DNA from: Coptis chinensis
Lineage: Eukaryota; Streptophyta; Magnoliopsida; Ranunculales; Ranunculaceae
Assembly (NCBI GenBank): GCA_015680905.1
Contig: CM027381.1
Coordinates: forward strand, 14,857,501-14,921,500
DNA: 64,000 bases
Direction of reading: 5' to 3'
Each line of letters starts with the position of its first letter. Position 1 is the first letter of the stretch. The notes beneath the pieces were generated by a model. That model was not told the DNA's origin and ran no database searches. It saw nothing but the letters and a program-made list of their open reading frames with translations. Positions 1-64,000 of this stretch are shown piece by piece. Both the position numbers and the translations under genes were made by a program.

Positions 1-335
1 ATTTCCATGGTGATACCTCCTGCGTTGTTCACTTCGGGTTCATAAGGAGGTTCTTCGCCTCGTCCCTCCACTTCACTACCCTCAGGTGCTTCTGTTCCCA
101 CTCTCCCCTGAGTGGTTTCCCTTTCTCTTCTCAACTCATCATTTTCCTCTCTAAGCCTCCCTATCTCTTCTTGAAGCAAGTTGGTCGCTTCCGCCGCCGT
201 GTTGTTGACCTCCTCCTCCTCCATTTCTTCATTTTGAACACTCACTACTTCCTCCTCTATGACTTCAGCCCTCACCCTTTTGGGCCTCCCTCTTCCTCTT
301 CTTATCCCTCTCCCTCTTTTAGCTACAATAGCCAT
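1..335 (-). pseudogene. Partial gag-like ORF of a gypsy-type element, cut by the window edge
   Basis: On the minus strand an open frame starts with ATG at 335-333 and stays open for about 111 codons to the left edge. The first ~25 residues are very basic (repeated RG and RGRP, then KRVR). An acidic stretch follows (EEEVV, EEMEEEE), then a heptad-like helix with LLQEEIGRLREENDELRRE, probably a coiled coil. This layout fits the N-terminus of a plant gypsy gag, and the primer-site-like sequence and LTR candidate just upstream support that. No capsid core or zinc knuckle is inside the window, so the identity rests on context. Whether the full gene is intact cannot be seen; I use the pseudogene label because the gene is incomplete here. 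Confidence 0.5.
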
Positions 336-376
336 ACTCTACTCTCTCACTTCTTAACAGATCGTGGACCAACTCA

Positions 377-396
377 TCCCCACAGATGGAGCCAAA
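377..396 (-). other. Primer binding site-like sequence of the left-edge element
   Basis: Read on the minus strand, TTTGGCTCCATCTGTGGGG directly follows the LTR-like end. It resembles the TTTGGCGCCGTCTGTGGGG start seen after 5' LTRs of Tat-type gypsy elements (from memory); the differences are at CpG positions. It lies about 40 nt before the gag start. Confidence 0.45.
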
Positions 397-775
397 TGTG
401 TCGACCACAAATATCCCTAATCTTTAATACTCTTTTTTTTCTTTTTCCTCTTTCTTCCCTTTTTTTCTCCTCACTGTTCCTTTTTATATCCACTTCCCTC
501 TCTTTCTATCCATTGATCTCTCATCCATCCTTCGGTTAGCTTCCCCATACCTGTCCCTTTAGGGTTCCGCGGCCTTGCTCCTGTACTTCCCATTCCTCCT
601 TTCTTATCTTGCCTTTCGTTTGACCCTGACACCCCCTCAGTCTTCTGTCCTTATGCGGCCCACCATATTCTAGGGTTCTGCAGACTTGCTTTGGTGTTTC
701 GCACTTCCCTCTCCTTATTCTACTTCAGACCCGAGGACATGCCATCTCATAGGTCCTAATTTAGGCTGATACACA
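397..775 (-). repeat. Candidate 5' LTR (about 379 bp) of the left-edge gypsy element
   Basis: On the minus strand the segment begins TGTGTATCAGCC and ends GTCGACACA, directly before the primer-site-like sequence. It is more GC-rich than its neighbours. To the right, from about 776, the sequence aligns with the post-pol ORF of E2, so the right boundary is supported by a break in homology. The partner LTR is outside the window, so length and target duplication cannot be checked. Confidence 0.45.
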
Positions 776-1748
776 TGGTAACTCCAAAAATCATTCTAGA
801 GCAATCTTTCCAATCTATGATGGACTCCCCTTCTTATGGCCTTAACTTCCATGACTATATCATTGACATCGGCTGGTCTTCCCTAGTTCTTTAACCTGAG
901 CAAACTTATTCTCCATGTTTGACTGCATATATTTTATGCTCATATGGAAGACACAACTGCATTCAACCATGCACAAGGTTTCTTCGTCGATGGGTTCACG
1001 ATCACAGTTGGTGGCACACAACATATCTTTTCTGAGCCATCGTTGCCCTAACTTTGGATCTCCCTTATCATGCGCCTACGACAACATGGTCATACATCAC
1101 CCAAAACTATTACTATTCCTTTTCATGGCCAAGTTTTCGCTGGGCATATGGTGATGGTCTCACACGAAAAGAAGAAAGAGTTGCACCTGGCAGATGGCCA
1201 GACAACACAATTCCCTTAACAAACATGACAATGAATATGGGGAATACAATGTTATTTGTCCTTCTGAACATCATGGGAGTCTGGCATTTTTCTACCGCTA
1301 ATGATGCTACCTGTGTAGTGTTCAATGCTCTCGCTCAAGGCCATACACTCTTTGATATCATACAATGTGTAATCACGAATATGAAAATAGCTCACAATTT
1401 TTGGCACCATTATTTACTTTTACCTGTAACTGTTTGCCGAATTATGAGGACACATTTTCCACAATTTTCGATCACTTTTAAAGACTAGGTTAAGGTAGAT
1501 ACAATGTGTCATGCGAACAAAATCATTCATTCATTAAGGTTTCGAGCATGGAGTGGACACTTTTCACGATACCTGTAGAATGTCCATTGCTTCCTTGACG
1601 ATGATAAAATGATAGAACATTTGAACGAATCTGGATGAGTGACACAATGGAGCACCATTTGGCAAGCCATTATCTATTGGCGTGATGCTAAAGAATGACA
1701 TTTCACTCATGATGATGCTAGAATGGATGTGCCCTTAATTCTTAATTA
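776..1748 (+). pseudogene. Decayed post-pol ORF, same family as 46007-47008
   Basis: The best stretch, 1054-1488, reads MDLPYHAP, AYGDGL, TMNMGNTMLFVLLNIMGVW, HFSTAND, VFNALAQGHTLFDII and LLPVTVCRIMRTHFPQF. It matches the E2 ORF at 46007-47008 along its whole length. The 5' part (from 780, EQSFQSMMDS-like) and the 3' part (to about 1748) need frame changes and contain stops. The function of this Athila downstream protein family is unknown to me; it resembles the 'putative plant transposon protein' domain found with plant gypsy elements (memory-based, not searched). Confidence 0.7.
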
Positions 1749-3312
1749 GGGCAGTGTGAATATGTATATAACTGTGTATAGTTATGTTTGGTGTCCTCTC
1801 ATCATTTTCTTTTCGTATTATATATTATGTTAGAATAATTTTAGGTTATCTGAGAAACATGAGCAAAAATTAGTGACAAAGTTAGGTTATATATAGCTTT
1901 ATTTTCTTTTTAAATAAATGTACTTAGTGACAAAGTCTTGTTTCCTTTTATGTGATGAAAATTGTCTAGAAATCTCATATTAGCATTCAAATTAGGATTT
2001 GTTCTTGAAACTTAAGATAATACGTACACAATAGTTTCTACATCTTTTCATGAGCATTTATGCACTGAGTGTCATTGATTGTACATAGCAGTAAGTTTCT
2101 GAAACTCACGGTTAGACTACATAAATTACCAATCCTATGAGAATCTAACCTAAAATGCCTCAACAGGTGTGATATATGAGTGATGACACATAGTGGTAGT
2201 TTTTCCGAATAGATCGAGAAAATCACGCATCTTTTTACTTGATCACTATCCGAATCCTAGACGAGAATTTAGGCCTTCTTTGGATCGACATAGCCAAAAA
2301 TTCATACCTATTACAAATTTTATCGCTAGTCGCCCCACTAAACCTTTCATCAACCCTTTCATTTTCACAAACACTTCCTTACCCATCTATTAAACCCAAA
2401 TAAAATAAACCCACCTAAATTATGAGTATGAGCAATAGGATGAAAGGTGGAAAAATGAATAGAAAGATTTGTCCCAAATAAAAATTAGTTACTTGTATAT
2501 GTCAACAAAAAAAAAGTGTTAGAACTCTAAAAAATCGAAAGGAGTCTAAAAGTTTAAAAGTGCTAAGTATGGAAACCCATGTTAGAAATAGGAAAATAAA
2601 ACAAAGATTTCTCTAGTGTAAATATCTTGAAGACCTTATTCTCTCATACTTATGATTTTTTTATTTTCCATTTCCATTTTTCTTCTCCACCACCACCTAA
2701 GTCCGATAATACCTAATAGGAGTAGGATGGTGTGATAATAAGTAGTAGACCCAATTTATCGACCTCGACTCCTCTGACTGTCATTGAGATGTGAGGAAAT
2801 GTGTGCCATTGCACACTGGAGTTAGCGAAACCCGAGTGGAAAAATTATGAGCGAATTTGTGTTTTGATACATACCTGTGAGAACCTATTTAGGGACACTC
2901 TCCAAATGATCCAGAAACGGCCTTGCTTGTACAATTCAATGTAAAGTTCACCGCATACATATTCATATGTAGATATTTTAATTATTGTGTGTATATTAAC
3001 TTGAGTTTCAAAGAAATTAATCCTCTTTCCCCGCTAGCGAGATGTATAAATATCTAAGATTAATTAACAGAACAAGTTTTTGTTACTGAGTCGTTATAGT
3101 ATAAGTGAAATTTGTGAGTATCTACTCTGGAGAACTCCCACAAGGCTATAACTTGTCTACAATGAAATTCCTAGTGGTTTAAGGCCTTGTTGCATACAGT
3201 CAATGCAACCGCAGTCTGTAAAATGAGAATTAGTTTAAGACTATTACACATTTTTGGCCACTTATCTGTTTTAATGTCTTTTCTTTGCTTGAGGACAAGC
3301 AAAATGTCGTGT
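1749..3312 (+). other. E0 3' noncoding region, with a partly decayed hairpin set at 3140-3303
   Basis: No coding sequence is visible. The region aligns with 47009-48721 (E2) and 15379-17448 (E1). Hairpin S1 is ACAAG (3140-3144) with CTTGT (3152-3156) around the loop GCTATAA. S3 is GTTGCAT (3189-3195) with ATGCAAC (3203-3209). S4 is TTTGCTTG (3284-3291) with CAAGCAAA (3296-3303). S2, expected at about 3157-3177, no longer pairs. The purine tract that should follow is missing. Confidence 0.75.
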
Positions 3313-4985
3313 GTTTAATCATGAAATAATTATAAAACCTCATAGAGACATAGCATGTCGGTTAATTATGTGTTTAATAATCATGAAATAATTATATTTT
3401 CGTGTTTTTACAGGTTTTCGCACTCAACGTAAAAATAATGACAAAACCAACAATTAAACACGGAATAGTATGTATGCATGAAGTATTTTGATATATCCCA
3501 TGTGATCAAGGAAGCCTGACTAAAGCCCGTGGACTCAAACAAGACAATTCCAAGTTAAAACAACATTAACGTGCCAACAAGCATCAAACTTTCAACACTC
3601 ACAACTTCTGAACCTGGACTCCAAATTCAGTAAGTGAACCATCTGAATGATTAGTGCGATGAGCTCTATCCAATGCTAGATTTTGTAGAAAATCAACTGT
3701 CGGACCCGCCACTGGTCAAAGTACGTGGGCCCACTATGCGGGCCACAAGAATTGACTCTCCATTATTGATCAAGTCAAGCTCAAGCCAAGCTATCATCAT
3801 GTGCATAAGCCAAGCTTTCAAGTCAAGCTTCATTATTGATCTAATGAAGACTTTTGTGCACATGTGTTTAATTACATTTTTTCTTGATTTGGAAATGGAT
3901 AAGAAAGTAGTAATTAGGAGGATGGAAATTAAATGAGGTGGATAAGTTCACATGGGTGGAAAGGAAAGCAATTCCTTGATATGCTTAAGGAGTTAACACT
4001 TCATCCATATCCATATCTAGTTTTTCACTTAACTCCTTAGCTAGTTTTTCATCTTTACTCAATTTTTTTAGTTCTTCATTTTCACAAAGCAAGTTTCCAA
4101 GTTTTCATTTTGAGATTTCTAGTTTTGTAAGCTTAACTTTGTAATATCTTTCACTCTCAATTGCTAATAAATCTTTTCTTCTAAGTATAAATTAGGAATT
4201 TTCTTTTTCTTTCCTCTTACTTCTGATTTCATCTTTTTTATTCATAAGTTTAGAAACATTAGCTAAAACCCTCATTGGTGGAGGGTTAATGATGCTCATG
4301 TGAAGATCAGGCTCTATTTTAGGAGACCTAGATCATTGCTTAGAGGTATAGGTTGTATTTTACATCCTATCACAAAATGTCAGTGATCAATCAAGTTTGG
4401 AGTCTGGAACTTTAGATATGGTCGCGTGCGCGACCCAGGTGACACTGGGGCTAGTCTAGCGCATGACCCTCTAGTAAAAATAGGCTTTGAAAATTGGACA
4501 TCTGGTGTAGAATAAAACCTGGAATTGAAATGGTATTTCAAAGATGAAATATCAGTTTAATTTCTCATGCTAGTAGGATGAACTTAGAGATAGGTGCATG
4601 TTGTTAGGGATCGATGCTCTAATTTATTTTGGGTTTGTCTATGAACCCAAAACAGGTTACAGACAACATGATAAAGTCTTCTTAACTATGGAACTAATTT
4701 CACATGAGTAGATTTAACTCTCCACCCTTCTTTCTCTCTATCTCTCTCGCTTGTATTAAGTAAATTAGAAGATTTAAACTTTAGTAAGTTGAAGTACAAG
4801 CAACATAATAAGGTAGTAAAAATAATTCACAAATAAAATCATTCTCACAAGTTCCCTAGAAAGTATATTTTAGTGAAGTAAATCAAGTGTTCTAGTCTTT
4901 AGGTATGGGACGAAACCCTTGCTCGAACTATATTTCAATGTACACATGAGTAAGGTACTTGATAAGTTATCTTTTGAGTGTGTTT
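3313..4985 (+). repeat. E0 3' LTR, diverged and with an altered start
   Basis: From about 3360 the sequence follows the E2 LTR (32276-33865): GGTTAATTATGTGTTTAAT, the AGCTCTA block near 3661 with GGACCC, GGCCCACAAGAA, a GTGGAGGGTTAATGATGCTC block near 4280, and GTGAGTAAG-like sequence near 4947. The usual TGATAAGCACCC start is replaced (3311-3334) by a partial copy of the sequence at 3370-3397. The right end is not sharp. Confidence 0.65.
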
Positions 4986-5009
4986 GGCGAAAATCCTTAC
5001 ACATAACAG

Positions 5010-6332
5010 AGGCTGAACAAGGGTCTTGGAGGAACAGGTAGAACTTATCTTTATCGTTCAATACTAGCTTATTTGAGAAATCTTGGACACATTGGAATTG
5101 CAACAACTTCCTCAGGAATTGCAGCAATAATGATGCCAGGTGGACGCACAACTCACTCAAGGTTTAAAATTCCTATACCAACTTATGTAACGTCTACCTG
5201 TACTATTGCAAAACATTCACCACTAGCTAAACTGTTATGTCGTTATTCTTTGTTCATTTGGGATTAAGCTACAATGACACATCGATATACATTTGAAGCA
5301 GTTAATCGAACTTTAAAAGATCTTACTGGAGTTGAACTGTCGTTTGGTGGAAAGGTGTTCGAATTAGGTGGAAACTTTCCTCAAACGCCGCCTATTGTCC
5401 CATATGGAAGCAGATCTCAGATACTAGATGCTTGCTTACCAAGTTCTTCAATCTGGGAAATATTAAAATTATTCACCTAATAGAAACACATGCGAGCAAG
5501 AAATGATCCATCATTTTCATATCTACTTATTCGAATCGGCGATAGTTATGAAACATACGTTCTTAATGACATGATCAAGCTCCCTGATGACATGGTCATT
5601 CCATGGCAAGATGATCAATCTTAATTTCAATTAATAGATTTTGTCTTCCTAAATTTGCAAGGTCATGTACTAGGTTATGCGTATATGATGGAACGAGTAG
5701 TCATTATTCCTACAAATGAGCGCGTCGACAAGGTTAATGATGAAATTATCAAACTATTTCCATCATATAATTTTAGAAGTTATTCTTTCAATTCAGTTGA
5801 AAGCGATGTCCAGCAGTTATATCCAGAGGAGTTCCTTAATTGTATATCTTATGGTTGTTTGCCTCATAAACTTATTCTTAAACTTGGTTATCCTATTATA
5901 ATATTGTGAAATCTTAACCCGAAGAACGGATTATGCAATGGAACTCGATTGTTATGTCAAGGATTTTATGGGAATATGATATATGCAAAAATAATGACTG
6001 GTAGTTTCTGTGGAAGACCAAATTTTCTACCTCGAAAACTGTTAAAATCTTCAGCCGACATTAGAAGGCCTTTCGTTTTGACAAGAAAGCAATTTCCCTT
6101 TCGCTTTAGTTTTGCTCTCACTATTAACAAGTCATAAGGACAGACAATACCACATGTTGACATATATTTACCCAATCATGTTTTCAATCATGGCCAATTA
6201 TATGTTGCTATGTTAAGAGGTGTCTCCAGAAATGCAACCAAACTTTTAGTTAAAAAAGGGGTGTTGGTTGGTTTAAGTGGATTTCACACAAGAAATGTCG
6301 TATATGATGACTTACTCCGCTTTAATACTTAA
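5010..6332 (+). pseudogene. Helitron PIF1-like helicase, C-terminal part, dead
   Basis: One reading frame runs from about 5010 to the stop at 6330 without a frameshift but with about six in-frame stops (near 5265, 5478, 5481, 5622, 5907, 6135). Helicase motifs appear in order. The Walker A-like GLGGTGRT comes first, followed by TTSSGIAA and PGGRTTHSRFKIPI. The Walker B region is D-stop-AT where DEAP is expected. Then come FGGKVFELGGNFPQ, GSRSQI, VVIIPTNERVDKVN, GTRLLCQGF, a stop where SQGQTI is expected, and GQLYVAMLRGVSR. This is the Helitron (Rep/helicase) version of the SF1 helicase needed for rolling-circle transposition. The Rep domain and the N-terminal half are absent, and no clear Helitron CTRR end was found downstream. 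Confidence 0.85.
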
Positions 6333-6965
6333 TGGTTACATGAGGCTTTCTTTTGAACTAGGTACTTCCCAATCTATTTGCTATTTGTTTACTTAATTTC
6401 TATTGGTTTTCTATTTGCTATTTGTTTACTTAATTTCTATTTGTTTTCAATTATCCGGAGATAACCATTTTATTCTTTTACTCTTTCCTATTTGTAATCC
6501 TTCAATATACAATTTGATCCACTTTATGAATGATCACATGATTTAAATTCATTTTCTAAGTAATCACAGTATTAACATAATACTACAAATATAGTTAACT
6601 TTAGTTTTAGTTTTTTTTAATTAATTTATTATGCAATGCTATTATAAATACGGTATTCGACAAATGGTTAATCTTAACTAATCAACTACAACACTTTATA
6701 TGAAACTCGATTTTTGATAGTAAAGTAATTCCATGCATGATGGCATTATGTCACTCATTACCTTAACTGCTATGATCATTTAACTGAGGTACCTATTTAC
6801 TTTTTACCTCTTATATCTCAAAAAGGCAGTTTACTCGTACTATGATGTTTCACTAAGCAGTTTAAGGCAGTTATAAAGTACAATCTGAATGCTTTCTTTA
6901 TCTCACTTGCTGTTAATGCATAATGGCTCTACTAAATACACTTGGGCAAAAAGGGCGCAAGCTAT
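6333..6965 (+). other. AT-rich noncoding stretch after the Helitron helicase
   Basis: No gene is seen. A 37-bp unit beginning CTATTTGCTATTTG is tandemly duplicated at 6374-6410 and 6411-6447 with one or two mismatches. The rest may be Helitron 3' sequence or the target DNA of the CACTA element. Confidence 0.5.
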
Positions 6966-7286
6966 CACTACAACAATTTTATGATATAACTACATTTTTT
7001 TAACATTATTTCTACAAATTGATATTGTATGTAAAATTTGACGTCGCTTTTTCCATAAGTGATGTTAGTAGTTTGTGGTAATTTTGTTTTGACGTCACTT
7101 TTCTCTAAAGTGATTTAAAAAATTTCTACATCATCATTTTTGGAAGTGATGTAAATTTTGTGATGTAGTTTAATCTTGTACACCGCTTGTTGGATCACTT
7201 TATAAGTGACGTGAAAAGTAGAAATATTAAATCACTTTAAAAGTGATGTCTAGTTTTGGAAAACAAATCACTTTAAAAGTGATGTC
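6966..7286 (+). repeat. CACTA left terminal repeat region
   Basis: It starts with the CACTACAACA terminal repeat and then carries AAGTGATGT/ACATCACTT motifs in both directions. Two identical 22-bp copies containing the palindrome ATCACTTTAAAAGTGAT lie at 7229-7250 and 7265-7286. In CACTA families such motifs are transposase binding sites; that role is inferred here. Confidence 0.75.
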
Positions 7287-9806
7287 CCATGGTTGCTATT
7301 AGATGGACACGTTTCTTACTCTATGCCTTAGACAACGGCTATAGTAGCTAAAGTTAGAATTAGATTATTTAGTCCTATTATTTTATTTGTTTGATTTAAT
7401 TAGTGCTTTGATGATAATTTTTACATAAAATAAATATAATGAATAAAAGTGTTGGAAAGAATGAAATTTGGCGTAATTTGGAAGTGGAGTGACACAGAGT
7501 GAGTGTCATCATTCTAGCTCAAGGTGATATACTCATATACATTGGCGTGGGTCGGGTGTATTTTCATTTTTTTGGAGTTTAGATAGTGATGGCTAATAAA
7601 GGAATTTTAAGTGGGGTCATAGTAGATTTTTCAAAGGGTCATATTATCCTAGCCATGGACCAAAGTATGATAAGCTGGTAACCAGGTTTTGGGATAAATC
7701 TCCCTCGGCTTGATTCAATTACTTAAAAAACCCTCGCTTGCGGACTAACCCACAAAACCTCCCTATTTTTCAAAATAGGAAAATAAAAATGATAATGACC
7801 TAAATACCCCCATCATCTCCACTAGTCTACCTTCTTCTGTTCTCTATTTCAGATCTAGAAATTCCTCAATTTTGAATTAGTGTAGAACCATCTCGCTATT
7901 CAGATGTGAAATATAAATTTCTTTGTCATAAAACTCTACCAAAATCAAAACAACAAGTTTGGTTCTTTAAAAAACATATCTAAACCATAACCCATTGGAA
8001 AATCTCCGACTTATTTGGGAAAACAATAATTTTGCAAACAAAAAAACACTGACCAAGAGTCACCTCTTCGAAAAAAAATGCATAGCTTGCATTTTAAATG
8101 TAAAAATAACTTTTCATTTTATAATATTATGCAAAGGAAAATTTACACAGTAAAATTTGTATGCAAATATAAATTGACATAACATTTGTATGCAAAAATA
8201 AATTAATATATTAGAATTTCTATGCAAAAATAAATTTACATATTAGAAATTCTATGATAAAATAAATTTGTATATTGTGTGAATTATTATTTTCATATGT
8301 AAATTTGTATTTGCATATGTGAATTTGTATTTGCATATGTCAAGTTACTATGTAAATATAGATTTACATATATTCTATCAAGGCATCAGACAAATTCAAC
8401 TCCAATTTTGTCACTGCATTTGCTTTGGTTTATCTTTACCAATCACTTCTAAATAGATTAAAGTGATCGTTCTCTCCCAAGATCTCCGACTTCACTAACC
8501 TCTTCACATCAATTAAACATCCACTTATTTCCTACAAACATTCCATCAGACAAATTCCACTCAATCTACTTGCCCACTAAACCTCTCAGAATTAAATTTG
8601 ATTGAAGGAGAAACAAAGGAAATCAAAATTGATTGAAGGAGAGAAACTAAGGAATGAAAATGGGTCTGTTTTTCTCCAAAGGGAAAGAGATTGAGATATA
8701 AGAAAGAGATCGTGAGCATATCAAGTGAGCGGAGCGAACGTTTTGGGCCAATGGGGGGGGGGGGGGTATGTGGACAAAAGGTCATTTGGTTGGTTTATGA
8801 CTGTCTGTCTGTCCTCATTCCTCATCTTTTCTCTTCTCTTTGTCCCTCTCTCTCTCCCTCTCCACGCCCTCTCAATCTCTCCCTCTCCCCTCTTCACTCC
8901 TCCTTCTCCACTCTCCCTCTCCGCTCACGCCCCCACTGCATAGTAGTATACTAGTCATTATCCTTTCTCTTGTGTTATGTACAAAACCTAACTAATTCTC
9001 TCCATATTTCTCGCCCAGCACCAGTGCACCCCAATCCAACATCGAAAAAAATACCCACTTCGACAGCCACCGTCGAATTAAAATTCCTATCCTACTAAAT
9101 CAATTTCTTCTTCTTTTTCGTAAACTAAATTGAACTCTTTTATTTGGATTAGATAGTCATAACTAATAAACAGGGGAGATCGATCGGGGAGGACAAATTG
9201 ACATCGATTGGAGGAGGAGAGAAAAGGGAACTCAAGGACACCATAACCATGCAAAAAAATCAAGGACACCATAAACTTGCCAAAAACAGGTGATTGCTTA
9301 GGTTCTTTTTTGCATTGTGTATTTGCCCTTCAAAGTTTTCCTTTAACTTATAGTTTACAATGTCAATTCCCTTTACTGTAGTTTTTGTTCAACCTTTTAT
9401 TACCACCTCACCATTTATATCTTCTCCAGATATATGCAAAAGCTATAACGATGCATTGTAGCTTGTGATTTCATTAGAAAATCATTGGAATACAACTAGG
9501 AACAAAAGTTATTAAGAAGGTGGGTGCACTTCTTTGCAACTACAATCTCAGGCATTTTAGTTGTTGTAAGGGTGGTGGTGTTTTGCAACACAAGTCCTTA
9601 TATAAATTCAAAAGGATTATCACGTTTTAGCTTAAATGAATTCAAATTATTATTTTTAGTTATTTTTAGTTATTTTTTTAATTGCTTCTGATAGTGCAAC
9701 TGCAAGGATGAGAAATATAGTGATCAATAATTGTAGATATGTAAGGTAGTTTTTAATAACTATTACAACAGTATCTAATGTCGTGGTAACAACACATATT
9801 GTTACG
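7287..9806. other. CACTA interior, left part: noncoding
   Basis: No supported gene is present. It contains AT-rich sequence with loosely repeated TGCATATG/TTGTATTTGCATATG motifs near 8270-8345, a purine-rich stretch (about 8600-8715), a run of 14 G (8753-8766) and a strong C/T tract (about 8821-8940). The short frames in this tract are by-products of its composition. Confidence 0.6.
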
Positions 9807-9811
9807 ATTCC

Positions 9812-11242
9812 TGATAAGAGCCTAAAACTGTAGTTTTAACCTCTTAATAATATTACATTTAGACCAATTATGTGTATAATAAATAAGAGTTAGTACTGTT
9901 TACGTGTTTTTGTGTATTTCAGGTCTTAAAGTCAAATATGTGAAGAAATATGTCACTTTTGCAAGAGAAAGGAGCAAAGGTTGGTTGCTAAGAAGTTCTA
10001 TGGTTAAAGCCTAAGTTTCAAGGAGAAAAAACATTTTTAAAGCCTAGTTAAGTTGAAAAGTCAAAGTCAACGCGGGTAGAAAAAGAGTAGAAAAGTCAAT
10101 AGAACTTCCGCAAGGTGTATCTTTAGATGCATACCTCAAAATTGGCCCTATTATATGTCAAAACGACCGGCTTGGAAAGAGCTTTCTAATGGTCAAAGTT
10201 TTGACTCAATCAGAGCAGCAAAAGTGGACAAAAAGAGTGTTGAAATAATTTCACGCAGAGAAACCCTTTTTGGACATATGTAATTAGGTTTTGGGCTTGA
10301 TTTCATGGCCCAAAACATGGCTCCAAAGTCCATGCATGAAATTGTAAACCTAACCCTCTCCTATATAAAGAGGTTTAAGGCTAAACAAAACTTGGCTACT
10401 CCCTTATTTAGTTTAGCTTTAAAATTAGGGTTCTCTCTCTCTCCCTTCCATTAGTTATAATAAATTAGGGTTCTCTCTCTCTCTCTCTCTCTCCTTTTTA
10501 GTTTGAGTTTATTTGTTTAGTTTGTAGCATCCATTAGAACCTATTAATAAAATCTTAGTTTATTCAATTCAATTACTTCTTCTTTACATTATGGCTTCCT
10601 TTCATTCTTTTGTTCATGATAGTCCCATGAACCAAAGCTAAACTCCCATTAGAGGGAGTTTGAATGAAGCTTTGAGATGACTTGATTTGTTAGTATAGAT
10701 TTGTTGTTTAGGGTTTTAAGTTTAGGTTTTTCTTGAATTAGAGATAAGAAGAGTTTAACCTAAACTAGAGAATAGTGAGTTTGCCATGAGAATGGGAACA
10801 AGCTTTCTCTCATGCTAATTAGTTTATGACTAGAGATAGTTTATATTTTAACTTTGTGTGAGAATATCTAGACTAGGATTTTCTATACAAATCTATGCTA
10901 GCATGTTAAGAAATTAAAAGTGGATTTCAATCTCTCTAGTTTTCTCCATATTTGATTCACCTATAAATAATTACTTTAGTTAATATTAGTATAAGATCAA
11001 TTGATAGTCTTATCTTGTAGTATAAATTATCAACATAATATTACTCTCACCATTGTTTTTTTGTGTTTGATTAATTGGATTCTATTTAGTCTTGGTAGTT
11101 TAGGAGTGGAACGAATCCTGACTCTTTATATATTACTTCATTATTATTTGAGAGTAGGAATATTAATCTAAACACTTATTTAGTTAACTGATTATTTTTG
11201 TTTATGCATAGATAGTTAGTTTACATAAATTTGTGGTTATCA
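9812..11242 (+). repeat. E1 5' LTR (1431 bp)
   Basis: The boundaries are set by the TGATAAG start after the target duplication and the TTATCA end two bases before the primer site. It holds a TATA box at 10362, CT-rich sequence at about 10431-10495 and AATAAA at about 10545. The alignable partner is 17449-18945. Confidence 0.92.
10362..10370 (+). promoter_or_regulatory. TATA box in the E1 5' LTR
   Basis: TATATAAAG sits in CCTCTCCTATATAAAGAGG and is conserved at 18001-18009 in the 3' LTR. Transcription would be expected to start about 30 nt downstream, just before the CT-rich tract. Confidence 0.7.
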
Positions 11243-11244
11243 AA

Positions 11245-11262
11245 TGACGTCGTTGCTGGGGA
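11245..11262 (+). other. E1 primer binding site
   Basis: TGACGTCGTTGCTGGGGA lies two bases after the LTR. It differs from the Athila-type TGGCGCCGTTGCCGGGGA (complement of a tRNA-Asp 3' end, from memory) only by transitions. Confidence 0.8.
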
Positions 11263-12484
11263 AAACTCTTCCAGGACAAAAATTCAATTACTTGAATCCA
11301 AGGGGCAATCCCCATTCCCAACCCACCCACCCTTTTATTTTTTCATTTCTATTTCTTTTCGGTACTGTTCACTGTTTTAGGCACAGGGGCGCCCGCCCTC
11401 CATTTTGCCTTGTTCAGAGCGTGCCCGCCCTCCCTTGTGCCTGCGGATTCACAGTGAAGAACACTGCAGCAAAGGTATTTGTAAATTTCAAAAATTCTGA
11501 AAATTTACAGGCATAATACTTAAGGTGTTATTGATTTACTTAAATATTTTCAGATTTTTCCTAGTTATTTTACCTAGCGAAGTAATACCATCTTTACAGT
11601 GCTGCATTTTAGCTTTCAAACCGTAAGTTATGGGAAAAGTTGACGAGTAAGGTTACTTAGGCAGTTCCAAAACTTTTAATATTTTTAGAGGAGTATCTAT
11701 CATACGTCAGGAGTTTGTAGTAAAATTCTGAAGTGTTTTTGATTTGTTTTGACCACCTAACTAGTGGATTTTTTCCAGTGTGTTTCTGAAGTTTTGTAAC
11801 ACTTAATTTCTAGAATAACAACCGATAAGGAGGGTTTGTAGAACTCCAATTGCTCTATAAGTTTTACAGGAACACGCATGATCTGTCAGGATTCTCCATT
11901 AAAATTTTGGCAATTTTTGGCTCTGTTTTGATTGATTAACCATTCGGTTGTTTGTATTGTGTCCGAAAACTGTCTCACAAACTTTGCAGGGCTAGTAGAA
12001 GGACTTTCATAACTCTGATTGTTCTGAAATTTTACAAGATACTTATTGGACTTCTTAGAAAACTAGTATAAAATTTCAAATTTTTTGGAGCACGCACGTG
12101 CTCTAAGTAGCCCATTTCTGAAGCGCACCCGCACTCTAAACACTAGACATCGAGTTAGGCAAGAGCGTGCCCGCGCCCTTCTACGCCTATTTCCAAGCGC
12201 GCCCACGCCCATCTGATGCAAAGCCAGATTTTTCACAGCTTAGTCACTGACTCTCGTTTTGTTCATATTTTTCTATATATTCAGTGTTCGCATCTTCTTA
12301 ATTAAACTGAGATTGCGTATAAAAGACGCTATTCATACGCATAGCAAGTAGGCATTCATGTACTCCTTCTTCCACTCCTCATTTCTTCTGTTAGAGGAGT
12401 TTTAATTCTAGTATAATCAGGCTTGTTTTTTGTAAATACAATACCACACGCCTATCTAGAATTTCACACACTACACCTACATCA
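11263..12484 (+). repeat. E1 5' leader with diverged ~179-bp tandem units
   Basis: The leader is noncoding. The landmark GTCAGG recurs at 11706 and 11885, and TTTTACAGG/TTTTACAAG-like sequence at about 11504, 11867 and 12033, giving units close to 179 bp. One unit (from about 11745: GACCAC..TAACTAG.. then CAGTGTGTTTCTG) matches the repeat unit in the leader of E3 read on the minus strand. The part before about 11450 is GC-richer. Confidence 0.65.
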
Positions 12485-14742
12485 ATAGCTAAAGAACCAG
12501 AGACTCCTCTCTCTGATTTTTATAAAGCACTAAACGATGTCCCTAAGTCGTGCAGCATTCTTGCAGACCTAGTGGGGGATTTTTGAAATCCCCCAAATAT
12601 ATTTAACTTGTTATTGGTTTTCCATGGTTTAGACCACGAGAAGCCTTATCAACATATGTGTAGGATAGAACAAGTTCTCACTACATTCCATCATCCTAGC
12701 ATAAGTCCGGATCAAGTTAAACTTAGGGTGTTTCTATTCACCCTAGCCGACAAGGCGGCGTCTTGGTTAACTGCCCAAATGCCAAACTCTATGGAGACAT
12801 GGGCTAATCTTGTTCAATTGTTTATGGAACATTTTTACCCACCCCTGAAGACAGATAAAATGCTTCAAAAGATTCATTTCTTCTGCCAGAATCCTCATGA
12901 ATCCTTTTCAGAGACCTGGAATCGTTTCACTGATCTTCTCATTGAATGTCCGCGTCATAATCTTGCGAAAGACACGCTTGTTCGTGCCTTCTTCAAGGGG
13001 CTTTTACATCGTCATAAGGAGGTTCTAGATATCATGACTGGGGTTAGTTTTCTTAGTAAAGGAGCCTTTGAGGCTTATAAATTCTTAAATGATCAATCTA
13101 AGAGGAACAACAATTGGGGAGGTAACGACTTTTCCCGCTCCACTCCTTCTTCTTTTAAGGTTAAACATGATCCCGAGCTTAAAACTCTTATTGATGCCCT
13201 CACTAAAAAGGTAAATGTCCTCTGTATTCAATAACATCCCACTGTAGTCATGAACATTAACTCTACTAGTTGTAATGTTTGTTTTACTCTTGAGCATTCT
13301 GACTTTTATTGGCCTCTTGTCTATGCAGAACCACCACCACAACCATCAAACTTCAACCAGTTAACTCCACATCAAGGGCAATGATACTTAGGTGACCAGA
13401 ATAGAGATTTAGTGCCCATGACCCAGAACTATCAACATCAAGACATGAACGTTCAACAAGCCTTAATTCCAGTTTAACCATCTACAGACGCAGTAGTAGT
13501 GACCTTGTTGGAAAAACAAAATCAAATTATGCAACAAAACTCCAACTTAATAAAAGATCAACATGATCAAAACTCTAATATGATGAAACAAATGATGCAA
13601 TATTTGTGCCAAAAGGTTATTGACATGTCTCCTAACCCAAATAATAACCAAGCAGGCGTGTTTCCAGGTCAAGTAGTGCCTAATCCTAACTCAACAAACA
13701 CCACCTTCGAAATAAATAGTATTCAGTATAATGGTAATATAACCTCAGGGGACCTATAGGTAGTCACTACCCTTCATTCAGGGAGAGTAGTTGATAACAA
13801 TGTAACTACGCCTAAAGATCACCCACAAATAGAAGCTGAAAATGAAACCATACAACATACTGCCATAGAAACTGAAGACCCTATAACTGTAAAAGTTCCA
13901 GTCCCATCACAACCAAAAGGAAAACCCTTACAAGTCTACCTAATAGAAATTGATGATCATACACCTTACAAGGAAAACCCCATAATAGAAATTGATGATC
14001 CTACACCTGTAGTGGTTCCAATATGGACACCTAGATGGAAAACAGCTAATGATAAAGCAAAAACTAATAATACTTTTGACCCTTATGCTAAATATAGAGA
14101 TAAACCACAGTATCCCCATAAACTAACTGTGTCTAAAAAGGTTGAGAATTTTGATGAGATTAGGGAAGTGTTTAAAAATTTAACTCTACAATTACCTTTT
14201 CTAGATGCTATAAAAAGTCTACCTGGACATGCTAAGTTCCCAAAAGAGTTGTGCACCAAGAAAAGGAAAACCAACATACCCAATGAAGCCTTCTTAACTG
14301 AATAATATCCCTCTTTATCTGAACATAACGGAATTATTAAGTACAAGGACCTCGTCTTACTGTACAATGCACCTTGGGAGATTACTTCATAACAACTGCT
14401 CTATTAGACCTGGGGGCGAGTGTTAACTTACTCCTTTTTTATTTATATAAACAACTAAGGTTAACAAAACTTCAACCAACCAAAATGACTTTGCAGTTAG
14501 CCGATCGTTCTATTAAGTATCCCAAGGGCGTAGTTAAAAATATTCTCGTTAAAGTTCAAGACTTTTACTATCCAGCCGACTTCGTTATTCTTGACACAGA
14601 AGTTGCTCATGATTCCATTCCCATCATCTTAAGGCATCCTTTTTTGGCAACCGCCAATGCCCAAATCAATTGTCGAGATGGCTCAATGACTCTTTCTTTT
14701 GAAAATCTTTCTGTGGAAGTTAACATGTTTAGACAAAAGTAG
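12485..14742 (+). pseudogene. E1 gag and aspartic protease, broken
   Basis: The gag capsid region (about 12600-13230) reads YQHMCRIEQVLTTFHHPS, ADKAASWLTAQMPNSMETW, FMEHFYPP, FSETWNRFTDLLIECPRH and AFFKGLLHRHKEVLDI, the plant retrotransposon gag domain. A stop near 12573 stands where E2 has Arg (CGA to TGA). A knuckle-like C-x2-C-x4-H follows at about 13270, but the last Cys is missing. After stops at 13232 and about 13382 the frame resumes (13499-14305). The protease follows after a frameshift near 14360: LLDLGASVNLL, LQLADRSIKYPKGVV, PIILRHPFLATANA. E2 gag is the closest relative in the window. Confidence 0.85.
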
Positions 14743-15378
14743 GGTCAACTAGGTTTTCCTGTAGAAGGAGAAGTGAAGTCCATTGAGAGTTTTGTATCTC
14801 ACATTACTGCGGCTGATGCTTTTGTCCCCACACTAGTACATACCCCTCTTATGAAAGAAGACAAAGATCATAATTTCTACTCCTTAGACGTAGATAACAT
14901 CGATGAAGATTTCATTTGACTCTTTTGTAACCCTTCTTTGCCACCTCACGAGCCCCCTCCTATTGACATCCATTCATCCTTTGATGCCATGACGAAAGAA
15001 GAATTTGTCACCCTCTATCCCAGTGATTCTTCTAACCTACCTATTGAGGAATGTCTTGCATATCTCAAGGCCTCTGATGATATAGAACTAAGAACACTAG
15101 TTGAGCACCATTCACCCACCTCACATCCTCATGCCACTCATTCACCTTCCATCACGAATGTTCCTCGTCCTCTACCTTTTCAAAGAACCATTGAGTTTGC
15201 ACTTGACCTTCTAGATTTTCCTGTGTTTTATGATTTTCTAAACCCTCTTGATACGGAAATAATACCCAAGGACAAGCCACCTAACACTTTTTCATATTTT
15301 CCAAAACCATCCATTTTCTCACGCTCATTCACTTGGTCTCCCTTTTGTAGGAGGAAAAAGAAGAAACTGTATACTTGA
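14743..15378 (+). pseudogene. E1 post-protease frame remnant
   Basis: The protease frame continues past a stop at 14740 and another near 14917 into a 146-codon stretch (14938-15378). It has acidic and proline-rich sequence (MPPHEPPPIDIHSS, EECLAYLKASDDIELRTLVE) and a basic end (CRRKKKKLYT). It occupies the place of the protease-RT linker of E2 but shows no RT motif. I do not recognise a domain. It probably marks where RT to integrase was lost. Confidence 0.55.
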
Positions 15379-17277
15379 TTAGGTTCTAGATCCATTAGAA
15401 TTCACTCCCATTCCACTAAGCCATGTCATAGGAAATCTTGGTGCTTGATTCTATTTGATGGTGTATTCCGTGTTAACTATTTATGGAAATATCCACAATT
15501 ATTTAGATTATTGATATATGGTAAACTGCATGTTAATGCATATATATCACATTAAGTCTAGGGAATCTGACTTTAAAAGACCCAAGTTTTTGTACAATAC
15601 CACATTTCTGGAGTATAGGCCAAACAAAAATTTTCAAACTTAAAATGAGTTTTCCAATTTTGTTTGGGGGTGGCATATTTTGGTATTTCATTTCAAAACG
15701 TTTTGCCACCCATTGTCTGTCATGTTTACTCCAATTTAGTTAGTACGTAACAGTTTAATTGTGTTTCATGTTATCATATCATCTTTATAATATTTCTGTT
15801 ACAGGTACTGCCAATTTTTGCCACGTTTCTATGGTAAATTCTTTCCTTATCTCTTTACACTTTGAGGACAAAGTTTTCGATTGTTTGGGGCTAGGATAGA
15901 AACATTTGAAAAAAAATTAGGCACTTTTAGTATGTAAATTAGGCACTTTTCTTTATAAAATATTAAAAATCATAAATATTGTTTATAATATGCACTTAGT
16001 GATAATAGTATTGTTCCCTTTTCCATGATGATATTAGTCTAGAAATCTCACGTAGTACTTGAATTATGATTTAATTTTTGAAACATAGATTAATATATAG
16101 GTAATAGTCATTGCATCTTTTCACGAACATCTTGCATGAGCATATTTGATTGTACTTGACAGTATTTTTCTGAGACCTAGGTTAGAGTACTTAATACATA
16201 TCCTGTGAGCATCTAGCCTAAAAGCCTCATAAGAGTGAAATATCTAAGTGATGACATAAGAGAAAAGTAAATTCCGAGTAGAGAAATCACACATCCACTT
16301 GCTTGATCACCATACCATATCCTAAGTGAGAATTTGGGCCCTTTTTGGATTGATATAGCAAGAAATTCACACCTATATGAAATTTATTATTCGCTAGTCA
16401 CCCCGCTGAGCCTTTCATTAACCTTTTCACAAACCAAAAATCCTTTACCCAATAAAACAAAATAAAAAATAAAATCAGCCTACCTATCTGGATAAGTATG
16501 AGAAATAGGATGAGTGAAGAAAAGAGAAGAGAAAAACCTGTGTAAACAAAAATTAGTTAGTTGCTTCAGAAAAGAAAAAGAAAAGAAGTTTACATCCAAA
16601 GAAAAGAAAAGAAAAAGAAAATAGAAATAGAAATAAAATAAAAACTCCAAAAATAGAATAAAAGTAGTCAAAAAGCCAAAATAAAAAGGCTAATGATGGA
16701 AACAAAGTGTAGAAGCAAAAGAATAAGGTTTTCTCTAGTTACATAATATGAAGACCCTATTTTCTTAAACTTGTCTTTTTGAATATCCATTTTCTTTCTT
16801 CTTTAACCAACACCTACGCCCTGTATCACCTAATAAAGACCTCTAGCTCAATTAGGAATAGGTTGGTGTGATAGTAAGTGGTAGATGTGTTTGATTGACC
16901 TCGACTTCCTTGAATTGTCATTGAGATTGTGAGGAAACGTTTGCCCACTGCACACTGGAGTTAGCAAACTTGAGTGAAAAATTCAAAGTGTTATGTGTTT
17001 TGACACATTCCTTGTGAGAACCTACTTAGGCACGCTACCCAAAAGTTTCAGAAACGGACCTGCCATTGCATTTCATATCATAGTTCATTGTATAGTTGTT
17101 TATCTTAAGATGAGTTGATTATTATGCATGTATTAGTTTAAGTTTTAGAATGATCATCATTGTTTAAATACTAGTGAGACGTATAGATTATGAGATAAAA
17201 TTAGGGAACAATTACTTTTATTTCTTAGTCTTTGTAGTATAAATGAAGTTTGTGAGTACCTTCTTTAGAAAACTCTC

Positions 17278-17430
17278 ACGAGGCTATAACTCATCCACTA
17301 GGGAATTATTAGTGGTTTAAGGCCTTATTGCATATGGTCAATGCAATAGCACTCAGCGAAATGAGACTAGTTAAAAATACATATTTGGTCACTTATTTTA
17401 ATTTCTCATATTTGCTTGAGGACAAGCAAA
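17278..17430 (+). other. E1 conserved 3' hairpin set (S1-S4)
   Basis: S1: ACGAG (17278-17282) with CTCAT (17290-17294), one mismatch. S2: CCACTAGG (17295-17302) with ATTAGTGG (17308-17315), six pairs plus a G-T. S3: ATTGCAT (17327-17333) with ATGCAAT (17341-17347), where the end pair is A-T instead of the G-C of other copies, changed on both sides. S4: TTTGCTTG (17411-17418) with CAAGCAAA (17423-17430). Loop lengths are 7, 5, 7 and 4 nt. Confidence 0.75.
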
Positions 17431-17436
17431 ATGCTG

Positions 17437-17448
17437 TTTGGGGTGGTT
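17437..17448 (+). other. E1 polypurine tract
   Basis: TTTGGGGTGGTT directly precedes the 3' LTR start and serves as the plus-strand primer in reverse transcription. E2 (48709-48720) and E3 (50635-50644, minus) have matching tracts. Confidence 0.8.
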
Positions 17449-18108
17449 TGATAAGAGCCCAAAAATATAGTTTTAACCTCTTAATAATATTACATTTAGA
17501 CCAATTATGTGTATAATAAATAAGAGTTAGTATTATTTACGTGTTTTTATGTATTCCAGGTCTTGGAGTCAAATATGTGAAGAAATATGTCACTTTTGCA
17601 AGAGAAAGGAGCAAAAAATTGGTTGCTAAGAAGTTCTATGGTTAAAGCCCAAGTTTCAAGGATAAAAAACATTTTTAAAGCCTAGTCAAAGCTGAAAAGT
17701 CAAAGTCAACGCGGGTAGAAAAATAGCAGAAAAATCAACAGAACTTCCGCAGGCCGTATCTTTACACTCATACCTAAGAATTGGGCCTATTATATGTCAA
17801 AACGACCGGCTTGGAAAGAGCTTTCTAATGGTCTATCCCGTGACCTAATCAGAGTAGTAAAAGTGGACAAAAAGGGTGTTGAAGTAATTTCTCATAGAGA
17901 AACCCTTTTTGGACATATGTAATTAGGTTTTGGGTTTGATTTCATGGCCCAAAACATGGCTCGAATGCCCATGCACGAAATTATAAACTTAACCCTCTCC
18001 TATATAAAGAGGTTTAAGGTTAAACATAATTTGGCTACTCCCCTCTTTAGTTTAGTTTTAAAATTAGGGCTCTCTCTCTCTCCCTTCCATTAGTTAGAAT
18101 AATTTAGG

Positions 18109-18164
<56 letters not shown>

Positions 18165-18945
18165 TTTTAGATTGAGTTTATGAGTTTAGTTTGTAGCCTC
18201 CATTAGTACCTATTAATAAAAGCTTAGTTTATTCAATTTAATTACTTCTTATGTATATTATGTCTTCCTTTCATTCTTTTGTTCATGATAGTCCCATGAA
18301 TCAAAGCTAAACTCCCATTAGAGGGAGTTTGAATGAAGCTTTGAGAGGACTTGATTTGTTAGTATAGATTTGTTTTTTAAGGTTTTAAGTTTAGGTTTTT
18401 CTTGACTTAGAGATAAGAAGAGTTTAACCTAAACTAGAGAATAGTGAGTTTGCTATGAGAATGGGAACAAGTTTTCTCTCATGCTAATTAGTTTATGACT
18501 AGAGATAATATAAAGTAATTAGAGATCATTAAAGGTCTAGTCTTTATATTTTAACCTTGTGTGAGAATATCTAGATTAGGATTTTCTATACAAATCTATG
18601 CTAGCATGTTAAGAAATTAAAAGTGGATTTCAATCTCTTTAGTTTTCTCCATATTTCATTCACCTATAAATAATTATTTTAGTTAATATTAGTATAAGAT
18701 CAATTGATAGTCTTATCTCGTAGTATAAATTCTCAACATAATATTACTCTCACCATTGTTTCTTTGTGTTTGATTAATTGAATTCAATTTAGTCTTGGTA
18801 GTTTAGGAGTAGAACGAATCCTGACTCTTTATATATTACTTCATTATTATTTGAGAGTAGGAATATTGATCTAAGCACTTATTTAGTTAATTGATTATTT
18901 GTGTTTATGTATACATAGTTAGTTTACATAAATTTGTTGTTATCA
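17449..18945 (+). repeat. E1 3' LTR (1497 bp)
   Basis: The start TGATAAGAGCCC directly follows the purine tract; the end TTATCA is followed by the target duplication attcc. The TATA box is at 18001-18009. It differs from the 5' LTR by substitutions, an extra ~35 bp near 18502 and a much longer TC repeat. Confidence 0.92.
18110..18162 (+). repeat. (TC)n microsatellite in the E1 3' LTR
   Basis: About 26 TC units lie roughly 110 bp after the TATA box. The same place in the 5' LTR (10472-10493) has about 11. Confidence 0.9.
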
Positions 18946-18950
18946 ATTCC

Positions 18951-19550
18951 CTACTTGCAATTTCCACAAAAGATAAAGGACACTCTTATAACATGATAAG
19001 TGGACTATTTTGGCTTTTAATATCCATGATAATGTTTGTAGGCATTGTAAAGGATGTGCCATTTAAAGCCCAACCATGACAGAGGTAATTAAAAAGTCTG
19101 AGTTACTTCTTTAAGGACTTAGTGAGCAACTCTATTCTTCAAGTTTATACGTATTATGTACATAATTTACTGTACTTACTTGGGTTCATTTGGAATTTCA
19201 TGTTAAGAAGCGGTCAGCAAGTCTTCAATTTGTTTTGTTTTGCTAAAGCCATGTACACGGTTCTTGGGTTCGTTAGGATTTATGTCAAGGACGAAATTCT
19301 TTTGGTAAGTCTTAAATAATTATTCATTTTGCCTTTTACCAAAGTTGCATTGGTCGTATACCCATTTTTATAATAGCCTGTAGTCAGTTGGCCCTTGTTA
19401 AATAGTTGGCCGACCTTTTACCCTCAAAGTTGTCTTAGTATTTAAGTGGTTGGGGGTGATAGCAATCTTCTGAGCGATCTGGTATTAGAATTTTAGAATA
19501 TGCAATTGAGCTTTAGAATGTAAACTAGCATGTTTACTCAGCTTCTATGT
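18951..19550. other. CACTA interior, right part: noncoding
   Basis: AT-rich sequence between the E1 target duplication and the MITE. Short frames (e.g. 19122-19319) show no recognisable domain. I see nothing else in it. Confidence 0.5.
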
Positions 19551-19559
19551 AAACTTAAA

Positions 19560-20403
19560 AGGGAAATTTGTCCAAACCCCCCACTTTTGTCACCACTTTA
19601 TAATAAACCCCAACATTTTGTAAACATCATGATTTCCCCCCACACCATCTGACTTCCATCCCTGTTTCGCTGGTATTTCACCTAATACCAAAATTACCCC
19701 TCAAGAGACATATATACGTGGAACTTAGTTTCACTCAAGTTGCTTACCCTAAGATGGGTTTAAAATCAAGGACTATGAATTAGCCATGTGGCAAGTCAAA
19801 ATCAATTCTTTTTTGTTTTTCCCTTTTGCCCACACCAAGCCAAGCCATCCGCCAATACTGTCTTCTTCTTCATCTTTTCTACCGTTCCCCCCCCCCCCCC
19901 TTTTTTTAGACGAGTTATGAGGACACAGATTCCATTTATTAAAAAACGATTTGGATGCAAAAGAATGTATTATTTATCAAAAAACGATTTGGATGCAAAA
20001 AAACGGTTAGTAAGAATGTATTATTTATTAAGTGAGTGATTGAGTTTCAATGGTTTAGGGGTTTATTGAAAGATTGGATGCAAAAGAGGTGGTGTGTCTT
20101 GATTGGTTTCGAGTGTTCGATAATTTAATCGCCGGAATTTAAGGAGTTTTATGTTTCTATTCATGAGAATGAATTGGAGAAGAAAGATGGGTTACTACAG
20201 TGCATCTAGGGTGGACAATAATGGTATGGCTATTAGTTGGTGGGTACGGACTTTTGAGTGTGGATATGGGCTTAGGTGTTAGTTATACCCTTAGTTCAGG
20301 GGTAATTTTGGTATTAGGTGAAATACCAACAAAACTGGGATGGAAGAAATGTGGGGGGGTTCAAAAGTGGTGACAAAAGTGGGGGGTTTGAACAAATTTC
20401 CCC
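19560..20403. mobile_element. Mutator-type MITE (844 bp) with ~115-bp terminal inverted repeats
   Basis: The left end (A/G)GGGAAATTTGTCCAAACC and the inverse right end form terminal inverted repeats of about 115 bp, including CCCCCCACTTTTGTCACCAC and GGTATTTCACCTAATACC. A perfect 9-bp target duplication, aaacttaaa, flanks it (19551-19559, 20404-20412), the hallmark of Mutator-like elements. The interior has no gene, a C14T7 run (19887-19907) and a near-tandem duplication of AAAAAACGATTTGGATGCAA at about 19940 and 19979. It is non-autonomous. Confidence 0.92.
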
Positions 20404-20412
20404 AAACTTAAA

Positions 20413-20820
20413 TTACAAGCATATGGATGCTTCAATAATTTCATAAATGTGGTGAACTCTCCCAAAATTTTCCCATTTAATTATTTCTTAAATGTTTTTT
20501 GAGACCAAAAAATTTCTCTACAAAATGGTTGGTGTCTCTACAAAATTTTGTAGAAATTTGCGTTGATGATCCACAAGGACTCAAGTATACACAATTTTTA
20601 TATCTTGTAGTTGTCCTTAACTCGTTAGTACGTTTGAAATTGATTGTGGTTAGTAGTTAAACATTGTCGTGAATATATGGTTCAATAGCATGGTTGGTAC
20701 TATCGTAGTTAGTAACTTAGAATTTTTAAGTTGCAAAAAAAAGTTTGCTTAACTGTATAGTTTCTTAGGCTATTGTTGTGTTTTCTCAGGTAACTAGTCA
20801 ATGTTAGTTTGCGATACTAC
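20413..20820. other. CACTA interior between the MITE and the tRNA-like relic
   Basis: AT-rich, no gene. A small inverted repeat (CTACAAAATTTTGTAG near 20536) is the only visible structure. Confidence 0.45.
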
Positions 20821-20893
20821 GGATCCATAGGCTCAAAATGGCACGAGCACTCAAATATTTGAGAGGTTGATGGTTCGAATCTATTTGGATCCA
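20821..20893 (+). pseudogene. tRNA-like relic with a shortened anticodon loop
   Basis: The segment folds as a cloverleaf. Acceptor stem GGATCCA (20821-20827) pairs fully with TGGATCC (20886-20892), followed by A. D stem GCTC (20831-20834) pairs with GAGC (20845-20848). Anticodon stem CTCAA (20850-20854) pairs with TTGAG (20859-20863), but the loop is only 4 nt (ATAT) instead of 7. T stem GATGG (20869-20873) pairs with CTATT with two G-T pairs, and its loop is the canonical TTCGAAT (B box). The spacer before the D stem has 3 nt instead of 2. The missing anticodon bases rule out a working tRNA; identity cannot be assigned. It may be a tRNA pseudogene or the head of a SINE. Confidence 0.65.
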
Positions 20894-20934
20894 ATTATAT
20901 TTTTGTTTTTCAATTTAAATTTGTTCATTTGTGA

Positions 20935-21270
20935 ATCAAGCATAAGTGATGTCAATGGGTTTTTCTAACGTCAATTTTTAAAAGTGATGTCAAATTGCTA
21001 AATATTACATCACTAAAAAAAAGTGATTTTGTATTCTTATAACATCATTTTAGGTCATCACTTTACGAAGTAACGTCGTATCTTACCCTTATAACATCTT
21101 TTCAAAAGTGATGTAAAATGTTACGACATCACTTCCAAACATCAATTAAAAAGTGATGTTAAAAACACTAACTTTTAACATCACCACTAGTAATATCATT
21201 TTTGAAAGTGATGTGATACAATTTTAACATCACTTTTCCAGTGATGTAATACCCCTTTTATGTTGTAGTG
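20935..21270 (-). repeat. CACTA right terminal repeat region
   Basis: At least ten AAGTGATGT-type motifs occur in both orientations, ending with the inverted terminal repeat TGTTGTAGTG. The motif content matches the left end at 6966-7286, supporting one element with two ends. Confidence 0.75.
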
Positions 21271-22009
21271 CTATTTAATGCCTACATTAAGAAAAAAAAA
21301 AAAAAAAAAATGGACTACAGAGAATCGATAATTACCTAGAAAAATACATAAAAGATATGAACTCCGGAAAAATATAGTGCATTCGATTTTATTAATCGAG
21401 CTACATACTGCAACTAAAAGATTACATACTCATCTTTGGCATGCTAAGAGATTTACTTTAGTTAGGAAATATGGCTTCCTTATTCCTCTTCGTTTACATA
21501 GCAGTTAATTTTATTAATTTTTTATTTGTACATTTATTTATTTTTTACTATTTTAGTATTATTAAAATGTTATTTATGATGTACATAAAAAGGATATCAG
21601 AGGCAATTTTGAAGTGGGTTAGGAATGAAGCAGTTGTACACGATACAAGTTATTATACTGCAGTACAATTCCAAAGTCCAGAGATATGCATTGTCTTATT
21701 TTTTCAATTGTTACATTGTAAGTTTTTCACTTATAACTGTTTCTAAAAAAAAAAGTTTTTCACTTATATTGTTGGTTTATTTTCAGAATATTTTGTTTTC
21801 GATATTGAGAATGGTTTTGGTACCAACCTCATCAGTTGATGTTAATGAATTGTCAGATTTTGTAATTTCTAGAATGATTTTGGTTGTACCATGTTATGTG
21901 TGTGTTTTTCCCTTGCTATAATAAACAAAAATGAATTTTGATAAGGGATTAGAATTTATATTTGCAACTTAATAATGTCGAAGCACCTTTGTCTCAACTG
22001 ATTTGCCCA
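21271..22009. other. AT-rich DNA right of the CACTA element
   Basis: It contains a 19-nt A tract (21292-21310) and overlapping hydrophobic short frames (21471-21921) typical of AT-rich noncoding DNA. No domain is recognised. Confidence 0.5.
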
Positions 22010-23162
22010 GTAAAGTATATGTGGACACATCATATTAGGCACGATGAGTACCAAGAAAGGAAATAATGCAATTGTTTCTTCCTCAGATCAGCAGCTATTA
22101 GTGCGGATACATGCTGCGACTTGGAAAAAGGACTTCATGCTCTTACACTTGCCCATCAAAAATAGGTGATACATTTAATAAACTATCGTATATCTTTTCT
22201 GGCGTAATGATGGTAGCATATAGATATATGTATAGATACCATTTCCATACCTTTCGACTTTACAGTTGCGCCCACTGATAACCTTTGTGATTTGATCCAT
22301 TATACAGTAGTCCCTTCTGCCCTCTGGTTATTTTATGTTTTGTCATCTGTGTTATTTTGGTCATCACTTTATTTAGTATTATGTACCTCATTTTCTAAAA
22401 GCTTATTAACTTCTATTGTTAACGATTTGTTTCTTATGTTATTTTAATCCCACCGAAAATATTTAAGGTGAATAACACTATTAAAAATGACTTCTTCAGT
22501 ACAATCAATTGATATCCCATGTAATTTGATTGTTTGTTTACTAAGGTGATTTCCATTCTGCATGACATTCAAAACTAATGAATATGTTATCTTCTTTGTC
22601 TGAAAATAATTTACAAAAAAAAGTTTAGACTAATATTGATTTACATTTATGCTTTCAAGTCTATTATGTTTGCAAAAAAAGTTGATCCATGTCATATACC
22701 ATCCTAACCCTGTTTCAGAATTATGGTCGCAACTATAAGAAGAAAAATGTAGGTCAAACCAACACTTGCTCCGAGGGATTTATTTTCCAGTGCAAAAAAT
22801 GTATTTGATAAAGTGGCTGGTGCAATGAAAACTACTGGTAGTGTTAATAAAAACAATAGTGGTTGATATTACTACTGCTATATTACTATTTTTAGCAGCT
22901 TTTTCTCAGTTGACATGCCCAATAAAGTGTATATGGAAACCTCATGTTATGCATGCTATACATACCAACTAAGGGAAGAATCAAATTGTGTCTATCTCAG
23001 CTCGGCAACTATAGATGTGGATACATAGTGCAACTTTAGAAGAAAGATTTGACCCTCTTAGCCTAACCTGTCAAAAACAGGTGATACATCTTAGCAAACT
23101 ACCATATATATATATATATATATATATGGCTTAATTATGCTAAGATATATAAATGTGTGTGC

Positions 23163-23229
<67 letters not shown>

Positions 23230-23465
23230 GGCTTAATTATGCTAAGATATATAAATGTGTGTGCATGTGTGTACATACCATTTCCATACCTTTGAAATTG
23301 ACAGTACCACCCAGATTAATACCATTATAAAAAGATCTACTTCAGTATAACCAACTAATATCCTCTGTGCTTTCATTGTTTGTCATATGATATTCTATGT
23401 TTGCAAATAATGGAGTAAAAAAAGTATAGACTGGTATTGATTTACATTCATGCTTTGATTATCAA
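22010..23465 (+). repeat. Diverged tandem duplication, unit about 0.9 kb, with exon-like pieces
   Basis: 22010-22660 matches 22915-23465 in order. Matching blocks are GCCCAGTAAAGTATATGTGG/GCCCAATAAAGTGTATATGG, then the CAGCAGCTATTAGTGCGGATAC type, GGTGATACAT, ACCATTTCCATACCTT, and TATTGATTTACATTTATGC. In the first copy a stretch reads SSSDQQLLVRIHAATWKKDF and ends at a GT donor-like site; the second copy has a stop at the same place. A further exon-like piece lies between them (about 22748-22865, PTLAPRDLFSSAKNVFDKVA). The protein is not recognised. Confidence 0.55.
23107..23275. repeat. (TA)n microsatellites flanked by a ~100-bp subduplication
   Basis: TA runs occur at 23107-23128 and 23168-23226. 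ATGGCTTAATTATGCTAAGA with the following AAATGTGTGTGC occurs on both sides (from about 23127 and 23228), so the unit was duplicated together with its TA run. Confidence 0.8.
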
Positions 23466-26400
23466 GCAAGGGTTCAGTATAATACAAATTTGCTATTAAG
23501 TTTGTCTAATTGTTCATTTTATTAATGCTTAAGATTTGACCCAAGTTAGGCTGTAATTTGCAGAAAATGTTGAAGAATCTTCTATTCCAGATGAATATGA
23601 GGTTTTGCAGAAGCGTTTTGTTACAAATTTATCTGCAACTGAGCAACTCTAATATCTGCACAACGTTGAGTAATTTACAAGATTTGAAGCTTTCCATATG
23701 GCAAAAGCAACATTTTAACAAGACAAAGATTCCTCCTTTTGTATCATTGAATATACAGTTAACTGAAAAGATTTGCTTGAAACACTTTGTACCAAGATTG
23801 TATAAATATTATTTGACTATGTTAGGACTGAGTTTTTCATTTGGTCTTAAGGTAATTAGAAACTATAATGAACAGCAATGCGAATGCTTTTCAGTTAATG
23901 GGTTCAACTCTCCTTATGTGGGTTTGCTCGAGTATCACACTAGAATAAATATTACTTTCATCATATAAAGTGTTTCATTAGTTATTCCTTAAATTGTTGA
24001 AAAAAAAATGCTTGAAATACAACGAAAAACAAATACTTGATCACCCAACCATAATCAATGTCATCAATTAAATAATAGTACAACTACCAACTAAAGCAAT
24101 CACTAGATAGTGGATGAAACTGTACATACCCAACTTCATCTGAGTAACTTAAAAAATCAAAACAATAACTACAAAGCTTCCATAACTAATTCTTACACCC
24201 CAAAAAACAAACAACATAAACTATACGTCCTCAACCTACAACTTTAAACTTAATACATAATAGACCATGTCTTAACCTAGCCCATTTTAATAATGAAATA
24301 CTTAAACCAAAATTAAAAACAAATACCAGTTCAACATAAACAAATATCGGCTTCACTTAACAAAATGAAAATGCCACCAATCATACACTATGTCCAAAGA
24401 ACAATTTCCTTCAACTGATCATCTCAAGATTTTATGTTTACCATTCCAAAAACACTAACTGCACTATTATCTCTCCTTTCCTACCTCTTCAATCCATCTT
24501 GATTGTCTAAATAAAAACAACTACTGTTCCTGTTACTTCCTCTACTACACTTTAACTTCTGAATGCTCAGACCAATGCTCTCAGTGCCTGCCGCCTATTC
24601 TCTAGATATTTTGAACAAATTATGAGGGACATTAACAACAAATATACCCTAAACTAAAGCACTTGACAATTCGATGAAGTTGACTTTGGTTAAATATAAA
24701 CAACATGTTTCGTAACATTTAAAACTGATACCCGGTCTTAAATTCACCAAAAGCCAATAACATCATCAATATACAAATTATATGAGAGGATAAATCATTA
24801 TAATAAAAAACTTACGTTCAAAAAATATAATAAAAACATGACTGTAGATAATCGTGATAAGTAGTTTTAAATTTTATACTACTATTTTATGTTGAAAATA
24901 TATGGTATTAAACTTGGAAAAAAAAAATTAAACAATATAACTAAGTTTATATTAATTTTTGCATATGATATCTTATAGCTACTAAATCATCCACATTCCT
25001 GGGTAATGAAAAAGCTAAGCACAACAAATTTGTTGTAGAATCTTGCCAAACTTTATAGAGAAAAACTGAAGCTGCTAAAACACACACACACACACACATA
25101 TATGTATATAGTCCCTACAAAATATTGATCCGGATTTAACACTTCATATATATACCCAAAACTTTTAAGCGACAGTTGAACCCATCCTTAGTTAACTCTC
25201 CTATCTATTAAAAGCTACCAGACAAACAAATGAATCTAGAAACAAGAGCATCCAAACCCACGGGTCTAGACAATGCGTGTCAAGTCAATAAACAACATTG
25301 TTACACGCTCAACTTTCCTTCTTGCACCACATGTCACTTTCTTTCATCTCCACATCTTATATCTAGATGTGATACAAAACATGTTGGTTCGCATCAATAA
25401 CCAAATGTCTTTTCTCCTCTTTCCCTCCCTCCTCCCACGAGACATTCTATTGACTTTATCTTCTTTCCAAGCTCCCCTGATGACACGCGTAACCACTCCA
25501 CCATGTACTTCCACGTCACCTCATCTCTACTTTATCTCTTACCCATTTTCCCTTAAACATCTACACGTTAACACAAAACCACTTACATCCGCCTGATCAC
25601 ACATGCTACTGACTAACTTATTTGCCTGATATTCACAGTCTTTTCGCAATTCCAATGGAACGGCTAAATTTATCTTTTTCCTTTGAAAAGTATTTACCCT
25701 GACTCCTCATCACATGCATCAAGATTCTGTACACGAACAATTCACATGCAAAGACATGAAAAAAGACATTCTCTGCAAACACTATAGCATGGCTCATCAA
25801 ATTTACATTGAACATGTAAATACTATTTATATGTGTGTATTATCAATCAGTCTTAACCATACCATAAAACTTCAAACATAATGGTATAACTCCCTCTAAA
25901 TCAAATCAAGCTTACATCTTCGTCCCAATTTTCCCAAGTTTTCAATATTTTTCATATCTAACAAAATGTCACTTCCTCACTATTATTGTGTTAATGACAT
26001 AGTTGGTAATGACAACTGGAAAATAGTTGTACGCATTGCTAGAATTTAGGAAACAATAGACTATACGACAAATCAATTCAAAAGTTTAGACATGATACTA
26101 TTTGATGAACATGTACGTATATAATACTTAAGGTTATTTATTTATATTAGACACATTAAAATAACTTAATTATGATTAACATCAATATCTAATTCTAATC
26201 CATTTGTTCTTTTTCTTACCAATACCAAGGACACAAGATACACGCAAAAATACTGTTAAATGTGGAGACAAAGTTCATACATCAAATAGAAGAAAATATA
26301 ATTTACTATATCGAAAGCTTCACTCCGTATAAAGAAGTTAATTCACATAATAGAATAGTTGGAGAGTGGATTATATACTTCAAATGGACCACAAATTAAA

Positions 26401-26553
26401 CCTCAAAATACAGAAAACATTCCATTTCCAGAACATGCTTTCTCTGAGATACCAAACAACCTTAATGCTAGACACCTTATAGGTGATTAAATATATAATT
26501 CATTTCCAACAGTTTAATTTTTTTTATACATCAAAATATATTCTAAATACTTG

Positions 26554-26584
<31 letters not shown>

Positions 26585-26598
26585 TTTTTTTTTTGCAG
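23466..26598. other. Long AT-rich stretch without a recognised gene
   Basis: Near 23563 one frame reads AENVEESSIPDEYEVLQKRF and runs to a stop, exon-like but unrecognised. The longest frames (23558-23968, 25273-25596) have no domain. A (CA)n repeat lies at 25080-25099 and a (GT)n plus T27 run at 26551-26594; the latter forms the pyrimidine tract before the first RPA-like exon. Confidence 0.5.
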
Positions 26599-27895
26599 AT
26601 ATAGTTGGACGAATATACACATGGAACCAAGCAAGACCAATCAAGAAAAATAACGGACGAAATACCGTAATTAATCAAAGAAATTGAGCTCCTGAATGAA
26701 GAGTAAGTTTACTAATAATAATATTAATAACAAATTTGCACTTACTTCTTCTAAATTCATATGCTAACAAAGTTTCTACATATACGGGCTATCTGTTAAA
26801 AGTTACTTTGTGGGGTAGTGCATCCAAATAACTCGATCGTTACAAAATTTGGAAAAATTCCAATAAATCAATTATCATTGTCGCCTCTACAACTCTTAAA
26901 TATGATAATGGTATTGTCATATATGGTCAAATTATTATTAATTTTTATATATACTTTAAATAACATAATATATTTTGTATAATCTAAAAAAAAATGTTAT
27001 GTCCTCTACATCAGCAACAAAGTTGTATATTAATTTAGACATTCCAGAAGTTGCGACTATTAAAAATAGGTACCATTGCTAAAACAAAATTAGATTTAAG
27101 TTAGTCAAATGTTTACAACTGAATTTTTTAATGAAAAAATTGTCTGTTGTTATATAGTCCAATTCAAAAACAACCTCAACAATTGGAAGTAGAGCCTGCT
27201 CAACCACTATCACAATCAACTGAAGGTACATCTTCGCAAGAACTAACGACTATATCCGATATTCTTGAGTCACTAAATGATGTTCCATTACAGGTAATAT
27301 ATATATTTTCTATATTACAGTTTTCACACATTGTTAACGATATTCTATTCAGGTGACTCAATTCAAATGTGAAGCAACCATCTCTAATATACTTTACGAT
27401 GATGGCTGATTTTATGTTGGTTATGTAAGTTGCCCGAAATCAGTTACTAAGACTGCAAACGTTTATGAATGGCTAACACACAGAGCTACTGATATAGAAA
27501 AAAAGTAATATAACTATACAAACTAAACACTAAATATTTTATAAGTTATACACACTAACACATTTTCAAATGCTTAGGCACTATTTGAGAATGGAAATTA
27601 TTGACGATACTTCAAAAGGTAAAACTGAAAATGAACTACATATAATTGAATCATAGGTATAAAGTTACAATTGTTTCTCAAAATTTCAACATTTTTTCAT
27701 TTACAATAAATTTATACTTACAAGAATTATGTACAGGACAATGGTACTGAAATACTACTGGAGCTCTTTCAAAAACTGATCGGATATAAAGCTATCTTTC
27801 ATCTACAAATAGATGAGTTCAACAGGCAACACAAAATTAGTTTCTTAACTGTAAAGAAAATATGTCCTCTTACAAGAGCTTCATCAAGCAAATAG
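26599..27895 (+). pseudogene. RPA1-like (replication protein A 70 kDa) pseudogene with introns
   Basis: Exon-like blocks in order match RPA1 OB folds. Block 1 (26599-26702): DIVGRIYTWNQARPIKK after TTTGCAG. Block 2 (about 26795-26925): VTLWGSASK, then IIIVAS..LKYDNG. Block 3 (about 27000-27068): STSATKLYINLDIPEVATI. These fit DNA-binding domain B. Blocks 4-7 (27158-27293, 27353-27504, 27578-about 27654, 27737-27895) fit domain C: ISDILESL, FKCEATISNI, a stop where GWFYV is expected (TGG to TGA), HYLRMEIIDDTSKGKTE, and LIGYKAIFHLQIDEFNRQ to a stop. GT and AG sites flank most blocks. RPA1 binds single-stranded DNA; Helitrons often carry RPA-like genes, but no other Helitron part is adjacent. 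The N-terminal and domain A exons were not found. Confidence 0.8.
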
Positions 27896-28713
27896 AACAT
27901 TAGTGATGACAGTTACAAAAAATTCAATGTGTACTGTTAATATAGTGTGTTTACTTGTTGTTGTCTCTACTATCTATCTTTTTTATTTTATTTTATTTAT
28001 TTATTTTTTGTCTCTGTCACGTCATTATGTAAATTATTAAATATACCGTTTAATGTTATGTACTTTTTAGCAGTCGCTTCAAATCATAAATGTTTTCCAA
28101 CACATAATCAACTAACTCCTTATAACATATATATACCAATCATGATTTGTTCTCAACTTCTTAATTAAGTTGTATTGATTTGTTCTAAACTTCTTAATTA
28201 AGTCATATTCTAATTATACACCAAATCCCATTAGCCAATAACCAAAATACCTACTTCACATTTCTCACAAAATGTAGCTAGGAATACTACATACCACTTA
28301 TAAAAACCAAAAATGAAGTTCAAATTACAGTTAGCCACATGAACCTTTTCGAACCAACTGACTAAACGCTTAAGCATCTATGTAGCTTACTTAAGAAAGG
28401 TCCAGCATTTTACCTCCTTAATGAGAAGTTTGCTTTGTGAATACATAGTTGCACATTGAAATCGATAACAATATTCTGGATAAGTGGCTAACACTTAAAT
28501 TATATTAATGGTTTGATCAGACTAACAAGTGTAAGACACTCTTCCATATAAACCATAACTAGATCCAATAATTCACCCAGATAAGACATATAACATCTAT
28601 TTCAACCTTTAAAAACACAATACAAAAATTCTTAACATCAAAAAGTTAAATATTCTTCATATTCACAACTTTAAAAAATCTTTCGAAATGTGCTCCTTCT
28701 TCAACACACTTAA
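27896..28713. other. AT-rich noncoding stretch
   Basis: A 30-bp near-repeat (ATTTGTTCTCAACTTCTTAA at about 28144 and its ATTTGTTCTAAACTTCTTAA copy at about 28178) is visible. I see nothing else in it. Confidence 0.5.
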
Positions 28714-28726
28714 ACTCCAATTCAGA

Positions 28727-29129
28727 CACTTAAAATCTTTTGAGGTAGGAATGACTCTAAGCCTATCTTTACAATATAAGCACCTTCTTGTGGAGTCTGA
28801 TTCAGTGAATGCCATCCAAGCTATCAACAAGAGTGAAAAACCTCCATGGTTTTGTGAGGACTTGATCAACTCTGTCCACTCCTTAATTAGTTCTTTTTAT
28901 TGTATCTCTTTCACTCATGTATATTGAGAGTGTAACAGAGTGGCAGATTATCTGGCAAGCTTATATCAGGTTGTTTGTAATTATTGTATTGGGTGATCTC
29001 CTCCCCTAGATGCTCATTTAAATATAGTAGTGGAGGAAGACGCATATGGTACAGTGTATCAAAGACTTTAATAATATATGCAGGTGAGGGTCTGCCTAAC
29101 CCTAGCTTATTTGATAAAAAAAAAAAAAA
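28727..29129 (+). mobile_element. 5'-truncated LINE (L1-type) tail
   Basis: The insert encodes the C-terminal RNase H-like domain of plant LINE ORF2: LLVESDSVNAIQAINKSEKP, PWFCEDLINSVHSLISSF, then HVY-stop-ECNRVADYLASLY, the stop being CGA to TGA at an expected Arg. It ends with an A14 tail (29116-29129). A perfect 13-bp target duplication, actccaattcaga, flanks it (28714-28726, 29131-29143). This structure is diagnostic of target-primed reverse transcription. The copy is about 400 bp and dead. Confidence 0.92.
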
Positions 29130-29143
29130 CACTCCAATTCAGA

Positions 29144-29339
29144 ACTTCAACCCACTTTAGATTTTCTTCCAGAGCCTTCCGCACATCTAAACCAACAACA
29201 AGACAAACAATTATTTATAAAATCAAAAGTAATAAAAAATTATGAACTTTGAAATAAAAAATTAATTACTTTTTGATCGCACAAGCATTATTAGAGCATA
29301 AATTTTCATTGATGTGAGTATCATTCTCAAAAGAATCCT

Positions 29340-29379
<40 letters not shown>

Positions 29380-29469
29380 AGAGCTATGAATAAAAGTAAC
29401 AGCTAACCTATATATGAACATAAGAACGTACTTTCATATCCAGAGTCGGAGCGCTTAAAGCTAAAACAA
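29144..29469. other. Spacer with a (TA)n microsatellite
   Basis: A TA repeat lies at 29348-29378. The sequence before the LINE target duplication resumes here. No gene seen. Confidence 0.6.
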
Positions 29470-29990
29470 CCATTTAGATTCACCAGAGGATAAACCAAAT
29501 CTAGAACCCTCCTTTTTCTTATGGCTTTTTACTTTTGATTTAGCTCTCCAACGTTTCGAACATACACCAACTCCACTTAAATGATTCTTTTTAGTATTAA
29601 CAACTTTCACTTTACTTGCACCACCTTGGGAAAATCTAAAAAAAAAAAAAAAAAAATTAATAAAAAAACAAATTCTACTATCAACATTAAAGACATGTAC
29701 ATACATCAATATTTAAAATTTACCTTTCATCAATATTGGATTATTTCTTCTTCTTAAGTGACATTACACTTTCCTCAGGCGGCTGTTAAAAATAATTATT
29801 CATCGGCAACTATACTTTTATGAAAACACATAAAAAAAACAAAACCATTTCTTAAACTTACAATCATAAACCAATTCTCATAACTAAGTTCGGTATTTAA
29901 TGAACATTCACTACTGCTTGAATATTCAACACTGCTAATCTCAATTAGTTCATCTATACCAGCAAACAAATCATCATCGATCACTACTAA
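29470..29990 (-). pseudogene. Exon-like pieces of an unrecognised gene on the minus strand
   Basis: Three minus-strand blocks look coding. About 29990-29860 reads DDDLFAGIDELIEISS, acidic and serine-rich. About 29785-29724 reads PPEESVMSLKKKKSNIDER. About 29636-29465 reads GGASKVKVVNTKKNHLSG and SKRWRAKSKVKSHKKKEGSR, very basic, to a stop. AT-rich, intron-like gaps lie between them. I do not recognise the protein; the acidic then basic layout would suit a nuclear protein, but that is a guess. Confidence 0.35.
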
Positions 29991-32275
29991 TTAACAAATT
30001 TGAATCAGACATTTTTAATTTTATGATAGATAGAAGGTAAACAAAAAAAGAAGAGCGGTAGTACTAATTACTTTGCAACGTTCTTTTTAACAGATGAACA
30101 ATATCATTTTGGTGAAAATAACAAAGAGGAATTATTTCAATCAAATGTTTACAAGTGTTTATTTTTCATTGCCCAAGTTAACAAATGCTAAAAGAATGTT
30201 GAAGGTTATACCACGTGTCAAAGATAATCAAAGTGGTTAGAATTGTGCAATTCTATACAAAGGCCCAAAATGTATTTAAGACTTACAACCCATTTTCTTA
30301 ATAGGACCCAAAATATCAAGTTTTAAATTAACAAGCCTAGTAATCTCAAGTAAGGCCCATGAATCATTCAAAAAAATGACTTGAAACGAATTCTACTAGG
30401 ATTTGTAAAGTTAATTGTCACAATTATATTCATTTTACTTTGGTACACTCATTTAATATATGTTTGTTAGTGAACTACTATAATGACAATATACAGTTCA
30501 TAGATAAGCAAACAAACCACAAGAAGATCATGGACTATAAAACAAAACATAACGTTTAACTAAAGAACACCATTAGAGAAATTCTCAAAAAAAAACTTCA
30601 TAAAGAATCAGTTGACACTTCAATATTTGACAATTTTCAATACGCAACAGATGTCACAATCAATGTATCGATATTGAGAGCACCCCATAAGGATTCAAAT
30701 TATCCTATCATACAAACATTGTTTTGAACATATAAACTAAGAAAGTCAACTCATAAAATGTTACTGCAGGAAACGCCATAAGCTATGAACAACATTTATA
30801 GAAGTTTGAAGTACTGTATGTGAACTACAACAAATTCATTATTAGATATAAAGAACTCTACAAAGCAAATATTAAAGTAGAAAAAGTTCCAAAGAAGATT
30901 GGAGCATTGAAAATATATAATGCATATTTAAAAGGAATTAACGAATGGTTGGTTATAGGCGTAACAAATATGAAAATTTATAAGCTAAAAATTCCCGACT
31001 AAATATGAACAATTGGTTGGAATAGGAATATTATAGTCTTAGGAAAATAATGCCATTTTTAATATTTATGGTCTTAGTTGACACATTGAATTTATACATT
31101 TTATCATCAATTAATTAAATATTATTGGTTTTTGTCTCAACCATCTTCTCATGAATGGCTTCAAATTTACTGTTGGAAATAACAATATTAGAAGCCCTGA
31201 CACATCGAAAAAACACCCTAAGATTATAATTACATTTATTATATTGAATTTTTTCAGGCTATTGTAGTTAACACTCCCTGTAATGTGGAAGTTCTTTCTT
31301 TGATTTCTATTGTTATTTCAAAGCCACTTTGCTAAAGCTTTTTATATCAACTATCTGAGTTTGAAAAAACAACCAAATTTTGATTTACACATAATTGATT
31401 TGTTACGTGTATGAAAAATGCTGCTAAATACCAAATACCTAATGTCTTTTGCAAAATAAACATGCAAAGAGTTAGGCAGAAGCACTTCACTTATTAAGTC
31501 GGTCATTCTTAAATCTTTATCTCAACTTCAAATACACACCCTGGAACTTAACTACTACATACGTTCATTAAGGTAAAAATGACAAAGCTAAGGATGAAAG
31601 ATCTATTTTTGAACTCATTGGTGAGAAGTATATTTTGGCATGACTTGTAATGCTTTATAAATAGGCTCAAGTATGGTACCGTGAGGGAACAATAAAGGAA
31701 TGATACAATTGAGTTTCTACTCACAACTATAATTAGTGCATGCACAAGCCCTATGCCTTCAGTATAACGAGCCAAACAACGTCAGCGTATCTCCATAAAT
31801 ACTACATATATATTACAATACTCTATGTGTAAGCACTGCACTAATAAATACCATATCTGATCAAAGAGCTAATGTACAAAGTGCTCCAGAAGTTCTTAAG
31901 AGGCAAACTGACAGGAAACATTACAATATCATCACCATGAGCTAAACAATTATTAGCTCGACTGACACACACAAACTTGCAATCCTCAACACTTGCAACC
32001 AAGCTTTCAAAAGACATATTACATTTCAAAAGAAAAAGTAAAATGAAAATAGTTGCCTCCAAAAACAAAATACTGAGACCAACTTTCAAAGCTAACTAAA
32101 CACCTACTTCAGGACATAAAGTTTCCGATGACTACTACTTAATATTTCCTACAACCTGCTCCTAATATAATTCCATCAACTATATGAACATATTGCTCCT
32201 GCTGCAGATTTACTACTAAACCTGTCAAATCCAACATCACATATTCAATTTAGCCCACGGTTAGATAGGAAGTTA
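29991..32275. other. AT-rich DNA left of E2
   Basis: No supported gene. The longest frames (30820-31002, 31548-31775, 31841-32089) have no recognised domain. The last five bases before E2, agtta (32271-32275), would be its target duplication, but the partner lies outside the window. Confidence 0.5.
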
Positions 32276-33865
32276 TGATAAGCACCCAAAAATGTAATAT
32301 TAAACCCCATTGAGATATATAAATTTGGTTAATTATGTATTTAATAATCATAAAATTAGTATATTTTCATACTTTTGTAGGTCTTTGCAGTAAACATGAA
32401 AATATTGGTTAAACCTACGTTAAAGCACGGGGAACGATGTATATATGCATTCTTCTAAATCATCCATGTGAAGCTAAACAAAGACGGATCAAAGTCGGGA
32501 ACTCAAACATGATAGAATTGAGTCAGAACGGGACTATGTAAAGGAAAGCGTAAACTTTTGGAGTTCATATCTCGTTAACCTAGACTCCGATTTCGGCAAG
32601 TAAGCTGCCCAGATGATCAGCATGACTAGCTCTACCTTAGGCCAGAAATTGTAGAAATCGACGTCCAAACCCACTAATGGACATTGCGTATGGACCCACC
32701 TTTCAGGCCCACAAGAAGAGATGAGTCATCAATCATGGAGCATGTCAAGACAAAAGTGCCAAATTATTGGTACAAAGTTGACACCTTGCATGTAATTAAT
32801 AAAATTAGGTGTTAATAGTGAAAAAAAAGCAAGGTGTCACTTTGTTTTAATGTGGTGGATAAAAGTGAATTAAATGTGTGTGTGTGTGTTTTCACGTGGG
32901 ATGAGGGAGAATTCTAGAAAGGAAGAAAAAAATAAAACAAGGGGAGGGTACTTTCATTTACTCCCTTGACTTTTTTTCTTTTATCATGCATTATTTGTTT
33001 TAGCTCCTTAATAGGAGAAGAAGAAGTAGTTTTAGTTTTAGTTTTAGTTTTTGAGTTTTTTTATGAAAAAAAGCTTGTAATAGTTTTAATGGTAGAACTT
33101 TTAGTGTTCTTGTTCTAAATGTAATCTAAACTTCTTAATGCAAGTGAGTTCTTTTATTATTTCTCTTTTTCTTCTTCTTTCTCATTTTATATGCCTATTT
33201 GCTTCTTTCATTTATATCCCTAGGATCATGAGCTAAAACCTTCCCTTTGTGGGGGTTAATGATGCTCATGTGAGGGATAACCTTAGTGATGTGATTTTAG
33301 TAAGTTGTTTAGGAAGAACAACTAGACCTACTTCCTATCCCAAAATGGTAGTTGGTGTAGAGTCTAATTAGGAATCAAGGTGATGATCTTAGAGATAAGT
33401 CATTGTTTTGGTTCTACATGCTAGCAATATGATCTTAGAGATGAGTCATAGTGTTAGGGATCAAGTTAATCTTTATTAGGACTTGTCTATGAGTTCTAGG
33501 AAGATTAAGATGCAAGAACTTAAAATCACACAATAGAGGTTATCTTCACATGAGGAAAATTAACTCTCCACTTTTGTCTTAGTTAATTTTTATCTTTGTT
33601 TTAGTTGCATGCTTACGTAACTTAAAGTTTTCATTTTGTGCATTAAAAAAAACCAAGTAGTTAGTATTTATACAATCATAGCTAAACTTACTTACTAGTT
33701 TCCTAAAAGAGCAAAACCAAGTTGTAAGTGGTCTTAGACTTAGGTTAGTTCAAATCCCTACTCAAAGCTATACACACAAATATCGTGAGTAAGGAAAATT
33801 CTTTGTTTTCGCACTTTATCTAATTAGAGAATCAAATCTCTAACACTAGCAAAAGCAAAATATCA
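32276..33865 (+). repeat. E2 5' LTR (1590 bp)
   Basis: It starts TGATAAGCACCC and ends AATATCA just before the primer site. The same start recurs at 48722. No convincing TATA box was found. Further copies of this family in the window are 48722-49156 and, more diverged, 3313-4985. Confidence 0.92.
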
Positions 33866-33868
33866 AAA

Positions 33869-33881
33869 TGGCGTCGCTGCC
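33869..33881 (+). other. E2 primer binding site
   Basis: TGGCGTCGCTGCC three bases after the LTR resembles the Athila-type tRNA-Asp primer site TGGCGCCGTTGCC with two transitions. Confidence 0.8.
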
Positions 33882-35456
33882 ATCCTACCTTCCATTACAA
33901 GCTGGAATTGCTCCAAGGGGAAACCCCACTCTTATTCCTATCCATCGTTTTTTCATTTTCATCGTTTTTTTTATTTTTAAATTTTCCCACGTTTCGCTAC
34001 TGATCCGTGTTTGAACTTTTTGTTGCACTTATAGGAACAAAACGTTAGGACCTGGAACATAATCTATACACTAAAATAAGATTGTTGTGAAAATTTGGGT
34101 TGGCTACGGAAGAATCCTACACGTGCACGTGCGCGATACTGGACACGCGTCCATTGGTGGAACTCGCGTCCGTGGTGCTCCTTTTCCATCTCCAGCATCC
34201 ACTGATAAATCGTGTTCCATTCCCAGGCCTAACTCTCTGGACCTGTAACAAATACTTCAAATATCTTCTGGGATTAAGGATGTCGACGGGTTGAAACGTC
34301 TGTTTCATTTCTTCAGCAGACTTGTGGGAAGCTACAGGTCCCAAATTTTATACTGTTTTGGCATGAATACCATGTATGTAGTTATTAGGTACTAGTTTAT
34401 GGATTATTATTTACGTATTAGGCTAGAAATATACATGAATCATGTTAATACGCCTGAAAATATATATATGAGATTAAGTGGTTATGAATTGCATATTAAT
34501 GTATATATACATACAAATGGTACTGTTTTGCATGGCTATATCTATCTATACGTATAAGTGTCTATTGTTGCATGTTTAGTATTTCTCTACGTATAAGTAC
34601 ACGGTCTTGTTTAATAAGTCGATTTTGTCAAGAAAGAGGAGAACATTCCAACGAGGGTTAAAATCTGAGTTTGGTAAGTTGTTTCTAAACCCTACGGGTT
34701 TAGCTGCCCTCTATATGACACTCGCAATCTCAATGAGTATTGACGAAATCGAATTTTATGCAATACAAGAATCGTATTTTAGTTTAGGTATAATACGTTG
34801 CATGTTTAGTTTACATTTTTGCATTGTCGTATCTATCCACGTACGTATAATATCTTCACATGCTAATGTATCTAGATACGTATGAGTGATTACAATTTGC
34901 CTGTTAGTGTAGATATACATATACAAAATATATATCTACCTATTTGCCTATATGTACGTATTACTGATGTGCATTTGCCTATACGTATCGAAGTATTTAT
35001 AGATGATACAACCTTGCTTATTCGTATTGCTATACGTATGAGTAGAGTATCTTCACATGCTACTGCATCTAGTATTGTATAAGTAGGTCGTATTTGCATG
35101 CTTATACTTCTCCCTTGCATAAATTTTAAAAATTAAAAAAATAAAAAAATTAATTAACAAAAAAATTAATTAGGACCTTGCATAAATTTTAATTCCATAA
35201 ATCTTAATCATATTTCAACAGTGTCTAGGAAACTTGAAAGATTGAGGTTAGTTAATTAGAACCGTGCTTGCACGGAAAGCCTCCCTCATATCTCTCTTGT
35301 AACCTGGCTATTGGTTTATGCACATGTATTCCTAGCTTCACTGCTACGTTAGCAGTAGCTTAGGCCTACGTTGTTCAACTCTAATGCTTGAAGATAATCA
35401 TAAAATTCAGGAAATAATAAGTTCCTTCTGTCAATTAGATCTAATTTTATGTATGT
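33882..35456 (+). other. E2 5' leader
   Basis: Noncoding. Degenerate repeats are visible: TATCTTCACATGCTA followed by TG.ATCTAG at 34851-34875 and 35048-35072, GTTGCATGTTTAGT at about 34567 and 34798, and many CGTATAAGT/CGTATGAGT motifs between 34550 and 35080. Short frames here are artefacts. Confidence 0.6.
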
Positions 35457-37096
35457 ATGAGATTAAGGTCTGGTTCTACAAAAGAATTTGAACTTACTTA
35501 TCATAGGAGAAAATACGATAAGCATTTGCATAAGTTTTCACCTCCACAAAGTTCTTCATCTATTAATCTAAATCAAAAAGATTCGTCACCATTCACATCA
35601 TTCATCATGGCTGACAAAAATCCACCAGCTGAGAAGCCCCTTTTGGACTTCTATACAACATTATAGGAAGGACCTTCTTCCTGCATCAAACTTGAAGACA
35701 TTGTCGGTGATTTTCGAATTCTGCCAAACGTTTTTAGTTTGTTACCTATGTATCATGGTTTGGATCATGAAAAACCATACAATCATCTTCGTAGACTTCA
35801 GCAAGTGGCCACAACATTTCACCATCCAGCTGTCTCTAAGGAACAACTCTTGCTGCAATTGTTTCCATTCACTTTATCGGAAAAATCGTCAATTTGGCTA
35901 GCAAGACAACAGCCACAATCCATAGATACATGGAATAAACTTGTTCAAGCCTTCATGCTTCAATTTTATACTCAGAAGAAAACTACTGAAATGCTTCAGA
36001 AAATTCAATTCTTTCATCAAAATCCTAATGAATCCTTTACGGAAGCATGGAGTCGCTTTACTGATCTTCCTTTAGAATGTCCTCATCACCAACTAGACAA
36101 AGCTGTCCTTGTTCGTTCATTCTTTAATTGACTTTCTAATCATCAAAAAGAAACTCTTGATATAATGAATGGCGGTTGCTTCATAGACAAAAAAGCTACT
36201 GAAGCATATACTTTTCTAGAAAAACAAGCGAAAAAAGGTACACATTGGGGTAATACTGATTCTTCTAGGTCATCTAAGGATACTGTTACAAAAGCTACGT
36301 CTATTTTTGAGGTAAAACCCGATCCCGAATTAAAAAATTTGATAGAATCCCTCACTAAAAAAGTAGATGCCCTTGCAGTTCAAGTAAACGATCAACTCCC
36401 AAAATAGGTCATGACCGTTGACACATCCCCATGTGTTCTTTGTCTCAGTCCTGACCATCCTGATGCTTATTATCCCTTGTTATATGCCTCCCCTTCTCAA
36501 CCATCAGAAGAGGCATGTGCATTCAACATTCCTAATGCACCTTGGCGACAACATCCGAATTTTGCTTGGCGCCCACCTCCACCACAGATGGCTCCTCCAG
36601 GTTTCACCAATCCGCCTGTTCGACCACACAACAACTTTATTCTATACCGCCAAGGAAATAATCAACAATACTAACAAAGTCAAAATCAATTTCAAAATAA
36701 TTCTAATGCTAACTATCAAACCAACCGCAGCCTTGTTCCAATCCAAATCCCAGCTATAATCAACAACATCTCAGCAATAATCGTGAACTAGTACCTGTTG
36801 CACAACCTACACCACTCATTACGGATAGGACAAGCGAGACTTTCTTAGCTTACTTGAACCAACAATCTCAAATTCTAACGTCTATCCAACAATCACTTCA
36901 ACAATTGGCACAAGAAAAGAGTCAGAAAGGCATTTTTCCTGGACAAGCAGTTCCAAACCCTAAGCCAGCAAACACTGCCTTTGAACTCACCAATACACCT
37001 AGTACAAGTACTCCAAACCAAGGTGAGGTGCACACAATCACTACTCTTCGATCTGGCAAAACTGTAGACAATCAAATAAGTATGCCAGATGATTAA
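35457..37096 (+). pseudogene. E2 gag, broken
   Basis: The likely start is ATG 35457 (MRLRSGSTKEFELTY). One frame continues to 36674 through stops at 35664, 36129 and 36405. It carries the gag capsid domain: HGLDHEKPYNHLRRL, TLSEKSSIWLARQQPQSID, AFMLQFYTQKKTTEMLQ, ESFTEAWSRFTDL, KETLDIMNGG. A knuckle-like CVLCLSPDH follows, but the fourth ligand is Tyr in place of Cys. After a frameshift the glutamine-rich tail (36854-37096) includes GIFPGQAVPNP, which is also found in E1. Gag would form the virus-like particle. Confidence 0.88.
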
Positions 37097-40000
37097 CCAA
37101 AGGTATCCGAAGGTTCCAATGAATCTATTTCCAATAATGAACCTACGGAGGATTCACCAAATCTAACAAAGTCAACATCTCAGAAATTAGGAAATGAGCA
37201 AGCAGACCCCTATGCCAAATTCCGGCCTAAGGCACCGTTTCCTGCACGCTTAGCAAAGAATAAACCTGATGAGAATTTTGATGAAATTCGAGAAACTTTT
37301 CAGAATTTGACAATCAACTTATCTTTTATCGATGCCCTAAAGCTATTGCCCAAACATGCAAAATTTCTAAAAGATATGTGCACCACAAAAAAGAGAACTA
37401 ATGTTCCTTAACAAGCATTCCTCACAGAACAGTTTTCATCCATCACCGAACACAATGGTATAGTCAAATACAAGGACCCTGGTAGACCAATAGTTCCATG
37501 CACCTTAGGTGACAAATATACGGCTACTGCGCTACTAGACCTAGGAGCTAGTGTGAACTTTCTTCCATATTACTTATTTAAACAACTAGGTCTTCATGAG
37601 CTTAAACCTACAACCATGACTCTACAGTTAGCTGATAGTTACATTAAGTATCCAAAAGGAATTGTGGAAAACGTCCTTTTAAAAGTTCAAGACTTTTACT
37701 ATCCTGTAGACTTTGTTATTTTGGATACAGAAGTTGCATGTTATTCCATTCCTATCATCTTAGGACGTCCATTCCTAGCAACTGCTAATGCTCTCATTAA
37801 CTATAGGGATGGTTCCATGACCATGTCTTTTGGAAATCTTTCAATAGAGGTGAATGTGTTCAAGTTGATGAAACAAATTTCAGAGCCTGACATTGATGGT
37901 GAGGCGAACAGGGTTGACAGCATTGCCCAAGAGTATTTAACAAAATCTTTTCCTGAAGATGAAGTATACCAATTTCTTTGCTTTAGCAATTCTGAATTTG
38001 AAGACGATGATTATACACAAGAAGTAAACGAGTTATTAGAGTCAATACCACTATTTGACCCTACAACTGTGATGTCCAGTGACTTAGATGAATATCAATC
38101 TATTTACTCAATGGAAGATGACTTTCCTCAAGAATCTTTAATACCCACTCCACCCACCCCTGACTTAAAACCTCTTCCTTCAGAATTAAAATACGTACAT
38201 TTTGATCCAGATGGTAGTCATCCAATTATCATATCATCACAATTGACTGAGGATCAAGAATCCCGTTTAATAGATGTCATTCAACAACACCGTTCTGCTA
38301 TTGGATGGTCCCTCGATGACATTAAGGGCATTGACCCTAGTGTATGAACCCATCACATACATCTTGAAGAAAATTCTAAAACGTCGCGTGAACCGCAGCG
38401 TCATCTAAATCCAACCATGAAAGATGTGGTACGGGAGGAAGTTTTAAGGTTACTCGATGCGGGTATTATTTACCCTATCTCTGATAGTGTCTGGGTGAGT
38501 CCAGTACACGTTGTTCCAAAGAAATCCAACATTACAGTTGTGCGCAATGATAAAGATGAATGCATCTCCGCTCGTATTCCAGTAAAATGGCAAATATGCA
38601 TTGACTATCGCAAACTTAATGCAGTCACTCATAAGGATCACTTCCTACTGCCCTTCATCGATCAGATGCTTGAACGACTAGCCGGTCATGCATATTACTA
38701 TTTTCTTAATGGTTATTCAGGATATTTTTAGATAGTCATAGATCCTGCTGATCAAGAAAAGACTACGTTCACCTGTCCTTTTGGTACATTTGCTTATAAA
38801 CGAATGTCTTTCGGCCTTTGCAATGCACCTGGTACTTTCCAACGATGCATGCTTCACATTTTTAGTGATATGGTTGAACGTTTTATGGAAGTATTCATGG
38901 ACGACTTCTCAATATATGGAGATTCTTTCGATAGCTGTCTATCAAATCTTGAAAAGGTCTTTACACGTTGTGAAGAGAAAAACCTTGTTCTTAATTGGGA
39001 AAAATGTCATTTCATGGTTACAAAAGGAATAGTTTTAGGACATATCATTTCAAAGTATGGAATCGAAGTCGACAAAGCTAAGATAGAAAAAATTGCTTCA
39101 CTTCCTATACCAAAAACAGTTCATGACATTCGCGCATTTTTAGAACACGCAGGTTTCTATACTAGATTTATTCAAGATTTCTCAAAGGTTGCTCGACCTT
39201 TAACCAATCTCTTGCTTAAAGATGCCGCTTTTGACTTCAGTTTAAATTGCAAACAAGCTTTTGAGACTTTAAAATCTGCCTTAACTACCGCTCCCATAAT
39301 TCAACCACCTGATTGAACTAAACCTTTTGAATTAATGTGTGATGCGAGTGACTATGCTATTGGGGCTGTACTAGGGCAATGCCGAGAAGATAAGCCAATT
39401 GTCATTTACTTCGCAAGTAGAACCCTTAATGAAGCTCAACGTAACTATACTACCACTGAGAAAGAGTTTCTCGTTGTTGTATATGCCTTGGATAAGTTTA
39501 CCTATTGTCTACACTGACCATGCGGCGCTTCGTTACCTATTAGCGAAAAAAGATGCAAAACAGAGGTTGATCCGATAGATTCTCCTTCTGCAAGAATTTA
39601 CTCTAGAAATTAGAGATAAAAAAAGTTACGAAAATGTGGTTGCAGACCATTTATTAAGACTTGTCAGTGATGTTGATACTAATACCGAACCTATTTGTGA
39701 TTCCTTTCCGGATGAACACTTATATTCCGTTTTTTCGTCCCCATGGTATGCTGACATAGTAAATTACTTAGTTACCGAGGAAGTCCCTTCATCTTGGTCT
39801 CGTAATGACCGAAAAAAGTTCTTATCCACTGTGAAATTTTATTTCTGGGATGATCCCTACCTCTTCAAGTATTGTTCCGACCAACTAATCCGCCGTTGCA
39901 TTCCCGACTGGGAACACAATGACGTGTTATCCTTCTACCATGAACAATCTTATGGTGGTCATTTCAGTGGAAAGAAAACATCGGCCAAGGTTCTACAATG

Positions 40001-41038
40001 TGGATTTTATTGGCCAACACTGTTTAGAGATGCACATGAGCATTGCAAAGCATGCAACCGCTGCCAGCAGCTAGGATGCATTACTCAACATAATATGATG
40101 CCCTTAAATCCCATTTTAATTGTAGAAATCTTTGATGTATGGGGCATCAACTTCATGGGTCCCTTTCCAAATTCTCATGGCTTCTTATACATACTGGTAG
40201 TAGTTGACTACGTGTCAAAATGGATTGAGGCTTTGGCATGTCTTTCGAATATATGATCATAAAACGGTCGTTCTGTTCGTAAAGGAAAATATTTTCTCAC
40301 GATTTGGTGTTCCCAAAGCTATAATTAGTGATAGGGGAAAACATTTTTGTAATAAAATTTTTGAATCATTAGTAAAGAAATATGGAGTCACGCACAAAGT
40401 GGCAAGTCCATATCATCCTCAGACCAGTGGCCAAGTAGAAGTCTCTAATAGAGAGATCAAATCTATTTTGGAAAAAACTGTTAATCCATCTAGAAAAGAC
40501 TGGTCTCTAAGATTATCTGATGCCTTATGGGCATATAGAATAGCTTTTAAGACATCTATAGGGATGTCTCCTTATCGCCTCGTTTTTGGAAAACCTTGTC
40601 ATCTGCCGGTTGAACTTGAGCATCATGCTCTATGGGCCATCAAAAGCCTCAATTATAATACCAATGCAGCAGGCGAGAAGCAAAAAGTGCAGTTAAATGA
40701 GCTCTAGGAAATTCGAAGTGATGCCTATGATCTCTCGAAGTCCTATAAAGCCAACATGAAAAGAGTGGATGACAAGCATACTGAGAAAAGATTTCAAAGT
40801 TGGTCAAAAAGTTTTGTTCTACAACTCGAGATTACACATTTTTCCAGGAAAATTAAAAACTAGATGGTCTGGTCCTTTCACTGTCTCTGCTGTCACCTCT
40901 TACGGGGCTATATCTTTGAAAAATTTAAACGATAACAACGAATTTCAAGTAAATGGCCAACATCTAAAACATTATCATGAGTTGCGTTCTCTAGATGTCG
41001 AAAAGACTCTTCTCCAAGATCCAGTCTACACAGACTAA
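37097..41038 (+). pseudogene. E2 pol: protease, RT, RNase H, integrase, all broken
   Basis: Protease (about 37525-37850): LLDLGASVNFLP, ILGRPFLATANA. RT (about 38400-38960): PISDSVWVSPVHVVPKK, CIDYRKLNAVT, FGLCNAPGTFQRC and the catalytic FMDDFSIYG. RNase H (39335-39620): [35 protein letters not shown]. Integrase (about 39800-41038): the zinc-finger region with [11 protein letters not shown], then WGINFMGPF where Asp is replaced by Asn (40149-40151), [18 protein letters not shown], and the C-terminal GKLKTRWSGPF region. Stops occur near 37411, 38345, 38729, 39314 and 40705; frameshifts near 39505, 40240 and 40775. The DLGA protease and FMDD RT fit the Athila lineage. No chromodomain is seen. 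Confidence 0.93.
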
Positions 41039-41040
41039 TA

Positions 41041-42553
41041 GATTTATTGGTGTACTTCCTTTCATGTGATTTAAATAGGGAAAGTATGCCATTAGGGTAG
41101 CCGGGCCCTCTTCTATTTTCTTTTCTAAAAATCCCTAGAGTGTGTGATTGCAAGCGCCGGAACCTTAGTCCACAAAAACTCTAATCAGAACTGAGTATAA
41201 ATGTCTTCTGTTAATTGAGCAAACGTGCCTTCTGGTAAACAATAGGTACCCAAAATTTCCCCTCCTTCCTTCTCTTCCCTTTTCAATTCCCTTCCTTGCG
41301 AACTTCAGCTAATCATTTGGTGTAAGTCTCACCCATCTCGAATAGGTAATGGTCATAGTACTTTTGCTCGAAAGTGACGCGCACGAAGGATGGGGTGGTG
41401 TATGAATTGTCAAACACCTTTCTATCCAGGTCTTGATCTACTATCCGATATGAGCCAGTATAAGGTATATTATTGTCTGACACCAGCTCAACAGGATAAA
41501 CTTCATCGTCGTCCCGTTGCTCCCATAGGTTGGAATAAGTCTTGAGGATCTGACTTTAAAAGACTCAACATGTATATACTCGTGTATTTTATTTTCACCT
41601 TTGCACTAAGTGTTGTGCACAAAGAGAGTCGTGATATGCAACATCGGATGGTCCCTCATTCGCACGGGCAATGGATTTCACCAGGCCAACCCCGAATAGT
41701 TTTCTATTTGATGACAGTTCAGGGTGGTTTGAGGATATACCATATGTACTAAGGGTAATATTATTATTAGACCATTGCACATTAGTCAGGAATGGTACCG
41801 TCCTAAACCCTAGGCCCCCAAGACATAAAGGTTAAGCCACAGTCTGGTTGGATTGGGTTCGCCCCAGAGCCGATATGATAGTTGCCTGATTTTACAGTAA
41901 TGGTTTTCTTCTTGAAGTCCGAGGTTGTTGACACGTTCATCTCCCCTTGTATATTTGTATATAAAATTTGTAAATAAAGAAACTTCTTAAAAAAAAAAAA
42001 AAAAAAAAAGGGGTTGCGTTCTGTTTTTACAAGATTCAACCCCCCAAATAAAAATAAAAAGGTTTGAATATGCCTTAGCCGTATCATTGGATGGCATTTT
42101 TAATGCCGATCATTTTCACATCTCGTTCGTTCAATTTGGAGTTAAAACGAATCGAAATTCTACATTTGAAATTTCAGAACATTACGGGACATAAGTGTAA
42201 TTTCCGGATTTCATATGGGCTTGGGCCAAAAATTTGACTTAACCCAAATCACACGTCCGGTCACAAAAAAACATCACGCGAGGCGTACCACGTGTCAACC
42301 TCCATTATTTCTTCCCCCCTAAATTACGGATCTTGGTTCCCCTCACACTAGACTCGGAAACACGGCTTAGCAAGCCTAATTTGGACCAGCGCACGCGGGC
42401 TAATCACCACCAATTCAAAGCCATTTGCTCCAGCACCATCTACTCCATCACTACAAGCAATTTAAACCCTCAGAATAGCATCTCGGCCTCTCTATGGCAT
42501 CACATTGATGAATCACCGTCGAGAGGAATTTTAAAAATCTATTAGATTTTGGC
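41041..42553 (+). other. E2 spacer between pol and the downstream ORFs
   Basis: CTGACTTTAAAAGAC at about 41550 matches E1 near 15571. AATAAA (41973-41978) is followed by a 21-nt A tract (41989-42009), polyadenylation-like. On the minus strand an 80-codon frame (41555-41313) looks protein-like (YRIVDQDLDRKVFDNSY, VRVTFEQKYYDHYLFE) but lacks a recognised domain and start. Confidence 0.5.
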
Positions 42554-43540
42554 ATGTTTCATCCCTTTTTCAACGAAGAAATTGCGAATAAGGCGTGGTA
42601 GTATCTGTTGCACAAAGTGCCGGCTAATTACTCGGAAGATTTAGTGTTGAAGTTCTATAACAATGGAGGTTTTTGGGGGAATGAGTATTGGATTACGACG
42701 GATGGGTTGGAATGTGAACTCACGTTGGAGTTAATATCGACTACGGCAAATATTCTAATCAACTCCGATAGTCCGACACTGCTGATATCGGAGTATCCGA
42801 ATATAATAGAGTTGATGTTTGACACGCTTCTCGAGGGTGAATACAATGATGGCTCGAGATGTGTGTACCAACTTTCCCTGTGATAGAACCAACTGGCAGT
42901 CACGCAATGGCTGGCCTACAACGTCATCGGTACATCAAAGACTTCTGACGTCAACAAGACGTTCTTGCATCTGCTCTGGATACTTCAGGAGAAGAAGGAA
43001 ACTTTCTGCATGGTCCATTTCCTTGGCCATGTACTTACGACTACTTCTGACAGGTCAACTCCTCTTGTTGTACTTGTTACACAGATTATGATAAATTTAG
43101 GGTTCCAGTCCACTAGTCCTTTAATTCAAACAAGGTCTTTCAAAAATTTTACGATTTTTGAGACTTGTGTCATGGACCACTAGGAACCTATAGTGAGAGA
43201 TGATATTGAGCGTGATAATGTACCACCTCCTCCTCCTTCACCACCCAACTGTTTTAATGAGGATACCATGCACCGAATCAGTACTCCCATGGAAGCTTTG
43301 AGACACATAAACTCAGGAATGCGTAGCATGTTTGTCCACCAGGATAAGTTTCAGCAGGAATTACGTGATCGTTAGGGCCATTTCTAGCGCATGATGATGG
43401 CTAATCAGCAACAGTTTCAAGAACAAGTGGTTAGGTCTTTAGCAACCATACAGGAACAATTATCTCAACCAGGAGTTTGCAGTACTCATCGTCGTCAGAA
43501 CCCTGGTTCATCTTCTGCTAACCTTGAGGATTCACAGTAG
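42554..43540 (+). pseudogene. E2 downstream ORF X (post-pol family, first copy)
   Basis: One frame runs from ATG 42554 (MFHPFFNEE) to 43540 with stops at 42599, 42881, 42884, 43181, 43373 and 43388, but no frameshift. Landmarks are LLHKVPANYSEDLVLKFY, LAYNVIGTSK, FLHLLWILQEKKETFCMVHF, a proline-rich joint PPPPPSPPNCF, and a glutamine-rich helical tail (QQQFQEQVVRSLATIQEQ). It is paralogous to ORF Y and to the E3 ORF at 52783-53878. The family has no known enzyme motif that I can see. Many of the stops are TAG. Confidence 0.75.
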
Positions 43541-44655
43541 CAGCTTGTTCCTCTTAGTCTAAAAAATGACTCTGTCATTTATTTCCCTTATGCACTGTAT
43601 TTTTATTTTTCTAGTGATGAAAAATGATATATCATTTTATTTCTCATAATTTTGTATCTCCATCCGGTTTGAATGAGAAATTATTTATGTTATGCGATTA
43701 TTATCTTTCATAAAATGGTAGCTTGTTCCTTGATGGACTGGCCCTACTCTCTAAACCCAACAGTCAATACCCAACGGACTGATCCAAACGGTCTGATACC
43801 CAACAGTTAGATTTCCCATTATAAATGAAACTCTCGTCTTCAACCTTCACTCATCCCCTTCTCTCACTCTCCTCAAATTCATCTTCACAAATTCTCATTT
43901 TCTTCAACATAATGAATCCAATTGAGCGATTGGAAATGGAGCAACATGAATTTGCTATCACATTATTCATAATAACAATGTTTATCATTGTTCTACTGTC
44001 GCTCATGCATAACAAGCTCCAGAATATCTAGATCTATGTAACCGACATCTCTCTTTCCCTATGTCGTTTTGTATATTAGTATGATGTGTTAAATAATTCT
44101 CACACATATGTACGGTTTACGTATTAAATGGAGAAGTTCCGTATTTTATATTTGTGTGTATTAGTTGTATTTTTAAACTTCTAAAAAAAAACAAATAAGA
44201 AAAATTAATAACTCACTAAAATAATTCAATCTCAACTCATGGTGTTCATAGAAGATCGCACACGCTACACGATACGCCTAAAAATCATCGAGCACGCTGC
44301 TCGATTATTCTTTTCATCTTCCATTATTGAGGTATGATCAACAATTCAGAAATTATATGTAGGTCTAACAACACTGTGAAACCTTCATTCGTATTTTCTA
44401 ACAATGAAACATCTCATTAATTGTTTTTGGAAATCTAGCATGAAAAGACTTACTATGGATACCCATATTTGTTGTTCATAAAGATATGTTTCAAAACAAC
44501 ACATGAGTTACTTGTGTTTTCACATAGTAATTTCGGATTTAACTACACTTGGAACCTGGATTGGTACAAACTCATAGATTGGCTGTAAATCTCTTCTTTT
44601 CAGCCATTCTCATTTCAAGCATTCTTCACTATCCTTCCCTCCGTAATACTTCCAA
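43541..44655 (+). other. Spacer between ORFs X and Y
   Basis: AT-rich, no supported gene. Short frames (e.g. 43825-44031) have no recognised domain. ACCCAACAGTC/ACCCAACGGAC/ACCCAACAGTT phrases repeat near 43756-43806. Confidence 0.5.
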
Positions 44656-45732
44656 ATGGATCACCTAAGAAAAATAATGCCTGAGAAAGACTACCTGAAA
44701 ATGTTTGATGATGGCCGGTTTTCTCCTTATTTTGATACATAAATTGTACGTCGAGGATGGATGCCTCTTTTATATCATTCAGCAGCTGGTTAATCCCGAG
44801 AATTGGTTTTGATGTTCTACCAATCTAGCGGTCCTGAAGATGGAAAATTCTACTTCAATGCCTATGGACAACGATTTGAATTGACTAGGGAAATTATCTC
44901 CGACATACTTCAAATTCCAATGAATACACAAGAGTTCCTTTTTCCAGAGTCAACATTTGATTCCGTCAAAACTTTACTACGAGCTACCGTATCTCGTGGC
45001 GAAGTAGGAAATAGACATCACGTTGTTCTTTAACGCTCTTCAAAACAAAATCAACGAGTTGTGCTCCACTAGTTGGGACACAATGTGGTAGGTACATCAC
45101 ACCAATCAGAAGTCACAAAGTCTCAACTTCACCTACTTTGGATTTTGCAGACTCAAAGGGATGATTTTTGTCTAATCCAACATCTCTGGAATGCGATCAC
45201 CAGGAAAACGAGAAGGTTAGCAACTCTACCTACTTTAGTCATGAAAATTATGATGTGTTGGGGTTATCCAGTAATTTCTCCAGAGACACCCCTTCAAAGA
45301 GCAAATATTAGTGCACTCCACACAGACTACTCCGTTGGTTATTGGACTCCTGATAGTCTGACAGATGAACAGAACGACCCAAGCTTAAACTGTGAACATT
45401 TATTTGATGAACATGCTATGCTAAACATTTTTAATCCCATGGAAGGCATTGAATTTCTTCATCAAGGCATGCAGGAACTACACGCTCGTCAGGAAATAAT
45501 CATTAAAACTCTTAAGGATTTCCAAGAATGTCAAGCAATGCATGATGTTGAGTAGGAGGAAATCTTGGAAAATCATTCTCAGTCCTTGCAATATCACGCT
45601 CTCCTAATGGAAAATCAAACTACACTCTCTGCGAGCCAAGGGAACATTTAGATACAGCTCAGCTAACAAATTGAAGAACTAAATAGTGTGGTGCATGATA
45701 TGCGTCTCCAGAATCATCATAATAATCCATGA
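44656..45732 (+). pseudogene. E2 downstream ORF Y (post-pol family, second copy)
   Basis: One frame from ATG 44656 (MDHLRKIMPEKDYLK) to TGA 45732, with stops near 44740, 44791, 45031, 45070, 45553 and two near 45649-45664, and no frameshift. Landmarks are RRGWMPLLYHSA, LVLMFYQSSG, FELTREIISDILQIP, LGHNVVGTS, QLHLLWILQTQRDDFCLIQ and a helical tail (EFLHQGMQELHARQE, LQYHALLMENQTT). The middle block aligns with X (NV.GTS then LHLLWILQ). At 45070 a stop stands where X has Trp (TGG to TAG). X and Y look like an old tandem duplication. Confidence 0.75.
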
Positions 45733-46006
45733 GTTTCTTATTGAATAAAAATAAACTAATAATACTAAGTCAATAAATATATAATCGAATATATCATTAT
45801 GTTTTTCGTCATATTATGAATTTTGTTGTTATCTTTGTGTCTTCTTTTGTAAGAAATGCCTACTAGAATTGTCATAATTCACGTTGTGACAAGAACAATT
45901 TTAACATGTGATTTTCAATGTCATTACAGGAGGGTCTATTTTCTTCCATACTCATTTATCCATCCAGTTTGCCATTATCCTTACCCATTTCTTTACTTCA
46001 TCCAAC

Positions 46007-47008
46007 ATGGCATCTTCATCAAACATTCCATCTTCATCAAACATGACACCTCCGAAACTCATTCCTGAGCAATCCTTTCAGTCTATAATGGATTCCAATA
46101 CTTATGGGCATATCTTCCGTGACTACATCACTAACATTGGGTGGTCTTCCCTAGTTCTTCAACTTGACCAAACTTATTCACCATGTTTGGCTGCACACTT
46201 TTATGCTAATATGGAAGACACACCAGCTTTCAACCACGTGCATGGCGTTTTTTAAGATGGGTTCACAATCATAGTTGGTGGCACACGTCATATTTTTTCT
46301 AAACAACAGCTTGCCCTAACTTTGGATCTTCCCTATCACAAACCAGCAGAAGCATGGTATTACAACTTCCATAATTCTCATATGTCCTTTCATTGGCCAG
46401 CTTTTCGTGCAGCATACGGTGATGGTCTTGAAATTAAACAAGTAGGAACTAGACCGATACAATGGCAAGCCATCACCATTCCCTTAGCAAGCATGACCAT
46501 GAACATGGGGACTGCGATGTTGTTTAAACTCCTGAACATCATGAGAGATTGGCATTTTTCTACGACCAATGAGGTTGCCTGCATAGTATTCAATGCACTT
46601 GCTCAGCATCATTTACTCTTTGATATCTTAAACTGTGTCATCTCCAATCTAAAGCAAGCACGCACTGTTCAGGATTAGTATATATTATTACCAGTAACTG
46701 CATGCCGTATCATGAAGACACATTTCCCGCAACTTTTAGCTACATTTCATGATTGGGTTAAGGTTGATTCTATGTACTTGGGAAACAAAATAATCCGCTT
46801 ATTGAGGTTTCGACAATGGAGACGTCCTGCTAGGTACCCGAGGCATGTTAGTTGTTACACAAACGACGAAAAATTGTTGGCACATTTGAACAACTCCGAA
46901 GAACAACGATGGGCAGAAATTTGGCAGCAAATTATCTTTTGGCGTGATGCTAAGGAAATGCATTTCATTCAAGAAGGCGCCAGACCAGCAAGTCCTACTG
47001 GATGGTGA
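46007..47008 (+). pseudogene. E2 downstream ORF Z (post-pol family, third member)
   Basis: One frame from ATG 46007 to 47008 with only two stops (46253 and 46676). It reads IPEQSFQSIMDSNTYGHIF, IGWSSLVLQLDQTYSPCLAA, HFYANMEDT, LTLDLPYHKPAEAW, MTMNMGTAMLFKLLNIMRDW, VFNALAQHH, LLPVTACRIMKTHFPQL and WAEIWQQIIFWRDAKE. It aligns with the E0 remnant at 776-1748 and, more distantly, with the intact 308-residue ORF of E3 (54889-55815). The shared pattern W-x2-L-(x)n-Y-(x)n-FY is also visible in X and Y, so all may be one superfamily ('putative plant transposon protein'; memory-based). Confidence 0.78.
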
Positions 47009-48721
47009 CTTTATAGGATATTGTACATATATCTAGCTATAAATAATAATATTTCATGTGCTATTGTTTTTCGTTGTTTCTTTCTGAATAATATATTATG
47101 TTCTCCAACCTTTCTGTTCCAGCAATCCAGCCCTAATTTTGCTCAAGGTTTTTAGGTACTTTCTTTCTTTATCTATTAATACTTCGAGGACTAAGCATCA
47201 TTCAGTTTGGGGGTGCTTTAAACCTGTAGCAAAAATTAAGCAAATTGTAGCATGTATATAGTTTTTATTTTCTTGTTAATAATTGTACTTAGTGGCAAAG
47301 TCTTGTTTCCTTTTCAATGATGAAAATTGTCTAGAAATCTCATATTAGTACCCGAATTAGGATTTGTTTTTAAGAAACTTAAGATAATATGTATGCAATA
47401 GTTTATACATCTTTTCATGAACATTCATGCACTGAGTATCATCGATTGTACATAGTAGTAAGTTTCTGGAACCAACGGTTAGTTACTTAAACGATCAATC
47501 CTGTGAGAATCTAACCAAAAAGCCTTGATATGTGTGATATGTGAGTAATGACATAGAGGAGTAGTTTTTTCGAATAGAGAAAATCACGTGTCTACTTATT
47601 GATCACCACCCGAACCCTAGGCGAGAATTTAGGCCTTCTTTGGATCGACATAGCTAAAAATTCTTACCTGTTACAAATTTTACTGCTAGTCACTCAACTT
47701 AACCTTTCATTAAACCTTTCACTTTCACCAAAAAGTCCTTACCCATCTATTAACCCTAAATAAAAGAACCTACCTAAGTGATGAGTATGAGAAATATGAT
47801 GAAATGTAGAAAGATAAAGAGAAAGACTTGACCTAAATAAAAGTTAGTTACTTGCTTCAGCCAAGGAAAATAGAATTATGTTTCTTAAGCTTCTTGTTTC
47901 AAAAAAAAAAAAAAAAAAAAAAAATAAGTAAATAAGTACTTTAAGAGTAAAGTAGGAAAACTCAGGTAGAAGCAGAAAAAGAAAACAAGGATTTCTCGAG
48001 TGTAAATATCTTGAAGACCCTATTCTCTCATACTTATCAATTTTGATTATCCATTTCCATTTTCTTCTACACTACCACCTAAGCCCCATAATACCTAATA
48101 AAGACCTCTAGCTCAATTAGGAGTAGGATGGTGTGATAATAAGTAGTAGATGTGATTGATCGACTTCGGCTCCTCAGACTGTCATTGAGTATGTGAGGAA
48201 ATGTGTGCCCACTGTACACTGGAATTAGCAAAACCTAAGTGGAAAAATTATGAGTGAATTTGTGTTTCGACACATACCTGTGAGAACCCATTTAGCTACG
48301 CTCTCCAAAGGATCTAGAAACGGCCCTGCTTGTACATTTAAATGAAGAGTTCACTGTATGTATGATCATATGTAGATGTTTTAATTATTGAATACATATT
48401 AACTTGAGTTTCAAAGAAATCAATCCTTGTTCCCTGCTAAGGAGATGTATGGATATCTGAGATCAATTTAGGAAACGAGTTTTTGTCACTGAGTCGTTGT
48501 AGTATAAATGAAGTTTGTGACTACTTTCTCTGGAAAACTCTCACGAGGCTATAACTCGTCCACTAGGGAATTCCTAGTGGTTTAAGGCCTTGTTGCATAT
48601 GGTCAATGCAACCACACTCTGCGAAATGAGAATTAGTTAGGACTACACATTTTTGGCCACTTATCTGTTTTAATGTCTCTTCTTTGCTTGAGGACAAGCA
48701 AAGTGCTATTTGGGGGTAGTC
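47009..48721 (+). other. E2 3' noncoding region
   Basis: No gene. It aligns with E1 and E0 3' regions over ~1.5 kb, includes an A24 tract (47901-47924), and ends in the hairpin set and the purine tract TTTGGGGGTAGT (48709-48720). Confidence 0.8.
48543..48703 (+). other. E2 conserved 3' hairpin set (S1-S4), best preserved copy
   Basis: S1: ACGAG (48543-48547), loop GCTATAA, CTCGT (48555-48559). S2: CCACTAGG (48560-48567), loop GAATT, CCTAGTGG (48573-48580), eight perfect pairs. A palindrome AAGGCCTT (48584-48591) follows. S3: GTTGCAT (48592-48598), loop ATGGTCA, ATGCAAC (48606-48612). S4: CTTTGCTTG (48682-48690), loop AGGA, CAAGCAAAG (48695-48703), nine pairs, six bases before the purine tract. 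A role in RNA packaging, dimerisation or plus-strand priming is inference. Confidence 0.8.
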
Positions 48722-49156
48722 TGATAAGCACCCAAAACTGTAATATTAAACCCCATTGAGACATATAAATTTGGTTAATTATGTGTTTAATAATCATGAA
48801 ATAAGTATATTTTTGTACTTTTGCAGGTCTTCACAATAAACATGAAAATATTGGTTAAACCTGCATTAAAGCATGGGGAACGATGTATATATGAATTTTT
48901 CCAAATTAGCCATGTGAAGCTAAACAAAGATGGATCAAAGCCGAGGACTCAAACATGATAGAATCGAGTCAGAACGGGACTATGTAAAGGAAAGTGTAAA
49001 CTTTCAGAGCTCATATCTCGTTAACCTGGACTCCGATTTTGGCAAGTAAGCTGCCCAGATGATTAGCATGACTAGCTCTACCATAGGCCAGAAATTGCAG
49101 AAATTGACGTCCACACCCACCAATGGACATTGCACATGAACCCACCTTTTGGACCC
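48722..49156 (+). repeat. E2 3' LTR, first 435 bp
   Basis: It starts TGATAAGCACCC after the purine tract and follows the 5' LTR to a point equivalent to about 32713, where E3 begins. The bases gaccc (49152-49156) should be the target duplication of E3. Confidence 0.9.
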
Positions 49157-50634
49157 TGAAAAAGCACGCAACACGTAATTATTTATGTCGTTGTTTGTGT
49201 TACGTATCTTTTGCAAATCTTACTTAGCCTATTATATATTGATTAGTATAGTGGCTAGCAAGGTATCAATCTTACTCTAAATAACTAGTTGATTATAATA
49301 GAAATTTCTAATTTAAATTACTCTAATGGATACAAGTAAAAGATGTGGCTAAGTAATGATGAATATATAATTGATTTGATTTGAGATGTAAACTATGCAT
49401 AAACTAAACTAAATTAAATATATGAATATGAATCAAGAGAGAGAATATCTTGGGAGAGATGAATCCACCAAAATCATAGAATTAGTCTAATAGATCTACC
49501 TATCATGCTTAATATAAATCACCAATAGAAACTCACCATACCTACAAACCTTATGCTCATAACCATGATGATAATATGTGGCTTTCAACGTGCTTTCTAT
49601 CTTTCCATCAAATACTTCTTCAATCTCCAATGATATCTTCTATCTAACCAAATTGTGCTTTAAGTGGCATTCAATATACAACTCTAGGTGCCATAAAGAA
49701 TCCAATCATCACACTAGAATACTAAAAACTAGAAGAAAAGAATCTAGGGTTTGTGGTATTTGACTCTACACAATCTTGAATTACCCTAAGACCTCCTAAC
49801 CTCCACAGGAGCGTTAGATCAATAGACGAATAAGAAGAAACTCAATGAGGGATTTAAACTAAAACATGATAGAAGAAGAACTAAACTAAAACATACAAAA
49901 AATGCTTCATCTCCCATCCCAAGAGAAGGGAGATTAGCCCCTCATACTATGCTATGAACACAATATGAAAAGGAATAATCTTTATAACTATTAATGGTGA
50001 AAAGATCTGAACTTTCTTCTCTCTTAATTCTAGATCTAAGATGCAAAACACTCAATTTCCTAGATGATGTAAACTGAGGTTTTTGTGCCTTATATATTGG
50101 CTTACATGCTCGTCTGGATAGAGATCCGAATCCTATGTTTATTTGGTGTCAAACTCTCTGTAATCTTTCTAGAAGCAATCTTGGAAAAGTTAAATTCGGT
50201 TGGATCAAAGTTGGACATGGCCCACTTTGCCCTGCAGGCTATTTCCCAAGCTGCAGCTTCTGACAGCTTTTAGTTTCCTAATTCTTGTGAAACTCTGACT
50301 TCTTTTCCATGTTGATCTCATCTTCCTATGAAGCCAAAATTAAGGCTTTGAGATCAGATTGAAGACTCTTCTAACTTAATTATTATCCTCTTTTAGAGTC
50401 CCATTAGGCTTGACACTTATGGAGACAAATATGACATTTTTGCCCTAGGCCTTTAGCTGTAATTCCCAGTGACTCCTTTTTAACTTGTTTGACTTTTTTT
50501 CCCTCCATATTTCATATTTAGGTTCTTTGACCTGCAAAAACTCAAATTGCATTATATTAGAATATTTAAATATAAAATGGAGACTAATATACACATAATT
50601 GGGGTTATAAATCATTACTTTTGAGCACTTATCA
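49157..50634 (-). repeat. E3 3' LTR (1478 bp)
   Basis: On the minus strand it starts TGATAAGTGCTC (from 50634) and ends TTTTTCA (49157). It is nearly identical to 63047-64000 over the shared part. Confidence 0.93.
50088..50096 (-). promoter_or_regulatory. TATA box in the E3 3' LTR
   Basis: TATATAAGG on the minus strand, in CAATATATAAGG, is conserved in the other LTR at 63977-63985. Confidence 0.6.
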
Positions 50635-50822
50635 CAAACCCCAACTAGCATTTTGCTAGTCTCTTAGCAAATATATGTTATACTAGAGAAGTGTTCAAAG
50701 CTATAACAATACTAATTAAATAATAAACTAACTCACTTTCGCAGGCATCTTGGTTGCATTTACCATATGCAACAAGGCCTTAAACCTTTAAGTTACCCTT
50801 AAAGGACGAGTTATAGCCTCGT
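50635..50822 (-). other. E3 purine tract and conserved 3' hairpin set (S1-S4)
   Basis: Read on the minus strand. S1: ACGAG (50822-50818), loop GCTATAA, CTCGT (50810-50806). S2: CCTTTAAG (50805-50798), loop GGTAA, CTTAAAGG (50792-50785), eight perfect pairs with arms unlike those of E2. AAGGCCTT (50781-50774) follows. S3: GTTGCAT (50773-50767), loop ATGGTAA, ATGCAAC (50759-50753). S4: TTTGCTA (50671-50665), loop AGAGAC, TAGCAAA (50658-50652). The purine tract TTGGGGTTTG (50644-50635) abuts the LTR. Confidence 0.8.
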
Positions 50823-52782
50823 GAGGGTTTTCAGTTGATATACCCACAAAATCAATTTTACATATGAACTATGGTGAAATCTAGATAAAACAACTTTTTC
50901 AGTTAAAATGTCTAAATCAAAAAGTTATTACTTATCACACTCATGATCATAAAACATTAGGCTAAGGTTCTATTCATAAAGATAGAAAAGACTAACTAAT
51001 CATCCTAACTAGAGCTTATTCATTTTTAACCATTTTGATTCTTTTCTCTTTTCTAAGCAATGGAATTTCTACCTCACCTTTGGATTAGTATTTTGACTTC
51101 AAATCTCACCATTTCATACACTCACAAGGAAATCTCTCTCAGATAAGTTTTCTATTTTACCTCCATATGCAGGGAAATGAGTAAAAAGTAGAACATCCCA
51201 CATATTTAGTCAGAAAGACGGAAATTTGCAAATATATAAATAAAGTCTCATAGAAAGAATGTCAATCGCATTTGAAGTGTCGGGTCCTTCACTTTAGCAT
51301 CCTCTCACCTATTCTAAACTTCATATCATACTTTAGTGATAAGTCTGGGTATTAAAACAGGGCTTAGGACATGTTAACAAGAAAAGGGTAAAAAGGATTC
51401 AAAAATTTCTGAGAATATACTAAAGACTTTGTACTTTTGACCTTCTTGGAAATTTTCTTCACTTGTAGACTGCAACACTTGAACTCTATCACTACTTTTG
51501 GTCAATTATTTATATTTCTTTTTTTTTTCTTTTTCTTTTTCTTTGAGCAAAAGGAATGATTTTCTTCATTTGACTTTGGTAAAATTTCCTTCAAAATCTT
51601 CTTTGTTCTAGCTTTCTCTTTAGTTCTTTAGAAATCCTCAGAAATATGGATAAGGCTAATAATATGGGATATGCTCCTTATCTGGAGTTGGGTTTAAGAT
51701 GATTGGTTTAAGAATAAAAGGTTTAATATATAAGGCTCAAAAGTGGTTAATATGATAATCCTACTAGGTGGGATAAAGGCTGATTGGTTCACTACTTGAC
51801 TTATCAGTATGATATTCCGCTTTGAATAGACTACAAGACCTAATGGCTATCTCCCCAGTTGATGCCACCTCGTGATTGACCAAATCAAGAATAAATGAGA
51901 CTATACAACGAATTTAAGCACTGAAAAATGGTTAAGTCAACTTGGACTTAGATTTACGTAAAGACTCTCCAAGAAATTAAAATTGAAAGGCTCAAGTCTC
52001 ACAGGTCAAGTCTCTGTACTAATCCTCTAGTTTGGTAGAAGTTTAAGTTGCTTTTTCATTTGAAATTCCTCTAGTGGTGTATTATATGAACTTACTCTAG
52101 ACTAAGACTTTTATCAGTGAGATCTATTTCCAGTAATAGAAACTTAGTCTAAAAGTCTTATTAATCCTGGTCATGACTTATAATTTCCTATTTCATTAGC
52201 CAGGTTTAAACGATAAAAATATACTTTTCACCTAGAATCACCATAATTCACATATAAACTTTCCAAATATTGTAATTAAAATATTGCAAAATTTTAATTC
52301 TCACCCCCTAACTAAATTAGGCATTCTCCTCAATGACTAAATAAAATAACCTGAAAGCTTACCATAATTGAAATAATCGAGAAAAAGGAGGGATATTACC
52401 TTAAATGCGTGCAAAATTACATCAGCTCAAATCTATAGAATTTATATCCTTAACAAAAGAAATAGGAGTAATGATTCGTGAGGAATAAAATTACTACAAC
52501 GACTAAATATTTGTCATGTGCATGTCCATAGAGTTATACGTCTCCAAAAAGGTTGAGGTAGAATGTAAGAGTTACATGTACAAATGACATGACTGAAAAT
52601 TTTAAACAATGAATAATAGTAATAAAAGTAATAATAATAACTTAAATTAATAGTTTCATTGTTGCACGGAATACAAGATTTGTCTCTGCCTACAAATAAG
52701 AGTGATAAAACTATAATAGACAATAAAGTACATGAGTGATCATATTAAAAGTACTGGAATACATAATCCTAGATAAAGGACT
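50823..52782 (-). other. E3 3' noncoding region
   Basis: No gene. The part nearest the LTR aligns with the 3' regions of E1 and E2; the rest is AT-rich and more diverged. Short frames (e.g. 52514-52723) are not supported. Confidence 0.65.
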
Positions 52783-53878
52783 CTATTTCGATTTTGGATG
52801 ACCTCTCTTTTGAACGGATGTTTCAGCTTTGTTGTTCTGGAGCGTAAGAATATGTTCCATCAACTCCCTATGTCGCTGAATATTCATCTCCTCCTTGTTT
52901 TTCTGATAATTATACAATTTGTGCATACCCCTAAATAGTGTTAAACCCATGTCTCGCACATTCGGATCCATCTGAGCATCAAAGACACTAGTGTTTTCAA
53001 AATAAGGAGGTGGGGAATCAGGGTCGTGATGAGCTGGTGTCATACCAAAAAATGGTTCACCCTCGTCTGTCAATAAACTAGGCTCCTAAAATCTAGGTGG
53101 ACAGTGTAAAATCTGCCTAGGAATCTATCCTTCTTTAAGTTCTATTCCTTCCGCCTCAACTATTTCTGCACTAAACAATTCTAACTCGCACAAAAGCCTA
53201 GTGATAAAAGCTGGAAGGACCCATGATTTGCATTTTTCCTCTCCATAATATTCTTCATTATAGTCTTTCGCAAACAAATTTTGCTATCCCTCTTCATTAG
53301 CATAAATAGAATATGACCACCAGGTTCATAGATCGTAGAAAAATTACTCGACCCAATGACATTATCACAAATCCAACGATATGTCAAAATTTGATTCACC
53401 TGAAGGGAGCAAACTCAGACACAATTTGTAGAATCTACTTCTACTCTTTCTCCAAGCACGGCTTAATAATCACATGATTGTTTCGCCTTTGTTTGTGGTC
53501 TATAGTGTGCTGAAATTCCCATTTTTTTACTAGAAAATCAGGAGTGATGATGGTGGGTTTAGAGTCATTATCCCAATACAATTTCTTTTTCCCATTCACC
53601 TCTTCATAATCGATTCTGCAGTCATAGAAACGTCGAACAATACCTTCATGATATTTGTCTCCATTAGAATAAAATAGACAGTCCCAACCTCGAGTTTCGC
53701 ATTCTTCTTTTAAAAATCCGTTCATGGCATTGTTATCAAACAGCTCTCCATAACAGAGTTCAGCATGAATCTTTCGTTCGGTCGTCATGTTCAACTGTTT
53801 GCGAACTTGTCCTCGAGCTGTCGTAATGCGTATGGCCAAAAGAGGGGGTAAGATAACACAACAACACCCCAGGAACAA
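52783..53878 (-). pseudogene. E3 downstream ORF B (X/Y type), frameshifted
   Basis: Three frame segments form one gene. 53878-53441: a likely start is MTTERKIHAELCYGELF at about 53788, then FLKEECETRGWDCLFY and YHEGIVRRFYDCRIDYEE. 53399-53181: RWICDNVIGSSN and ILFMLMKRDSKICLRK. 53073-52783: PDSPPPYFENT, GMHKLYNYQKNKEE and a helical tail ending RGHPKSK. It aligns with X and Y of E2 (NVIG.S then L..L...K...C; the proline joint; the GM.....Q tail). At least two frameshifts are needed. Confidence 0.7.
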
Positions 53879-54888
53879 TACTGCAAATAGTTTCTCAGTA
53901 ATAAATCATCCTGTACACAAAAACCTTCTTTCTCTGAAATCTTTCAAGCCTAATAAGTATTACTACGGCACCATTCCTTCCTCACAGGTCAATACCCCTA
54001 AATACCTTCACGTTTTTCCCATTCTCCTCCGACAACAGCCAACCAAAAAAAGAAAAAACAGAAACCCAAATTCAAATCGAGAATTTCAACAACCCATAAC
54101 CGAAGCTGAGCGGTGATACGCAGGCATCGCGGTTAATATGGAAAGCAGGATGTCCAAATTGGGAATTGACCGACGGTCAATCTTGCCGGTTAGCAAGTGT
54201 TCCACGTCTTGGATAGGTGCAACTTACTGGGAATTGCAGCGCCTGGTAATGGGTTGAGTTAAATGACGATGAGGTAGTTGTTTGTTGTGATGGATGCGGC
54301 TGGAAGGGTGCGGCTTGTGATGGATGTGGCTGGAAGGAAGAAGGAGTGGTGGGTGCGGCTGGAAGAAGAAGAGATCGTTTTTTCTCTTTTTTAGTTGTTG
54401 GGCTTTTTTATGGTATTTAGGCCCAAAAAATTAGATTGATAGACAGAGTAGGATTTGGTTCCGAAACTAAGAGGTATTCTACCTCACTTGACCGAAACAG
54501 AGAGGAATTTCACCTCACTAGTTCGCGCAGTGATACAGATGCATCATAACACTTCTAAGTTCATATAAATTAACTTCTTATTCATAAAAAATAAAAAAAA
54601 AAAAAAAATCATATTCATAAACTATTAATAATATCAATAATTAAAAGTAACTAATCTCATGACACTAGAAAATAAAACTACGACTACTTTCTTCCTAATA
54701 CTATACTATACTATAACGACTAAAAAAATAAAAAATTAATTCTCCGTACTCTTGATACTTCAAGCTCCTTGCCGAACCTTTCCATTGCTATCAATGTGCT
54801 CAAAAATTATCTTCCAAACTTCCTTGTAGGTACAATTTTTGTAAATATCTTCATCACTCCAATAACACCTCGACAACAACTTTCTTCA
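53879..54888 (-). other. E3 spacer between ORFs A and B, with a short minisatellite
   Basis: A ~30-bp unit (GTGATGGATGCGGCTGGAAG on the plus strand) is repeated about three times at 54287-54375. The flanking sequence is GC-richer than the rest of E3. An A-rich tract lies at about 54587-54608. No gene is supported. Confidence 0.6.
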
Positions 54889-55815
54889 TTATTTGATGTC
54901 CAATTTAACCTTATAATCCCAAGCCAAGAGTCTAGAACGCCTAAGAGTGATGTGTAGTGCATTGACTGTTTGAATTGAGACCCAATCTTTGTAGTGATTC
55001 TCTAAGCCTGGACACAAGTAACGTACCATCTTGCAAATAAAAATGGGGAGCACTAGCTTATTGGTGTTCCTAAGAAAGACGTATACGATTTGTGTTAGCA
55101 TTCTATAGAATACGTTATAGAATTCTCCGTTCTCCAAAGCCTTTAGTAAGTGTAGGCTATATTTATCAGCGGAAAATAGATTAGGATCACCGACGATATT
55201 GGTAGAGATCCACATGAAAGCTAAGGCATGGTTTCGAGCAAAGGTGTTTATAGGGATGCGCTTGCGATCCATTACTTTCAAACCTGGTCCTAGTTGCTTC
55301 TCGTAGGTGAGAGCCCCATTCTTTGGTTCTTGGTTTAGAAAGTTTTTATTGATTCCTCGACTCATATCCTCCACCAATCCTGCTAGTTCACGCCTAATCT
55401 CTTCATCTTCTACTCCAAACATCCTTGCAATCACTTCGGGGCTTATGCAGAAGTGCATGGTTTTAAGAGATCCTACTAGGTATCCCATAGTACTGAAGGT
55501 TTGAAGACAATAATAGAATTCACGAACCATCTGAGGAGAGTAGGTGTCTTCTAGTGTATAAAGCAAACCAGCCCAGTTTCTAACTTCTAGTTGATTTCCG
55601 AAGTAATGTCCTAAAGGGTTGTTAAACAAATCTTGGTAGCACTTCTTTGGTATGATCTTGGCATCTGGAGAGAGATTGATTTGGGTGAATTCAACAGTCT
55701 GGAATGTACCTAAGTTCATGTAATTCATTGTAGCACATGGTCGGTTTATGATTTGAGAGGTATTTGCGGTGAAAGCGGTGAAATATGGAGAGTATGGGTC
55801 GATTTCTTTTGACAT
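54889..55815 (-). CDS. E3 downstream ORF A (Z type), intact, 308 residues
   Basis: An uninterrupted frame from ATG 55815 (MSKEIDPYSPYF) to the stop at 54889. It is homologous to E2 ORF Z: IPKKCYQDLFNNPLGHYF against IPEQSFQSIMDSNTYGHIF, WAGLLYTLEDTYSPQMV against WSSLVLQLDQTYSPCLA, VLPIFICKMVRYLCPGL against LLPVTACRIMKTHFPQL. No signal peptide, membrane segment or catalytic motif is obvious; the N-terminal half has the W..L...Y..FYY pattern of the family. It lies between pol and ORF B and would be made from the element's own transcript. Function is unknown. The lack of stops, while pol and B are broken, may be chance or recent constraint. It is not a host gene: it is enclosed by the E3 LTRs. 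Confidence 0.75.
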   Translation of the reverse strand: MSKEIDPYSPYFTAFTANTSQIINRPCATMNYMNLGTFQTVEFTQINLSPDAKIIPKKCYQDLFNNPLGHYFGNQLEVRNWAGLLYTLEDTYSPQMVREFYYCLQTFSTMGYLVGSLKTMHFCISPEVIARMFGVEDEEIRRELAGLVEDMSRGINKNFLNQEPKNGALTYEKQLGPGLKVMDRKRIPINTFARNHALAFMWISTNIVGDPNLFSADKYSLHLLKALENGEFYNVFYRMLTQIVYVFLRNTNKLVLPIFICKMVRYLCPGLENHYKDWVSIQTVNALHITLRRSRLLAWDYKVKLDIK

Positions 55816-56219
55816 GTTTTGGCGATGAGATACAGAACGAAAGAGATTTAGAACGTATTGAAGTAGTGAACTCAGGAGATGCTACAAAGTATAGCTTTAT
55901 AGGAGAAGTTTCAGACGTGCTCCACTTCTCTCCTAGTCAGAAACACAAAGCTACAGCTTCCTGACGCTGGGTAGATTTCTATTCCTTTTTGAACTCGAAT
56001 TCTATAGACTACCTGACTATTTCTTCTTTCTTTGTACGAAAATATTTAGTCTTTTGGGTTATGTTGGACTATCCTAAGTCCTCTGATCCTAGTTAAAATG
56101 GAATTAGTATAAAACTAATGAGAGCTAAAGTCGAAGTCCATCTTTTTATAGTTGAAGCAATGTGAGTTCAGTGAGGTTTCTGCTGTGAATTTTCAGCACA
56201 GGCTCAGGTATGCATCTCT

Positions 56220-56273
<54 letters not shown>

Positions 56274-56595
56274 AAAAGGAATAATTTACTATCTATTTAA
56301 ACTACTTGGTTGCCTCCCATAAGCACTAAGTTTAATGTCGCCAGCAGACATAGAGGGGGGAAACTTAAGTTTACCCCCCTAACTAAATTAGGCTCATCTT
56401 CTAATGTGGTATGATTTGCTCTATCCTTCATTTTCTAGTGGCAGAAAATAAGAAATGAATGGAGCTTATTGTAACTGGTTCTGCTAGTACAAGGATATAA
56501 TCTTGCAACACCGTGGGTAGTTTATCCCATAGATTGTTTTCCGGATCAGGTATGTCTTTGTATATTGGTTCTATAAGTAAAGTTTCCTCTATATC
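55816..56595 (-). other. E3 spacer after pol, with a 50-nt T (A on minus) run
   Basis: T50 spans 56223-56272. On the minus strand just before it, GACATTAAACTTAGTGCTTATGG (two parts, 56346-56324) reads like the pol-end phrase DIKLSAYGRQPS seen after Athila integrases. No separate gene. Confidence 0.6.
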
Positions 56596-59500
56596 TCATG
56601 TAGGTAGCTCTAAAAATGGTTTTAAACGGTGTGCATTTACTTTAAAACTAGTACCTCGTTTTGGATCCTCTAACTCTATTGCACCATAGTGTGTAACGTT
56701 TCTTACAAAGTAAGGACCTGACCATCTAGACCACAATTTCCCTGGAAATAATTCTAATCTAGAGTCATAGAGTAAAACTTTCTGACCTGAGTAGAAATCT
56801 TTTCTTAAAATTTGTTTATCATGGGCTAGCTTTGTTCTTTTCTTATAGTTCTTTGAACTTTCATAGGCGTCACTCCGTATTTCTTCTAACTTCGTTTAGT
56901 CAGAGCTTTCTTTGTTCTCCAAAATTTATCTAATTCGAGTTCATGGCTCTAACAGCCCAATAAGCTCGGTGTTCTAGTTCGACAGGTAGGTGACAAGTCT
57001 TGCCATAGACAATACGATAAGGGGACATAGATATAGGAGTTTTGAACGCAATACGATAAGCCCATAAAGCATCATTAAGTCTAAAATACCAATCTTTCTT
57101 TGAAGGGCTAATTGTTTTCTCTAGAATATTTTTTATCTCCCTATTCAAAACTTCGGCTTGCCCATTTGTTTGTGGATGGTATGGAAGAGCAACTTTATGT
57201 GTTATTCCGTACTTGGACAATTAGATTTCCAAATACCCGATTGCAAAAATGCGAGCCATTATCACTAATTATAGCTCTAGGAGTTCCGAACTTAGGTTAA
57301 ATATATGCTTTAAGAAAATCTACGACCACTTTATGATCAGCGGTCCTTGTTGCTATGGCTTCTACCCATTTGGACATATAATCAACTGCCACTAGGATGT
57401 ATAGAAAACCATTAGATTGAGGGAAAGGGCCCATGAAGTCTATACCCCATACGTCAAAAATTTCACATATGAGAATGGATTGTTGGGGCCATTCATTTCG
57501 TTTGGTTATTTTTCCTAAATGTTGGCATCTAGAACAAGCTTTACAATAGATTATAGCATCTCTAAACATGGTGGGCCAATAAAATCCACACTGTAAAATC
57601 TTAGCAGCGGTTTTTCTTGAACCGAAATTCCCACCACAAGCTTGGTCATGGCAAAAAGATAGAATAGATTGTTGCTCAAATTTCAGGATGCATCTACGGA
57701 TTATTTGATCTGGGCAATACTTAAATAGGATTTGACGAAGAAAATATCCTTTTCTGGTTTGGTCCAATGAGATGGGATTTGATTGGTCACTAAATAATTC
57801 ACGATGTCAGCATACCATGGTACTCATGAAATATTATAGAGGTGTTCGTCAGGAAAGTTTTCTCGAATACCATGGTACTACATTTTCCTTTCCTTGTTTG
57901 TCGTGGATTTCTAAGTCAAATTCTTGTAAAAGAAGGAACCAACGAATTAAACGTGGCTTAGCATCTTGTTTAACTATTAAGTGGCGAAGCGCCGCATGAT
58001 CAGTATAAACTATAACTTTAGATCCAATAAGGTACGAACGAAATTTATCAAGGGAAAAGACGATAGCTAACAACTCTTTTTCAGTTGTGGAATAGTTTCT
58101 TTGAGCATCATTAAGTGTTTTACTCGCGTAGGATATTACATAAGTTACTTTGTCCACTTTTTGGCCTAGAACAGCTCCTACGGCATAATCGGATGCATCA
58201 CACATAATTTCAAAAGGTAATCTCCAATCAGGAGGTTTGATAATTGGTGCGGTTGTGAGTGCATGCTTAAGGTTTTCAAATGCGGTAAGGCAGTCTTCCC
58301 CAAATTCAAAATCACTATCTTTGACTAGAGATTTGTTAAAGGTCGTGCAATTTTGCTAAAATCCTTAATGAACCTACGGTAGAAACCGGCGTGTCCTAAG
58401 AAAGCTCGAATATCTTTTACACATTTTGGGACAGGGAGTTTAGCTATTAACTCAACTTTTGCTCTATCCACTTCAATACCCGCATCAGACACGGAATGAC
58501 CTAAAACAATCCCTTGTTTTACCATAAAATGACATTTCTCCCAGTTAAGTAATAGGTTGGTGTCACGACATCTTTTTAAGACTAAAGATAAATGGTGTAG
58601 ACAATCGTCAAATGTAGGTCCAAAAACAGAGAAGTCATCCATAAAGATTTCTATGAATTTTTCTACCATGTCACTAAAAATACTCATCATACACTGCTAG
58701 AAGGTAGCAGGTGCGTTACATAAGCCAAAAGGCATATGCCTATAAGCAAATGTTCCAAAGGTACATGTAAATGTAGTTTTCTCTTGATCGTTAGGATGAA
58801 TAAGGATTTGGTTATATCCAGAGTATCCATCTAAGAAACAGTAAAATGCTTGGCCGGCTAATCTTTCTAGCATTTAGTCTATGAATAGTAAAGGAAAGTG
58901 ATCCTTTCTAGTAACACTATTTAGCTTTCTATAGTCAATACATACTCTCCATCCGGTTTGCACTCTAGTAGGCACTAACTCATTGTGATCGTTGGCTACA
59001 ACCGTTATACCTGATTTCTTTGGTACTACTTGTACTGGACTAACCCACTTACTATCTGATATTGGGTATATAATATCGGCATCTAGAAGTTTGATTATTT
59101 CTGCAAGTACCACTTCTTTCATGTTAGGATTTAGACGTCGTTGTGGTTGGCAAGAAGTTTTGGCATTTTCTTCTAGGTGAATTCTATGTTGGACAACTGA
59201 AGGACTTATCCCTTTTATGTCACCTATGGACCATCTTATAACTTCTTTGTTTTCTCTTAGAATTTCTATTAGTTTAGTTTCTTGTTTACTAGTTAAGTTT
59301 GAAGCTATCACAACGGGTAATTCCTTTGCCTCATCTAAGAACACATATTTTAAGTTTGCAGGTAAAGGTTTTAACTCACGCCTAGGTGGTTCCGTTAATA
59401 TAGGTGGTTCAATTATATCCTGTGTCTTTTCTTTAAATTTATTAGATGCACCTAGAATGTTCTCATCTAGCAATGCATTAACCTGACATCTAACACTATC

Positions 59501-60658
59501 CTTTTCATAATCAGTAACTAATTGTGATAGGCACATTAACAGTGGATCTTCTGGATAGGTTTGTTCAAATGTTTCGGATGCTAATTCCTCAATCATACAC
59601 ATATCATCTACCCCTTCGGTATCATCAGGATGTTTCATAAGCTTAAAAACATTTACTTCCACTTTTAGATTCCCAAATGTTATTGTCATGCTCCCATTCC
59701 TACAATTTATTAGAGCTTCTGTTGTTGCTAAGAATGGTCTACCCAAAATGATAGGAATTTGGTTTCCATTTGTAGGTAAAGTGTCAAGAACTATAAAATC
59801 AATGGGGTAATAAAAATCAGAGACCTTGATAATTACATCCTCGATTACCCCTCGTGGAATCTTAACAGATCTATCAGCTAACTGTAGTCTAACATTTGTT
59901 GGTTTCAAGTCGTTTAACCCTTGTTGTTTATAAACTGAGTAAGGTAACAAATTCACACTAGCACCTAAATCCAATAATGCTTGATCAGTGTAGTCCTCTC
60001 CTATTCTACACATAACTGTAGGACTACCGGGGTCCTTATGTTTTACTACGGCTTGGTTCTGTAGAAAGGATGAACACCTTTGTGCAAGGAAAACTTCTTT
60101 TGGGATATTTGTTTTCTTTTTTACTAGGTCTTTTATGAATTTGGCATAGGAAGGCATTTGTTTAATTGCACTTAGAAAAGGAATATTGATATGTAGATTT
60201 TTAAAAATATTCATGATCTCATTATATTGTGCTTCCTTTTTGTTATCTTTTAACCTAGTGGGGAATGGTGCGGGTGGAATTTTTTCAGTTACCTGCTCTT
60301 TGGTTTTCTCAGTTTCAACTGGTTTTTCCTTATCTTTTGTTATAACAACTTCATCAGAATCAGGTATGTCAACTTTGTTATCTACTTTCTTTCTTGACCT
60401 AAGGGTAGATATCTAGTTAACTCCCTCTGTGGGTGCGGATGAAGGGGTGGTTTCAACTTGATAAACATTTCTACCTTTTGGGTTTTGTTCAGGTTGGCTT
60501 GGTAAGGTTCCTTTGGGTCTCTCGGCTAGACTAGCTAGTATCTGATTGAATTGTTGGCTTATCTATTGAGTCATAACATCAAATTTTTTGTCAATCCTTT
60601 TGAATTCATTCTCGGTCTTGGTGGCTAAAGCTTTCATGGTTTCATCTATGGTGTTGGG
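56596..60658 (-). pseudogene. E3 pol: protease, RT, RNase H, integrase, broken
   Basis: The gag frame continues through stops near 60659, 60558 and 60415 into the protease (LLDLGASVNLLPYSVYKQ, ILGRPFLATTEA) and RT (ISDSKWVSPVQVVPKK, CIDYRKLNSVT, catalytic FMDDFSVFG). RT stops at 58876-58874 and near 58690 both stand where E2 has Gln. After a frameshift near 58325 comes RNase H ([30 protein letters not shown]); its last Asp motif is lost in a deletion near 57860. Integrase (57767 to about 56600) has [20 protein letters not shown] with intact Asp, [19 protein letters not shown] and the C-terminal GKLWSRWSGPY, with a stop near 57297 and a frameshift near 57215. There are fewer lesions than in E2, as expected for the younger insertion. 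Confidence 0.93.
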
Positions 60659-62056
60659 TTAGGTTTGGTAATTAGCCATAAGATCAATGGTTAATTCTCT
60701 ATTCAAGTTTGTTTGTTGTTGTTGTTGTTGTGGGTAATATTGTGGAGAAAGTGCTACCGCACCTCTATTATTCATGTATTGTTGCCTATTGTTCCCTTGA
60801 TTACCTTGAAAACCATATTGGTTTTGCTGTGGAGACATGTTTTGTCTCCATGAATTGTTTGAGTTATTCCTAAGATCTGGGTTATAGTTGTTGTTGTTGT
60901 TAAAATTATTTTGATAACCCTGTCTTTTGAATGTATTAAAAGCACAAACATCATCAGTACCTTGAGCAACAAACATAGAGCAAACTGAGGTGTCATGATC
61001 TGTAGTAAGGCAATTTTCACAAAATTGATTGACACTCATTGCTTGTTGAGGTTGATTATTCTTTGGAGGGTTTAAAGTGAATGAATCAAATTTCTTGTTT
61101 AAGTTTTCGATTCCTGTGGTTAAACTAGCAATGGCACCTTCAAGTTTCTCATTGAGTTCATTTTTAATCTCATACATACCTGGTTTACTAAAACTTATCC
61201 CCCCATCTACCCGTGCCATGTCCTCATGGTCACTACTATTGGCCCAATCCTTAGAACTCTCATAAAAGTTTTGTAAAAAAGTGTAGGCTTCATCAGGAGT
61301 AAGACTAGTAAATCTTCCTCCATTCATTGATTCAATTAACTGACGGTTCATAGGTGAAAGACCTTTTATAAAGTAATGTACTATATTAAGTATGTCAAAA
61401 CCATGATGTGGGCAACGGACAAGTAAATCATTAAATCTATCCCATGTTGTATGAAACTCTTCATTAGGTTTTCCTTTGAAGGTTGAAATAGCCAATTGCA
61501 TGGCCTCAGTTTTACGTAAAGGGTAATATTGTTTCATTAACTTTTGTGATAGTTGCTCCCAAGTAGTTATAGAATTAGAGGGTAGGGATCTATACCAACG
61601 TAGTACGGCATCCTCAAAAGTCAAAAGGAACAACCTTAATCTAGTTTCTTCAGGGGAAAGATGAGGTGCTTTAAAAGTACTTAATATGCTCAAGAACTTA
61701 CTCAGATGATTATATGGTTCTTCATTTATTTTTCCATAATATCTTGGCAACACATTAAGAATAGTGGGCTTAATCTCATAGTTATTGTTATTGTCGGGCA
61801 TCACTATGCAGTTCGATGGTTGAACCGTGATAGGTTGAAACAAGGTGCTAAGAGTTCTTTGATCAGCCATGGGGGCTAATGGTACTCTCTCTGTTGTATC
61901 CTCTAAGTCTACTAGTGGTGTGTGTGTTTCAGAATCAGAATCATATCCTAAGTTTGATGGTGTGGTCTCCTCCAAAATCAGAATTGGAAGACTGTTACAA
62001 GAATTAGCTCTTCTGATTAAACGTTTACGAGGTGAATCACGAAACCAAGTTTTCAT
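60659..62056 (-). CDS. E3 gag, intact reading frame, 465 residues
   Basis: The frame starts at ATG 62056 (MKTWFRDSPRKRLIRRAN), the first ATG after the leader, and is open to the stop at 60659. The gag capsid domain spans about residues 105-260: YNHLSKFLSILSTFKAPH, FEDAVLRWYRSLPSNSITTW, KLMKQYYPLRKTEAM, FHTTWDRFNDLLVRCPHH, IVHYFIKGLSPMNRQLIESM. A canonical zinc knuckle CENCLTTDHDTSVC (C-x2-C-x4-H-x4-C) lies near residue 345, followed by an Asn/Gln-rich tail ending in a Q run. Gag packages element RNA in virus-like particles. It is the only gag of the three with a complete knuckle. The same frame leads into pol, now separated by three stops. Confidence 0.92.
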   Translation of the reverse strand: MKTWFRDSPRKRLIRRANSCNSLPILILEETTPSNLGYDSDSETHTPLVDLEDTTERVPLAPMADQRTLSTLFQPITVQPSNCIVMPDNNNNYEIKPTILNVLPRYYGKINEEPYNHLSKFLSILSTFKAPHLSPEETRLRLFLLTFEDAVLRWYRSLPSNSITTWEQLSQKLMKQYYPLRKTEAMQLAISTFKGKPNEEFHTTWDRFNDLLVRCPHHGFDILNIVHYFIKGLSPMNRQLIESMNGGRFTSLTPDEAYTFLQNFYESSKDWANSSDHEDMARVDGGISFSKPGMYEIKNELNEKLEGAIASLTTGIENLNKKFDSFTLNPPKNNQPQQAMSVNQFCENCLTTDHDTSVCSMFVAQGTDDVCAFNTFKRQGYQNNFNNNNNYNPDLRNNSNNSWRQNMSPQQNQYGFQGNQGNNRQQYMNNRGAVALSPQYYPQQQQQQTNLNRELTIDLMANYQT

Positions 62057-63032
62057 GCACTAGATAATAAAGCTATATAAAATAATCTAATATGCACTTA
62101 ATTAACTAAATTATATTATCAAACTATATGATGCTAACTATTAATGCTAATTATGAGACTGCTAACAGGGGATTCACGGTGGAAGAGAAGTACTTACTGT
62201 TACAGCAAGCAAAACAAGTCCAAACAATTTGAAATTTTTATAGCTGTGACCTGATATGTCCAGAAAGTAGCCTGTAAAATGTCAGAGCAATCAGAGTTTG
62301 CTAAGTTCCTCTTCTGTATTGTTAAATCCTGCAGAGCCCAGTGAAGAAGCTTTCTGCACACACTGTAAACAATCGATTAAATAAATACGTAAAAGAGCAC
62401 TAAAAATCATGAAATTTTTACTGGAGTCTCCTGACATGTCAGGGATGATCCTGTAAAAAGTTTGGATTATTTAGAATTTTATATATCCTTCTTCTCGACT
62501 GTTCTTCCAGAGACCTTGGTCCTGAAAAGCTGCAGAAACACACTGAAAACAAGCAACTAGTTAAGTGGTCAAAACAGGTAAAAAATTACTCAAATTTTTA
62601 CTGGAAGCTCCTGACGTGTCGAGGTTCCTCCTGTAAAAAATTTAGAATTTTTGATATTGTACAAATAACTCTGCTCAACTTTTTTACAGATGCTTGGGTC
62701 CTAAAAACTGAAAACGAGGTACTACAAAGATGATGTTAGTTACCCAAGTAAAACAAGTACTAAAAATTCGAAAAAATTCCAAAAATTACCGATACTGTAC
62801 AGATCAACTCTGAAAAATTTCAGAATTTTTTGAAATTTCTAAATACGTTTTATGTACTGTTCTTTTCTGTTAAACAAATACAAAACTTTATGAAAATACT
62901 TTCTACTATGCAAATCTAATTCAATTATGGTAAATTAATATAATTATGCTAAATATGCAATTTAAACTATATGAATTCCTAAATTAAAGTAAACTTAAAT
63001 TAAATATTATATCACCTAATCAATTTAGAGCG
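62057..63032 (-). repeat. E3 5' leader with 180-bp tandem repeats
   Basis: Noncoding. The landmark CTGA(C/T)(A/G)TGTC occurs at 62251, 62431 and 62611, exactly 180 bp apart, each 20 bp after GAAATTTTTA-type sequence; a weaker fourth unit follows from about 62770. Other shared phrases are CTGCAGA/CTGAAAAC, CACACTG(T/A)AAACAA and CCTGTAAAA. Read on the minus strand the unit matches the ~179-bp units of the E1 leader. Confidence 0.8.
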
Positions 63033-63045
63033 GGCAGTGGTGCCA
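63033..63045 (-). other. E3 primer binding site
   Basis: TGGCACCACTGCC on the minus strand, one base after the LTR end, resembles TGGCGCCGTTGCC with three transitions (two G to A, one T to C), the Athila-type tRNA-Asp site. Confidence 0.8.
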
Positions 63046-63046
63046 T

Positions 63047-64000
63047 TGAAAAAGAACGCAACACGTAATTATTTATGTCGTTGTTTGTGTTACGTATCTT
63101 TTGCAAATCTTACTTAGCCTATTATATATTGATTAGTATAGTGGCTAGCAAGGTATCAATCCTACTCTAAATAACTAGTTGATTATAATAGAAATTTCTA
63201 ATTTAAATTACTCTAATGGATGCAAGTAAAAGATGTGGCTAAGTAATGATGAATATATAATTGATTTGATTTGAGATGTAAACTACGCATAAACTAAACT
63301 AAATTAAATATATGAATATGAATCAAGAGAGAGAATATCTTGGGAGAGATGAATCCACCAAAATTATAGAATTAGTCTAATAGATCTACCTATCATACTT
63401 AATATAAATCACCAATAGAAACTCACCATACCTACAAACCTTATGCTCATAAACATGATGATAATATGTGGCTTTCAACGTGCTTTCTATCTTTCCATCA
63501 AATATTTCTTCAATCTCCAATGATATCTTTTATCTAACCAAATTGTGCTTTAAGTGGCATTCAGTATACAACTCTATGTGCCATAAAGAATCCAATCATC
63601 ACACTAGAGCACTAAAAACTAGAAGAAAAGAATCTAGGGTTTGTAGTATTTGACTCTACACAATCTTGAATTACCCTAAGACCTCCTAACCTCCACAGGA
63701 GCGTTAGATCAATGGACAAATAAGAAGAAACTCAATGAGGGATTTAAACTAAAACATGATAGAAGAAGAACTAAACTAAAACATACGAAAAAAGCTTCAT
63801 CTCCCCTCCCAAGAAAAGGGAGATTAGCCCATCATACTATGCTATGAACACAATATGAAAAGGAATAATCTTTATAACTATTAATGGTGAAAAGATCTGA
63901 ACTTTCTTCTCTCTTAATTCTAGATCTAAGATGCAAAACACTCAATTTCCTAGATGATGTAAACTGAGATTTTTGTCCTTATATATTGACTTACATGCTT
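63047..64000 (-). repeat. E3 5' LTR, 954 bp inside the window
   Basis: It aligns with 49157-50110 with roughly 25 substitutions and one 1-bp indel. By comparison about 520 bp lie beyond the right edge. The TATA box is at 63977-63985 (minus). Confidence 0.93.
63977..63985 (-). promoter_or_regulatory. TATA box in the E3 5' LTR
   Basis: TATATAAGG on the minus strand, same position as in the 3' LTR. It would drive E3 transcription leftward. Confidence 0.6.

Follow-up and report, generated by a model that had tools for sequence, protein, structure and literature searches.

In this study we describe a block of three adjacent hairpins (S1, S2 and S3) that is present and conserved in four retrotransposon copies within a 64,000-nucleotide stretch of the Coptis chinensis genome (contig CM027381.1, positions 14,857,501 to 14,921,500; hereafter the window). 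The explanation that we prefer, with rather more confidence than doubt, takes the block to be a structured, cis-acting RNA element located in the 3′ untranslated part of a Ty3/gypsy family, probably of the Athila lineage. Covariation of one hairpin, S2, suggests a working RNA structure; with four copies from one window, this covariation amounts effectively to one hairpin in one comparison.

The four elements that carry the block are named here E0 to E3. Judged by their domains, they are Ty3/gypsy LTR retrotransposons, with gag, aspartic protease, reverse transcriptase and, in last place, integrase between LTRs, an order read from ORF positions and pieced together from E2 and E3, the full domain set being in no single element as scanned. 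Retrotrans_gag was found in E1 and E3 (the gag ORF of E3 is open over 465 amino acids), Asp_protease_2 in E3, RVT_1 and rve in E2, and Integrase_H2C2 in both E2 and E3. By self-comparison of the window, the LTRs of E1 (9812–11243 and 17449–18946) are 89.1% identical, those of E2 (starting at 32276 and 48722) 90.9% identical over 428 nt, and those of E3, on the minus strand (from 49157 and 63047), 97.5% identical over 954 nt up to their truncation by the window end, which is the highest similarity among these three comparable pairs. The 5′ part of E0 lies outside the window. Because the LTR self-match of E2 ends where the LTR of E3 begins, E3 (49157–63999, minus strand) appears to be nested in the 3′ LTR of E2.

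The Athila label, taken from the first-pass annotation, is probably correct; a feature of this lineage is a PBS matching tRNA-Asp. Compared by eye, the PBS of E1 (TGACGTCGTTGCTGGGGA at 11245) fits tRNA-Asp, and the putative PBSs of E2 (33869) and E3 (63045, minus strand) fit it in part. PBSs of this type have been reported for 6% of plant elements (PMC6317226). Another feature is an extra ORF downstream of pol, whose domain, Athila ORF-1 (PF03078), has been reported for 16% of members of the lineage (PMC6317226). In E3, an ORF of 308 amino acids lies 3′ of the integrase (54889–55815, minus strand); the Pfam scan gave it only a sub-threshold match to Transposase_32 and did not find PF03078, and a protein search found no homologue at E ≤ 0.001. 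Similarly, PF03078 was not found by Pfam in the 160-amino-acid ORF of E2, and one gag relative, P0012, has this domain. The closest match of the E3 gag is from Cornus florida (43% identity). Among the 120 listed of 7984 matches to the protease/RT ORF of E3, no name, in the shortened form given, contains ‘Athila’, and metagenome proteins (marked jgi) are included.

The block occupies 48543–48612 on the plus strand of E2. S1 (48543–48559) reads ACGAG-(GCTATAA)-CTCGT and is directly followed by S2 (48560–48580), CCACTAGG-(GAATT)-CCTAGTGG. A linker, TTTAAGGCCTT (48581–48591), is identical in all four copies and contains the invariant 8-nt palindrome AAGGCCTT (48584–48591); it leads into S3 (48592–48612), GTTGCAT-(ATGGTCA)-ATGCAAC, which is paired at 28 of 28 cells over the four copies. 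The remaining copies lie at 3140–3209 in E0 and 17278–17347 in E1, both on the plus strand, and at 50753–50822 in E3 on the minus strand, where every pair is intact. The first-pass annotation had placed the four copies at 3140 (plus), 17278 (plus), 48543 (plus) and 50822 (minus), with the hairpins in the same order and with loops of 7, 5 and 7 nt, and we confirm these positions and strands, the layout and the quoted arm letters in all four. When a covariance model built from the four copies was run unfiltered over the whole window, it returned these four at 94 to 107 bits and no fifth copy, the next best score being 13 bits for the reverse strand of S2 itself. Furthermore, the plus strand has a single adjacent triple of Watson–Crick hairpins with, in order, at least 5, 8 and 7 bp, that of E2, and none of 30 dinucleotide-shuffled windows has one; the block is not due to chance. 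It is sited between the last ORF and the PPT and 3′ LTR: no ORF of at least 150 amino acids overlaps 48543–48612, and the G run of the PPT (48712–48716, plus strand) and then the 3′ LTR, starting TGATAAG at 48722, follow downstream. In E0, a recognizable PPT or TGATAAG LTR start is missing at 3300–3330 (plus strand), apparently through a deletion.

The block is part of an island (48533–48638 of E2, plus strand, the bounds being those of the match to 50832–50726 of E3) that is conserved above its surroundings in the E2–E3 and E1–E2 comparisons and hardly so in E0–E2. Between E2 and E3, the island is 81.5% identical over 108 columns, compared with 65.7% over 2569 columns of the aligned pol stretch, and it is their sole match of at least 90 nt at E ≤ 1e-10 outside gag-pol. 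Between E1 and E2, identity is 93% in 48533–48592 and ranges from 53 to 87% across the remaining 60-nt windows of 47273–48712, whereas for E0 and E2 the corresponding values are 87% and 32 to 90%, an unclear contrast. Most of S3 falls in the next such window (48593–48652), which is at background in both comparisons (78% for E1–E2 and 83% for E0–E2). Only 11 of the 70 core positions differ between E2 and E3, six in the arms of S2, four in its loop and one in the loop of S3, and this pattern indicates, for these two elements, conservation of sequence in S1 and its loop, in the linker and in the arms of S3, and conservation of shape in S2. Elsewhere in these elements, the 5′ leaders of E1 (11448–12089, plus strand) and E3 (62873–62219, minus strand) are 67.5% identical over 659 columns, distant though E3 is, so the island is not the family's sole conserved non-coding piece.

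A central question is which fold the block adopts. Pairing probabilities were predicted in contexts of 104, 200 and 400 nt. S2 is predicted to pair firmly in E2 (1.00) and E3 (0.96–0.99), less so in E1 (0.70–0.86) and poorly in E0 (0.00–0.27), and S3 reaches 0.95–0.96 in E1, 0.91–0.92 in E3, 0.48–0.79 in E2 and 0.05–0.93 in E0, with its weak values in the short contexts (0.05 and 0.32 in E0, 0.48 in E2). S1 is doubtful as a stable hairpin: its predicted pairing is at most 0.10 in ten of the 12 folds (by copy and context), the exceptions being E3 at 104 nt (0.65) and E2 at 200 nt (0.53; 0.07 and 0.10 in the shorter and longer contexts), because its 5′ arm finds other partners. Against shuffles, the fold z-scores are −2.70 for E3, −2.24 for E2, a modest −1.54 for E1 and, no better than shuffles, −0.40 for E0. 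A closing stem around S1 to S3 (TCTCA/TGAGA) was considered, as it appears in the folds of E1 to E3, and was rejected by eye, being broken in E0 with no compensatory change.

The rival of S1 is a helix, P1, that spans 48545–48591 in E2 (48545–48554, GAGGCTATAA, with 48582–48591, TTAAGGCCTT), has nine pairs and one A·A, encloses S2 and excludes S1. The true fold may therefore be P1 with S2 and S3, a long rod capped by S2, in which S1 would be a by-product of shared letters, and we find this alternative closely balanced, leaning slightly against it. The linker contains CTTGT, which resembles the 3′ arm of S1 (CTCGT), so that the 5′ arm of S1 has two partners. P1 (GAGGCUAUAA with UUAAGGCCUU) is paired at 36 of 36 cells, is chosen by the RNAalifold consensus of the four copies, and is more probable than S1 at 104 nt in E0 (0.75), E1 (0.62) and E2 (0.75). 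In free energy, bare P1+S2+S3 is ahead of bare S1+S2+S3 by 1.3 kcal/mol in E2 and E3 and by 3.2 to 3.4 in E0 and E1. Moreover, the 3′ arm of S1, which is free in the P1 fold, is more variable (CTCGT, CTTGT, CTCAT) than the strands of P1. However, P1 is near-invariant, and covariation is consequently silent on it; its predicted probability is 0.01, 0.00 and 0.00 in the three contexts of E3 and 0.00 in the longest context of E0, and it falls behind S1 in the middle context of E2 (0.39 against 0.53). Complementarity of this kind is found in 0.28% of shuffled segment pairs, and 63 pairs of segments with nine of ten standard pairs lie within 1450 nt; it is common in the region, and P1 is thus suggestive only.

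Counted over the four copies, 76 of the 80 base pairs of S1 to S3 are standard and five pairs have changed on both sides. Shuffling gave a mean of 1.5 such double changes and never reached five in 500 trials, and when the partners were slid by up to three columns at most one remained. As relatedness alone can produce values of this kind, the evidence was divided by copy. The four broken pairs are one of S1 in E1 (CTCAT), one of S2 in E1 and two of S2 in E0, and S2 has in addition a G·T wobble in each of these two copies. In E0, the 5′ arm of S2 has changed three times and the 3′ arm not at all; in E1, the 3′ arm has changed twice and the 5′ arm not at all. Independent drift of the arms, the outcome that the first-pass annotation had itself named as one that would refute its proposal, is what S2 displays in these two copies. 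Its statement that the arms change in pairs is borne out by S2 in E2 and E3, which differ by exactly three complementary pair changes with none broken, and was otherwise selective, the four broken pairs having gone unlisted. When three substitutions were placed at random in each arm of S2, all eight pairs stayed standard in 0.33% of trials and all were Watson–Crick in 0.06%.

The paired changes in S2 could reflect mutation and not selection. In quasipalindrome template switching, a polymerase or reverse transcriptase takes either arm of an imperfect palindrome as the template for its partner. S2 would be a suitable substrate: in E2 and E3 its 8-bp arms are perfect and enclose a 5-nt loop, and both arms and loop differ between these two copies. 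Template switching would account for the pairing, yet it would not explain why the remainder of the island is conserved; furthermore, the imperfect arms of S2 were left uncorrected in E0 and E1, and about a third of the pairs were lost in control hairpins of the same region. We consider this origin unlikely.

It is distinctly improbable that ordinary decay and chance, with inherited hairpins and coincidental paired changes, explain the block as a whole, although we accept this explanation for E0 and E1. In a decay model in which the number of arm changes was fixed for each copy and these were distributed randomly under C/G and CpG weighting, the record of E3 over S1 to S3 (six changes, three doubles and no broken pair) is rare: at least three doubles have a probability of 3e-5 to 3.5e-4, and no broken pair one of 0.003 to 0.005. 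For E0 and E1, each with five changes, one double and two broken pairs, the probability of at least one double is 0.13 to 0.27. The doubles concerned, in S1 of E0 and in S3 of E1, each consist of a G>A and a C>T transition; each arm of S1 contains a CpG, and ten of the 20 CpGs of E2 are not CG in E0. Eleven control hairpins from the 3′ region have lost 18 of 58 pairs in E0 and 22 of 58 in E1, denominators that count gapped cells, compared with three of 29 in each for S1 to S4. Paired changes also occur in these controls, one in E0 and four in E1 (5 of 116 cells), as against one and one in S1 to S4 (2 of 58), and a paired change in E0 or E1 is therefore not special. The S1 change of E0 and the S3 change of E1, which had been cited as evidence of selection, lose that standing, as both are transitions at the level of random decay and are matched by the controls. 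The earlier proposal of selection on a fold retains S2 in E3 and gives up the S1 and S3 changes; real covariation is that of S2 in E3 against the other copies only, and the three examples originally cited reduce to one. Decay also fits poorly with the conservation of the island between E2 and E3.

We infer that the RNA is the acting molecule. A different explanation is that the palindromes act as DNA, for instance as dimeric sites bound by a transcription factor that acts on the element or as a feature read by integrase or chromatin. The pairing is mostly Watson–Crick, and the antisense strand folds better in all four copies, albeit by only 0.2 kcal/mol in E3, so that predicted folding does not separate RNA from DNA. 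In Sireviruses, palindromic repeats have been described whose dyad symmetry was likened to transcriptional activators (PMC2829016). However, S2 has kept its symmetry and not its sequence, which a dimer that reads sequence would not tolerate, and the spacing in S1 to S3 is hairpin-like, with loops of 5 to 7 nt; we regard a DNA role as improbable. Ty3 likewise has a functional cis sequence in its 3′ UTR, the 3′ part of its bipartite PBS lying at the 3′ end of the RNA (PMC11381356, PMC4974528), but a corresponding role of the block in pairing with the arms of the primer tRNA is highly improbable, in spite of the tRNA-Asp-like PBS of E1, as complementarity between the 3′ region and tRNA-Asp is at shuffle level in all four copies (between 452 and 500 of 500 shuffles did equally well).

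Returning to a cis-acting RNA element, its predicted hairpins would be S2 and S3. S2 would be kept for its shape alone, because changes in its arms are paired and its loop is not conserved, and it would act as a clamp that brings the invariant AGGCTATAA upstream together with TTAAGGCCTT downstream. The outcome would be either a continuous rod (P1 with S2) or a state in which S1 is formed and the linker is exposed. The conserved unpaired letters, in the S1 loop, the linker and most of the S3 loop, would probably be the contact for a protein or a second RNA. Conserved loops and linker combined with an S2 kept as shape are the pattern that would be expected if a structural clamp held a binding platform together.

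What might such an element do? Elements with spliced mRNAs need export of their unspliced RNA. A role in the export or handling of unspliced genomic RNA, similar to that of a constitutive transport element (CTE), is possible, and we put it first because the block, lying between the last ORF and the PPT, shares its position with the MPMV CTE, which is found directly upstream of the PPT (PMC11379458). The likeness to this and to CTE-like elements of simple retroviruses is one of position only: the MPMV CTE has 162 bp and NXF1-binding loops (PMC11379458), and the block had no match among Rfam families.

A role in packaging or dimerization, suggested by the invariant palindrome AAGGCCTT, is a more tentative proposal. 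The block would be present in spliced and unspliced RNA alike, which argues against a genome-specific packaging signal. In having adjacent short hairpins and an invariant palindrome, the block is like SL1–SL3 of HIV-1 and PAL6 of Ty3, and alternative pairing could expose or hide the palindrome. HIV-1 SL1–SL3 are located at the 5′ end. PAL6 of Ty3 is likewise at the 5′ end, with its palindrome in a hairpin apex (PMC11381356), whereas the palindrome here lies in a linker at the 3′ end. Homodimer energies were uninformative, as any perfect hairpin can form an extended duplex.

Control of the PPT or of strand transfer is rather unlikely as a role, and the remaining weight falls on functions other than these three; PPT control is suggested by a fourth hairpin, S4, that is absent from the first-pass annotation. 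In E2, S4 (48683–48702, plus strand) is a perfect hairpin beside the PPT, TTTGCTT-(GAGGAC)-AAGCAAA, and all 20 of its letters are identical in E0, E1 and E2. In E3 (50652–50671, minus strand) it reads TTTGCTA-(AGAGAC)-TAGCAAA; relative to TTTGCTT/AAGCAAA, the arms TTTGCTA/TAGCAAA carry a single paired change, and one inner pair is broken. Its predicted pairing in the longest context is 0.95 in E0 and 0.99 in E2, compared with 0.07 in E1 and 0.00 in E3, and an alternative hairpin, AGCA-AAR-TGCT, overlaps it in E1, E2 and E3. S4 holds the same position beside the PPT as the stem-loop of a conserved inverted repeat in Sireviruses (PMC2829016). Sireviruses belong to a different superfamily (Ty1/copia), and there the stem includes the PPT itself as its outer left side (PMC2829016), whereas about 100 nt separate the end of S3 from the PPT here.

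Finally, the island might act as an RNA switch with two states, located at the 3′ end of the genomic RNA, a speculative reading to which we give little credence. In one state, P1 would hide the palindrome AAGGCCUU within the rod capped by S2; in the other, S1, S2 and S3 would be formed and the palindrome left free to pair with a second genome or another partner. S4 and the overlapping AGCA-AAR-TGCT hairpin beside the PPT would add a further set of mutually exclusive alternatives in E1, E2 and E3.

A further feature of the 3′ region is GTCGTTGTAGTATA, which lies at 48493–48506 (plus strand) in E2, about 50 nt upstream of S1, and which is identical to bases 1–14 of plant tRNA-Asp in the same sense. 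The 14-mer recurs with one change each in E0 (3090–3103, plus strand) and E1 (17228–17241, plus strand). Shuffles matched it equally well in 0 of 500 cases for E2, 2 of 500 for E0 and 4 of 500 for E1, these being homologous copies compared with tRNA-Asp alone. Near S1 of E3 the motif is missing, and similar stretches are found farther upstream on its sense strand, at 54707–54720 and 52490–52503 (minus strand), with one and two mismatches. At up to two mismatches, the window has six matches, three of them homologous, against 0.36 expected by chance. tRNA-Asp is also the apparent primer of E1.

Several other readings and searches gave negative results. A tRNA gene was ruled out for the block. 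Long-range pairing between the island and the 5′ leader was rejected, as 87, 51 and 48 of 100 shuffles did at least as well as the best matches in E1, E2 and E3, and these matches lay at differing sites of the island in the three elements, the leader of E0 being outside the window. Among viral contigs, three DNA patterns had no match, two peptide patterns had 6 and 32 matches of which tblastn confirmed none, and a loose S4 pattern was found in 27 stretches, none matching the window in blastn. Similarly, nine stretches from genome contigs (records with prokaryote titles) did not match the window in blastn, and phages and plasmids yielded no pattern match. The first-pass annotation knew of no description of the block, and in the excerpts of the open-licence literature consulted there is likewise no earlier account of it.

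In summary, although LTR retrotransposons make up a large share of many plant genomes, their cis-acting RNA structures are, to our knowledge, poorly known by comparison with those of yeast Ty elements and retroviruses. The results carry a caution, in that old copies can contain paired C>T and G>A transitions that mimic covariation. The block is directly testable on a transcript of about 100 nt. If the switch were real, a 3′-end device that times export, dimerization and plus-strand priming would be new for plant retrotransposons, as far as the open-licence literature indicates. More generally, a conserved structure in the 3′ region would offer a way into the export, packaging or copying of unspliced RNA in a common lineage.
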